From: Acanthochlamys bracteata
Lineage: Eukaryota; Streptophyta; Magnoliopsida; Pandanales; Velloziaceae
Assembly (NCBI GenBank): GCA_019914995.1
Contig: CM034136.1
Location: 7,389,787-7,453,786 of the forward strand
DNA: 64,000 bases
Direction of reading: 5' to 3'
Positions 1 through 64,000 of the stretch are shown piece by piece. Made by a program: the position numbers and the translations under genes. The first letter of the stretch is position 1; each line of letters begins with the position of its first letter. The notes beneath the pieces are model-generated. The model was not told where the DNA came from and made no database searches. It saw only the letters and a program-made list of their open reading frames with translations.

Positions 1-1036
1 GGAAGTTTCATGTGTTAGAATTCAGTTGCTGCTACTCAAACTAATCAAAAAGAAAGTATACCTTTCTCCATCTGGTTTGGACATTTTTGGGGCACTAGTG
101 TTGATTAGTGGCCTGTGGGATGTGCCATTTCCTCCAAAAGTGGACTGTGGATGTTGAGGAAAAGAACAATGATTTAAATTGCCTATTTTCGATTCCTTTC
201 CTATGTCTATTCTTATTGCTTAATTAGAAAGAAGTACTTCTTTGGCTAAGACCAAACAGGCATACATATGCCCTGATGAATTCACGAGTAAATGTTTGTC
301 ATAAGTGTCGTAGAGCAAATTTGTGATAGATTTGAGCACTAGAGCAGTCTGTCTATGTCTTGGAAGCACATAACTACAGCTGATTGAAAAGAAATATCTT
401 TTCTGATAGCATAGAATCAAGATAGAACTTGATTTAATAGATTTTGTTTGGTCACCTGAGCCATTATATTTGATTGTTTCTTCAGGAAACAGTGAAGATT
501 CATGATTTGCAGTTCTAAACAATTATGAATTTACTTCCAGGTATGAAGCACTTGGGCATGCAGAAAAATTTTTGTTATCTTGCTGTTTAGATGCAGGATC
601 CTGCCACCCATCCACAGGTTAGCTTTTCATCTTAATTAATTCCTACAGCTATTCTAGGCATGCCATCCACGCAGAAGAAAAAAATAAGCTTTTCATCATG
701 CAGAAGAAGTACTAGCAACTGCTGATGAACCGTGCCAACCTGAAACTGATGAGCAATATTCCAGTGATTGTTTTAAATTTCAAAAGTTTTATATGCATGT
801 TTTGAAGTTTCTTTTCTTTTTCATTTTTATAGAAGAGATGCATGCGTAGAAGATGTACCATCAATTAATGTTAAAGCTTATTTTTCACCAGAGCTATTAT
901 GTATCCAACCCATCCGTACTGTACTCTTTCTATCCTTTTGCTCAGCTTGTACAACAGACCGGCCAGTCTCTATCCTGATGAAAAAGCACAGTTTAAGGCA
1001 AAAATAGTTCTGATGTTAATTAAGTGTCTGTTTCAA
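1..1036. other. Intergenic, no gene recognised
   Basis: Moderately AT-rich DNA. No exon chain with matching splice sites and no protein family was recognised on either strand. The longest open frame (minus strand, about 220-522) has no family features. It could be the 3' flank of a gene outside the window. Confidence 0.5.
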
Positions 1037-1039
1037 TAA

Positions 1040-1288
1040 GGGCGTGTTTACCAACATCCCTAAACTCCACTTTCTTTAAACTCAAATTTCACATAAATAC
1101 TTATAAAAATTAAAATAAATTTTTTTATCAATAAAATTTTTTTTTAAATTCAAATTTAAAACTTACTAAAAATATATAATTAATATAAAATTTTATTTTT
1201 TATTAAATATTTTTTATTTTTTAAATTTATTTTCTAAAAACTCTATTTCTCCCAAAACTCCACTTCCACCCCCTAGGTAAACACGCCC
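1040..1288. mobile_element. Tourist/PIF-Harbinger-like MITE, 249 bp
   Basis: The element starts with GGGCGTGTTTACC and ends with GGTAAACACGCCC, a perfect 13 bp terminal inverted repeat. It is flanked by the trinucleotide TAA on both sides (1037-1039 and 1289-1291). A TAA/TTA target duplication and termini starting GGG are typical of Tourist-like MITEs mobilised by PIF/Harbinger transposases. The interior is extremely AT-rich and non-coding, as expected for a non-autonomous element. Confidence 0.85.
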
Positions 1289-1557
1289 TAAGTGAGTTTC
1301 GTTCCTTATAAAAAAAATAAAAAGGAGAAATTTTTTAAAAATATATTAAAATTAGAGTTTAGTTTTTATATTTAAATTATTTTTTAAATGAGTTAAAAAT
1401 TAAAAAATAAAATTATAATAAATGTAAATAAAAAAATTAAAATTAAAATTTTGTTATGTAAAATTAAAATTTTCAGTTTCAAATAAAATATATATTTTTT
1501 AAAATTTTAATTCTAACGAAAGAAATTAAATTTTCGGATGATTGAAATATGTTCTAA

Positions 1558-1975
1558 CATGCGTATTTCTTATGCTGTAACTGAGTTTGCAGAACTAAAT
1601 TTGTAAAAAAACTAATTACTTAAAAATAGAATTTTGATAATAGAGTTTTTTCCAAAAATAAATTTAATTTTTATATTTATCTTTTAAAATGAGTTTAAAG
1701 TAAAACTAGGAGAAGCTAAGAACGTGTTTATCAATACTTTTTAACTCATTGTTTTTTGTTTAACATCTTTATTTCTACGAATCAATGTAAACACAAAAAT
1801 AAAACTCAAAATTTTCTGACAAAAACTTCTAAATTTCAAATTTTAAAACTAGAACTTCAATTCAACTTATTTTTAATAATAAATAAATACAAAAAAATTG
1901 AACTTATATTTTAGAGTAACTTACTTTCAAAATTTTGGTTTCGCAAACCGAATTCACAGCAAAAAATACATGCGG
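1558..1975. mobile_element. Possible non-autonomous inverted-repeat element
   Basis: A left arm at about 1558-1600 and a right arm at about 1935-1975 are imperfect inverted repeats of each other; both contain a GCATGTATTT-like block, then GCTGT, then GGTTTGC. The similarity continues inward through AT-rich sequence. No clear target duplication was found. This fits an old foldback or MITE-type element about 420 bp long. Confidence 0.45.
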
Positions 1976-3218
1976 TAATCAGCCTCTAGTGGTTTGGTTG
2001 GTAACCTGAATATTTTGTATGTTAGTAAATGCTGAACGCTTCATGTACATCTTTCTTATTAGATGATAGATTAATAAGTGCTTCTGGAAGCGCTAGCTTT
2101 TTGATATGCATTGTTCTTTAATTATATCAACTTTTCGGTTTACTTGGATTAATCCGTTCAAACCAATTTGAGAAAATTTTGTATGAGAGTGGAGTTTTTC
2201 TTTTGTCAAACTCAGACTCAGAAAGAAAAGAAGTTACTAGGCAATATCCAGGAACCCGTTGCAAAGACTTTGAAGAAAAAATTATACTTTTTAAAATTTG
2301 GGTTGTTTAGAAGAAGCTCAGCTAGCTAGCTATAAGCTTTTGCAGACTTTGGACTGTGGATTTTTTTTTTTGGGTCATATCTATTGTCTATAAGATAATT
2401 AGATTAGGGTTCTTATGTAGACCAAGAAGTCAACGAACATAATGCTCCTTTCTCAGAGTTGTTGACATAAAGCTATTATTTTATTTTAAACTTTAAAGTA
2501 CTTATTATTATTTATTAACTTGTATTTTATTTTTATTTAAAGTAATTATTGTTAAAATTTTATAAAAATTTAAAATACGGATAAACTGTATGTTATAAAA
2601 ATATATATATAGTTAAAAAATTAATTTATTTAAGAAAACTTCAAAATAAATTTTTTTTATAGAAAATTTATCATTTCAAACATTGTTAAACATCCCCGAA
2701 AACACTAAAGATGTGTTTATTTTTATTTAGAATATAAAATTTTTGTTCAAAATTCAATTTCAATAACTGTTCATATTTACATTACATAAATTTATATATT
2801 TTTAACCCATATTTATTTCCAAAAACTATTATTTTAAACATATAAGGTGACTTCATTATTCAATTTGAATAAAAATAAATGTAAAAAATCAACTCATTTT
2901 TAATAATTATTTTTTTAACTTATTTTTCATTCAAAAAATATAAAGATTTTGCTTATTATAGAGTGAATCAAACAATTTAACAAAAAATGAATTCAGAGTT
3001 CAAACTTCAGTATGTTCAAAATCTCCGACTTCTAATATTCTCCCAATAAAATTGCACATCTATTAATAAAACAAAATTACAAAGGGCAACATTGCTCTAA
3101 TACATAACCAATTAATAGAAAGGAAGAAGAAAAAACAAAAGAAGAACCAACAAATTTGCTAATGAGTTAATGTTAAACTGCAACGGCTAGCTATACATAT
3201 ATATGTAATTGAATATCA
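1976..3218. other. AT-rich intergenic DNA
   Basis: Homopolymer-rich A/T sequence between the inverted-repeat element and the 3' end of the cinnamoyl-CoA reductase gene. The last 100-200 bases probably hold that gene's 3' UTR. No other gene or structured repeat was recognised. Confidence 0.5.
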
Positions 3219-4691
3219 TCAGTTCGAAATTTTATCGGCGACGGCGAGGGGAAGGTGGCCGTGCTTTTGCAGGCTTTTCACTTGATCGTAAAGGCTCTGC
3301 TTCACCGGAATAAACTTCATTCCGATATCTTGGATCTTCTTAGTTGTAAATTTGTACGACTTCTTTCTCGGACTCGCTTCATCCACGCATCTGCTCAATA
3401 AAACAAAAAACTGATTAATATTTGTTAAAGATCATCAGATGATCAAAGTCGTAAAATGAAACTCCCAATTACTTTGTAGGAACAGGGTATTCAGGGAACA
3501 GTTCAGCAAGAATCCGGCAGACTTCTTCTCTATGTAGAGCACTTTCTGCACAGATATATCTACCGGAAGCAGCCGGAGTCTCGTAGACTAACACATGTGC
3601 CTTGGCGACGTCGCGGACGTCGACGTAGACCTGGGTCGCGTTAACGAATGTCTTAGAGGAACCGTCGAGGTACTTGAGCACATGCGTCGTGCTTAAGTTG
3701 ATCGACGGCTGAAGCAGTGGTCCGAGAACAAGAACGGGGTTCACGACGATTAAGTCCACGCCGCGCTCCTCTGCCGTCTTCCATGCCGTCTTTTCTGCTA
3801 CGACTTTGCCATAACAGTACCAATGCTGTTGATTATCAAAGAGACACGAATTAATTCTGTCACTCCAATATTAATTAAGCTTGTGATATTGAAAAGCAAA
3901 TTAATGAAAATAATAGTTAATAATCGTACCTTGGTGTTCTTGCAGAACTCTAGATCGCTCCAGCAAGACTCGTCGACGACGACGTCAGGACTCCGGTTAG
4001 GATCCATGTAAATGGCACCGATCGAGGAAGTGAAGACGACGCGTTTAACGCCTGCATCGGCTGCCACATCGACGATGATCTTCGCTCCGTTCACTGCCAT
4101 CAGCATTTGCTCCTGCAGCGTATATACGGCATCCATAACTTAATTAATACGAAGAAAGTTTCTCAAAATGTACATACGTAAAAATATAAATAATAAATTA
4201 AAATCCCGTACTCGATATTGATTATATATAAACTGGCAAAATATAATAATGTCGATGAAGTACATTAGCTTACCGGGTCATCGTGCATAGGGGAAGCAGT
4301 GTGGAAGACACCTTCACAGCCGTCGACAGCGTTCCGCAGAGCTTCGTAGTCAAGAAGATCGGCGCGGCAAAGGATCAACCTCTCTTTGGCTCCTTCCAAC
4401 TCTTTCAAGTGCCTGTTCTTCGGATCATCTGCGTGCGCAATAACATTCGCTACTATTAGTTACCAGTTCAATTAATCTATATATATCAACTTCAGATAAA
4501 ATTAATGGATATGCAAGTAACCACCAGTTACCTGGATTACGAACGGTGCCTTTAACAGTGTAGCCTTTCTGGAGAAGAAGCTTGACTAGCCATGAAGCAA
4601 TGAAACCTCCTGCACCGGTAACGCAAACAGTTTTGCCATAGCCGGAAACGGCAGCAACAGCAGCAGGAACAGAGACGACTTCAGCAGGCAT
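3219..4691 (-). CDS. Cinnamoyl-CoA reductase (CCR-like), 5 exons, 340 aa
   Basis: NADPH-dependent short-chain dehydrogenase that would reduce hydroxycinnamoyl-CoA esters to aldehydes, the entry step of the monolignol (lignin) branch, in the cytosol. Exons on minus: 4691-4532, 4428-4274, 4112-3930, 3825-3473, 3390-3219; all introns are GT-AG and phases close to a 340-residue frame, the usual CCR length. The Rossmann motif [11 protein letters not shown] is near residues 24-34. The R(X)5K NADP-preference motif is R51 to K57. The signature reads HWYCYGK (167-173), with the catalytic Tyr and Lys of YxxxK present. Canonical CCRs usually have Asn where this protein has His167, so it may be a CCR-like paralogue rather than the main lignin enzyme. 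The start is the only Met in frame upstream of the Rossmann fold. Confidence 0.93.
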
Positions 4692-4850
4692 GATGATTAT
4701 TTGTCAGCTAGCTAGTTTTAAATTTAGTGATCGACAACTGTGTCAAAGATTTGAACGGTTAAGGTTGCGTAAGCTAGAAAAGAGATTGAAGAAGAATTCC
4801 AAGCTCTGAATTTGTTGTGTTCGTGGTGAAGTTGGTCGATAGATGAGAGG

Positions 4851-4860
4851 TATTTATATA
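4851..4860 (-). promoter_or_regulatory. TATA box of the CCR-like gene
   Basis: Read on minus the site is TATATAAATA, an excellent TATA box about 160 bases upstream of the start codon. This would give a 5' UTR of roughly 130 bases. Confidence 0.65.
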
Positions 4861-5609
4861 TTAGAGGAAGGAAGTGTTTGGTAAGCGAATGGTGTTAGCG
4901 CATGAGGTTTCTTTCTTTTTTTGAAAGAGAAATTTTGACTTGACTGAAAACTGGAAATTTTGGCTCTGATCTTTTGAACGAACTAAATTTCTACAGTCAA
5001 AATCAATGCAGAGTAGACAACGAGGTTGGTGGCGTGGTTGATGGCAGTGAAGAAAATTTAATGAAATAACATTGACTTCAAATTTTGTTTGGTTTATAAG
5101 TTTCAAGTGCTCAGCTATTATTATTGATCATGCAGTTAAATTCCTTGAAAGATCTAAGAAACTAAAGTTCAAGTCACATTAATGTTCTTAGAAAGAGTGT
5201 GATCTCCATCACTTACCCATCTTTTAATTGAACTTAGAACTTATTTATTTACCCATTAAACTTATATTTTTAAAATTTAATTTAATATAAATTAAATTAA
5301 ATTTTCAAAAGAATTTATTTTTATCACAAATTTATTTTTAAATTTTACTTTCAATACACAATAAATATAAAAATTTATTTTTTTTAAATATTTTATTTTT
5401 TTTGTAAAACTTATTTTTAAAAAAGTGAGTTTACTTTGAGGTAAACACGTTTTTATCATCAATTTCTTGCTAATTTCTTATTATTTTTTTCTTTAGAGTT
5501 GTAATTCATTATAATTTTCACATGAAAGCAAAACCAAAACTAAAGCTTGACTAAAAGTTTTCGTTGACCAAGTTTTTCATAAAACATCTAATATTCCAAA
5601 GGAAGATTC

Positions 5610-5893
5610 TAAGAAGTATATAGCACAAATTTATATACTAAATATCATGCATTCAGATTAACAAATCGTAGAGAAAGGAAAACGAGTAAGTTAAGACTAC
5701 ATCACATGTTAATTGAGAGACTAAGTCTTATAAATCACATGAAATATATATAAACCTTCTAGCTAATAGGAAACTTTAATTTTAATTAAAAAGTTCTTAA
5801 CAATCATTTTTTTAAAGGGGAAATATATTGGAGTATGACTAATACTCTCAAGTCCCAACTACCCTAATGATTTAAGTTTATCCACGAGTTAAT
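5610..5893. repeat. Tandem duplication, copy 1
   Basis: A block of about 285 bp beginning with gaagtatatagcacaaat is repeated directly downstream (5893-6413). The best-conserved part, 5639-5904, aligns with 6162-6413 with scattered substitutions and small indels. It is non-coding and AT-rich. Confidence 0.8.
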
Positions 5894-6413
5894 TAAACCT
5901 GATTTATATAGCACAATTTATATAATAAGAGAGTATTTAAAAGTATTTTTTTAAAACGAAAGATATTTTATTTTATTTTAAAAAAATAAATTTTATTTTT
6001 TTAATTAAAAAATATAATAATAAAAAAAATTTATAACGTAAATTTTTTTATATTTTTTAAAATTTTAAATAAATTATATAAAATGGCATAAAAAATTTAT
6101 TAAAAAGTATAAATCAAAAATATAAAAAACTATTTTTTCAAACGTGTTGCGAAACGGCTCTTAAATATCAAGCATTGAGATTAACAAATCGTAGAGAAAC
6201 GAAAACGAGTAAGTTAAGACTACATCACATGTTAATTAAGAGACTAAGTCTAATAAATCTCTTGACAAATATAGAAACCTTAGCTAGGAAACTTTTAACA
6301 AGTTCTTAACAATCATTTTTTTTAAGGGGAAATATATTAGATTATGACTAATACTCTCAAGTCTCAACTACCCTAATGATCTAAGTTTATTCATGAGTTA
6401 ATTAAACCTGATT
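5893..6413. repeat. Tandem duplication, copy 2, interrupted by AT-rich insert
   Basis: This is the second copy of the 5610-5893 block. Its first about 25 bases (tatatagcacaatttatata) are separated from the rest by about 240 bp of A/T-rich DNA absent from copy 1 (about 5918-6160). The insert resembles other AT-rich repeats in the window. Confidence 0.75.
5918..6160. mobile_element. AT-rich insert inside tandem copy 2
   Basis: Comparison with the uninterrupted copy 1 defines this as inserted sequence. Its core (an AAAATTTTAAATAAATTAT-like block after a run of T) resembles stretches at about 7606-7800, 31455-31690 and 51310-51550. No clear terminal repeats or target duplication could be defined by eye. 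Confidence 0.45.
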
Positions 6414-7605
6414 AATTAAAAGATAGTCAAAGAAAGAAAAGGGAAGGACAGAACAGTTTGTTCATTGGTTGGTACGAACTACTAGTAAAGAAATTAGTGT
6501 GTAAAAGAATATGTGAAACAAAATATTTTGTAACGAAGTTTTAGATTTGAGTTTGAGGTAGATGTATATATTAATATAGATCTACCCTTGTGATTTTTGA
6601 GTGATTATTATTATATTATCATTCCTAATGATAATTATTTGCTGACCTAATATCTATATGTTGTTTTTGGTAAACTTTTTAATACATTTAAGGTGACTTC
6701 ATTTTGTAGAAAATTATTTACTGATTATTTATTATGAATTAAGTTACCGTAAATAATATTTTAAAAAATGATATTACTATTATATACTTTTGTAACTAAA
6801 AGTAGTTTTTTGTATTTTAAAAATAATTGATAGTGAATTAAAAGTGAGTTTTGTGTAAAAAATAAATTATGAGATGAAAATAATCCACAATTATACGATA
6901 TTTTGATCATATGTTTGAGGATGTGTTTTATTCGTCTGAAATTCTAATTTTTCCTACCAAAATTGAAGTTACGAAGAGTTTATATATTTCGTTTGTACAA
7001 AAAATTAGAAACTTCGGTTCCACACATAGAATTATAGTTTTAATTTTTTTATTTAGATACCTCCTATCCTAATGTAGTTTTATTCTTAATTGCTAACTCA
7101 TTCTTAAAAATAATTAAAATATAAAATTAAACTTTATTTTTAATTTATTTTAAAAAAAATTTCATTTTTTTATTTTTTAATTATGTAAAACTCAGTTACC
7201 GGCAGGGACGCGCTAAGTTCAAAATTAAAAACTTCCAAAATATTGCATGCATTTGAAGTGTTGGTATTAATGGGCCATGTTACGCCCATTATTCAAGGTT
7301 ATGAATATTTGGAAATCTTGACTAGGCTATTGTCATGCCGTATCATAAGCCTAGTCTCGTATTTAGCCCACAACCTATTAGGCCTTTACATGGGCTTTTC
7401 TGTTATTTTTCTTTGTAAGTAGGAAAATGTTCACATATAAGGAATTTTTTTCTTTTAGTCTTTGACAAAATGTTACAATCTACTTGATAATCTCTTGCTA
7501 AATTAGACAGGTTATTGAGTTTAGTTCCTAATAATTATTGTTATTTCTTAATATTATAAGGCCGATATCTCTAGGCTTGGATCAATGATAAACTATTACA
7601 ATCAA
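6414..7605. other. AT-rich intergenic DNA
   Basis: No gene recognised. Around 7270-7400 there are several GGGCC/GGCCC-type boxes (for example tgggccatgttacgccc), but no coding exon follows them closely, so they may belong to decayed transposon ends. Confidence 0.45.
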
Positions 7606-7800
7606 GACCGTTTGGTGTGTTTTAAAAAAAATTTCTAAAAAAAAAATATTTTTATTTTATTTCCATAAACAAATTTTATTATTTTAGTTTTAAAAACTAA
7701 TGAAAATAAGTAATAAGAAAATTTTATTATGTAAAATTTTTTACATTTTTTACAATTTTAAATAAATTATAGACTATTGTAAAAAATATAAACTTCATCT
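7606..7800. repeat. AT-rich dispersed repeat
   Basis: Begins with cgtttggtgtgttttaaaaa and contains the block acaattttaaataaatta. Similar blocks occur in the insert at 5918-6160 and near 31455-31690 and 51310-51550. Likely a decayed non-autonomous transposon family; boundaries are approximate. Confidence 0.4.
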
Positions 7801-9744
7801 AGTGAAATGCTCCATTCTCTTTTTTAAAGCATCGTCGCCTTACTTGGAACGCATTAGCATTCACTTTTTATTCCATACCCATTTTCTCTACCGCTAAAGT
7901 CGGTAATACTTTTGATAAACATAGCTATTTAATAAAATTTTGATAAAAATTTTTATACAAAATCTAAATTCGTCATTACAGAAATATCTACATAGTAATA
8001 TTTTCGATAATATTATAATTCTCATTGTACACTATTTTACTAAAATATTAAAATAATAATTAATTATAAATATCATAAAATTTAATTATAAATTACTATA
8101 TCGATTATTTTATTGCTAATATTTTAATAAACGGAAAGGAAAAATTAAATATTATTTTTTCAACAAATAGCAATTCGGATTGGTAGGTCAATTTTGGGTT
8201 AACCCGAGTCGACCCATTTAATAACCGAGTAAAATTTGTTTAATCTTAACCAACCCATATATTTATACGGATCAAATTTTCTCACCCTAATCCTAATTAA
8301 ATAGGCCAATTTCGAATTATATTTTCGAATCGGATCATATATTACCACTCCTACCGCTAATGTAGGACAACATTGACAAACGCATACATCCATTGCATGC
8401 TCTAATTTATTTAATTTTTAATTTATATTTTAAATAAATTTTATATAATATTATATAGAAGTTTTATTTAAAAAAATATGTTAGAAAGTTTCAAAATTAT
8501 TGATTTAAAATCTGAATTAGATTAAATTCTTTATGTATGTAACGGATTTTTTAGATGAAATTTTTATATTTAAATACATTAGCTTAATATATTTGCAAGA
8601 AAATTATAATTTAATATTATTCACATGCTCGTAGTGGTGCTATGTTGATGGACATTACAAGTTTAGACGAATTGGGTTTGACTTTTTTTTTCCTTAGCCC
8701 CTTTACTTGAACGGTCAACTTATGCATGCGTTGACATTACTAAAACTATCACGTTCCACATATGTATGGGTGTTTTCTTTTCAAAAAATAATTATTATAA
8801 AATAAGTTATATAGTATTAGATAAAATAATTAGTTTGTGTATTATCTTTTAAAAAAATAAGCTAACAATAAATTTTATATTTTTATATAATTAGAGACGA
8901 ATTAAAAATAATTTAATAAAAGTTAAGTTATGAGGATAAAAAAAATAGACTCTAATTCTTATGCTACTCGCAAAGCTTTGACTTTATTGATTATAGATGT
9001 AATTCTTCTCGCGATCATAGACTTCAGATTTAAAAATTTTTTGAAGAGTATCATAAGGGATTCACATCTATAAGTCAAAACAAATCTTGAATAATTTCCC
9101 TTTCAATTATTAACTAATTAATGATACTAAGTCAAACTGATTGTATTAATAATTCGAAAATAAAACTGAATAAAAGTGTAAAATGGATCGGGTCCAATCT
9201 GCGTTATGGTTGACTGTATAAGAAAAGAGCTGGCAGAATTTCTGAGTCAGGTCAATTACATATTGTGATTTTTAATCCGAATTCAAATCTCATCTATTAA
9301 TTACATTATTAATTATCAATTAACCAAAACTTAAGAGTAACAAAAAGAAATTAAATACTTCAATCTTCAATTATTTAAAAATCAAAATTTTTTAATTCTT
9401 GTCAACGGGCCGGGCAGGGCCAGATTTTACCTAAGCCCGGACCCGCCCTAAGTGTTTTAGCTCGAGCTTGTGTTACTACTACCTAACTGTTATGTCATAT
9501 AAATATTTCAACTAAAATTAAATTAAATAGTTACGTTAATGAAATAATTAAAAATTACGACATAAAAAAATAACCATAATTATTTTGCATGCATATGTGC
9601 GGGCTTTATAGTCCGGCTGGATTTAAGTCAAGTCAAACCCGCTTTAAGAAGAGAGCGCTGATGGGACGGGTCGGGCCAGCCCGGCCGGTTGACGCCCGTA
9701 TTCTTTCGTTTTCCTTCTGATTGCCAACAACACCGGCAACTGCC
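7801..9744. other. Intergenic, with transposon-like debris
   Basis: AT-rich and without a recognisable gene. Two stretches stand out: about 8165-8355 (gggttaacccgagtcgaccc, ending ttaccactcctac, which resembles degraded hAT-type MITE ends) and about 9400-9440 with 9640-9700, rich in GGGCCGGGC-type boxes like those at the ends of the hAT element at 17486-20342. The last part should include the chorismate mutase promoter and 5' UTR. Confidence 0.4.
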
Positions 9745-11327
9745 ATGGCTTCTCTTCAAAATCAACACAGGTTTCCCAAACTCTTTCGTTCTTTTGTTAT
9801 CTCCCTCTCTCTCTCTTCTCTGTGTCTGAACAATGAATTCTTTTGCTGGGTTCCTTTGTTTCAATCTCATTCTTGTTTCTTGTTCAATCTCTTATTGTTT
9901 CTGTAGAATCTTGGAGCAGAGCAATAGCTCAAACACCAACACTTCTAATGAGTTGTCTTTGGATTCAGTGAGGGATTCCTTAACAAGGTTAGAGGACACC
10001 ATTGTGTTTGCGCTCATTGAGAGAGCAAAGTTTCCAAGAAATCAAAAAGCCTACGACCGAAATTACCTTAACTTGCATGCGGGTAATGCTCGACAAGTCT
10101 CCCTTGCTGAGCTGTTTGTCCGTGAAACGGAAGAGTTGCAGGCGAAGGTGGGATTCTTCTTTTGTTTCTTTAAACCCACCCATCACAAGTAGTGCTTTTA
10201 CATCAAAATATAAGATCATGGCGAATCTCAACTACAGCTTTGGAACTGGATATTTGTGTAACTTTTCTACATTTATATAGGCAGGGCGTTATCAAAATCC
10301 TGAAGAGGTTCCCTTCTTTCCTGATCACCTACTCTTCGCACTGGTGCCTCCTTATAATTTCCCTCAAGTTAGTGGCCTGCAATCCATGCTCAATTTTCAT
10401 ATGCTAAAATCTTGGTTTTTTTTGTGTTTTTTTTGTTAGTAACAAGTGCTTACCGCTCTCTATTTTTAGGAGTTGTATCCACCAGCTGCATCAGTTAATG
10501 TGAGTCAGACCATATGGAACATGTATTTTACCGAATTCCTTCCTCTGTTTACTGCTGATGGTGATGACGGAAACTACGCATCCACACTAGCATCTGATCT
10601 TGTTTGTTTGCAGGTTACCAAAATTTAAAACCAACTTTGTTTTCCTTTGTATCTATTCGGTAATATTTTCTCTTAAAATTTTATGCCTATCATTTCCCAG
10701 GCCCTTTCCAGAAGGATTCACCTGGGAAGGTTTGTAGCAGAAGCGAAATACAGAGATGCTCCGACGGATTATACTCCTGCAATTCAAGCAAAGGTTCATT
10801 GTAGTACCATGACAACTATGCTTATTGCACTTTACAATTATTTGGCAACCAGCACTAGCTAGAAGCCTAGAACTGGCATGGCGAAATTCTTTCTTTTTCA
10901 ATATTGATGGATGTGCTCTGGTCATATACATTGGGTAGACAGAAATCTACAATTTGTTTATGTTGTTATTTTTGGTTATAGAATTCCTTCCATTGCAGCT
11001 CAAGCTTGAATGTAAGAGCTGTGCTTTAGGAAAACAAAAATACCATAGACTTCATTTTAATTGATTACCATTGTTTTCATACAGGATACAGATACCCTTA
11101 TGAATCTCTTGACAATTGCAAGCGTTGAGGAAGCAGTCAAGCTGCGGGTTCAAAAGAAGGCCATGGTGTTTGGGCAGGATGTGACATTAGATGGAAACAA
11201 TGACAGCATGAACAATAGTTCCAGCTACAAAGTTGATCCTTCAATTGTTGGTCGGCTCTACGGAGAACGAGTTATTCCTCTGACTAAGGTTGTCGAAGTT
11301 GATTACCTTCTTCGGCGCCTTAATTGA
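9745..11327 (+). CDS. Chorismate mutase, cytosolic type, 6 exons, 277 aa
   Basis: Converts chorismate to prephenate, the committed step towards phenylalanine and tyrosine. Exons: 9745-9770, 9907-10147, 10281-10367, 10470-10613, 10701-10793, 11085-11327; all GT-AG with consistent phases. Family features are the N-terminal block [20 protein letters not shown], then [43 protein letters not shown], and the C-terminus YLLRRLN. The first exon codes for only nine residues and there is no room for a plastid transit peptide. With a length close to the short isoform of other plants, this points to the cytosolic, CM2-like enzyme, which is not expected to be allosterically controlled by aromatic amino acids. 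The insert before YKVDPSI is Asn/Ser-rich and may be a lineage feature. Confidence 0.93.
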
Positions 11328-11683
11328 ATGAATAGCTTGTATCACTAGATGTTGTTTAAGACAACAACGATATCTCCATTATTCAATTGCTGTTGTTGTA
11401 ATTTGTAATCTATTTGGATGATAGAATAATGAAAGAAATATTTTCTTCTCATACTTTGCTTCTTCTTTGATCACAAAACTTAGGATTTTTTTCATGCTGG
11501 TGGGTCTGTGCCATGAAGATTGAAGAATTGAAACGACCGCAGCATTGTAGACTTGGTTAAAGTTTTTATTTTAAGCACATTGTTGCATGAACTTTCACAT
11601 TCATGAATTAGGAATTCGTAATAGAAGGACAACGTGCATTATCAATGATATGCAGGGCATATTTCAACACTTTTAGAGGTAGC

Positions 11684-11736
11684 GGCCCAATATCAATGGT
11701 ACGGCCCATCAATACAGTATAGAATGTTAATGGGCC
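11684..11736. promoter_or_regulatory. Cluster of three GGCCCA/TGGGCC (site II) boxes
   Basis: GGCCCA at 11684-11689 and 11703-11708 and its complement TGGGCC at 11731-11736 lie about 240 bases upstream of the DOMON/b561 start codon. Such boxes are TCP-factor site II elements found in promoters of genes expressed in growing tissue. The assignment to the downstream gene is inferred. Confidence 0.5.
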
Positions 11737-11974
11737 AAACAAAGTAGGCCATCTCGTTCGTTCATTTACCAGCTTCACAAGAACTCGAAAAAGAAAGCGA
11801 AAAAGTGAATGAAACGAAACTCGATCGGACCTTCTCTGGTCAATCACACGCGCAAAACTTCACCAAGTGTGACAGCTTCTACTTAACTGAGAAAAAAAAT
11901 GAAAGAAACTTTCCCTCAAATTTATAAAAGCTAATTCCTTCAACAGATCTCATCTTCATTTTCTCCGATCAACC

Positions 11975-14638
11975 ATGGCGGTGTTCGACCGCCGTGTTCA
12001 TTCTCTTCTTCTCTTCTCCTACGTGTTTCTTTTCCTGATCCGAAGACCTTTTGCTTTAACTTTTTCCAACCAGACGGAGCTCGCTGGATTTGAATCGGAG
12101 CTATCGATGCTTCAGCACCAGCTCCGCGGCGTTGTTCGTGTGGTCGACAACTGTTCCTTCTCTGTTGAAAAGTTCGATATGCTCGCTGGTTCTTCCAATG
12201 TTTCATGGTGGGGTGCCGCCGGTGATAACCTTCGTAATCTCTCTGTTGGTAGACGGATTTCTTCATTTTATCTTAATCGCACATTCTCTAACGCTTCATT
12301 TACTGTTAAGCTTCTTCCTGGAATCTCTTTCGATCAGTTCTCAGTGATTTCTGTTTGGGATCCGGCGTCATTTTCCGATTTCGGTCACCTTGCTCTTCCA
12401 CCAGCCAACGATTCAGCTGATTTCAAGTCTCGCCATCACGAGCCGACAATGTTCGATAACTGTGTGGCTCTCTCGCCGAAATACAGACTTCGGTGGACTC
12501 TCTATAACGATACAATCGAAGTTGGATTGGAAGCCGCCGTGGGGTCTCAGTACTACATGGCGTTCGGTTGGGCTGACCCGAAATCGGTTTCTGATTCGCC
12601 TTCCATGCTCCGGGCTGATGTTGCGGTCACTGGATTTACGGAAGAGTTGATTCCGTTTGCTGATGACTACTATATTACTCAGTACAGTGAGTGCTTGCTT
12701 AACAAAGAGGGGATAGTGGAAGGAGTTTGCCCTGATACTATTTATGAGGGTTTAGATGGGCTGGTGAATAATACTAGACTGGTTTATGCTCACCGGAGGG
12801 ATGGGGTTTCCTTTGTTCGGTATCGCCGGCCATTGGTGACAGAAGATGAGAAGTATGATGTCCATGTAGAGAAGGGAGCAAACATGACTGTGATTTGGGC
12901 CTTAGGGTTGATAAGGCCGCCTGACACTTTGCGGCCATATTACCTTCCTCAGAACCATGGTGGACCGCGACTTGAGAAGTATGGGTATTTGACATTTAAT
13001 GTGTCAGCAAACATGAACAATTGTCTTGGGTCGCTGGATGCAGAGGACAAGGAGGACCAGGATCTGATTATTGTCGATGGGAAGACACTGCTTACTGTGA
13101 CGTCTGGCCCTGCCATTCGTTATCCAAATCCGCCCAACCCGTCAAAGGTGCTGTATATCAATAAGAAGGAAGCTCCTTTGGTGCGGGTCGAGAGGGGAGT
13201 TCAGGTGCCTTTTTCAATCCAAGCGGGACATGATGTTGCACTCTACATTACCTCTGATTCCATTGGAGGCAATGCGACTGTAAGAAATGCATCAGAGGTG
13301 ATCTATTTTGGAGGACAAGATGCAGAGGGAGTGCCTGCTAGTCCGACAGAATTGACCTGGTTGCCAGACAGGAATACACCTGATATAGTCTTCTATCATT
13401 CGATCTATGAATCAAAGATGGGATGGAAGATCCAGGTGGTCGATGGTGGTCTCTCGGATATGTATAATAACAGTGTGTTGTTGGATGATCAGCAGGTCAC
13501 CTTCTTCTGGACCTTGTCCAAGGATTCAATATCAGTTGCTGCCAGAGGCGAGAAGAAAAGTGGGTACCTTGCAATTGGACTTGGAAGCGGTATGATTAAC
13601 AGCTATGCTTATGTGGGTTGGATAGACAGCAGTGGGAAGGGCCATGTAAGTACTTACTGGATTGATGGAAAGAATGCAATGAATTTGCACAGAACTTCTG
13701 AGAACCTTACTTATGTCCGGTGCAAGTCAGAGAACGGCATCATAACATTTGAGTTTACTCGTCCTTTATCACCTTCATGTAGTGGGAGAATAGAGTGCAA
13801 GAATATTATTGATCTGACTACTCCCTTGAAGGTTATTTGGGCAATGGGTGCCAAATGGTCAGAAAATCACTTGACAGACAGGAATATGCACTCTGTTACA
13901 AGTAGTAGGCCCGTCCGTGTGCTGTTGATGCGAGGTTCAGCAGAGGCTGAGCAGGATCTCCGTCCTGTTCTTGCTGTTCATGGGTTTATGATGTTTGTTG
14001 CTTGGGGTGTTTTGCTACCTGGAGGGATCATGGCTGCTAGGTATTTGAAGCATGTTAAAGGTGAAGGGTGGTTTCAGCTGCATGTTTGTTTGCAGTATTC
14101 AGGGTTAGCCATAGTCTTTTTTGGTGTGGTATTTGCTGCTGCAGAGCTTAAGGGGTTTTACATCACTTCTGTGCACGTTAAGTTTGGTGTTACTGCTATA
14201 CTCTTGGGATGTCTACAGCCAATTAACGCGTACTTTAGACCCAAAAAGCCTGCAAGTGGTGAGGTTGCTTCTACAAAGAGAATCATTTGGGAGTACTTCC
14301 ATATTATTACTGGAAGGTGCACAATTCTAGTTGGGATAGCTGCACTTTTCAGTGGCATGAAACATTTAGGGCATAGGTATGACAGTGAGAATGTTGATGG
14401 GCTCACTTGGGCATTGATATTATGGATTTTGGCTGGAACCTTGTTGGTTATGTACTTGGAATACTTGGAGGTGAAGCAAAGGAGAACTAGTAGGAATTCT
14501 TTCAGAGGCAATTGGGTTTTAGGAAACGGTGATGAAGACGACTCTGCTGATCTTCTGCAGCCTAGTCGACTGCCTGCTGAACCAGAGCGTCATTCTTCTA
14601 CAAGAATGGAAGTGCAGCTGGAACCTTTGAGTAGATAG
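11975..14638 (+). CDS. DM13, DOMON and cytochrome b561 domain protein, 887 aa, intronless
   Basis: Likely a trans-membrane electron-transfer protein: an extracellular haem- or ligand-binding DOMON part joined to a six-helix cytochrome b561 core that passes ascorbate-derived electrons across a membrane. A signal peptide occupies about residues 1-28. A DM13-like region (CSFSVEKFDMLAG...WWGA) and DOMON units (YYMAFGWAD and YLAIGLGSGM regions) follow. From about residue 655 there are helices with the b561 histidines in AVHGFM, FQLHVCLQ, SVHVKFG and EYFHIITGR. The acidic C-terminal tail faces the cytosol by prediction. The layout and length match the Arabidopsis At5g54830-type protein. The frame is one exon. 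The neighbouring chorismate mutase on the same strand is probably independent. Confidence 0.93.
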   Translation: MAVFDRRVHSLLLFSYVFLFLIRRPFALTFSNQTELAGFESELSMLQHQLRGVVRVVDNCSFSVEKFDMLAGSSNVSWWGAAGDNLRNLSVGRRISSFYLNRTFSNASFTVKLLPGISFDQFSVISVWDPASFSDFGHLALPPANDSADFKSRHHEPTMFDNCVALSPKYRLRWTLYNDTIEVGLEAAVGSQYYMAFGWADPKSVSDSPSMLRADVAVTGFTEELIPFADDYYITQYSECLLNKEGIVEGVCPDTIYEGLDGLVNNTRLVYAHRRDGVSFVRYRRPLVTEDEKYDVHVEKGANMTVIWALGLIRPPDTLRPYYLPQNHGGPRLEKYGYLTFNVSANMNNCLGSLDAEDKEDQDLIIVDGKTLLTVTSGPAIRYPNPPNPSKVLYINKKEAPLVRVERGVQVPFSIQAGHDVALYITSDSIGGNATVRNASEVIYFGGQDAEGVPASPTELTWLPDRNTPDIVFYHSIYESKMGWKIQVVDGGLSDMYNNSVLLDDQQVTFFWTLSKDSISVAARGEKKSGYLAIGLGSGMINSYAYVGWIDSSGKGHVSTYWIDGKNAMNLHRTSENLTYVRCKSENGIITFEFTRPLSPSCSGRIECKNIIDLTTPLKVIWAMGAKWSENHLTDRNMHSVTSSRPVRVLLMRGSAEAEQDLRPVLAVHGFMMFVAWGVLLPGGIMAARYLKHVKGEGWFQLHVCLQYSGLAIVFFGVVFAAAELKGFYITSVHVKFGVTAILLGCLQPINAYFRPKKPASGEVASTKRIIWEYFHIITGRCTILVGIAALFSGMKHLGHRYDSENVDGLTWALILWILAGTLLVMYLEYLEVKQRRTSRNSFRGNWVLGNGDEDDSADLLQPSRLPAEPERHSSTRMEVQLEPLSR

Positions 14639-15535
14639 GATACAGTCGGTCCTCTTAGCACTTTATGAAACTCACCACATGTTGATTTTAGTTTTTCCAG
14701 CGATACAAGAAGTCTGGATCCATGGTGATGTGAGCTGATTAAGACGGTGACTACTTGATAATGACAGGACAGTTGCATTGTGCATTGAGTTTTAGCGAGC
14801 AGAGGATTCAGTTGTCACAATTCCCTCAATTCTGCTTGTCCGAATGTGTATACAATTTTGGTAGAGAAACTTATTTGCATTGGAAATGGTTGGCTCCGAG
14901 TGTCCTGACCGAGCCCATATTCATCTACTTGGTTTTGTTCTATTCAATGTTCATATAGCGTCATGATGTAGAGAATATCTAATCGATGCAATTCATTATA
15001 GTGCAGTACTGAAATTTCCTTCAAGTTTAGCATCTCAGTAATACTGGAAACTGAAATTTCCTCAGTGATGAAGGAACTGCATATGCAGTTGTGAGCTGGG
15101 TTTTCTGACGTAGTTGCAGAAGATTGCGACGTCATTTTTTTCTTCGACAGGAAGTGTATAAAAAGAAGTATTCGTTGCCATGGCAAGATTCTGAATTGAA
15201 TTTTAGTTGCTGGTTTTATAAGATTTGTTATCTATTTTTTGAGAGCTTTTGAGGTTACCATAGGTGATTTCTATATGAATATAACTAATTTCTTACGGTT
15301 GATAGCTTCTGGAGGCACAAATGGATAATATATTGGTACGAGTTTCCGATAGAACTAATTTTCTTCAATGATGATATTGGCTTTTCAAGAAAATGGTTTA
15401 TAATGGTCCAATATTATTGGTTTTGATGCTGATGCGTATTGCCATCTTTGTCTAACCATATTGGTTGATGCCTGAACATCTATAGATAAGAGCTCCCTTA
15501 CAGTCTATGATGGAACGAATCGGTGTTCTGATATA
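14639..15535 (+). other. 3' flank of the DOMON/b561 gene
   Basis: Unique sequence between the stop codon and the first X repeat. Its proximal part is likely 3' UTR. No further gene was recognised. Confidence 0.45.
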
Positions 15536-16340
15536 GTTTGCATCAAATGTTAGTTTTTTGGTAGGTAATATGTTTTTGCTAGATCTGGTAAAATCTGATA
15601 TTTCCTACAATACATATCATTGTTCTACAGTACATCTTCTGATATTTTAGTTTGGAATCACGGTTGGTTTCTAATTTAACGACTTTGCAAAAAACTTTGT
15701 TGTCCTTTTGCTTCTGTGAAATGTTCTTGATAACTCTGAATCAGAGTTCCATAACTCCTGTGCAAGTTCAACACCTAGTTCAGCTTCACTGCCTAAAAGT
15801 GGTCAGGATTTCATAACTCTTGTGCAGGCAGTTTTGGACATCGGCCTTGTCAACGATGGCTACAGGCGGTAAGGTAGAATTACGGAAGAAAAACTAGTGA
15901 AGGTAAATCCTCACCCCAGGTATGTCTCTTTTTTGAACTGTGACTCTTAAATTATGCTACATACTTTCTTTACATTTTTTTTTGGTCTTTTACGTACTTC
16001 TCATAAGTATCCAATAAGCAACGTGAAAAGACCGCTTAAGATACTTTAGAAGTATTCTTTATTTTAAAATGACTCTCAATTCTCAACTGAAACGTTCCCT
16101 ATGGCTGTTAGATGTTTTGAATGAACTTACCAAATTTATCAGTTCCTATAAAAAATGCAGATACTTTAGATTCATAGCTAATAGTTTATACATGAAAACT
16201 TTTAGCAATGCTGTACGCTATTTGTTATGACGTTATCCAGTGTTGGGTGGGCCGGTCCAGACCGGACCGTATGGACCAGCTTAGGCCCAGTAAAGGGTGT
16301 GGTGTTTATATTAAAGGAACCCAGCAGAAACCAATCTCAC
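15536..16340 (+). repeat. X repeat, copy 1 (805 bp)
   Basis: First of five copies of an about 800 bp segment starting gtttgcatcaaatgttag and ending accaatctcac. On its left it joins unique sequence (gttctgatata) with no LTR between; on its right it joins the truncated Copia LTR L1. Near its end are GGGCCGGTCCAGACCGGACC, an imperfect palindrome, and AGGCCCA. It also contains a short open stretch ending in VNDGYRR and a stop at about 15870. Confidence 0.95.
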
Positions 16341-16495
16341 ACCACTTCTGCGTCAACTACATGCTCTTTATATAGAGCAGAACAAAAACAAACTTAAGCA
16401 AAAGATTAGGATCTTAACAATCAGTTAGAGATTTGGTAAACTTTTTCAAAAGATTGAATCTCCTAAATACTAGATCTACTTAGAAATGTTCAACA
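16341..16495 (-). repeat. Copia 3' LTR, truncated to 155 bp (L1)
   Basis: Read on minus it begins TGTTGAACATTTC and is preceded by the polypurine tract AAGGGAGGGAT (about 16496-16508), the expected 3' LTR arrangement. It matches 23625-23779 of the complete 5' LTR but lacks the last 64 bp, being cut at CTCAC where X1 ends. It contains the TATA-like CTATATAAAGAGC. Confidence 0.85.
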
Positions 16496-16550
16496 ATCCC
16501 TCCCTTAAACTGAAAGTTTAAAAGAAACATTAGTTTGGCTGCAACCTTCC

Positions 16551-17477
16551 TCACGTTGGACTTTCCAGAGAGCAAACTTCAAGTAGTTTTCTAAGCTTCT
16601 GAAATGTGCTTAATTTGAAAGGTTTTGTAAAAATATCAGTAACTTGATCTTCACTACTGCAATAGATGAGATTGATAGTTTCGTCTTTTGAGAAATCACG
16701 TAAAAAATGATATTTTACATCAATATGCTTGCTTCTTCCATGTAGAATAGGATTTTTAGAGAGCTTTATTGCTGAATTGTTGTCACAGTAAATAGGAGTA
16801 GGCCCTTCTTGTTCGAAGTGAAGTTCTTTAAGAATTCTTCGCAACCAAATTGCTTGACAGGCACACGATGTTGTCGCTATGAACTCAGCTTCAGTAGTTG
16901 ATAGAGTTACAATTGGTTACTTCCTTGATGACCATGAAATTACTCCTGAACCCATCATAAAAACATAGCCGGCTGTGCTCTTTCTATCATCAATGTCTCC
17001 AGCATAATCACTGTCTGTAAAGCCAAATAATTCTAATTTTTCACCCTTTTTGTAAACTAATCCATAACTGGTAGTACCTTTCAAATACCTCAAAATTCTT
17101 TTTGCAGCTAAGAGATGAATGTTTTTTGGAGACTCCATATACCTACTAATGAGACTTACAGCATGCATTATATCGGGTCTTGTTGCAGTCAAATACATCA
17201 AGCTTCCCATAATTTGCTTGTAAATAGTGCTGTCAACGTTTTTTCCTTCTGGATCTCTAGTAAGCTTCATACCCATTTCAGTAGGAGTGCAAACAGAATT
17301 ACAATCCTTCATTTGAAATCTGTCTAAAATTTCTTCCACATATCTTTTTTGAGAAAAACTATCAGCAGAAGATTGCACCACTTCTATACCAAGAAAGTAA
17401 TGTATCAATTCAAGGTCTGACATATCAAATTCAACCATCATGGACTTTTTGAAAATTTCAAGCATGGCCTTATCATT
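16551..17477 (-). pseudogene. Copia reverse transcriptase end and RNase H, with stop
   Basis: Continuation of the polyprotein downstream (on minus) of the hAT insertion. It starts at NDKAMLEIFKK, directly after the YVDD region left on the other side. It includes HYFLGIEV, the RNase H motifs FTDSDYAGD and DDRKSTAGYVF, then STTEAEF and the terminal VTDIFTKP. A TAA stop at about 16917 lies after SWSSRK where a glutamine codon is usual. With the insertion this marks a dead copy. Confidence 0.9.
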
Positions 17478-17485
17478 TCCAGTAT

Positions 17486-20342
17486 CAGAGGTGCAAAAAC
17501 AGGCGGGCCGGACAAGAAAGCCGGGCCGAGCTGGCACGGCCCGGGTATGGAATTTTAGATCCGGCCCGGCCCGGCAGCCCGTTATATATATTTATTTTTT
17601 AAATAATAAATTTAAATAATATTTAAAAATATTATTAAATATAAAAAATTGAAAATAACCTTAAAAATTATTACTAAATATAAAAAGCTTAAAAAATAAC
17701 TTTAAAAATTATTATTAAATATAAAAAAATTATTACAATTTGTAATATGTATATAATTATACATTTGAACTTGTACTTGGAATATTTTTATTTAAAAATA
17801 ATTCAGAAAATTGTTCAATCAGGTCTTCATTGTGAGTTGTATGCTGCATTCGTTTGACTGCAAGTTTCCAATCTTTCAAACAAGTTAACACTTCAACCAT
17901 CTCACTAGTAAGTTGTGTTCTGCGTTCTTCAATTATCCTTCCAGCTGTACTAAATGCCGATTCTGAAGACACCGTTGAAACATGAATAGTCAAATATCAC
18001 GTGCTAGTTGAGAAAGTACTGGATATCTTGTTGAATGTGTCTTCCACCAGTTCAAAATATTAAAATTTTTTGGGTTTTCATCGTCTTCTACAATGACAGT
18101 ATCACCTTCAAAATATTTGTTCAAGTCTGAAGAAGATTACATGCTGCTTGAAGTTGAAGATGGTGTTGAACTTGAGCCAGGCTTGATGGAGATCAAAGAC
18201 CAATTGATCGTTTTTTTCTTCTTACTTTGATGAGTTTGTGCAGGTGCCGCTTGTTGTTGTTGATTTCGTAAATTACCAAACCTAACTTCATAAAGATCAT
18301 AAACTTCATACAGCTTATTACGAGCATTAGTTATTTGCAATTGAATATCGGAAATATCTAAATATATACAAATATATGTAAGAGTATTAGTAAAATATAC
18401 AAATTTAAATCTAGGATCTAACATAAATGCAAAACAATATAAAAGAGGAATATCAGACCAATATTTTTTTAATTTTTTAGTCATTATTGTAACTATAGGT
18501 CCAAGTAATTCATCTTTTATATGCGAATATAGCATAGTAGCTATATTAAGAATTGAATGTAAAACTAATGGAGAAGTAGGATAGTAAACACCAGATAATA
18601 AAACAGTAGCATAATAAAAAGTTTCTAAAAATTCTACAAGTTTTTCAGCAATAATCCAATGAGTTTCAGTAAATATATTGTTACCCATTCTTATATTATA
18701 ATAAATCATAAGTACATTTTTATAATCTAAAGTACTTTTCAACATTAGATAAGTAGAATTCCATCTTACTGGCATATCAAGGTTGAACTTTCGGGGCTTT
18801 AGATGTTCTGCTATGCAATATCTTAAATTCAGCTAAACGTTGATTTGAACTAGTAATTCAAGAAATAGCAACGCGAATATCATTAATCTGATCACTTACT
18901 AGCTGCATACCTGATTGTACGATTAAGTTGATAATATGGGAAGCACAACGTTGATGTAGTAAAATTCCTCCTATGTATGAGCTTAGCTCCATCTCAAGAA
19001 ATTGAATTGCTTTGGTATTTGCTGAAGCATTATCTAGGGTGATGGAGACAATGCGGTTGCTTATACCCCATTCTTTAACTACATTTATAATGCGCTCAGA
19101 AATATTTTTAGCATCATGTGTGGAATCAATAAGTCTAAGACCAATAATTTTTTTTTGCATAATCCACTGTGAATCTAAATAATGAGCAACAACACTTAAA
19201 TAATCTTGTTTAGCTCTACCACTCCAAATATCAGATGTTAACGCAATAAAAAAATTTAAAAAAGTTAATTCAGATTTTAATATAGTGCGCATTTTATTGT
19301 AATAAATAATAATATCACTTCTAATAGTTGTTCTACTAACTTTTTGAAATTATGGACAATATGCTCTTTTAATATGTTCTTCATAAAAAGATGACTCACC
19401 AAAACTAATAGGTAAATCCATAGCACAAATCATACGCGCAAGAGATTCCCTAGCTACATTAGAATCATAAGACCAAGTACTTACCGAACCATTCGTGTTG
19501 AATTGAAGTTGAGTTTGTGAAGGTTCCTTTCCGATTTGTTTTTTGGAAGCACATTTTTTACAATGTGCTAGTAAATATCGGGTACCTGCACTAGGATTAG
19601 CAGTTAAAAGTTTATTGCAAAATTTACATTTCGCCATTTTTAATTGAGTACCATCACTTAGCACTGTATATTCAGCAGTGAAATAGTTCCAAGCTTCAGA
19701 AGTTGGGACTTTTGAACGTTTTGTTGTTGTCGATGTCGATCCTGAAGCCGAACTATTTCCAACACTTGGAATTGAAGGAATTTCGTTATATCTTTGATGA
19801 AAACTTCTTCTTGGAAGAATATCATCTCCTTTCTCTATACGGGCAACATCTATTTCCTCCAAATTTTGATCGTCCATGCCATAGTCATCCAAATTAATGG
19901 CATGAAAATTTGGATCCATTTGAAATAACAACTAAAATTTTGATAATTAAAGAAATATGAATTTAAAAAATAAAGCAAGAAATAATTTTTTTTATATTTT
20001 GTGTAAAATTGAGTAGAATGAAAATGAGATTTGAGAGAAATGTGTGAAAAATGAATGAGAATATGATGTATTTATAGGTGAAAAGTTGAATTTAAAAAAA
20101 AAAAATAACGTTGGTGGCAGCCAACGGTAACAACCGTTGGCTGGCTGTACAACGGTCATGCTGACGTCAGCATGACAGAAAATAATTTTAGTTTTTGACC
20201 TGGTCAACGGTCAACATTGACCAGGTCAAAGTCAATGTTGACCGATCAACAGAACAGTGCCGGGCGGGCGGGCCCGGTCCTGTTACTGTTCACCGGGCCG
20301 GGCTAGCCGGCCCGTTTGGCCCGGCCCATATTTGCATCTCTA
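17486..20342 (-). mobile_element. hAT (Ac-like) DNA transposon, 2857 bp, nested in Copia
   Basis: The ends are CAGAGGTGCAAA and, at the other side, TTTGCATCTCTA, imperfect 12 bp inverted repeats of the hAT type (YARNG termini). The 8 bp target duplication TCCAGTAT is present on both sides (17478-17485 and 20343-20350). Sub-terminal regions carry many GGGCCGGGC-type boxes, as in Ac-like elements. Transposase fragments are read on minus. Insertion into the Copia reverse transcriptase gene shows that the hAT is the younger element. Confidence 0.95.
17757..19931 (-). pseudogene. hAT transposase (RICESLEEPER-like), disrupted
   Basis: Three fragments in order on minus. 19931-19350: N-terminal part with a BED zinc finger (SEAWNYFTAEY, CKFCNKLL, then HCKKC). 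19292-18858 with 18775-18137: catalytic region with TSDIWSGRAKQDYLSVVAHY, TLDNASANTKAI, and VRWNSTYLML. 17993-17757: the hAT C-terminal dimerisation block, SESAFSTAGRIIEERRTQL. In-frame stops after RAYCP (about 19350) and near 18858, plus frame changes between fragments, break the gene. The element would need transposase from elsewhere to move. Confidence 0.9.
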
Positions 20343-20350
20343 TCCAGTAT

Positions 20351-22251
20351 AAATCAAATCATCGACGTATAGACAAACTATGAGCATTTTTCCTCCATCT
20401 CCAAATTTTGTAAAAAATGTATGTTCATAAGGGCATTTTTGAAATCCCTCTTTTGAAAAATAAGCATCTATACGACTATACCAAACTCTTGGGGCTTATT
20501 TTAGTCCATAAAGTGCCTTTTTCAATTTATACACTTTATGCTCATTTCCTAATTTCACATAACCAGGAGGTTGATCGATAAATACCTGTTCTTGTAGATC
20601 ACCATGCAAAAATGCTGACTTCACATCCAACTGAAAAATAGGCCATGAGTTTTGAGCTACCAATGCTATCACCATTCTGATTGTATCATGTCTTGCAACA
20701 GGAGCAAAAACTTCTTTATAGTCAACACCAAACTTTCGCTTATAGCCTTTAGCTACTAGACGTGCCTTGTAATTTTCAACCTCGCCATTTTCCTTAAAAT
20801 TTGTCTTGTACACCCATTTGACACCGATTGTTTTGTGTCATATTGGAAGATCAATCAGCTCCCAAGTGTTGTTCTTTTCAATGGCTGCAATTTCATCATC
20901 CATAGCTTTTCTCCATTTTGATTCTTTGACAGCATCTTCAAAGATTGTAGGATCACAATCTGAAAATAAAGCAAAATAGGTAAGTGGATCATCAGATTGA
21001 TCAACCCGATTTACCCTCAATCATCATCCATGCGAGGTCTTCTTTCGACACGTTGTTCTCGCCCATCGTTAGCTTGAGTAATCGTTGTTGAACATTCTCC
21101 ACCGGGCCGTGTCTCTCATCTTCATTATCTCCATCAAAATCAGTAGGAATTTGTTGTTTAACAGCATCGTTGCTCCATGACCAGAAGCTTTCTTCATCAA
21201 AAACAACATCGCGGCTGGTAACAATTTTCGTAGTGTTAGGATTATATAGCTTATAAGCTTTTGATTGATCACTAACACCAAGAAAGATGCATTTTTCTCC
21301 CTTGTCATCTAGCTTTTGTCTCTTATGATCTGGAATACGATCATAGGCAATACATCCAAAAATTTTGAAATGATCTACACTTGGTCTTCGTCCGCTCCAT
21401 GCTTCCTCAGGTGTTATATTTTGAACAGCAAATGTAGGACTTTTGTTTAAATTATAAATGCTCCAATTGACTGCCTCGGGCCAGAAACTTTTTGGAACAC
21501 CACTTCCTGTCAAAAGACTTCTTACCTTGTTCAGAATTGTGCGATTTTTTCTCTCACACACACCGTTTTGTTGAGGAGTATAAGCTCTTGTGAGTTGTCT
21601 TTTGATGCCATGTGTCTCACAAAAATTTGAAAATTGATGTGAGTTGTACTCTCCACCACGATCAGTGCGTAATACTTGTATTGAGCTGCCAGCTTCTTTC
21701 TCAACAAGTATTTTATAACTTTTGAAAGCTATAAAAGCTTCAGATTTCTCCTGTAGAAAATAAACCCATGTTTTTCTACTATAATCATCAACAAAGGTAA
21801 TGAAATACCTTTTACCTCCATTCGAAGTTGGGTTTATTGGCCCGCAAATATCAGAATGCACAAGTTCCAACACTTTCTTTGCTCTCCATGATTTTTCTTT
21901 TGGAAAAGGGTCACGATGTTGTTTGCTAACAATACATTCTTCACAAATATCTGAAGGATAATTAAATTTCGGAAGACCTGTCACCATATTTTTCTGTTGT
22001 AAAGTCTTCAAACCACCAAAGCTAAGGTGACCATAGCGAAAATGCCATAGCCATGCCAAATCTTTCAACTTTGTTGAGAAGCAAGAATGAGTAGTATTAT
22101 GGAGATGAAGTGGAAATAATCGATTTGCCGTCATATTGACTTGAGCAATTAAGCTCAACTTTGCATCTCGAATTTGACATACTCCATCTTTGATAGAGAT
22201 TTCATATCCCTTTTCTTGCAACTGTCCCACGCTTAGTAAGTTAGTCTTCAA
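20351..22251 (-). pseudogene. Copia integrase and reverse transcriptase N-part, broken
   Basis: The integrase part (22251-21001) has the zinc-binding HH-CC region (HFRYGHLSF ... CEEC), then catalytic D, D and E in HSDICGP, RTDRGGEY and TPQQNGVCERKNRT. The reverse transcriptase begins at about 21020 (WRKAMDDEIAAIEKNNTWEL) and continues with the FQLDVKSAFLHG block. There are stops at about 20835 and 20495. The YVDD active-site region ends at LIYTG next to the hAT insertion. No intact polyprotein remains. Confidence 0.92.
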
Positions 22252-23438
22252 ATCTGGAACAAAAAGGACATTAAAAATAGTTTGAGTAGAATTTTCTTTA
22301 GTTTGGATGGTTTTCTTCCTCTTCCCATCACAGAGATTTTAGAATTGTCCCCAAACTTCACATCGTCGCGGAAAGATTCATCTAATGTAGAGAATGCAGA
22401 CTTATCTCTACACATGTGGTTGCTGCAACCTGTGTCTAAATACCACAAATTCTTGTTGGTTTCTTCTTTTGCCTGATAAACCATCAATAAAGATATTTCT
22501 TCTTCCTTCTCTGCAAAATTTGATTTTTCACCATGCCCTTTAGATAAGTTAGTCCAACATTCTGATTTATAATGACCATACCTATGGCATCTGTAGCATT
22601 CAACATTAGACATGTCTGCTGACTTTGGTCTAGTAGAGTGGTGGCCTCCTTGTCCTCTTCCTCTTCTTTGAAAATCATGAGAATGATTATCTTGCTGTTG
22701 GTATTGCTTACGATCTCCATTTTGTCTGCCTCCTCTACCTTCTCTGCTTCTTCCTCTTCCTCTTTCTCTATTTGTTGGCGAAGAACGATCCTCTGCTGAG
22801 ACCTTCAATGCTTGCTCCTCTTTCTCTTGCTGATTAATTTTCTGCTCATGTATCATCAAAGAACTTTGTAATTCGTCAAGTGAAAGTTCATCTATATTTT
22901 TAGATTCTTCTATAGCACAGACAATAAAATTAAATTTTGGTGTCATATATCGAAGAATCTTCTCAATAATAGTTACGTCCTCTGTTTTGTCACCATGGAT
23001 CCGCATTTTGTTGACGATTGCCATCGTTCGAGAGAAATAATCTGTTACGGATTCTCCCGATTTCATCTGAAGCAATTCAAACTCCGAACGAAATGCTTGA
23101 AGCTGTTGCCTCCTTGCCCTTACTGATCCTTGATACTTCTTCTTCATGAAATCCCAAATATCTTTGGATGTATCTTTGCAAAGAATTGTCTCCAAGATTG
23201 ATCTATCAATGGCCTGGAACAAATAATTTTTAGCCCTGAGATCCTTCAACTTTAGTGCATCTAATTCTGCTTGCTGTGCATCGGTCGATTGAACTCCATG
23301 GGCTGGTTCTGCTACTCCAGAAATGAGAACAGCCCAATATTCTTTGGATCTAAGAAAATTTTCTATTAACTTGCTCCAATGGTCATAGTGACCATTAAAG
23401 CGAGGAATCGCAGGTTGCACGAAATTGTCGGAAGCCAT
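22248..23438 (-). pseudogene. Copia gag and protease, frameshifted from integrase
   Basis: Starts at the MASDNF methionine. It contains the gag core (FNGHYDHWSKLIENFLRSKE, then WDFMKKKYQGS), a CCHC zinc knuckle (CYRCHRYGHYKSEC) and the aspartic protease motif LDTGCSNHM. After VMGRGRK the frame shifts relative to the integrase ORF, with only a four-base overlap. Copia gag-pol is usually one frame, so this looks like a disabling frameshift. Confidence 0.9.
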
Positions 23439-23560
23439 AATTACTTGCTGCTGCAATGTCACAAAGTAGGAGGTATACTTGTTGCTGCAATACTATGTTA
23501 ACACTCAAATGTAAGTGGCTCACTCACTCTCCTCACTCCTTAACCTATCTCTGATACCAC

Positions 23561-23779
23561 TGTAATGAATTTAATGGTGCAACACATAGAAAAAAACAGA
23601 GAAACAAAGAAATGTATTGCTCACACCACTTCTGCGTCAACTACATGCTCTTTATATAGAGTAGAACAAAAACAAACTTAAGCAAAAGATTAGGATCCTA
23701 ACAATCAGCTAGAGATTTGGTAAACCTTTTCAAAAGATTGAATCTCCTAAAGACTAGATCTACTTAGAAATGTTCAACA
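23561..23779 (-). repeat. Copia 5' LTR, complete, 219 bp
   Basis: Bounded by TG...CA on both strands (plus strand tgtaatg ... gttcaaca). Read on minus, it ends one base before the primer-binding site TGGTATCAGAG. It contains a TATA-like CTATATAAAG. It is the only full-length LTR in the block; L1 to L4 all lack its last 64 bp (23561-23624). Confidence 0.88.
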
Positions 23780-24583
23780 GTTTGCATCAAATGTTAGTTT
23801 TCTGATAGGTAATATGTTTTTGCTAGATCTGGTAAAATCTGATACTTCCTACAATACATATCATTGTTCTACAGTACATCTTCTTATATTTTAGTTTGGA
23901 ATCACGGTTGGTTTCTAATTTAACGACTTTGCAAAAAACCTTATTGTCCTTTTGCTTCTGTGAAATGTTCTTGATAGCTCTGAATCAGAGTTCCATAACT
24001 CCTCTGCAAGTTCAACACCTAGTTCAGCTTCACTGCCTAAAAGTGGTCAGGATTCCATAACTCTTGTGCAGGCAGCTTTGGACATCGGCCTTGTCAACGA
24101 TGGCTACAGGCGGTAAGGTAGAATTACGGAAGAAAAACTAGTGAGGTAAATCCTCACCCCAAGTATGTCTCTTTCTTGAACTGTGACTCTCTATTTAAGC
24201 TACATACTTTCTTCACATTTTTCTTTGGTCTTTTACGTACATCTCATAAGTATTCAATAAGCAACGTGAAAAGACAGCTTAAGATACTTTAAAAGTATTC
24301 TTTATTTTAAAATGACTCTCAATTCTCAACTGAAACGTTCCCTATGGCTGTTAGATGTTTTGAATGAACTTACCAAATTTATCAGTTCCTATAAAAAATG
24401 CAGATACTTTAGATTCATAGCTAATAGTTTATACATGGAAATCTTTAGCAATGTTGTACGCTATTTGTTATTACGTTATCCAGTGTTGGGTGGGCCGGTC
24501 CAGATCGGACCGTATGGACCAGCTTAGGCCCAGTAAAGGGTGTGGTGTTTATATTAAAGAAACCCACCAGAAACCAATCTCAC
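23780..24583 (+). repeat. X repeat, copy 2 (804 bp)
   Basis: Same segment as 15536-16340, with scattered substitutions. Preceded by the complete Copia 5' LTR and followed by truncated LTR L2. An open frame inside it (24312-24527) has no homologue that I recognise. Confidence 0.95.
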
Positions 24584-24738
24584 ACCACTTCTACGTAAAC
24601 TACATGCTCTTTATATAGAGCAGAAAAAAAATAAACTTAAATAAAAGATTAGGATCCTAACAATCAGCTAGAGATTTGGTAAATTTTTTCAAAAGATTGA
24701 ATCTCCTAAAAACTAGATCTACTTAGAAATGTTCAACA
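24584..24738 (-). repeat. Truncated Copia LTR L2 (155 bp)
   Basis: Matches 23625-23779. Joined to X2 at CTCAC and to X3 at ...TTCAACA/GTTTGCATC. It has several private substitutions. Confidence 0.9.
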
Positions 24739-25539
24739 GTTTGCATCAAATGTTAGTTTTCTGGTAGGTAATATGCTTTTGCTAGATCTAGCAAAATCTG
24801 ATACTTTCTATAATACATATCATTGTTCTACAGTACATCTTCTGATATTTTAGTTTGGAATCATGGTTGGTTTCTAATTTAACAACTTTGCAAAAAACAT
24901 TGTTGTCCTTTTGCTTTTTTTGAAATGTTCTTGATACCTCTGAATCAGAGTTCCATAACTCCTGTGCAAGTTCAACACCTAATTCAGCTTCACTGCCTAA
25001 AAGTGGTCAGGATTCCATAACTCTTGTGCAGGCAGCTTTGGACATCGGCCTTGTCAACGATGGCTACAGGCGGTAAGGTAGAATTACGGAAGAAAAACTA
25101 GTGAAGGTAAATCCTCACCCCAGGTATGTCTCTTTCTTGAACTGTGACTCTTTAATTATGCTACATACTTCCTTCACATTTTTCTTTGATCTTTTACGTA
25201 CTTCTCATAAGTATCCAATAAGCAATGTGAAAAGACCGCTTAAAATACTTTAGAAGTATTCTTTATTTTAAAATGACTTTCAATTCTCAACTGAAACGTT
25301 CCCTATGGCTGTTAGATGTTTTGAATGAACTTACCAAATTTATCAGTTCCTATAAAAAATGCAGATACTTCAGATTCATAGCTAATAGTTTATACATGTA
25401 AATCTTTAGCAATGCTGTATGCTATTTGTTATGACGTTATCCTGGGTGGGCCGGTCTACACCGGACCGTATGGACCAGCTTAGGCCCAGTAAAGGGTGTG
25501 GTGTTTATATTAAAGGAACCCACCAGAAACCAATCTCAC
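24739..25539 (+). repeat. X repeat, copy 3 (801 bp)
   Basis: Same layout as the other X copies. It has a short deletion in the palindromic region near its end (cctgggtgggccgg instead of ccagtgttgggtgggccgg), shared with copy 5. Confidence 0.95.
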
Positions 25540-25694
25540 ACCACTTCTGCGTCAACTACATGCTCTTTATATAGAGCAGAACAAAAACAAACTTAAATAA
25601 AAGAATATGATCCTAACAATCAGCAAGAGATTTGGTAAACTTTTTCAAAATATCGAATCTCCTAAAGACTATATCTAGTTAAAAATGTTCAACA
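25540..25694 (-). repeat. Truncated Copia LTR L3 (155 bp)
   Basis: Matches 23625-23779 with the same CTCAC junction on the X side. It is followed directly by X copy 4. Confidence 0.9.
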
Positions 25695-26503
25695 GTTTGC
25701 ATCAAATGTTAGTTTTCTGGTAGGTAATATATTTTTGCTAGATCTGGTAAAATCTGATACTTCCTACAATACATATCATTGTTCTACAGTACATCTTCTG
25801 ATATTTTAGTTTGGAATCACGGTTGGTTTCTAATTTAACGACTTTGCAAAAAACCTTGTTGTCCTTTTGCTTCTGTGAAATGTTCTTGATAGCTCTGAAA
25901 CAGAGTTCCATAACTCCTGTGCAAGTTCAACACCTAGTTCAACTTCACTGCCTAAAAGTGTTCAGGATTACATAACTCTTGTGCAGGCACCTTTGGACAT
26001 CGGCCTTGTCAACGATGGCTACAGGCGGTAAGGTGGAATTACGGAAGAAAAACTAGTGAAGGTAAATCCTCACCCCAGGTATGTCTCTTTCTTGAACTGT
26101 GACTCTTTAGTTATGCTACATACTTCCTTCACATTTTTCTTTGGACTTTTACGTACTTCTCATAAATATCCAATAAGTAACGTGAAAAGACCGCTTAACA
26201 TACTTTAGAAGTATTCTTTATTTTAAAATTACTCTCAATTCTCAACTGAAACGTTCCCTATGGCTTTTAGATGTTTTGAATGAACTTACCAAATTTATCA
26301 GTTCCTATAAAAAATGCAGATACTTTAGATTCATAGCTAATAGTTTATACATGGAAATCTTTAGCAATGCTGTACGCTATTTGTTATGACGTTATCCAGT
26401 GTTGGATGGGCCGGTCCAGACCGGACCGTATGGACCAAATTTTTTAGGCCCGAGAAAGAGTGTGGTGTTTATATTAAAGGAACCCACCAGAAACCAATCT
26501 CAC
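25695..26503 (+). repeat. X repeat, copy 4 (809 bp)
   Basis: Same segment. It has a small local change near the end (accaaattttttaggccc). The short open stretch ending VNDGYRR is kept. Confidence 0.95.
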
Positions 26504-26658
26504 ACCACTTCTGCGTCAACTACATGCTCTTTATATAGAGCAGAACAAAAACAAACTTAAGCAAAAGATTAGGATCCTAACAATCAGCTAGAGATTTGGT
26601 AAACTTTTTCAAAAGATTGAATCTTCTAAAGACTAGATCTACTTAGAAATGTTCAACA
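26504..26658 (-). repeat. Truncated Copia LTR L4 (155 bp)
   Basis: Matches 23625-23779; the same junctions as L2 and L3. Confidence 0.9.
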
Positions 26659-27457
26659 GTTTGCATCAAATGTTAGTTTTCTGGTAGGTAATATATTTTT
26701 GCTAGATCTGATAAAATCTGATACTTGCTACAATACATATCATTGTTCTACAATACATCTTCTAATATTTTAGTTTGGAATCACGGTTGGTTTCTAATTT
26801 AACGACTTTGTAAAAAACCTTGTTGTCCTTTTGCTCTGTGAAATATTTTTGATAGCTCTGAATCAGAGTTCCATAACTCCTGTGCAAGTTCAACACCTAG
26901 TTTAGCTTTACTGCCTAAAAGTGGTCAGGATTCCATAACTCTTGTGCAGGCAGGTTTGGACATCGGCCTTGTCAACGATGGCTACAGGCGATAAGGGAGA
27001 ATTACGGAAGAAAAACTAGTGAAGGTAAATCCTCACCCCAGGTATGTCTCTTTCTTAAACTGTGACTCTTTAATTATGCTACATACTTCCTTCACATTTT
27101 TCTTTGGTTTTTTACGTAATTCTCATAAGTATTCAGTAAGCAACGTGAAAAGACCGCTTAAGATACTTTAGAAGTATTCTTTATTTTAAAATGACTTTCA
27201 ATTCTCAACTGAAATATTCCCTATGGCTGTTAGATGTTTTAAATGAACTTACCAAATTTATCAGTTCCTATAAAAAATGCAGATACTTTAGATCCATAGT
27301 TAATAGTTTATACATGGAAATCTTTAACAATACTGTACGTTATTTGTTATGACGTTATCCTGGGTGGGCCGGTCCAGACCGGACTGTATGGACCAGCTTA
27401 GGCCCAGTAAAGGGTGTGGTGTTTATATTAAATGAACCCACCAGAAACCAATCTCAC
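26659..27457 (+). repeat. X repeat, copy 5, holding the HisA promoter region
   Basis: The last X copy ends at caatctcac and continues into unique sequence (cggcacatcaaacg) and the HisA gene 70 bases later, without an LTR. This is therefore the copy in the ancestral position, and X as a whole looks like the natural upstream region of HisA. Confidence 0.9.
27365..27407 (+). promoter_or_regulatory. Palindromic GGTCC region and site II boxes upstream of HisA
   Basis: Contains TGGGCC (27365-27370), the imperfect palindrome GGCCGGTCCAGACCGGAC, and AGGCCCA (27400-27406), about 120-160 bases before the HisA start codon. The site II class is common in plant housekeeping promoters. Equivalent boxes are present in the other four X copies. 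Confidence 0.45.
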
Positions 27458-27527
27458 CGGCACATCAAACGTCTTACGATCATCGTCAAACCATAATCCC
27501 AACAGCAAGCAAACGGTTTGACCAAGC

Positions 27528-30112
27528 ATGGCGACTCGTTTGGTCTCAGGATTCAAACCGTTTCTAGGCAGAAGCAGAAAAGATGTTCTCTACCTCCCGC
27601 CCTCTAAGTGTTCGAGTAAATGCCCCAACGGGATAAACATTTTCTGTTAACACTCTTTGTCTTGTTTTTGTTAATCAGTCTTCTTAATGAAGGTATTTGG
27701 TTGCACTTGTGGTGATCGGTGTTTTGATATCGCAGGCCATGTTCAGCTTGTTCGATGTGCCGTTCGGATCCGGCCATGCATTGATATACACAAGGTGAGC
27801 TCTGTTTGATGATTGTGAGGTTTAGTTTGGTGAGGATTTTTAGCTTTTTTGTTAGAGATAAACTCCTTTATGATTAGCGCCGACATTGCGAGTTTTTTTA
27901 TGGGATTTTGGGCAGGGAAAAGTGAAGCAAATTGTTGGATCCACATTGAAAGATGCAACTGATGAGGTTTCTAGTTTGATCACCAACTTTGAATCGGATA
28001 AATCACCTGCAGAGTTCGCTAGTCTATATAAGGAAGATGGACTTACGGGTGGTCATGTTATTATGCTTGGCGCCGATGATGAAAGTAAATCTGCTACATT
28101 GGAAGCATTACATGCATATCCTGGTAATTTGACTCCTTCAGCAGAATATATTTTACAATAAAAGGTTTACACAAGCATTCATGACAACTTTCTGATGCTA
28201 GTTACTTAGGTTTCCTATCTATCATGGCATAGTTTTCCTTAATCTTCTTAATTGAACTGTATGTCCTTAGGAGGTTCTTGACTTACAGGTGGTATGCAAG
28301 TTGGAGGAGGTATAAATTCGGATAACGCCATAAGTTATCTTGAGGAGGGCGCTAGCCATGTGATTGTCACATCGGTATGACATTTTAGATGGCACGATCC
28401 TATTGTTCATCTGCACTATCGTAATGTTGGTGCCAGAATCCAATATGCTGTCAGGAATGCATGAATTGTGTAGTGAGCATAAGATTCGTCCTGAACGTAA
28501 GTAAAAATTGGAGAAACCTCGAAAAATTGCAGGAAATACTATTTATGTCAAAGTATATCTTTCTTCCGATCATAAAAATGTCCATTCTTATAAACTGTCT
28601 AGCTTGTAGATGTGAATCCAATCTGTTTTGCTTACTAATAAGTATAAATAGTTTATACTATCTTTAGCGAACTTCAGCAGTCGTTTATCTAGCTCAGGTT
28701 TATACTTTCGGAGAGTATATGTACTATTAACACTAGCATACTATTGGGGCTTGTGGTAGATACTTTCTAACTTGCAAATGGCTTCTCTTTATGTTTATTA
28801 TGCAGTATGTTTTCAGTGATGGCAGAATGGACCTTGAACGCCTTGAAGGTCTTGTCAAGTTGATTGGAAAGAATAGGCTTGTGTTGGACCTTAGTTGTAG
28901 AAAGAAGGTACGTGACCTCCTTTTTTAAACTTATATCATTATAACTTGTGAACTCAAAACAAATATGCATAATCTGGCATCTCCTTCGTTTATATGTCAG
29001 CTCATTTCTTTTACCCTATTTTATCAGTAACCCAATAGGTAATTATGTTTCCCTTCCAGTTTAGTTGATGCCTCGTTTTTTAGTCGACTTGGAATCTTAG
29101 AGCAACGATACTAGGTTGTTAAGATGCAAATTTATATTTGTATATGTTTTCAGGATGGCAGGTATGCAATTGTTACCGACAGGTGGCAGAAGTTGAGCGA
29201 TGTTTTTGTTGATGAACAAACTTTGAAATTCCTTTCAGCTTATGCTGATGAATTTTTAGTGCACGGAGTTGATGTTGAAGGGAAAAGGTAGCGTTTTGGT
29301 GTCTAGTGACAAATATTTACATTTGTGTTTTAGCTGATAGATTGTTTAAGCATTCACAAAATGCCTTTTCTTCAGGCCTCCATCTCGCAACACTATTGAC
29401 AAAAATGTTGAACTTATGCTTATTAGTTTTCTTCTGATGTGTATGCTAGTCAACCTCTAGAAACTTTATTCCTATGGAGAGTCTTCTTGAAGGCACTTCT
29501 CTTGACATCTTCATCATATCAAGGGAATGAGAATCTCATTTCTCTTTCTGCCAACTGTGAAAACTTTGAGCCTTTTTCTTGCTCCCTGCTTTTCTCTCTT
29601 TATTGCTGATTAAAAAGAAAACAGAATTCGTTTATTCTTGTTTTATGGGATTACTAATCATCTGGAAATATTTTGCGACAGTATTGTATTTTATGTAGAT
29701 TGCATAAACGAATTGGTGTACAAATTGTTTCTAGTCACCTGGTATCCCTATTCTATATTGATTTCTAAAGCTTCTTGTTTTTGACAGACTAGGAATTGAC
29801 GAGGAGCTTGTTGAACTGCTTGGTCTTTTTTCACCTGTATGTATAGTTCTTCTCTTAAACCCAACCCAATAGAATACCTTAGTAGATGAAATACATTATA
29901 CCAAAGAGAGTTAGTAGTGACATCTGTGTTAACAGATTCCGGTGACATATGCCGGTGGAGTTACAACGATATCTGATCTGGAACTAATCAAGACAGCAGG
30001 CTCTGGACAGGTTGATGCAACTGTTGGAAGTGCTCTTGATATATTCGGCGGGGAACTGCCATACAGGGAAGTTGTTACTTGGCATGAAAAACAAGCTATG
30101 GCAATGAAATAG
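27528..30112 (+). CDS. HISN3: HisA: phosphoribosylformimino-AICAR-P isomerase, plastidial, 8 exons, 300 aa
   Basis: Fourth step of histidine biosynthesis: the Amadori isomerisation of ProFAR to PRFAR in plastids. Exons: 27528-27615, 27736-27794, 27916-28123, 28289-28374, 28806-28907, 29154-29287, 29788-29836, 29936-30112; GT-AG introns and consistent phases give 300 residues. The beta/alpha barrel starts at [15 protein letters not shown], followed by [17 protein letters not shown]-type [57 protein letters not shown] and [10 protein letters not shown]. About 45 Ser/Arg/Lys-rich residues precede the barrel and fit a transit peptide. The exon 1 donor was chosen because it restores the frame into exon 2. 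The gene lies just downstream of the X/LTR array, so its promoter is the last array unit. Confidence 0.93.
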
Positions 30113-30376
30113 TTCTAAGCAAAATCTTGAACTCTTGTAAGTCTTCTTTGTTGTAGCTGTTCTACTCGTAATTGCAAAAATAAGTGATGCATTATTTCAG
30201 AGATTTTTCCATCTTTGAAAAACTTGAAGTTTTCTTCACAATAACATTCTAGCTAAATTCATGACAAATAATTTTCCATTCCATCAAATCAAATGCAATC
30301 TTTTAAACTCAACCGAAAAAGAAACAACCCTAAAAAAGCAACAAACAAAGACACCGCCAAAACAGGCTGCAAAACC

Positions 30377-31029
30377 TCACAACCAATGAGCAACAGCAAG
30401 CATCGCCGCCCACACCAAGGTGGCGCTCGAAAGAGTGACAGAAGTGGCGGCAGAGGTAGTGACATCGGAGCCGCTGTGACGTGTTGAGGAAGAAGAAGAA
30501 CTTCCCGGCGGTGAGTGAAGCGGCACAACTTTTACGGCAACCTTCATTCCTGAGAAACACTGACCATTGCCGCAGATGAAGTAGTACATCCCAGGACTAT
30601 CAAGAGGAATGAAATCTTTGCCGGAGCTCCAGTTCCCGACCGCCGAATCAAGCGTGCAGTTGTCGTACCCCGTATTGTTTACTTCGAACACGTTGTAGAC
30701 ATTCTTCTGGTACCTGAAAGCTGCAAAAAAACAGAAGAAAACTCACTTTTTTTTTCAAAATTTGAACAAATGCGAGTGTGTTCTTCTTGTAGAACAAGAT
30801 CTTTTGAAGAGAAAGGTTGAGAGAAACAGATCTGGAATTTACAGATGAGATCTCCGACGTAGAAGGTCTGATTGGTAGACCAGTCAGTGTAGTTGATGTT
30901 TGGGTTCCAACCAAGATGACCGCCGACGATGTGGTCGGTGGCCCCAGCCATGTAGGACCCGGATAATGCTGCCGCTATTATAAACACAAGAAGAAAACTA
31001 ACAAGCTCTCTTGACGAAGATCTCTTCAT
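30377..31029 (-). CDS. Early nodulin-like (phytocyanin-fold) protein, 2 exons, 176 aa
   Basis: A GPI-anchored, secreted phytocyanin-like protein of the cell surface. Exons 31029-30843 and 30720-30377, GT-AG, intron phase 1 inside the codon before SFRYQK, the position usual in this family. Features: signal peptide about residues 1-29 ending AGA, plastocyanin-like fold (GWNPN, FYVGDLISFRYQKNVYNVFE, CTLDS, GMYYFICGNGQCFSGMKV), Ser-rich linker, hydrophobic C-terminal GPI signal ending AVAHWL. The His copper ligands expected after FxVGD-preceding strand and in the GHC-type motif are absent (NQTFYVGD, GNGQC), so it is unlikely to bind copper and fits the ENODL class. Confidence 0.9.
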
Positions 31030-33718
31030 GTCGTTGTTATTGTTGCAGAGTCTCTGCTCTGCTTTGCTTTGTTAGTGAATCTGAGCTTGCTCCTCTACTG
31101 GCTGAAGACTGACTTATGATTGGTGGGTTATTTTAGAGACGAAATGAATAGTTACCATTCTGTCCCTAAGTTAGCATGGGCCATTTTTTGATAAATACAA
31201 TGTGGATCAAAGGTTTCACACTATAGCCCAATAGAGCAAGTCCATTAAAAATTTGTATACATTTATAGAACAGTTTCCTTGAAGATGCCCGTGAATTAAA
31301 ATATGGATTGGCATGTTATTCAAGGGAATGAATTTTTGCAGAAAGAGAGCTGCACTCTACAAAGCGGTTAGTGGGAAGCCATGATTAGAAGGGGAAAAAA
31401 AAGAACCTGACTGGGTCCACCAATTTGACCCAACTCAAACGAACATGCAGACCCGAATTTTGAAAGTACTTTTAAAGTAAATTTTTTATAAAATAATAGA
31501 TATTTTTATTTTTTTAAAAATTAAATTTTATTTTTTTGATTTAAAAAAGATAAAAAAAATAATAAAAAAATTTTACTATATTAATTTTTTATAATTTTTA
31601 AATAAATTCTAAATACTTGTAATAGATATATTAAAAAATGTGAAATAGAAAAATAAAATAAATTTTTTGAGAAATGTTTTTCCAAACACCTATTTTCTTA
31701 TTGACCCAATTCAAACCAACACAAAGTTTAACATTTTTTGACGAAAATAAAAAAATTATAATGTACAAATTTTGTAATATATAACATATTTTTTTATAAT
31801 ACTATAACAATTTTATTAAAAATATAAAGTAATTATTTGAAACAATAAGTAATTCAAAATTTTTATCTAAACTGAATTAACAAATCGTTTCAATACATAT
31901 TTTATAAGTATATAAAAAATTTATTTAAAAATTTAGAAAGTGTAAAAAATTTTTACGAAGTGAGATCTTTTTATTACATATTTTTATTATTTTTTTGAAG
32001 TAAAAAATTAGAACTTATTTTTTAAAATGAACAAAAATACTTTCATTTCATAAAAATTTCATTTTATAAGCAATCCCAAACGATCCCTTGAATTTCCAAT
32101 TCGAAGAGTTCCAAACTCAATAAGAACGCGCCCTAATAAATCAATTGAAAACAACACCAAATGGGACAAGGAGCAGGAGGCAAATGATTATTGGGTTCCG
32201 AACCCACACCGGTTCTTCCTTACGGCGCAGTTCGGCGTACTTATGATCCTAAAATAAAATTATTTATTTATTTATATATATTTTTTATTTATACATATAA
32301 TGTATATATTTTCTTATTTTAAAATTTTTTATAAATATTATAAATTTTATTTAAAAATATAAAATATTTATTAAAATAATAAGTATTTTAAAAGCAATGC
32401 CAAACATACTGTCGTATAACAAGGCATGCAGCTTGTGCATGAAAGAAGAAAAATGTGTACAGGAATATAAAAAGTCCAGAAATGGAAAGTGTCAAATTAA
32501 TCAGAGTTAGCCATGAAGAAGGATTCTTGGCTGGCAGTGGGGCTGCTCAAACATTACTACCCACAGCATTTACTCACTCATTGAAGGATCTGAATAAAGA
32601 AGACAATAGCATTGTGCACATGTCTAAATTAAGCATCTAAATAAAGAACTACTCCTGAAATCAATGGTATATGAAACCTTCTAAGGGCGTGTTTCAAAGA
32701 GCAGACCAAAAAACAACTCTCAAACTGCACCAGTAGTTAGAAGTTGGTAACAAAACACGCCAGATTTAGAAGAAGAGATCATTGTTAGATTCTGTGAAAG
32801 ACATCTGCGGTAGACGAATGAAATATCTCCAGGTTTCTTAAGATAAAAAATGCAAACTCGAGCCAATCGTTTCATAAATAATAAATAAGTATGTCAGCAC
32901 ATTTCAAGACTCACCAAATATTATCTTGTATGCTGTATCCGATGAATAGGTTTAACTTTGCTTCAAAGATCAAGTTCAAACCAAACAGCAAAAAATTTTC
33001 ATAAAAAGAATTAATACTTTTAAATTAAAAAACTTCAAAAAAAGAATTAGTTAGTTGACCAGTGAGCATATTTATGTGAAGGTGTAAACAGAATATTTAT
33101 CAGATAACATTCTCGCCAAAAAGTAAAACAAGTTATAGGAAAAAGTAAAGTTGTTAGCAACTAGATTCGACAATGCTATCTATATAGCAGAAACGGCACC
33201 TTTGCTTTGAGAAAGATATGCGTAAACCATCTGCATCACCTTTAATTCTACTAGAAGCACCATCTTCTCAAATTATTTTGAATCTTTGATTGAGATTATA
33301 GTTTTCCCCTACTGAATCATTACTTTGTCAAAGTCAAAATGAGCAGAAAACAGATACTTTAACTTCACTACATTAAATCGATCATCATGCCTGGAATAAA
33401 AATATGGTAATACATATAGAACCGAGTGACTAGGGCAAACCCAAAGTATAAGAATAGGCTGAGGATTTGAAAAGACTGCCAAAATGCTATTAAAATCAGC
33501 ATTTTTCTTCATTTTGCATGAAAAAGAATCATATATACAAAAAAAAGGAAAACATTCAGGCAAACTAACAAATCTGAGAAAGATCACAACGCACCACCCT
33601 GAGTTGACCACATTCCAATCAGTAACTCATATTGTACAGCCTATGCAATCTAGTTGCTATACGAAACAACCATGCTATTTCAACAAGAAAGCAACCAAAA
33701 TTAAAGGAGTAAGAAGGC
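31030..33718. other. Intergenic, AT-rich, with dispersed repeat
   Basis: The first part should hold the early nodulin-like promoter. About 31455-31690 is an AT-rich stretch similar to 5918-6160 and 7606-7800. At 32685-32765 a short sequence begins GGGCGTGTTTC and ends AAACACGCC, echoing the MITE at 1040-1288. No gene was recognised in 32.1-33.7 kb. Confidence 0.4.
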
Positions 33719-34773
33719 TCACTCAGTATCCCGCATGGCTTTTGTCAACAGCTTGCCACGTAGCTTTGTTCTCGGTGATGGTGAGTACTCCATTGGGACT
33801 GCAGGCATCTCCATCTCTCCTTTCAAAATTTTGACGATATCCCCAGTATCTGGTCTCAACTCGGGCGTCTTCTGCAAGCACAGAAGAGCTAAATTTATGC
33901 AAAGGCTAGCGTGATCCTTGTTATAGGAATCTCATCCACCAGCTCTAACACACTCCCACTGCACTAATTGACGGCACCAGCTCACCAGGTTGGCCTTCTC
34001 TAGCCTTATAGGAGATGACAAAATATGCAATGGCCTCCGTCCAGAGATGACCACAAGGATTAAGACACCGAAGCTATAAATATCAGCCTTTTCCATCAAA
34101 TGCCCAAATGCGCCATACTCGGGTGCAATGTAGCACACTGTTCCCCTCATGCTCATCGTGCTACTAAGCTCAAGACTGAAAAGATCGCCGCTCCACATAT
34201 CACTCCCCATCGACCTGCTATGCCTCTTCTTCCACCGCTTCCTAAAGCTTATATCCAAGGCAGGCCGAAGGGCTGGCTTGTTCACATAGCTACTGGTGGT
34301 GCCACTGGGCCCTGCATTGCAGCTCTTTGTCCTTAACCAATTCCGCCAGGAACATACTCGTAAACCAACAACCGTCGACGGCTTCTTCGCCGCCTTCCAT
34401 CGAGGCAACAACTGCGTTCGACAGCTAGTTGTTTGATAGCAACAGATTTCTCATTCTTAAGAACACCACGGTAAACAGACGCAGAAGCTCCACGACCGAT
34501 TGATCTGGAAGGGTTGAATCCATCTGTAGCCGAACGCAGTTCGTGGTAACTGAAGCGGCGGACACGCCGCGGTGGTGGATCGACGGGAAGTGTTGGATAG
34601 CGACTTTGCTTGTATCTTAACCAGAAGTAAGCAATCACTAGAAGGATTATCAATAGAACAACTGTCGCTGCAGAGATTGCCGTAGCGAGAATTGCAGTGC
34701 TGCTGCTGTTGTGCTGTTTTTGTTTGTTGAGTAGAGACGGTGGCGAAGCGAGTAGTGCTCTTGAAGAAACCAT
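33719..34773 (-). pseudogene. Receptor-like protein kinase, decayed copy
   Basis: The upstream part (34773-34336) has a short N-terminus, a membrane helix (TAILATAISAATVVLLIILL) and the start of a kinase domain: FSYHELRSATDGF, the glycine loop IGRGASASVYRG and VAIKQL. After LLVYEYVPGGIG there is a stop, and the helix C and catalytic-loop region (HRD) is missing. The later kinase part (TVCYIAPEYGAFGHLMEKAD, DIYSFGVLILVVISGRRPL) is in another frame, and a further frameshift after VQWECV precedes the C-terminal KTPELRPDTGDIVKILKGEM. It resembles the At1g80870/At2g45590 group of plant receptor-like kinases. Loss of the catalytic core plus several frame breaks make it a pseudogene. Confidence 0.88.
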
Positions 34774-35745
34774 GGTTGAGAGAAAGATAAGGAACAGAGG
34801 AGAAGGAGAGAGAGAGAAACAGAAAGAGAAGGAATTGTTTGTGTTATTGTCATGATTGAAAAAAGAAAGAGAAAAGAAAAGAAAAGAAGAGAAATGGTGG
34901 GGACTTATAAGTGGAGAAAAAAGGAGAGGAAGAAGAATAGTGTAGCCGCCGTGTAGGTGTGGTTTTACAGTTGGAAAATTATTTTAATCATAAAAACGAT
35001 AAAAACGAGGGAAAAAGTGACAGTGGATAGACGGAATAAATAATAATAAAAAAGAAACAAGTGCTGCTTTTTAAAAAGAAGGATTTTTTACGTTGTCAGA
35101 GAATGGAGGGAACCTGAATGCAGGGAACGGGCTAGCTCCTTGCTTAACTGCTGGGTTTGTTGTGAAGAAGAAATGCACGGTCATCCGCAAGGCATAGGAC
35201 CTGATTATTCCTAAATACTTCCACATCAATAATAGTTAAGGCTAAAGCCGCAGCACATCCACACGCAGAAGTAGATCAAAGTGCTCAACATAAAGGAGCT
35301 ACTATACAACAATAAATCCATAATGTTTGTTCAATTTCATTGTACAAATCTTGTTTCTGGATCTACACTAGAAGGGACGTAAATTTATTCTGAAGTAGAT
35401 ACTAGCTGCAGTGATATACGACTACCCGTATTGATGCCAGTAACTATAATATTACATGTGAACAAGTAATTTACCAACACACCGATCTGCAAACTATATT
35501 GAGTCAAACAAATTACGGGCTATACTAGTAGAAAGTCCATCGCACCAACAAATCGAGGAACACCATCACCACAAGATGTACTTGAAAGTTTTTCTTCTTA
35601 CAATCTCAAAGTAGGAATAACTGATTTCATGGATTGTTCCCTATAAATGGCCGTTACAGTTCAAAAATGAGGCAAGTGCTAACCTCTGAAATTCATACCC
35701 TGACAGCTGACCCATCTATGTAGGTAAAATTACGAGCAGTACTGC
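34774..35745. other. Intergenic; purine-rich tract then TM9 3' region
   Basis: 34800-34920 is a GA-rich tract (on plus) that may be the old promoter or 5' UTR of the kinase pseudogene. The part next to 35745 is probably the 3' UTR of the TM9 gene. Nothing else recognised. Confidence 0.45.
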
Positions 35746-38700
35746 TTAGTCAATCTTCACAGAAGAATAAATCAACCTTGTGAACCAGAAGCATGCATAG
35801 AAGCCTATCGTCCCAGTCAGCACAAAGAAGGCATAGGAGGCAATAAGCATGTAGCCAAAATAAAGTATGCCTGATACTAGCTTTGTAATCTCCAACTTTG
35901 TAAAGAAGTAGAAAGTTGCATAGAGGAAAAGATAGAGAGCTGAAGATCCGGCTGTCAGATAGGACCTCCACCACCACAAATAATCCTCACTACAGAGTTG
36001 GAAGTAGCAAAGGACAATTGAGATCTCGGTGCAGGTGATAATGAGAATAACAAAAACGAGGAAAAGGAACCCAAAGAGGTAGTAGAACTGGTGCAACCAG
36101 ATTGAAGTGAGAATAAAGAACAGCTCGATAAAGACAGCTCCAAATGGAAGGATGCCACCAATCAATATAGAGAAGATAGGATGCATATACCAGGGCTGTT
36201 CTGGAATTTGCCTTGGAATCTTGTTGGTCCTGACAGGATCTTCAATAGCTGGTTTCTTGAACCCAACGTAACTTCCAACATAAACAAGAGGCACAGAGAT
36301 GCCAAACCAAAGCAACACCAAAGCAAACATTGTTGTGAAAGGAACCGCACCAGAAGACTTCTCCCCCCATATCAGAGCATTCAGTAGAAAGAAAATCACA
36401 AACACGACACCAGGAAACAAGAAAGATGTTCTCAATGCAATTTTCTTCCATTCAGTTCCCTTGAACATCTTATAGAGGCGAGCAGAGGAGTAACCAGCAA
36501 ACAAACCCATGAAGACCCATAATAGAAGCAATGCTGTCATCAATCCTCCTCTATTTGATGGCGAAAGGAAGCCCAGAACAGCGAAGATCATGGTCACAAG
36601 CAGCATCCCAAAGAACTGGACACCAGTCCCGACATACACGCATAACAAATCAGACTTTGTTGGAGGCCTGAAAACATCTCCATGGACTAATTTCCAACCT
36701 GTCTCCTCTTGTGCTTCCTCTTGAGTTTCCAGCTGATTATACTTGGATATGTCCCTGTATAAAGTCCGCAACATAATCATAGCCACCATGCCAGAAAGGA
36801 AAAGAACAATCATCAGAGAATTGACAATTGAAAACCAGTGGATTTGATCATCAGTCATAAGAAGATAAGTGTCCCATCTAGATGCCCATTTCACATCACT
36901 TTCCTGCATTATGAAATGAAATAGCTCAATACAATCAATTGGGCAAACTCTATTGTATCTATCATATGATGTATTCAGCACTTACTGTTACCATTTAAAG
37001 CTTCTTAGACGCTTACCTGAAACGCGATATCATATGTAAATATGACCTCTTTCCCCTGTTCAACCTCTTGTGGATTATCAGAATCTGTAACCGTATGCTT
37101 TGTATGAGGATCGCAGGTGGACAGGCGAGTTTGCTTGCCATTCCACTCACCTTCATACACATGTCTTGCACTGTAAAAGCAAGAAAGATAGGAATATCAT
37201 GATCTCCAGTTAAATACAATGAGGTCTTCTCTCTAAACAAATCCTAAAAGTTTAAACATCAAACTTTCCAAGACCTTAATGGAGTGACCTCAAAGCCCAC
37301 TATCCTGGCAAGGTCTTGCTGTTCATCCCTGTGATACTTGACAGTAAAAGACAAGTGGTTGTTGATAAAATACTTTTCCTCTTTGCTCTGCACAAAATAG
37401 ATGATATCTGTCAGTAAAACATAAACCCTACTGTAGAACTCAGGGTCTTCTATCTCTACTTGTTGCCAGCACTCACTCCTGTATATTGGCCCTTCACACC
37501 AACATCAAAGCCATGTTGATAGACAGTTAAATCGAGCCTCTTCATAGGAACAACGAGTGGAAGATTATCCAGAATCCTGTATACATAGGATATAATAATT
37601 TAACAGCATTGCAAAACTATAAATCAAAATGCTAGTAAGTGACGTGCATTACATGTTAACTCGATATTTATCCTCTATCTTCTCCTTGAACTCCTTTGCA
37701 TCTTTTTCTGAAAGAGTTATTTTGCAGACTATTTGGCACATCTTGGTCTCTCTCATCTCAAACTGAGGAATTGGGAGCACAATTAGGTTGTCATCACTAG
37801 AACAGTCCCTCATTCTAACACACTAGAAGTGAATTTCTAATAACGGAAAAGGCACTAACCACATAAGGAGAATTCTCAATACGATCACCACGAAGAACTT
37901 CCCCAAGGTTTTCTGCACTGTCAACTATAGTTTCTGGCTTGCAATAAGGGAGAGAATAATATGAATAAGGAAGTTGCGTCTTGGTAGAGGTCAGCTTGTT
38001 CACCTTGACCTGCAATGGGTCTTTCTGCAACAATATTTTTCCTGATTCAAGTCAGGGAAAGCACAACTTGAAGAGAATAACAGTAGATTATTTAGACAGA
38101 AATTTGAACAAATTTATACTGAAAGCGAGCCTACAATGCTAATGTTGGTACTGTGACAGCAACAAAAAGGACAGACACCAATAGAAAACCTCGCTTTGCA
38201 AGGTGAAATCAGACTACAGCAATCCTTGAACCCTGTTTTTCTAACCTGAATCCATACTGCCAGTGAGCCTATGCAAAGAATTTTTCCAAGAGTTCCCATA
38301 TTGCATTTCATCCTCTAAATTTTGAGAACCTCAATGGTCTTTCAAAGTACTCCAAGTCAATGAATTCACTGAATGATGAATGGAATAAAATTTTTTTTAC
38401 AGCTGTTAATATGTGCTCTGCCATATTACTTGCACGCATAGTTCACCTAATGGCCGTGATTCTCCCTACTTATCCACATACTGTTCGCTAGACTTTATAA
38501 ATTGTGTTGTGCGATTCTAAAATGAAAATTTTCAAAAAAAGTTTGGTTAAATAAGAATCTCTTGTGAGGCACTATCTTATGTCCAAAAACTTCAACCGGA
38601 ATTTCGAATGACAGTATTGAATCAAGTAAACTGAAGCAAACGCAGTTTACAAGTTTCGATCAAACATATGCAACCGCAAGGTCCGCAACAGAGGATATGC

Positions 38701-39090
38701 CGAATAGTTACACAACTCCAGTTCTCAATACAAGAAAAACTAAAAATCAGCTTTTACTCCAACACCAGCCTGCGATTTCTAAGTAAATGATAACCATCAT
38801 ATGCAACTGGCATACAAGCAACCTGAGATACTACAATTTTTCAATAAGAAACATGCAACTAACCATACATCGGATCTAGGACTCCAAAATAAAATTTCAT
38901 CCAACAGATCCAGATAACCAACAAAGTTCATTCAGAAATTAATAAAATAACGAGAAATCACCTTGTGAAAGTCAGCCGGAGCAACACCGGGGAGGTAAAA
39001 CCCGTTCGCAGAAGCTGCAAACAAGATAAACAGCAACAGCGCCGCCATCCACCACCGCTCTTTCACTCGTGATCCGCCGGCGTTCACCAT
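35746..39090 (-). CDS. Transmembrane 9 superfamily (EMP70) protein, 7 exons, 642 aa
   Basis: A Golgi/endosomal nine-helix membrane protein of the TM9SF/EMP70 family, thought to act in sorting and membrane-protein transport. Exons on minus: 39090-38962, 38024-37860, 37762-37653, 37576-37477, 37387-37275, 37170-37017, 36903-35746; all GT-AG, phases consistent, length typical. Features: signal peptide ending ASANG before [11 protein letters not shown]; a lumenal domain with [20 protein letters not shown]; then from about residue 280 nine hydrophobic helices with the conserved [13 protein letters not shown] loop. The C-terminus ends SVKID, matching the KxD/E Golgi-retention (COPI-binding) signal. 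The large first intron (38025-38961) is typical of the family. Which paralogue it is cannot be told by eye. Confidence 0.95.
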
Positions 39091-41594
39091 CGCGGGAGAA
39101 CCAAAGAAATCGAACGAGATCGAGATCTGTTGAAAATCAATCGGAATCGAACCAAATGAAATCGCTCGACTGTACCTATCGAACTCTCTCTACTTTTCTC
39201 CCCACTCTCGCAATATCTTATTTAAGAAAATTTATAGTTAATTTAATAATAATCAGATTACGGTACAAGCAACCGTTCACGTTGATATTTGATAGGAGTG
39301 GAGAATCTTGACCGTAGAATGTAACGTTCGTATATATGTCTGGTAGATGGTAGGCCGCACTGTAGGAACGTTTGAACGAGAAGAGGATTGTTTTGGAGCG
39401 CGTGAGATCCAGCTTCTTCTTTGACTCACTAGTAAGTAACATATTCCATGTTTGGGCCACTTAACATAATTATTCGCAATATCAATCCTGTTTTAAGATT
39501 AATTTTTTGTTGTATCTAACAACTGAGATGATGTTGTTCGATTGTTATTTGCTGAGATGAACACCAATATGAGGTGTTTAAAACTGATAATACAAATTGG
39601 GACACCTGCATTGCAATTTCTTCGAGAAAGATGATTGATTATTTTATGGCCCCCAATTTGGCCCATATATTTTTAGTAGGGCTAAATTTCATAGGCCTTC
39701 TTTGCTAGCCCAATTCTATTTTGATGTTTGGAAATTCTTTATAAAAATTTTAATGAAAGATACTTTTATTTAAAAAAAGAGGTTTTAGTTTTTATCTTAA
39801 AAATAATAAAATAATAAATAATAAAAACTTATATCAAATATTTTTTTATTTTCTAAATTTTTAATTAAAATTTATAAAAAATTATAGAAAATTTCAAAAC
39901 TGCCACATATATGGGAATGTAAATATGAACTGGTATCAGAATGGGGATGATTGACAATAGCTAACGCATTTGAAATTATTTCTAGCCTTCTAGATGACAT
40001 TGAATACTTAAAATAAAGAGTTATTAAACGAATTTTTTAGAAACACATTTATTAAAATTAAATAATGCATAATTTATTTATGCTATTTAAATTTTTAAAA
40101 AATTAAAAATTTAAAAATTTATTATAAAAATTAAAATAAATTTGATGAGCATTAATAAGCACTGGAGTTGAACTGTAGAATCATAAATTCATAATTCCTA
40201 CTTCACGTTCGTATAATTAATTTTTAACATAACAATCAATACAGTTTGTTGGTTGTTCGTTTCAAAAAAATACTTTTCAATTTTTTTAATTATATATTTT
40301 TTAATAAATTTTTTATAATATTTTGCAGTTAATTAATTCACAATCTAAAGTTTTAAACGCCCATAAGATTCTGATAATGATTTTTTGCAACACCAACACT
40401 CTCACGTTATACCCATCTTTCAATGTTCTCCTTTGTTCTTTATCCCTTTAAGTAAAGCCTCTAGCTATCGCCATTCATTAAAACGTAGCTTTCCTAGCCT
40501 ATACTTGGTTTCTATTCTCTCTTTATTGGCAGAATCATAATAATAATAATAATCACAATAATAATAACCAAGTTAGTCGAGTGGCATTTGTCGACGTTGG
40601 GATTGTTTCCTAGTTTAATTTATCATTTCTCAATAAAATTATTATAAATTTTTACTTTTTTGAATATATATATATATATATATTTATTTATGTATTTATA
40701 GTATAAAATTATTGAAGTAAAAAACCAAATGTATTTTAAATAAATTATTTTCCATTTTTTTATTATTTAATACTCCCAAATAACTCAAGCTAAATCTATG
40801 AAGATCGATAAGTATTAAAATGCATAAGTAAATTAAGGGTCATTTGATTTTTTTTTTAAAGTGCTTTTTAAAAAAAATTTGCAATTTTGTTTCTAAAAAA
40901 TAGATTGCTTTTTCTTTATTAAAAACTATATTAAAGTTTTGCAGTCTCGTATTTCAAAATTTTTAAAAAACACTATTAAAAATAGAAAATATTTTTTACT
41001 AAAAATTTAAAAATAAAATAAATACTTAAATCCTATTTTAATAGTGCTTAATTAATCATAATTATACCCACGAAACTTTATGGGTGTGTTTATCAATTCT
41101 TAAAATTCTATTTTTTTTCAATTTATATATAATAAATAAAAATTGTAAATATATTTTTTTATCAAAATTTTTTGTTCAAAATTTATCTTCAAATTATGTA
41201 AAAACAATTTAATTAAGCTGTTGTTAGTTTTATCCCAAGCTAAGAAATCCAAATATGATAATTTTATTCTATTTTAAAAAATATTTTTATTTAAAAAATA
41301 ATAATTATAATTTTACAACTTAAAATTTTTAAAATTTTTAAAATATATAAAATATTATTAAAAATTATTAATAAATAAATTGAAAAGCCAATCGACACTA
41401 TACACGGCTTGGTTCTCATTTCTAATGTTCCATAGTTTTTTTCTCTTATCCCAAATATAGAAAGAATATCAATTAACATAACATTATATTTACTTGATTT
41501 TCTTCTACCAGATTATATATGCATGATGGTGAGCTTATATATCTAACACTACACTTTACAAACTGTGAACATTACAATTTATTCCAAAGAAAAC
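39091..41594. other. Intergenic, AT-rich
   Basis: The first 300-400 bases hold the TM9 promoter, with GGGCC/GGCCC boxes at about 39450-39720. Simple repeats occur at 40535-40565 (AAT type) and 40663-40683 (TA type). 39725-39900 and 40850-41350 are AT-rich stretches similar to other dispersed repeats in the window. No gene recognised. Confidence 0.45.
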
Positions 41595-43380
41595 TCAACA
41601 ATCTCTTGGATCAACAAATATCACGTCGGTCGTTGCCGGAGTTTTCACCCAATTATCTTCCCCACTGCTTCCATCGCCACCACCACCTCCGAGTCTCTTC
41701 ATGCACCAGACATCTTCACAAGAGAACCTCTTCCAATGCGGCACGGCGGCAGCAATCGGGTCATCTTTTCCGACCTCCGCCACCACGGCGGCGCAGTCCG
41801 GTTCACTCTCCCTTGCCACATTGTGTGCTACCCTGCAGAGCACACGAGCTAGTTTCAAACCGTTAGCTCCCCGCGCGTGTAGCCCGTACATGAGACACAC
41901 GCCGAACGGACGATCTATGACGTCACGCACCGACGGAACTCGCATCCACGGTACACGCGCGTCTAATGCACGCGCCAGAGCCAGTAACACCTTCGCTATC
42001 GCCGGCGCTCCTTTCATCTGAAATTATTTGCATAATGAACTCCTTAATTAATGTCACTCATTTTAAGATTATTTCTTTCGCTAAACAAGCTTCTATATAG
42101 ATTTAACAAAGAGAGGTCCCTAGTTAATCACCTTCAATTTATAAACGCCACCGCAGTTCCAGAGACTCGCTACGGCGAAGCTCTCCGGCAGCTGCTCTTG
42201 TTCTGGATCCCACGATGCCGCGGAAGAGCGAGGGAGAGCTAAAAGAGTTGCAATAGATAACGGGCTCGATAAGACTGAGCCGATTTCATCAATAGGAAAG
42301 AACTCCGACGAAGAGAGGAATATGTTACGATAGAGAGAAGCTGCGACGGAAGGAGAGAGGCGGAGAACAGCGGCGGAGGACCGTCCGATGGGAAGACGGT
42401 GAGCATGGACTGGACGGACGAGAACGAGAGGAGAACGAAAGCGGGTGTAGCCGAGCTGGCCGGTGAAGAGTTTGAGTGAGGCTGTGTTAGTCGGGTCAGT
42501 TGCAACGTAAGAGTATTGGGCCCCAGTTCGCCGGCACCAGTCCTCCGCTGCTATGACCAGCTTTGTTCCAATTCCCATGCGCCTACATACAAAGAGAGAC
42601 CACAACACTTCTAGTAACTTGATATCGTTTATAAAACGATAACTTTTCTATGATCGGTGAATGAGTTCTAATTAACGTAAAATCCAGGAGCTTGGTTTTG
42701 TAAAACTACACCGATGAACTTATGCACTTCTGTGTGAACTAACTTCAAATTCCAGAACTCGAAATACGTCTAACGAAAGCAAGACAAAGAATTAAGAAGG
42801 TGCACAAAACCTGTGCGTTGGAGAGACCCTGAGGCCAAGAACATAAGCAACTCTGGCAAACAGAGGTAGAGAAGTTGCAGGTTCACTTCCTCTTGTGACA
42901 ACTTTGATGCTAGCTCTCACCACACCGACAATCTCCTTGTCATCTCCATACTCCGCTATCTGCCACCATTCCAAACCCATTCCATATTATTCTAAACCAT
43001 CAATTCATCATGAAGAATTTATTTCGACGTTTTTCTAAAATGTTTCGAAATAGAAACCAAAGACAAGATATGTAGCACAACTCCATGCATACTAGTTGCA
43101 GATTCATCAGGCATCAGTTATTAAAGAAAGGTGAAGGCTAAACACTTACCATCATGACGTGTTCCGGAGAATGCCTGATCCTGCACATAGGATCCCCCAT
43201 CTGGTCGACAATAAGTGATACGCTCTTCTTGCTGGCCTTCTTCTCTCCGACACCTTTGCTGCTGTTGTCATTACCACCAAACTCGCACTTCAGTTCCATC
43301 TCCTCAACTGCTCTTGCGTCTCTCTTCATATCAAATTCTCTTACTGTTATCAACTCTGTTTTCTCGTTCTCCATCACCAT
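41595..43380 (-). CDS. HOOKLESS1-like GNAT acetyltransferase, 4 exons, 417 aa
   Basis: Probable N-acetyltransferase of the HLS1 group, which in Arabidopsis controls apical-hook growth and links ethylene, light and auxin responses. Exons on minus: 43380-43150, 42959-42811, 42582-42132, 42017-41595; GT-AG, phases consistent. The GNAT core runs from ITVREFDMKRD through EIVGVVRASIK and LGLRVSPTHRRMGIGTKLV (acetyl-CoA-binding motif) to the substrate side SYVATDPTNTASLKLF. The C-terminal part has the family block LWNCGGVYKLKV and ends VIFVDPRD-Cys. The 40-residue insert between the first strand and IVDQMGDPMCRIRH contains an Asn/Ser/Lys-rich stretch. A second Met two codons after the first may be used instead. 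Confidence 0.93.
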
Positions 43381-43424
43381 ATATAACTCTTTCTCTGCTC
43401 TTCGTCCCTTGACCCCAAGCTCTC

Positions 43425-43434
43425 CTTATTTATA
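43425..43434 (-). promoter_or_regulatory. TATA box of the HOOKLESS1-like gene
   Basis: On minus the sequence reads CTATAAATAA, about 50 bases upstream of the start codon, which implies a short 5' UTR of about 20 bases. Confidence 0.6.
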
Positions 43435-46400
43435 GGGGAAGATAAACGTATCTCAATCAACATCTCCATATATCAAAAAAATAATATAGAATAATTATAT
43501 ATGTGCGTGATAAGATATTCTCACATAGTATCAGAAGAGGCAGGTCACGGTTAACTCCTTCATCAAAGTTCCATCATATAAAGACCTCTTCATCTAATTT
43601 TATTTGTCACATTTTTGAGTGATTACTAGCTAGTTCCCAACTTCTTCTATCTTCCATCACAGTCGAATAACATCACTGTCAATTAGCAATCAACTTCTAC
43701 ATCAGTCTCAGACTACTAGCTAATTAATCAGTCTGGTTGTCAACTTAACGGCCAGTAAGAGAATGGTTCTAGCAAAATTAGTCAATATAACACAATATGC
43801 TCATCCGTTCATTTCTAAGATCCCTTTGGTTGTGTACTGAATTTATATATGTAATGCTCACATTCTATCAAGAAATTGCATTACCCAAATGAATTCCCAA
43901 TGCAAATTTCAATCTCATGGGAGCAATGTCATTTTCAAGCAAAATTTATAAATTAGGAAAAACACAAAATGAATTTCTAGACATCAACTTTGGTAAAATT
44001 GACTAAGGTTTCTTTCCATTACTCTGTTTTTATAATGCCTATGATTGGGACATTAGCTGTGATCATCCTTTTCCTCATTCATTTAGCTAAGAGATTAGCA
44101 GTTTGATAAGATAAATTCTTACTGTGTGCCACTATTTCCTTTACAAATCTAAAAAACTTTACCATCATCTTTTTCTAAAGAAATTATTTTATGCAATAAA
44201 GTTGCCCTACCTTCTCTTATGGTGTTAAAAAGGAAATTTTGACAAGTTCAGATATGTTCATATTATGCCTGCTATGCTAATCTATTACATCATGGTGATC
44301 AACATGCATGGACATTATCTATTAAGAATCTTAAAATGGGGCATCAATCCTGGTATACACAATTCATATCTGTTTAATTTGCAGATGCTTTCAAATTGAA
44401 GAGAGAAGGGAGATGCCACGTTCGCATGTTTTTTCTTGTCATAGTTTTATCAAAAAAGGGAAATGCATGTGATCTCTTGCAGATAGATAGAGAGGATTTA
44501 AACTTTAAAGGAGTACCAGCGAAAGCGAAGTGCATGAATACATCTGGATTGTTAAAAGTACCTGCAGAATAAAAACATGTAGGACGGGTGAGAATTTGTA
44601 AATTTTCCTTCAGCAATTTATGCAACAGAAAGCTACAGCAGACTTGCCTCAAAATTTCGAAGATTAAGATAAATCATTGACTGCACTATAGGTTAGCTCG
44701 ACTGCAAGCTTGATAATAGCCTGCCACATACATCTGCAGGAATCTTGTTATCTTGAGAAATATCTGAAAATTCTACTAGTAAGACATTTTAGCTTGACAC
44801 AAAAGACAATGGTCCCAAATAACAAAAAGAAAAAGGGCGATAAAGTAGAAGAATATGATATAAGCCTACAGAGATTCAAGACAAAACTAATACTGTGACA
44901 ACACAGCAACATATTGAACAGGTATGAAGACAAGATGTTTTGCCATTGTCAGGAATATATATGATGATTATTCAACTTTCCTCCGGAAATGAAAATACTG
45001 ACCTACTTCTCTGTCTTTAGCATCACACCAACACATTCTTCATGCATTCTCTCACGGTCAGATGTTAGTCAGGACTCAGGAAGGCATTCTGCATGCTTTC
45101 TCTTTTCTTCTCCTTTCACTTCCATAAGAACTGTTCTTCCTTGCATTCAGCACTTGCTCATTATCATGCAGTGGGGTTCATCCACATGTCACCCTTGACA
45201 GCTATCTATTATGCCTGGCATCTCAGCTAGCAAGCAAGTGAAGCATCATGTCCTTTTCAATCTCCTTTTCTGCTACTGTTGTTTCTGGTAGTATTTTACC
45301 TAAATGTAGCCCCGCATTTCATAGCTATCAAGGGTGAAATAGATTGACCACATAAAGTAGGGCTTTCCTATTGTCCATATCCTTTGATGTCATATTGCAT
45401 TCTCAACACCTATATCGAAGTTGTTACCTCAACCTATACGAGCAATCACTATGAATATATTCAGATGTATGAATATATTGCTATATCTGAAGGATCTACA
45501 TATTCCTATACTAATGGTGATAGATTGACCACGTAATGGAGGGCTAAATGAATATTCAAATGCGTGTTTTTGTTTAGTTTAGTATCTAGTGTGATATAGC
45601 CTCAAACTTTCTACTATCCATAGATGAAGGTATCAAGGAGAAACGTTGATAGTATGGCTTCTAGAATAAACATGCTGTTCAGACCGTTACATAAGAAATG
45701 ATCGGATATTGACTTCAATTGTTGAGCATATTCCTAAAAGTATGTCATGGATGATACAAGCAGTGACCTAATGCTCTTATGCCTCGGCGTCTCTGCAACA
45801 AACTTTCTGCCCTGTTGCGTTGGAACTTCAGGCTTAAGCCACACCTGCAAAATCAGCCATAGCAAAAGTGATTCTTTTGGGCATGCTTGTATCTTTACTA
45901 TATCTTCTAAGTTTTTTTATTTAAGTAGATTATAACTTTTGGACAACCCATTGGCTATGTAACCAACTCTTTCAATTAAAACCAGGATTGATAGGAAACT
46001 CAAATTTTTGTAAAAGGTTATGAAAGGGAGCATATATTCCTTGCAATTGTAAATCTTAGCTAGCTGCAGCAGGACACAGTTGGAACTTCATTGAATGCCA
46101 TCTTTCATCTATCCTGAGTGCTCCTAGATGCTACCCTATCTTGATTTGTATTATAGTTTCTTAGAGTGCGTCGAAATTATATAGTAGTTTCTATAGAAAA
46201 AGATGAATATATATTAGATTAGGCTTCTTTCTTTCAAAAACAAAAAAAAATCTAGGAACAAATGCAAGCTCAATTAAATATAAAAATATCCGTAGCAATC
46301 GCATGCAAGAAGACATGATTCCATCCGGGCACATATTCACTTCTAACGCTTGTCTTAGCATAATCCCTCGATGATTGCTCTAACAATATCACTTTTGCAA

Positions 46401-47541
46401 ATGCTAAACATAAGATACTTGCCTAGAGGAATATCAGCTCTTACATGATACATTTCTATGAAGTCAAAAGTAGGAGGAAATGATCAATAGATATATAAAG
46501 GAATCGTGAAGAGCTTTAAAATGGCTAACAGCCTTAAATTTTTATTATCCATGATATTCCACCAAGTTCTGCAAACCAAGAATATAACCCTTTTTCCCCC
46601 TTAAAAAAGGCACTTATCTTTGGCAAGACATGAAGGACAGAGCTAAAGAGAACTCTTTATCATTACAACACTTCAATCATTACTTGGTCACTACGGTCAT
46701 GCATATAAAACTCAAAGAGTTCAAAAAGACCATCTAAATTGCAACAATTAAGGTGTAGAAAAAGAACTAGAACATGAATATCACAGGATTTACCAACATT
46801 AACAGCACAAAAAATCTTATGAAGTGAAACAGAAGAAGCGCAAGCCTGTTTTTACATGTAAAACCCAAAAGGCCAAGGCAAGTTCAGAACATATACCTCT
46901 TGTGCATACTTTAAAACTATCGAACATAGTATTGACAAGAGACCCACAGCAACATACAAGTTACAACACCTGACCTGTTCATGAAGTTCCATTTGCTGTC
47001 CATCACCAAATCACCTATAGTTCCTCTGCATGAAAAGAAGGAATTAAGTCACATATAGCACAACAATCTAAGGAAACTAGACTTGCTGCATGTAGCTACA
47101 ATGCATTTCTGAATCCTGAAAATTCCGGAATGATTCAGAACATAGATTTCATCATTCCAGCTTCTAAGTAAAAGGAACAAACAGGGAAAAGAACGAGCTT
47201 CCAAGAAAATAATCCATCTTTGCATAAATGACTTGATATTTGACATATCAAAGCAGTTTCTTGTCTCAAGCAAAAGTTTCTAAAAGCCAACTGAAATATA
47301 CACACGTGAATGGAGAGCGACAGACTATGTTAAGGACCACAGCTAATGAAAGATCATTAATGCAGCTGAGGATCACAAAATTTCTGTTGCAGTCTTTATG
47401 TTCACATTTCAGAAAAGAGCTCACTGATATACATGTGTTTCTCTTCTAAAAGGTACATGTATTCCTGCAAATAAACCGAACTATCTATCTTAACCTGACA
47501 AGTCATGTAAATAGAAGAAAACAGTTGTCTTCCACCAACCA
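43435..47541. other. 4 kb without a recognised gene
   Basis: Less extreme AT bias than other spacers here. Two exon-like stretches with splice motifs were seen on minus (about 46975-47027 and 45727-45849), but they could not be joined into a protein I recognise; both frames of the second are open. They may be 3' UTR exons of the COX17-like gene, a non-coding transcript, or chance. Confidence 0.35.
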
Positions 47542-47793
47542 TCAAACATTGAAACCCTCAGCCCGGAGACACTTCTTATGAGCTTTTAATCCATTTTGCC
47601 AGTCAGACTCACCATGCTCCACAATGCATTCATCTCTAAGCATGTTAGTATCTGGGCAAGAACAGAATATCTTCTTCTTTGGTTTTGCTTCCTGTGTTGC
47701 AGAAGGGGCCACCCTGGTAGTAACCTTTGATGTAGGAGCAGTCGCATATGACCCAGGCTGCTCTACTGGTACAGAAACTTTTCCATTGCCCAT
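47542..47793 (-). CDS. COX17-like copper chaperone, degenerate, 83 aa
   Basis: COX17 carries copper in the mitochondrial intermembrane space to cytochrome c oxidase. The C-terminal half is clearly this family: KPKKKIFCSCPDTNMLRDEC and LRAEGFNV at the end. Family members have a CC-x-C-P copper site and two CX9C pairs. Here the first Cys of CC is Phe43, the first CX9C (46-56) is kept, and in the second the first Cys is Trp65 with Cys75 kept. Between them the residues QNGL look like the product of two opposite one-base indels in A-runs. The start is the Met of MGNGK, just after a 5' UTR splice acceptor (about 47826). The frame is open, so it may be a recently decayed or neofunctionalised copy. 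Confidence 0.8.
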   Translation of the reverse strand: MGNGKVSVPVEQPGSYATAPTSKVTTRVAPSATQEAKPKKKIFCSCPDTNMLRDECIVEHGESDWQNGLKAHKKCLRAEGFNV

Positions 47794-48672
47794 GTCAAAA
47801 TGAATTGTGTGATAGAAGTAGCACTGCAAGTTTTAAGGCACATGAACATTATAGTCAACAGAACTCTAACATACCATATGCAAGCAAGAAACCATATAAA
47901 TGCATTTTGAGATGGTTGTTCACAATAACTAAAAGACAATTCCTTTCCACACTGCCTTGAGAAATTATGCAACGACATATGATATATTATTTCTTGTGCT
48001 GTAGTTGCTCCAAGCTCCCAATTGCAGGACGTACTTTGGTAAGTCAAATATGACCTAGCTATCCAAAACATATTTAGCATTTTATAGTTACTGTCCCTTA
48101 ACTTCTGCTAGCTCATTTTTCACACAATGCTGAAGGATTCAGCAGATTTTGTTTTGCTTGCAAGCATACATACGGAATGAGCTTTGCAAGAAAAGATCGT
48201 ATAGTAATAACTAAAGCTTCCTCTACTTACTTAAACTAAAAAAAAGTAGCAACAATTCTGAATAACATATTCCTCTAGTTGCCAATGATTAAACCTATAG
48301 ATACACAACGCCCAAGTGCTCTACCTTAACCTTTTGCCCGATTTTCACTTCAAAAAGAGAAGCATAAACCAAACTGATTTACAAGTCCAAAAAAGAACAT
48401 GAGTTACACCAATAACCCATTTATCCAATGTAATGCTCGAATAAATATATCCAAAATCGTGCACCGAGGTGCTCCCCTAACACAGCAACTCAATTCACAA
48501 CTCAATTTCCTAAACCATCAACAATCTAAACATACCGGCGAAAATCACTTCTATTCCAAAAGCTTGTCTTCCATTATTAATCCCATATTCACCCAAAACT
48601 AACCAAAAAAAAAAAACAGTAAAAAGTTCTTTGCTTGCTAAGCAAACGAATACAATACACAGAATGACATAC

Positions 48673-48770
48673 CTGCGACTGATTTATCGATCAAAAGTTT
48701 TCTTTTTTCGGTGGTGTTGTTGCTCTTCTTCGTCTTCAAGTTCAAATGCGGCGGGATCGAACGTGGCGTA
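48673..48770 (-). other. Likely 5' UTR exon of the COX17-like gene
   Basis: On minus, AAATCAGTCGCAG/GTATGT (donor at about 48673) is a strong splice donor, and the matching acceptor lies at about 47826, directly before the coding exon. A 5' UTR intron is common in plant COX17 genes. The transcription start is not visible. Confidence 0.5.
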
Positions 48771-49242
48771 GCCGCGTAGGTAGTAGTAATTGATTTAACT
48801 AGTGACCCGAAACGAACACGCGGTTATTATTACTGAAGGTTGGTGAGCACGTGGAACGATCAGAACCGTGGCTTTGCTCTAATCTTCTCGATGATCAACG
48901 ACTTAACGGTGTAGAAGCAGACATTTACTTGGACTTAATTGGTCCTTATCGGGTTTCTTGTAAATATTTCTCTGGGCTTCTTAAGCCCATTGAAACCACA
49001 TTTGCGTTTTGCATCGACGGACCATCGTAACTTTGATTAGAAAATGTTGCACAAACTTTGTATAAAAAGAATCTCTCTTTTGGTTGCACTACAGGGCCTC
49101 CCACAAATTGTATAGCGACATTTCAATGAAGGTATGCATATACTTCGTTTTGAACATTGTTACACTATCTTTCAAACTTATATAAGAAAACTATCTAGCA
49201 GGCAATGAAGAAAACAGAACAACAAACGTTCTAGGTCATCAT
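48771..49242. other. Spacer between COX17-like promoter and PNSB1 3' end
   Basis: Contains GGGCTTCTTAAGCCC-like sequence at about 48975-48990, a possible promoter box for the COX17-like gene. The part near 49242 is probably the PNSB1 3' UTR. Confidence 0.4.
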
Positions 49243-51061
49243 TTAAGCAAGAACCAGTGACATTTGCAGCATTTTCTTCACTTGATTCTTCACAGCCTCG
49301 ACATCAATATCTATTAGTTTCCCTGAGCTTGACCATAGAGTAGAGCACTTCTTTTCTTCTGCATTTGGAACGAAGAGTTTCGCTTTCTCTTGAGACGAGA
49401 ACAACGCGATGCTGCAGCAAGACAAAACATGAACGGACTCGAATATCATAATCAAATTTATACTGCGTAAGAGGTATAAGGAAAATTTACCTTGGTTTTA
49501 CACGAGCATTTGTCAATTGGACGGCAGCAGTGTTGGTGCAAATCGTTCCAATAGAGTCATCTACAAGAGCTGCCAACTGATGAAAGTAAAATGAAACAAC
49601 TCATGTTAGCAAAATGTTATCGAACATTTGATATGAAGATGCTGTAGATCATAGAAAAATGTCATATACCTGCCCTGGCGTGGTGATGAAAAGAACGGCT
49701 GAATCTTCTCCTACAACTTCCTCAACATCTTCCCGTTCCTTCTCGTGCGGAATGACATAGACTACCTTGACATCCCTGTTCGCAAAACATAACTTTATGC
49801 CTATACATAAGTTTATGAAATCCTAAAACACCTCAGTCTATTACTGAATGTTGGTGAGAATACCTGATTTCCTTTGCTATTTCAGCCCAAGTTTCTATAG
49901 GTAGCAAGCTATCTTTGTCGCCTCTTGATTGCATCGATGCAGTAGAATCAGACTTAATACCATGAATCACGACGTATCTCCCCTTCTCTACGCCTGCCTT
50001 GTTATACTTTGCTTGCACATATGCTCTTAGCTTCTTAGATATCGAAACCTTAAGTGGAGGCACAGGTTGCCTTGGAACATTTCGCGCAGGTCTTCCCAAC
50101 CATTCAAGCATCTCCTGGTACCTGTTCACAGTTACAATTCAGAATGAAAGGTAGTGATTCAATTTCAACAATCTTCATATACTGAAAACATAAACATACA
50201 TGTTATATCCTCCTTCGGACAGGTTCACTGAAGGAGATGTGAATGTCTCCGTTAAGAGCAAACCAGCACCTGCTGCATTCACGTTCGGGTAGACATAACT
50301 CACCTTATCTCGAGCAGAAGTCATGAATAGAAATGCTGCATGCCCAAGTCCGGCGAGTTTTGTTGACAAGACCATGTCATAGTACCTATTCTGTGAAGCA
50401 TACAAGGTTATTCACCGCTGCAACTTCTTCCTTAAACCAATCAGTAATCAAACTTGAACAAGAACAGAGGGCAAAAAAGAACAACCTTGAGAACACCAAT
50501 CATGTCAATGTAGTCTGCAGGTTCAGGGAAATTATCATCAGGATCATAGGCATTAGCCCACCTCACATTCTTGTTGATTTCATATGTTTGTTTCCCTCTC
50601 GGCGGCGCAATCACATCAATCAACACACCAGGATACCTGTCTTTGATCAACTGTATCGCCGGAAAGAACAACAGGTTCTCATATACCCCGCCGGAGACAA
50701 CGCAACAACACCTTCTAACATCTCCACGAATCTTTGAAGCTAATGAAGTTAGCTCAACGTTATACCCTGCTGGAAACTTCAAGAACCCGTACGGATTGTT
50801 CGGGTCATCCGGTGGCCGTGGGTCTTCATCTTGCTTGCCGTCGGCGAACAGAGAGCCGTACTCCATGTTTGGATCAGGCCCATCGTCGAAAGGGTCAAGC
50901 CATGGATTTTTCTTCTTCGCGAAAACGGCAAAAGAGCGATGCGGCCGGCGGTGAAGAACAGTGAAGCTATAACGAAGACAGTTGTAAGAAGGTATGGTAG
51001 TTATGGAAGTTATGTTTGGCGGGAAAGAAGATGGTGTTTGGAGTAGTGGAGTTGAAGCCAT
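49243..51061 (-). CDS. PNSB1: Photosynthetic NDH subcomplex B subunit 1 (NDF1/NDH48), 6 exons, 461 aa
   Basis: Nuclear-encoded, plant-specific subunit of subcomplex B of the chloroplast NDH complex, needed for cyclic electron flow around photosystem I. Exons on minus: 51061-50486, 50390-50200, 50121-49864, 49775-49670, 49576-49491, 49411-49243; all GT-AG with consistent phases; 461 residues matches the Arabidopsis protein's length as I recall it. About 45 Ser/Thr/Arg-rich residues form a transit peptide before AKKKNPWLDPFDDG. Family blocks: EYGSLFADGKQDEDPRPPD, NPYGFLKFPAGY, GDVRRCCCVVSGGVYENLLF, MVLSTKLAGLGHAAFLF, ARDKVSYVYPNVN, VIPHEKEREDVEE and FITTPGQLAALV. The fold resembles GT-B/heptosyltransferase-like proteins but no catalytic role is implied. 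Confidence 0.93.
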
Positions 51062-51990
51062 GGATAGAAAGCTTCTCTTCTTTTCTTGATCATGGCAGTT
51101 GTAGTCGTTAAATGGATTTAAATGGGTGGATGTGGAGTATCACAGCTGATAAGAAGAATTTATCTCCGTTAGGAAAAAATGTAATTTTCACGTATTACGG
51201 TGTTGTTAATTCAAAGAAAATAGATAAAATTGGCTAACTAATTCTATAAAATTTGAATCTTTTTATAAAAGATGGCACCTTTGACTCAACATTGGTGCTG
51301 TAGTTTTATCAAACTCAGGGGCGTTTGAAAATTCTTTACAAAATACTTTTTTAAAATAGAAAATAATTTTATTATATTTTAATAAATAATCTTTATTATT
51401 TTGACCATATAAAAAAAAAATAATAAATAATAATAAAATTTTACTATATAAAATTTTTTTATATTTTTAAATTTTAAATAAATTTTATAAAAAATTATAA
51501 ATTTTATTAAAAAAATATGATTAAAAAAGCTAAAAAATATTTTTTAAAAACTGAAAAAAAATTGCTTATTAATAATACTGAAACAATATTTAAATTTAAA
51601 CTAATTTCTCTTATTGTAAATTCGTTATATAATATTAAAACAGATTGGATTGATTTGAGCTAAATTTAATTTTATTAATTATTTTGAAATGCTTATAAAA
51701 AAGTTTTTTTAAAAAAAGTTTTTAGATATTTTATTTTATAAATTTTAAAATATAAATATTATACATATAATTATTTTATATTTTATATTTTATATGTATT
51801 TTTTTAATTAAAAAAATTTTAAATAATTATTTATAATTTTTTTAGAGTTGAAAAGAAATTTATTGATATTGATAAATAATCTCAAATATATTTTTTATTT
51901 ATGATTTTATAGTTCGATTTATTTCAGAAAATAATTTAATTTATTTTAGAGCAGATAAATTTTTTTTATTTAAGAACAAGAACAATTATC
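51062..51990. other. Intergenic, AT-rich repeat
   Basis: The first 100 bases are PNSB1 promoter/5' UTR. About 51310-51550 is an AT-rich stretch starting ggggcgtttgaaaattc with the shared block atttttaaattttaaata, similar to copies at 5.9, 7.6 and 31.5 kb. No gene recognised. Confidence 0.45.
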
Positions 51991-51999
51991 CGCATGATT

Positions 52000-54260
52000 T
52001 GTAACACAATTAGCTCGGTTTATTTCAGAACAGCCACAAGCGACGCATCAGTTCATTTTCATTCAAAACAAAAAACCGTTCCGTCCGATCGAAGAGAAAT
52101 TTTTAATCTGGTATTACTTCGTAAAAACTTGGACTTACTCTACTCTTATTTTCAATTGGGTTTTAGAACAACTCTACGTTCCTCACAATATCTTCAACGC
52201 AACCGAGAATCCATTCCTCCGCCGGTGATCTCACAGTTGCTTTTGCCGAGGACTGTTTAACTAATTGTAGAAAAACAAACAAGCAAGTAATCGATAGCTT
52301 CTACCCACTGCGAGTTACCAGACCTCCGTATTTCAACAGCGAGTCAGTGATTCCTCTTTGGGTTTTCCCTCCGCTATAAAACTCGAATTTTTGCAGTGAA
52401 CACTCGGATCAAGCACAAGAACGATCACGATCTTGTTGGGGTTCGCGGTGATCAGTGAAGCTTCGCCACCGCGTTCGTGCACGGCATGATTTGTCAATCT
52501 TTCCCAAAGGATATGCCGGACTCCGCATCGTTCCCGGTGTTCAAGCAACCGGTAAACACATTTTGGTGTTTAGTTCAATCGAATTACTTGTAACCATGTC
52601 TGCAAATCCGTTCTGTAGCTTCCCAGTATAAGAAATTCGTTCTTTTCATTGTTGGGAATAGGGGATGTGTTGAAATGATTGGCCAAGAATTCAATGGAGA
52701 ATCTTGGTTTGATCGAACAGTACTGGGAACTGCTTACGCAACCGAATAATTCGAATTCTGGTGATTATGGCTATTCTGGCGATGATAGATGTGGTGCTGA
52801 TGTAGGTAGAGAAGTTTACATATCCCTTTAAGATGCAGCTGCAGAAATGCCAATATAAGGTGTTGTGCTACTTCTCAGTTCATGATCCGTTCATGTTTGA
52901 ATTAGACATGTTTGGTTGTCATTTTAGTTGTCTTGGGTTAATGCATTTGAAATTTGAGTTGTTTCATGAATGTGGTAAATGTAATTAAGTAATGTTGTTG
53001 TTTCACATTACTGCTAGTGAGTGAAAATTGAAACCCCATGAACTTTTAGGAATTAGTTGATCAGCTTTTTTTCCCTGTAAGGGAAGCCTACTTACTGGTT
53101 TTCATTTTCCATTTTCTATCAGGATTGGTGCATTAGCTTTTCCCGGTAAGGGAAGCCTACTCACTGGGTGTAGTTTCTTTATTCTATCAGGATTGTGCAG
53201 CATTCAGGCGGTATCCTGACTACACTCAAGAGTCATCTGATCTTGCGTCTGGAAGGCCAAATATGCAGTGTAACTTTGCTGCTTGGAGATTGGTGGGCTC
53301 TGGAATTGTTCAAATAGAGACGTCTATATTGGATAAGCTAGCGACTGGAAGTCTTTAACTCAGGTAGCTATGGTTTTTCAAGAGGATTTTTTTACAGAAT
53401 TTGGTGCTTTTTCCAAATCTTTCAGTTTGTATAATAACAAGTAAATTGCCTAGTGAATGTTGAATCAGTCACACATGAATTTACAGACTTAGTAAGTTCC
53501 CATATGCAAGATCATAGTATGCTTCAGTTGTCCTTTGTTTGGCAGTATTAGATGGGTCTTTCAAATTCTTCATATGTGCTTCTAGTGTAATGAACTTGTC
53601 AAGAGTTCACTGGTGAAGATTGATATGTTTACCCTTATTTCTATCTTCTTCTGTAGGTGAAAAGAGGTCGAGATCTATCTTGTTGGTTGTAGCTACAAGT
53701 GCAGCTGTAAGGTCGACATCGGGGATTACAAGTTATGGAAAGACTGGAGCTGCTATCATCAACGGACACGCAACAGATAACAAATATCCTGGTAAATATG
53801 CAGTTAGTGATGTGCGTGCCCATATTGGAACCAACAATCTCGTGTGGAATTATTTTAACACCACGGCTGGTGTGAGCTCGGGAACGTATCATCCAGCAAA
53901 TTTTCCTCAGTTGAATCTTTGATGCAGACTGGAGTATGCAGTGCCTGTCGAGCCAATGAAGATTCGAAGGGAATTGTGGTTCATCACCATCTAGAGTTGC
54001 TGTGTTTCAGTTCCGCACTTCCACTTTGGCCAATGGCAACTGCTTTGCAAAGGCTTTGATAGAGCGGCATGATCTTTCTGGTCATTGTAAATAACTTTTT
54101 AGTTTTCAAAATAATTTTCTTTAGTAACTATTCATCCTTCATTGGCACCTGTTTATCTTTGAGAAGTGTTTCCTTATTCATGGTAACCGAGTCCTTCATT
54201 GTGTATCAAGATTTACTATCAGTATTTACAAAACTAAATAAATCGTCTAAGGATCAGTAA
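52000..54260 (+). other. Unassigned exon-like locus, possibly a decayed gene
   Basis: Base composition rises to gene-like levels and splice-like sites are present, but no protein family was recognised. Notable pieces on plus are an open stretch from about 53193 (CAAFRRYPDYTQES, then CNFAAWRLVGSG) ending with a stop before a GTAGCT donor at about 53364, and another at about 53656-53922 ending HPANFPQLNL and a stop. A local duplication around a splice acceptor sits at 53063-53198. Candidates are a lineage-specific gene, a non-coding transcript or a pseudogene. Confidence 0.3.
53063..53198. repeat. Tandem duplication of a splice-acceptor region (about 68 bp x 2)
   Basis: Copy A (53063-53133) and copy B (53134-53198) share the run of T, then CGGTAAGGGAAGCCTACT-like sequence, a pyrimidine stretch and TTCTATCAGGATTG. 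Each ends in TCTATCAG, a plausible 3' splice site. Confidence 0.75.
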
Positions 54261-54654
54261 TCAGAACAGCTGCAACTTTCATTTCATCCTCAAATAATTT
54301 ATAGAGATGCAAATTTAATACTTGTTCTGATGACAACAGATGCATAAATTTATGAATTCTCTATCCACAAAGTAGAAACCATAAATAAGAACAAAGCCAC
54401 TTTGCATTAGTCAGTAGAGACACTTGCGAATCTTGGGTAACGCAATTTATCAATAACGCCAATACTCATCCTCAGTTGCAACTTTAAAGCAGAACATCAT
54501 CAATAACCCCTCACTGTCTGATGACCCCTTGACAAAATCGCACTTCAATTCTGCAAGTTTGAATCATTTAATCGTATCGGAAAAATTATAAGTTTTCATC
54601 TCGAGTTAGAAGATGGCTGTAAAATTTGAAGCTAAAACACCTGAACTCATAAGG

Positions 54655-56843
54655 TCAGCCAAGCACCCTCACAGCGCGAGGAAGCATAAATTCAGTAAAA
54701 ATAGGATAATGAGATGACGGGTACAGGCCATCAATGTTGTCATTCACCACTTCACAGGATACAGGTACTAATGAGCGTCCTCGGAAAAGGACCCAGTCTG
54801 TATGCAAATCTTGAGTCTGCCGGTCCCAGCAGAGACATAGGGCTCTAAGTATTAGCTTTGCAGACTCCACAGCACATTTTTCTTCACCTACAAATAAGAT
54901 GGTAAACATTTTTCAGAAGGAATATTGAGATGGGAAAGATCTTTTTGTGTAGGTAATCATAGATAAGCGTACAGATAATGATAGAGGTAGAGAGGGCCTT
55001 ATTTGAGACAGAAAACAAACAAAATAACATAATTCCGACCTTTATACCCATGGTATGTATGTATGATTGAAACATTTTTCCGTACTCGAGCATTAGGCCA
55101 AGCATCTCTCATATCACCAACAGCACCATGTTCTCTGCGGAGTATAAAAGGCAGCCAGCTTAGAGGTTGCTACTCAAAATGGGATTATCAAAGAATGATA
55201 AATAATAAGCTTCAACCATGGAACCCTCAAATAAAATGTCCTTTGGTACATCAATGCATCAGGGAATTCTCGAGAAGAGAAGAATGAGTCTGATATCTAT
55301 AAAAGGCATCACTCTCGAAGTCCAAATATCTAAACCAAATTGCTAAAGTACCTCGATCTTCCAAGCAAGAATCGGCCTGTTGAAGATTCCTTCTGAGTGT
55401 TAAATCCTCCACAATATACAACTGAAAGACTAGGAGGTAGTGATGCTATGTGTTGCCACGTTAGCAGTGCACCGCGCCTCCGTGCACGAGAACTGAATTC
55501 ATCCATGTTTGTATTGACTACATGGAAGCTGAAGCCTGGAGGCTCAATTCGTTTGAGCTGAAATGTGTGTAGATACTATTAAGAAAACCAACTAGGTTCA
55601 CCCTTATAAGATTATATAATTGAAGACAAACTAAGTAGGACTTTAACATATTAAAAGCTAAAGCCATAAAGGATATCGCCCAAGTAGCAATACATGGAAC
55701 TGTTGATCCCCATGACATGCTTCCTGGAATAGATGGCGACTCTGATAACCAAAACGTCCCACCTTCCATAAGTTCCACCTTCAATAATATGAGAGAGCTT
55801 ACTTAGTACCCTGTTCCAGATTAAGCGGACAACAATGTATATCAATCAACCGCAAAGGATAAACCTACTTTATGTTTATCATAGAAAATACTGCAATACT
55901 CATCTGAAGTATCTTGTGAACCCTTTCTTGAAATGCCGAACTGACCATATCCTGTAAAACACGCAAAGTAAAGAGTTATATAATGGGATCTATGAACATA
56001 TCCAGCTTTGCGCTTTTCAAATTAATCAATGCTTAATCAGCCAAAGAAAGCTTTCAGCATCCATCTGCACCTACAAAATGTCATTGGTTCCACTGCTTCT
56101 TACAAAACATCAATTATTGATTCAAAAGCACATTCTGGCAACCATGAATACATCATTCAAGCCTACATATATAGTTTCTCTCAAATAGTCATCAGCCAAT
56201 TAAATTTCAATAATTGGTTACTAAAATCAAGCAGAGGGAAGCTAACGAATGCAGAATCTGACACCAGAAGCTAACTTCAACCACATTTATCCCCATCAAA
56301 ATTGAAACTGCCAACCTACCAGAATGCAAACTCTTATCAGGAAGTATAGTATCATAAGAAGAAAAAAAATTTCATCCATTTGTCTAGAGACACTGGGTCA
56401 ATTTAGGTAATATGGAAAGTATGCCATACTCAATTCCCAAACAGACGCCAACAACAATGCTAAGCTGCAAATTAGTAAGTCCAGTAACTCCATCCATTTA
56501 TCCACAATTCCACAACTTTTTTACAAGATTCTTATAGAATCGAATAAACGCAAGAAAGTGTGAGAGAGGACCTGGCAAGCATTGTTGTAAGAAGTCAAGC
56601 TGCGGTTTCAATCCTGCAACAGACAAGAGCCATCAATCAATCGAAAACCCAATTGAAAGTTCCATGATTGGAACTTAAATATGTCAAGATGAGAGAACCT
56701 TGTTGAGTACAGATGATTGTTGGAGAGTAGTTCGTGATAACACTGATGCAGACATCTCTCCTCTTCTCCCAGGAGTTCAGGCTTCCTTCAGTTTGATCTC
56801 CATCGTAAAGATTCAAACTCATTACAGTAATCGAAACACTCAT
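54655..56843 (-). CDS. Endonuclease/exonuclease/phosphatase-fold protein, 7 exons, 304 aa, U12 intron
   Basis: DNase I-like fold protein. Exons on minus: 56843-56699, 56613-56572, 55951-55869, 55778-55677, 55566-55352, 55134-55040, 54887-54655. Six-exon continuity uses GT-AG; intron 4 (55676-55567) is AT-AC. Family blocks: SLNLYDGD, WEKRRD, DEYCSIFYDK, GTFWLSESPSIPGSMSWGS, ATWATFQLKRIEPPG, ARRRGALLTWQHI, HTYHGYKG and SSHYPIFTEF. Several residues that are catalytic in active members differ: the QE motif is TQQG, NxHxD is NTNMD, GDFN is GGFN and SDH is SSH. This suggests a pseudoenzyme or scaffold role. The start is MSVSITV; an earlier in-frame Met (56915) gives an extra 24 basic residues that look like 5' UTR. 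Confidence 0.88.
55567..55676 (-). other. U12-type AT-AC intron (110 nt)
   Basis: On minus the donor is GCG/ATATCCTTT, a perfect match to the U12 AT-AC consensus, and the intron ends ...CTACAC/ACATTTCAG. A branch-site-like TTTCTTAAT lies about 12 nt before the 3' end, within the usual U12 distance. No GT donor in this area would give an open frame into the next conserved exon. Confidence 0.88.
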
Positions 56844-58182
56844 CTTTTTAGTCTCTCTATCTCTGTTTCTAAGATTTCTCAACCACAAAGATCTCTCATG
56901 AAAATTTGAGATCAAGAAAATGAATAGATCGGGGAATTTACATCATGAATCAACTGCTTTCTCTAGGTTAATCTAAACCAAGAGACAGAAAAATTCTACC
57001 AACAAATAAAAAATTATTCATTTGAACTACTATTAGAATAAGTCAGTTGAAAGAAAAATGAAAAAAAAAACGATTCCTTAATTCAAGAAACAAGAAGCAC
57101 GAGAGAAAAAACAAGGATGAAGAAAAACAGTTTTTAGACAAACGCCGTTCTCTAGTAAGTGACCTTATTGCTTGTAATATGATTTACTCTACAACATATA
57201 ACAGCAAACAGGTAAATAAGAACGTGTCCAATAACGTTATAAGTATAAGCAAAATTTACATACGTCGCTAAAAAACTATAATGTGATGTTTGTGTTTCCT
57301 GTTTGAATAAAAACAGCAGACTCTGAGGTCAAAGACGTTTGACTATTGACGGAGAAGTTAAATTCCGTCAGCTGCCTCTAGTTAAGAGGAGTATCTAATT
57401 TGGTATTAAAATTTGTTTTTTTTATATTTTATAAAACTTTAAATTAAAAATAAATTTTAAAAAAATAAAATTTGTGTTTATTTTGTATTAAAAATAATTT
57501 GAAAAAATTAATTTTAAATATTTTTGCGGGGAAAAGTTAAATTTTAAAATTTGTGTTTACTAAAAATAAGTTAAAAACTGAATATTTCATCAGGTCTATT
57601 AAAATTTAAAATTTGTGTTTACTAAAATAAGTTAAAAAGAAAATAATTTAATGAACAAATAATCTGCAGCGTGAAAATTCTTTTGATTTTCATCAATGAA
57701 AATTGAAAAAGAATAGAACAAGCAAAATGCATATAATGTCTTCAAAAATTTCTGCTCAGAAGGTTGTCAATTCTCTCAAGTTTGGCGAAGCTAAGAATTT
57801 TGGATTGCTTAGAAATTCTTTGCGCAACTTTTGTTGTTCAAATCCTTGAAAATTCAGGTAACGGAGTTGATGACCTGCGATTTCATTTTATATAGAAATT
57901 TTTTCCTGTCTAGAAAATGAAATGAAATTTCCCCGACGCTGTTTCAGGGATTACTGTTATCTGTTTCTCAAAGATTTCAGATAAGTTAATTTTCACGAAA
58001 TGTAGTCTTAAGATATATTTTTTTAATTCTTTTCATTTGCAGAGTTTCAGAAGTGTTACAGATTCAATCGAAAACAAAACAAAACCAATACCAATCAATG
58101 AATAATCAAATCTAATCAACAACAACAACAATATATGAATAATTCATCACAAGAAGCAGTGACAAATTTCTCAAACTCGTCG
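56844..58182. other. Intergenic
   Basis: Includes the promoter of the EEP-fold gene. Around 57538-57645 a stretch of about 40 bp (aaatttgtgtttactaaaa) is duplicated in tandem, with a related unit at about 57465. No gene recognised. Confidence 0.45.
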
Positions 58183-58840
58183 TCAGATCATCAAACTCAT
58201 AACCAAAAACCAAACACCAGCACCAAGAACAGCGCCGGCGCCGGTGATCCTTCCCACACCGCTAGTCGGAGCAACAGCAGGACCTTCAAGTTCCGCAGTT
58301 GCAGCCGGTGCCGGAGCAGGAGCAAAACGTGGCCTAGAAGTATTCTTGTGCTTCTCTGACAAGACTACAACAACAAGCTTCTCTCCCTTCTCGCAAGCTC
58401 CCGGAGCTCCACTGATAAAATAAAACGGCCCTGATTTGTTTAACTCGATCTTCGTGTCTCCGTCTCTGTGTTCCGCCACCGGGTTCTTCGTGTTGCAGTT
58501 CAAGTAATCTTCTTTGCTCACTTGCAGCACCGAATCTTTCGATCCGTCGTACTTCCAAACTGTAATACATTCAAGGGGGAGAAACAGAAAAAGAAAAAAG
58601 AAATTCAATCAGAAACAGAAACAAACGATCAATCGTTCATTCATTCATTCTGTGACCGTGCTAATTTTTACCAAGGTAGTCGCCGACTTGGAAACGGTTA
58701 GCTGAAGCCCATTGATTGAGAGAATCGACGGAAGAAGGTGTAGACCATGAGTTTGTTTTGCCGCCGACAAGGAATTCTCTTGCTTCAGAGAATCTGAAAC
58801 AGAAGCTTAGTAGGAAAACAACGGCGAAGATTGACGACAT
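58183..58840 (-). CDS. Early nodulin-like (phytocyanin-fold) protein, 2 exons, 181 aa
   Basis: A second ENODL-type protein, secreted and probably GPI-anchored. Exons 58840-58672 and 58559-58183, GT-AG, intron in the codon before WKYDG, the position conserved in the family. Signal peptide about residues 1-24 (ending FSEA); phytocyanin fold with REFLVGGK, WSTPSS, ANRFQVGDYLVWKYD, YLNCNTKNP, FYFISGAPGACEKGEKL; a Pro/Ala-rich arabinogalactan-like stretch (FAPAPAPAATAE); a hydrophobic tail ending VMSLMI. Copper ligands are missing (Phe/Gln in RFQVGD, Ala in GAC), so copper binding is unlikely. It differs strongly from the ENODL gene at 30377-31029, so the two are not a recent tandem pair. Confidence 0.92.
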
Positions 58841-59679
58841 TGTTCTAGTGTAGAGAACTTCAACTACAGAAGAGAGAGAGATGGTGCTGGCAATGCAATG
58901 AGCTTGGGTAGTTATTTATAGAAGGGAAGAGACAAAGGAAGTAGCCGTTGGGTTTGCAACGGTCGAGTACAGAGAAAAGAAGAGAATCCAATGCTTGTTC
59001 TGGAAAAAGAGAGAAAAAAAACGCAACAGAAAAATTAATCAATTACTACAGGTACTAAAGTTGCTTTGAAATTGAATTAATTCCCCTCCCTTTTTCTTTT
59101 TCTTCTTTCTGTCCTTCGCCTTTATTCTGATTCTGGCAACAAAAGAAAAAAAAACGTTCAGAAAACACAACAGCAAACAAGAACATTGTCCACTCTTTGA
59201 AGTTCATCTTTCATCAAGAAAGTGTTACCAGGAAGACTCCACGTTTTTAACATTACCAGCAAAACTCAGTAAAAATCAAACTTGTACACTGATTGATACA
59301 ACAGCGCTGCTTCGTTAAGTAGCACGTATATTATCTCCGGATCAACTACCATCTTCGACAACGTGTTGGATTACACAGTGCCTGAAGAGAGCAAGGACGC
59401 AACAGTCGTGAAGATATTAATCGGCCTCTCTGTTTTAACAGGCAATAGCTTATGAAGAGAAGGAGGCGAGGCAGTTACAACCATGTTACATTATGATAAG
59501 GCTGATTACTAACAAATGAGCTTCTTCCATCCACCATAATGAACATAAAGATCAAGAAAGATCCGGTTGAGGTACTTGGGACAAAAACCAAAGAGGATTT
59601 GCGTGTTGTACAGAGGGCTTGGGATGTTGATCGAAGCTAACCCTGCTATCAGCATGTTCAAAGTTATCCGAAAGATTCT
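58841..59679. other. ENODL promoter and spacer
   Basis: Includes a TATA-like stretch just upstream of the ENODL start (minus-strand TATAAATAAC near 58910-58920). The rest shows no clear coding signal; it may include decayed 3' sequence of the MRS2 pseudogene. Confidence 0.4.
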
Positions 59680-61860
59680 ATGGTCAATGTAAGATGGAGT
59701 TGAATAAGCTCCTTATGCTGGTTGTCCAGTTGGATGTTGACATAATCTTCAATGTCCGTCAATGAACTCTTGAACCTAGGAGTAAAAAGAAAACAAATCC
59801 CACTAAGTAGTTTCCAAAAACTTCAAAGATATAAATCTATGCTAATCAGCCTATACAAACATTCCAAAAATGTAATACTACTACTGAAGAACTATTAGCT
59901 AAAGCAAGACAGAGCATAATGAATTAAAGGAAAAGTTTTTATAATGAATCTTCAAGGCATCAATGTACAAAACAAAACACGCTTTTTTCTTAACTAGGAG
60001 ACATACTCAAGTTGGAATTCGAGTATCATGCTTCCTCAACCAACACCATCTCTAAACTCATTCCCTGCAAACTTTCTCTTGCCTGATCCCAAATCAGTTC
60101 CCATATTTACCAGTCAAAAGTTTTGGAGGCTAGGGTTTCTGGTATAACCCTCAGAAATTCCCAAATTTGCTATTAAGTTAAAGTCCTTAATACACAAAAA
60201 CTACCTTTCTGTAGTGTACCAGAAAAACTCTTAAAAGACTAGAACGTTAATATTAACCTGCTTTGATAGGTTATGGAAGCATAACAATTTTAGTCCTGGA
60301 GAATGTATGGAATTTGAAGATTAAGCTTAATTTATCATTCAGCTAATATACTTGTATTCACCTTTCCTGGTTATGGTTGCAGACTTCCAGCAATGAAATC
60401 CTTTTACCACCGTACATCTAAGGATTGACAATTAGGAAGACCACCAATAATGTTTTATTTATTCTGCAAGGTAAGAGACTTACTGACAATATCTTGTTAC
60501 GGGTTCCATCCAACTGCATAAAGTACGCCTCGAGCAACATCTCGAAGTCTTCCACATCATTATCATCTGAATAGAAGCTTGTCACAATACTTGCACTACC
60601 GTGAAGATTAGACTTGAGTCCAGCAAGGTTGGCTGTGGCAGGAAAAATACTATGTGAACCCACAGATGCTGCTAAAGCTCCAGTTGCTGAACTTGGATCT
60701 GTTTCCTTGTCAAGTACAGATGCGTCATATCTTCATTATCATCTGAAACATGTTCAATTTCATCCCTAGCCTGTGAAGTGCATGGAACAATGCTATGCAA
60801 AGGGGAAAAAAACACAGTATGATTACACATATGAAGGAAGACTAGAAGTGATATAGTTAGACATTCAAGAAATCCACTAGAATATCCTGAATGATCAGCT
60901 TTCTGTTAATTTCGTTTCATGATAAGTGATGTGAGCTAAACAACAACTGCTTATTCTATTCATGAGAAGGAAACAAGAATGATTTGCAATGCTGTAACTC
61001 ATCTCATGATAAAGGCAGCAACACAAAGTACAGGAAAACCATTTGTGAGAACGAATCAACCAGAGAATCGTAATACCTTTTGAATGCGGCAAGCAAATGA
61101 ATGAGATTGCTTTTCAAACTACTAACACGTTCAAAATTTCTGGTGCTTACTTTTGTAGCCAAATCATCCAGGATAGGATACGCATCCTTCTCAAGATCAG
61201 CAACACTAGAATCCAGTACAGACAACTTCAAGTGCTCCAAGAGCTAACTTGTAAGGAAGTTCTTGTTCCTCTGCAACTGCCCATTTTCCATCAGAGGAAG
61301 GTCTACGTTTACTGTTTGTTTATGCTGCGTGATCAGTCTCACGTATCCTGAAAGGACTCTTCTGAGGAAGCTGTCCCCTTATCTGATCAACAAATGGTAG
61401 AACCTCCTGCGCAAGAGGGTCCAATGCCAGCACTTCATCAGCAGTAACAATGGCTTTTATAAATTCCAGATTGACTACCATAGCCTTTTTCCTAGCTGGA
61501 AGCAACCAAGCCACAAAAGATTGCACAAACTTTACTAAACATGATATTCAAATTCCTCAGATAAGCCTAAACTCTGAAACTTTTTCTCAAGTAAATCATT
61601 TTTTTCCCTAACATTGTCAAATTTTCTATCTATTTACCAGACCACTTCCACCTCTACCTCATAGTTTCTCTATACAGTTTATAAAGTTCATATGAATTGA
61701 CTTGAACCTCACCAAGAATGTTGGAACACTGAGAGAAGACGGGCCAAGACTCCTAAGTTCCCAAGCTGGTATGCTAGTTCGCCTTATAATCGAGTTCTTA
61801 TCGAGCTCCATCAGCTCGGACCGTCCTGCTCTGACGATTCTCATCCAAGGCTTTAAACTG
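59680..61860 (-). pseudogene. MRS2/MGT (CorA-type) magnesium transporter, decayed
   Basis: Five conserved pieces appear in gene order on minus. 61860-61711: RSELMELDKNSIIRRTSIPA. About 61505-61330: [17 protein letters not shown] then [20 protein letters not shown], ended by a stop. About 61270-61078: LDSSVADLEKDAYPILDDLA and RVSSLKSNL, frameshifted against the upstream ELPYKLALGALEVVC. About 60790-60480: [14 protein letters not shown] then, after a frame change, [15 protein letters not shown]. About 59790-59680: SLTDIEDYVNIQLDNQHKEL. The membrane segments and the GMN motif that form the channel were not found. At least one stop and three frame breaks mark a pseudogene. The introns are partly kept, so it is a duplicated gene copy rather than a retrocopy. 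Confidence 0.87.
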
Positions 61861-61949
61861 GGTTATTTATTCCCTGATTTGGTGGCGGTTTTGGCAACAC
61901 CGCTGCCAGCAGTGACAGAGCAATCAGGAGCATCTCAATCTGCTTGTTA

Positions 61950-63014
61950 GCTGGTAGTGGTAGCCTTGTTCTCTTCGGAAAGCATGAGGAAAGCTCGCTC
62001 CTGTGGTTCTTCTTGTTCCCTGCCATGAATCAAGCTTCAGAGAGAGAAAACACCTCTTCTTTTTTCTCTTCTTCTTCAATTGGTCAAGTTTTGTAAACTG
62101 TTTTTGTAGTTATTACATTTTGAATGCCGCTAACTTCTGTCTCCTTGTAATTAGTTGCAGGATGAATTTGAAATCCACTGAAGGCTGTAGCTGGTTGGGT
62201 CTAACCAGTTCAGCAATATATGTATTGGCTTGAAGCAGAAGCAATGACCAGAACATCAAAATTCCAATCAGGAACAAGAAAAAAAAACTGTCACAATCAG
62301 ATAACTAGAAAGTATCCGCAATCTGCAATAATTTCTATGTTTAAAATTGTTAAAATTTATTTACAAGCAAAAGATTGTAAATAAAAAGTTACCTTCAGAT
62401 GAGCTCCTGAATGGAGTTCAGAGTATGAAGCATATCAACAGAAACAGATCAATAGGACACTGGTGTAGTAGTAGTATACATTTTAGAGGACTTGGGGCTA
62501 ATGTAAATGCCTCAAAATTAGCATCTGATCAACCAATGACAGTAAAACGAGTCCTCACTGTTTGATTTGCATTGCAGAGCTGAACTTAATACACTCAACT
62601 TCAGTGCTCCACACCGGAAGTCTTTGTAGATTGCCATACTGTCTTCAGGAGTCTTTGCAATAACCTGTGACTGTGATGCTAGTTGAGAGCACCACAAGTA
62701 GTTGACAACCTTCATTTTGTGTTAAAAGATGATATTAGCATTCTTAAAAGCAAAATGTAACAACTGGTATACCAAGTATCAATCTAAACTAGACACACAC
62801 TCAAGAACATTTGTTCTTTTGCGCTTCAGCATATAATTATAGCACTGATACATACTTAATACAGAGAAAGAATGATGCTTACCCCAGGAAGTATGCTCGC
62901 ATGCAAGCTTCGCTTTTCATTCCAGGTAAACTGAATGTTTCAAATGAAACCAGTCCGTAATCCCAAATTAAAGCTGTATGTAATCCCAGAAAAACAGTGA
63001 GATGATTGTTGAAT
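61950..63014. other. Spacer between MRS2 pseudogene and PPR gene
   Basis: No coding family recognised. The part near 63014 is probably the 3' UTR of the PPR gene. Confidence 0.4.
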
Positions 63015-64000
63015 TCAACTGCTGTAAGAATGTTTCATTCTGTTGCATGCTGTCTTGTATTCTCTGCCACCTCTGGTCCAATGGTCTCGTACACTTGATG
63101 TAAAGGACTTGAAAATATTTTCAATTTGTGGATCAGCAGAAAAACCTTCAGATTTCATTTCATTGTAAAGCTCCATTGCTTTTGGAATCCAACCCTGCTT
63201 TATCAGACCTTGAACCAATATAATATAGTGTGAAGAATCTGGAGTGATATCATTCCTTCTCATTTCAACCCACATTTTCAATGCATTGCCACACTCATTA
63301 AGTCTGATAAATTTGTCAATGACAAGTGTAAAAGTGTAACAAGTAGGACTAACTCCAGCACTTCTCATTAACTCAATGGTTTTTAAGGTTCCATCTAAAT
63401 CCTCCACTTTCAAAAGAGCATGATACGTTTCACAATTCGGAGAAATACCTTTCTTGACCATGTCATCCATCACTTTGTGTGCTTCTTCGAGCCTATTCCC
63501 TTCGCATAATGGAATTATCATGGAGTTATATGTCTTTTCATCAGGTTCAAGCCCAGCCTCGATAATTTTATCAAAGACACCACGTGCTTCTTTGAAGCAG
63601 TTTTCTTTAGAAAGGACATAAATAAGAGCATTGTAGGTTCCAATGCCAGGAGTCCAGCCTCTCTTCTTCATTTCATCAAAAAGTCTCAGAGAATCGAACA
63701 AATTTCCTACTATGGAGAAACAGTTGATCAGGTGAGAATACGAAGTACCATCTGGCATGATGCAGTAATTTGACATCTCTCGCCAAATTCTCTTCGCTTC
63801 AGCCACATCAACAATCTCATTACACCAGCAATCAAGAATTATATTGAAACCCTCAGCTATAAGCGGAAAATATTTCCGCCTCAGAAGAAGTAATTCCTCA
63901 GCATCTTCAACATTCCCATGCTTGCAAAGTGCACGAAGAAGTGAATAAAATGTCGTTGAATCAGCCTCTATGTTAAACATCTCTACGGAATCAAAAGTTT
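63015..64000 (-). CDS. Pentatricopeptide repeat (PPR) protein, 5' part outside window
   Basis: P-class PPR protein, an RNA-binding helical repeat protein normally imported into mitochondria or plastids for organelle RNA processing. The frame is open to the window edge (codons TFDSVE precede the first Met at 63980), so the true start lies outside. Repeats of about 35 residues are visible: DSTTFYSLLRALCKHGNVED, then AEGFNIILDCWCNE, DGTSYSHLINCFSIVGN, GIGTYNALIYVLSKENC, DEKTYNSMIIPLCEGNR, NCETYHALL, TCYTFTLVIDKF and DSSHYIILVQGLIKQG. There is no E or DYW domain at the C-terminus, so it is not an editing-type PPR. The visible part is one exon. Confidence 0.92.
   Translation of the reverse strand, partial: TFDSVEMFNIEADSTTFYSLLRALCKHGNVEDAEELLLLRRKYFPLIAEGFNIILDCWCNEIVDVAEAKRIWREMSNYCIMPDGTSYSHLINCFSIVGNLFDSLRLFDEMKKRGWTPGIGTYNALIYVLSKENCFKEARGVFDKIIEAGLEPDEKTYNSMIIPLCEGNRLEEAHKVMDDMVKKGISPNCETYHALLKVEDLDGTLKTIELMRSAGVSPTCYTFTLVIDKFIRLNECGNALKMWVEMRRNDITPDSSHYIILVQGLIKQGWIPKAMELYNEMKSEGFSADPQIENIFKSFTSSVRDHWTRGGREYKTACNRMKHSYSS

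Follow-up and report, generated by a model that had tools for sequence, protein, structure and literature searches.

A HisA-upstream array of host segments and Copia LTR pieces as the probable recombination scar of one retrotransposon insertion

How did a host segment of about 0.8 kb (X), lying directly ahead of a HisA gene, come to be present in five copies interleaved with four 155 bp pieces (L) of a Copia long terminal repeat (LTR)? We addressed this question in the window, a 64,000-nucleotide stretch of Acanthochlamys bracteata DNA that contains no N (Table 1). The coordinates confirmed the order and sizes proposed in the initial annotation, X1-L1-internal region-LTR-X2-L2-X3-L3-X4-L4-X5-HisA, with the HisA leader following directly after X5, past position 27457. 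Copia lies on the minus strand, and its single complete LTR sits between L1 and X2; this LTR spans 219 bp (23561–23779, edges taken by reading the sequence and alignments), more than the earlier coordinates implied. The four truncated LTRs are each exactly 155 bp and cut at one and the same base, as had been claimed, every one beginning right after the motif CTCAC; compared with 23625–23779, L1 to L4 carry 5, 10, 12, and 3 differences per 155 sites, respectively. No other LTR cut at this base was found in the assembly. All four X/L junctions are in register, as are all four junctions of an LTR or L with the following X, yielding head-to-tail units with one recurring junction, the pattern of a tandem array formed by unequal crossing-over. 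X was not found outside the array in the 195.5 Mb assembly: all five matches fall within it, so these are multiple tandem copies of a locus-specific sequence.

Table 1. Features of the array and its surroundings (positions in the window).
Feature	Position	Strand	Description
Upstream gene, At5g54830-like	11975–14638	+	DM13, DOMON, cytochrome-type domains; single exon
X1	15536–16340	+	805 bp; ends in CTCAC; left edge TATA/GTTTG
L1	16341–16495	-	truncated 3' LTR of Copia, 155 bp, about U3 only; adjoins polypurine tract
Copia internal region	16496–23560	-	contains nested hAT
hAT transposon nested in Copia	17486–20342	-	hAT-like RNase-H fold, BED finger
Complete LTR	23561–23779	-	219 bp; 5' LTR of Copia
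X2	23780–24583	+	804 bp
L2	24584–24738	-	155 bp LTR piece
X3	24739–25539	+	801 bp; 5 bp deletion common to X3 and X5
L3	25540–25694	-	155 bp LTR piece
X4	25695–26503	+	809 bp
L4	26504–26658	-	155 bp LTR piece
X5	26659–27457	+	799 bp; runs on into HisA; TATA-like site 27424, predicted start 27453–27458
CTCAC microhomology	27453–27457		shared with LTR 23620–23624; recurs at X1/L1, X2/L2, X3/L3, X4/L4
HisA / HISN3-type gene (ProFAR isomerase)	27528–30112	+	at least 8 coding exon pieces

The genes on either side were characterized by domain searches. The At5g54830-like gene encodes 887 amino acids, counted from an ATG chosen by eye, matches PF25489 (E 3.6e-64) and DOMON (E 1e-39), and shares 89% amino acid identity with a paralogue on contig C8. 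The downstream gene matches PF00977 (His_biosynth; E 3.8e-29) and 9fcf (E 4e-122), identifying it as a ProFAR isomerase gene. Parts of the flank left of X1 (14640–15227 and 15424–15489) still align with the paralogous region on C8, and this flank is old sequence. In that region, 14.9 kb long, the upstream gene is retained at 85% DNA identity, and an EMP70 gene match is present as well; none of its DNA matches falls in X or HisA, and the 3 of 8 HisA exon pieces searched against it gave only one weak match (E 0.24). The region therefore bears solely on the age of the left flank. A second haplotype of the locus, carrying the uninserted state, was not found in the assembly.

The inserted element is a low-copy Copia. 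On the minus strand it carries a copia-type gag (22.2–23.5 kb) and an integrase (21.0–22.3 kb) ahead of the reverse transcriptase end (16.9–17.6 kb), the arrangement of Ty1/copia elements, with Pfam matches to Retrotran_gag_2 (E 1.3e-27), rve (E 1.3e-16), and RVT_2 (E 1.2e-12, C-terminal part only). The LTR has TG...CA termini by eye (TGTTGAACA...CATTACA); one base from the complete 5' LTR lies TGGTATCAGAG, which we take to be the primer-binding site, and AAGGGAGGGAT, adjoining L1, is presumably the polypurine tract. A hAT transposon is nested inside, flanked by an 8 bp target duplication (TCCAGTAT) and ending in the inverted sequences CAGAGGTGCAAA and TTTGCATCTCTA. The element lacks the full pair of LTRs and the 5 bp target duplication, the left LTR measuring only 155 bp and the left duplication being gone, whereas all five other complete family members have both by eye, which indicates that the truncation of the left LTR is secondary and does not mark a different family. 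Two of these five relatives have one altered terminal LTR base. The LTR copies at the locus belong together: ACCAC follows CTCAC in L1–L4 and in the complete LTR and is absent from all 11 LTRs elsewhere, and the five cluster in the LTR tree (local support 0.83).

The junctions bear on the ancestral state. X1 and X2 begin to match at the LTR edge, BLAST running one chance base further, and the left edge of X1 is the exact point at which the LTR begins in X2–X5, marking it as an unoccupied integration site. Read in this way, the right edge of X5 represents continuity with HisA and the left edge of X1 an empty site, neither being a breakpoint. Two earlier statements are thereby refined. X5, proposed to hold the ancestral position, is indeed continuous with HisA, but the ancestral X would have combined the left flank of X1 with the right flank of X5; likewise, X1 does join old flanking DNA (partly alignable with C8) on its left, but at an unoccupied integration site rather than at a break. 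An ancestral lone X with these two flanks leaves one illegitimate junction type, not several: the join of the X end to the LTR is the single non-homologous junction type in the array, with the same sequence at all four X/L joins and 5 bp of identity at the breakpoints. Junctions and domains together bear out the claim that a gene's upstream region was amplified with LTR pieces beside a Copia element and before a genuine HisA.

The X copies are 94–96% alike, with pairwise differences at 3.7–6.0% of aligned sites in all 10 pairs and a mean distance of 0.051 (0.041–0.061). Each copy departs from the X majority by 15–29 substitutions spread along the unit, X5 carrying the most (29 of 103). The distance between L1 and the complete LTR is 0.033 (0.007–0.069), and the LTR pairs of five other Copia-family elements give 0.028–0.068. 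The X tree is star-like, internal branches making up 1.0% of its total length, and the 4 informative substitutions observed compare with 4.9 ± 1.9 that recurrent GC-to-AT change would be expected to produce on a star; such a tree places all steps of the amplification within a short time. A 5 bp deletion common to X3 and X5, together with two adjacent changes common to L2 and L3, indicates that the rounds were imperfectly simultaneous or that conversion occurred. L2 and L3 have 8 and 10 changes, compared with 1–3 in L1, L4, and the complete LTR, an excess that departs from the prediction of a simple clock.

Several readings of X and of its join to L were rejected. For an RNA gene within X, the Rfam search of 14600–28500 gave nothing at E 1 or below, and a dispersed mobile element is at odds with the confinement of every X match to the array. 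A stop-ended 50-codon frame is open in all five copies, but as a live gene exon it fails: a Pfam search up to E 1 assigned the frame to no family, it has no match beyond the array, and its 16 replacement vs 1 silent codon changes indicate that it is not kept as a protein. Reverse transcription was considered as the source of the X/L join because L is about U3; it was dropped by reasoning, since X lies upstream of the Copia transcript and the LTR ends cleanly ahead of X2. A tandem LTR-retrotransposon would have several internal regions sharing LTRs; here there is one internal region, and the units are X plus L.

Taken together, we consider the array to be, with good probability, a recombination scar on one retrotransposon insertion, produced by the Copia itself, one microhomology exchange, and homologous unequal exchanges. 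As read from the junctions, Copia would have inserted at GTTTG on the minus strand, about 0.9 kb past the upstream gene's stop codon and 0.8 kb ahead of the predicted HisA start. An illegitimate exchange between CTCAC at the X end and CTCAC within the LTR would then have created the X/L junction, which is seen directly, and unequal homologous exchanges among X copies and among L and LTR copies would have multiplied the L-X unit. At least one exchange with a presumed insertion-free homologue would account for the empty left edge of X1. Two orders fit equally well: the illegitimate exchange may have linked the left LTR to the homologue without the insertion, producing X1-L1-internal region-LTR-X2 with L-X units added later, or it may have tandem-duplicated LTR-X on the right, later crossovers with an empty allele yielding X1-L1. 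The copies would then have diverged, largely without homogenization. Amplification most likely proceeded by ordinary unequal recombination shortly after Copia landed; this is a known type of event, of which the locus is a clean, datable example. It forms a well-preserved record in which one insertion beside a metabolic gene multiplied that gene's upstream region and all junctions remain readable.

X5 is most likely the putative HisA promoter, and X1–X4 most likely putative detached promoters, each opposed by a U3 promoter firing the other way; an effect of the array on HisA expression is possible. X5, although nearest to HisA, gives no sign of stronger conservation than the other copies. The complete LTR has TATA-like sites at 23658 and 23656 and a predicted start at 23622–23629, so that the X/L join coincides with the starts of both HisA and the LTR as predicted by TATA spacing alone; a join at the LTR start is why L comprises about U3 only. 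Among 205 exact matches of at least 5 bp between the LTR and X plus leader, the single one near both predicted starts is the CTCAC used, a figure computed post hoc, after the coincidence was noticed, with analyst-chosen neighbourhoods of 18 and 21 bp; longer matches (54 of 205 are at least 6 bp) were available yet unused. Open promoter DNA may explain the break positions. We regard it as doubtful that what was amplified corresponds to the interval between two transcription starts, those of HisA and of the LTR (U3/R border), with breaks at active open promoters. If so, promoter breaks would have fixed the two ends of the duplicated segment and produced an array of promoters facing each other, and new gene-adjacent insertions would be prone to start-to-start duplication while still transcribed, before silencing. 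A causal coincidence would tie the type of duplication that new insertions cause to their transcription or open chromatin.

By analogy with maize b1, the converging X and U3 promoters might yield both RNA strands, small RNAs, and spreading methylation, leaving a silenced array. Every X is opposed by a U3 promoter of reverse direction, and GC-to-AT changes exceed AT-to-GC changes in X (65 vs 10) much as in 11 LTRs elsewhere (58 vs 8). However, the GC-to-AT rates in X are equal across contexts (CG 4.7%, CHG 4.4%, CHH 4.2%), without the CG/CHG excess typical of stable methylation, and the bias may be genome-wide. We judge silencing unlikely; it concerns the state of the array and the recombination scar its origin, and both could hold together.

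Less probable still is an extrachromosomal circle of 960 bp (L plus X), closed at CTCAC, amplified by rolling circle, and reinserted through X homology, by which several identical units would be gained at once. The star-like tree and the one closing junction suit such a circle, and an L-X multimer integrating into an uninserted allele would yield X1-L1-X... directly; however, the Copia internal region must still come by a second step, the changes shared by X3/X5 and L2/L3 suit stepwise rounds, and circles are invisible in a genome sequence. Equally improbable in our view is selection for tandem HisA promoters or enhancers that raise or tune expression. The HisA last exon occurs once in the assembly, TATATTAA is identical in all five X copies, and functional promoter repeats have been published for G564 (PMC4441743). 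Against this, X5 has the most substitutions, the 50-codon frame has mostly replacement changes, and the promoter-proximal bins are unconserved, with 9, 7, and 7 substitution columns in alignment columns 651–700, 701–750, and 751–800 vs about 5.6 per 50 on average (701–750 has 16 variable columns, 9 of them due to two indels). The array is genuine: tandem repeats are prone to assembly errors, but the substitutions distributed along every X copy make assembly stutter unlikely, unit lengths vary, and the window has no N, so that an artefact is scarcely credible.

Among the literature matches listed (titles and abstract starts), none describes the HisA locus or a promoter-plus-LTR array. In solo-LTR formation, unequal LTR-by-LTR recombination removes the internal region and leaves one full LTR, a process reportedly treated by Vitte and Panaud in 2003. 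The same LTR-by-LTR exchange can delete an internal region here, leaving L pieces, yet the HisA locus holds an array of host DNA rather than one full LTR. In plant tandem LTR-retrotransposons, as presented by Morales-Diaz et al. 2025 (PMC11899658), LTR-plus-internal-region units share LTRs, and proposed origins include LTR recombination between sister or homologous chromosomes; one insertion became a tandem structure there as here, whereas at HisA it is host DNA from the flank that is repeated, together with an LTR piece of U3 size, and the internal region occurs once. The maize b1 hepta-repeat (PMC3798267) consists of an 853 bp sequence, found at a single genomic place, that is repeated seven times in tandem about 100 kb upstream of one gene and mediates paramutation. 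Both loci have locus-unique tandem copies of similar unit size tied to one gene; unlike b1, the HisA array abuts its gene and includes LTR pieces. The G564 promoter of Phaseolus (PMC4441743) likewise has five tandem copies of proximal upstream sequence, although its units are 150 bp and the available portion of that report mentions no retrotransposon piece, whereas at HisA an LTR piece follows each of the first four copies.

Self-comparison of the window revealed a repeat in five copies, spaced at ~960 bp except for a single step of 8.2 kb. The initial annotation had described five copies of a segment upstream of HisA (X1–X5, ~0.8 kb each) interleaved with 155 bp Copia LTR pieces (L1–L4) cut at one base. 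Both the order and the cut were borne out by this comparison and by exact coordinates, with L1–L4 sharing an identical starting base and the LTR itself measuring 219 bp.

Components of the array and their positions in the window
Feature	Position	Length	Strand
X1	15536-16340		
L1	16341-16495	155 bp	
Copia internal region	16496-23560		minus
Complete LTR	23561-23779	219 bp	
X2	23780-24583		
L2	24584-24738	155 bp	
X3	24739-25539		
L3	25540-25694	155 bp	
X4	25695-26503		
L4	26504-26658	155 bp	
X5	26659-27457		

The X copies differed pairwise at 3.7–6.0% of sites (10 pairs). Relative to the five-copy majority, X1 to X5 carried 15, 17, 21, 21 and 29 substitutions, scattered along the unit; judged by the sequence, the array is not an artefact. 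To its left, an intact At5g54830-like gene ends at 14638. On its right, the ProFAR isomerase gene HisA comprises eight coding exon pieces (27528-30112; PF00977, E 3.8e-29; best solved-structure match 9fcf, ProFAR isomerase, E 4e-122), the last of which was found at one place in the assembly. The Copia element is interrupted by a later hAT insertion (17486-20342) with inverted ends and an 8 bp target duplication, TCCAGTAT. By eye, exons at 9900-11330 resemble chorismate mutase and a minus-strand open frame at 30377-31071 resembles phytocyanin.

We searched the assembly (195.5 Mb, 557 contigs; the window is C11:7389787-7453786). The window carries plant-type genes with introns as well as elements of the Copia and hAT types, and looks like plant nuclear DNA. 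An X5 query matched five places, all copies of this array, absence of a match being no proof of rarity; judged from these matches, X does not appear to be a dispersed repeat. A 220 bp LTR query matched 20 places: the complete LTR, L1–L4, 11 LTRs at 89–96% identity from six other loci, of which five hold complete elements and the sixth a solo LTR, and four partial matches (70–77%). Only L1–L4 began at query base 61. Inspection by eye found a 5 bp target duplication at all five complete elements elsewhere, one terminal LTR base being altered in those on C1 and C12, and agreement at 4 of 5 bases at the solo LTR.

The junctions indicate how the pieces were joined. At its left edge X1 reads TATA followed by GTTTGCATC, while in X2–X5 GTTTGCATC follows the LTR end ...TTCAACA, and X1/X2 similarity starts exactly at the LTR boundary. 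X1 and X2 thus look like the empty and the filled state of a single integration site, so the left edge of X1 is not a breakpoint. At the right edge, X1–X4 read ACCAATCTCAC and continue into LTR sequence (ACCACTTC); X5 has the same CTCAC and continues into the HisA leader, and the complete LTR reads TTGCTCACACCACTTC. A single illegitimate junction, at which both parents have the 5 bp CTCAC, thus explains each of the four X–L joins. Ancestrally, the locus consisted of the left flank of X1, a single X and the right flank of X5. The proposal that X5 holds the ancestral position therefore stands for its right edge, which runs into the HisA leader, but not for the left, where the ancestral flank is that of X1. 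This left flank is old: two parts of it, 14640-15227 and 15424-15489, can still be aligned to a paralogous stretch of contig C8. This C8 region (C8:632000-646900, compared with 11.8-41.9 kb of the window) keeps the upstream gene at 85% DNA identity and the EMP70 gene match, HisA was not found in it, and it probably derives from whole-genome duplication. Several AT-rich stretches of ~200 bp (5934-6138, 7620-7790, 31464-31657, 31888-32086, 51330-51552 and others) align to a single AT-rich stretch at C8 635.64-635.86 kb; these may be either low-complexity sequence or a short mobile element.

The shared CTCAC also coincides with predicted transcription starts. The TATA-like TATATTAA in X at 27424 predicts a start at 27453-27458, and minus-strand TATA-like sites in the LTR at 23658 and 23656 predict one at 23622-23629. 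CTCAC (27453-27457 and 23620-23624) sits at both, so L corresponds approximately to U3 alone and the end of X to the predicted HisA start. Among 205 maximal matches of at least 5 bp between the LTR and X plus leader, 11 lay near the predicted LTR start (23615-23632), 6 near the predicted HisA start (27445-27465) and one, the CTCAC junction, in both, a count made after the coincidence was noticed. Meiotic breaks in plants favour open promoters, according to the introduction of PMC12985737, which makes a link between predicted starts and breakpoints plausible.

The sequence itself shows the Copia insertion and the one illegitimate junction; we infer all further construction steps. Placing X1–L1 beside the internal region would require DNA from a homologue lacking the insertion, because the integration site would otherwise hardly have been restored so precisely. 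In order (a), an illegitimate exchange between an empty homologue broken at the X end and a filled one at its left LTR would yield X1-L1-internal-LTR-X2-HisA, and later X-by-X and LTR-by-L exchanges would insert further L-X units. In order (b), the illegitimate event would be a tandem duplication of LTR-X on the right, and two later homologous crossovers, one with the empty allele, would yield X1-L1. Each takes, by our count, about five or six events, and the tests here do not separate them. The array is real and interpretable, and its mechanism mostly ordinary.

Mean X distance was 0.051 (bootstrap 0.041-0.061) and that of L1 from the complete LTR 0.033 (0.007-0.069). LTR-pair distances in the five other elements were 0.028-0.068. 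Within error, the insertion and the amplification thus date to about the same time. Assuming plant rates between 7e-9 and 1.3e-8 substitutions per site per year, this would be ~2-4 million years ago. The X copies form a star tree, in which internal branches account for 1.0% of the length (support 40 and 53). Recurrent GC-to-AT change on such a tree would be expected to give 4.9 ± 1.9 informative substitutions, and 4 were seen (P of observing this number or more, 0.77). Perfect simultaneity is opposed by a 5 bp deletion common to X3 and X5 and two adjacent changes common to L2 and L3. Over the same 155 bp, L2 and L3 carry 8 and 10 changes versus 3 in L1, 2 in the LTR and 1 in L4, an excess that a simple clock does not predict.

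From its position, HisA most likely uses X5 as promoter. Wherever X meets L, their promoters would face each other, each transcribing through the other. TATATTAA is invariant in all five X copies, as is the LTR TATA region in L1–L4 and the LTR, but the sites are too few for this to count as significant evidence of constraint. X5 is no better conserved than the other copies, its substitutions being the most numerous (29 of 103), and promoter-proximal bins of X are no quieter than the remainder. A 50-codon frame ending in a stop (23964-24113 in X2) is open in every X copy; it has no family and no match outside the array, and may be a decayed terminal exon. Changes in X were GC-to-AT at 65 of 1520 C/G copy-sites versus AT-to-GC at 10 of 2500 A/T copy-sites (58/795 versus 8/1600 in LTRs elsewhere). 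Within X, GC-to-AT rates were about equal in CG (7/150), CHG (14/320) and CHH (44/1050) contexts, a pattern that, without an unmethylated control, neither shows nor excludes methylation.

Titles and abstract openings among the literature matches listed contained no description of this locus, whose interest lies in the coincidence with predicted start sites and in how legible its history is. Plants commonly harbour tandem LTR-retrotransposon structures, and LTR-by-LTR recombination has been proposed as one origin (PMC11899658). Their units, as described there, are element parts, whereas here flanking host DNA is repeated. Tandem regulatory repeats are known from maize b1 (seven 853 bp copies ~100 kb upstream; PMC3798267) and from G564 of Phaseolus, whose promoter has five repeats of 150 bp (PMC4441743). 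Taken together, the HisA array unites features of these two known kinds of structure.
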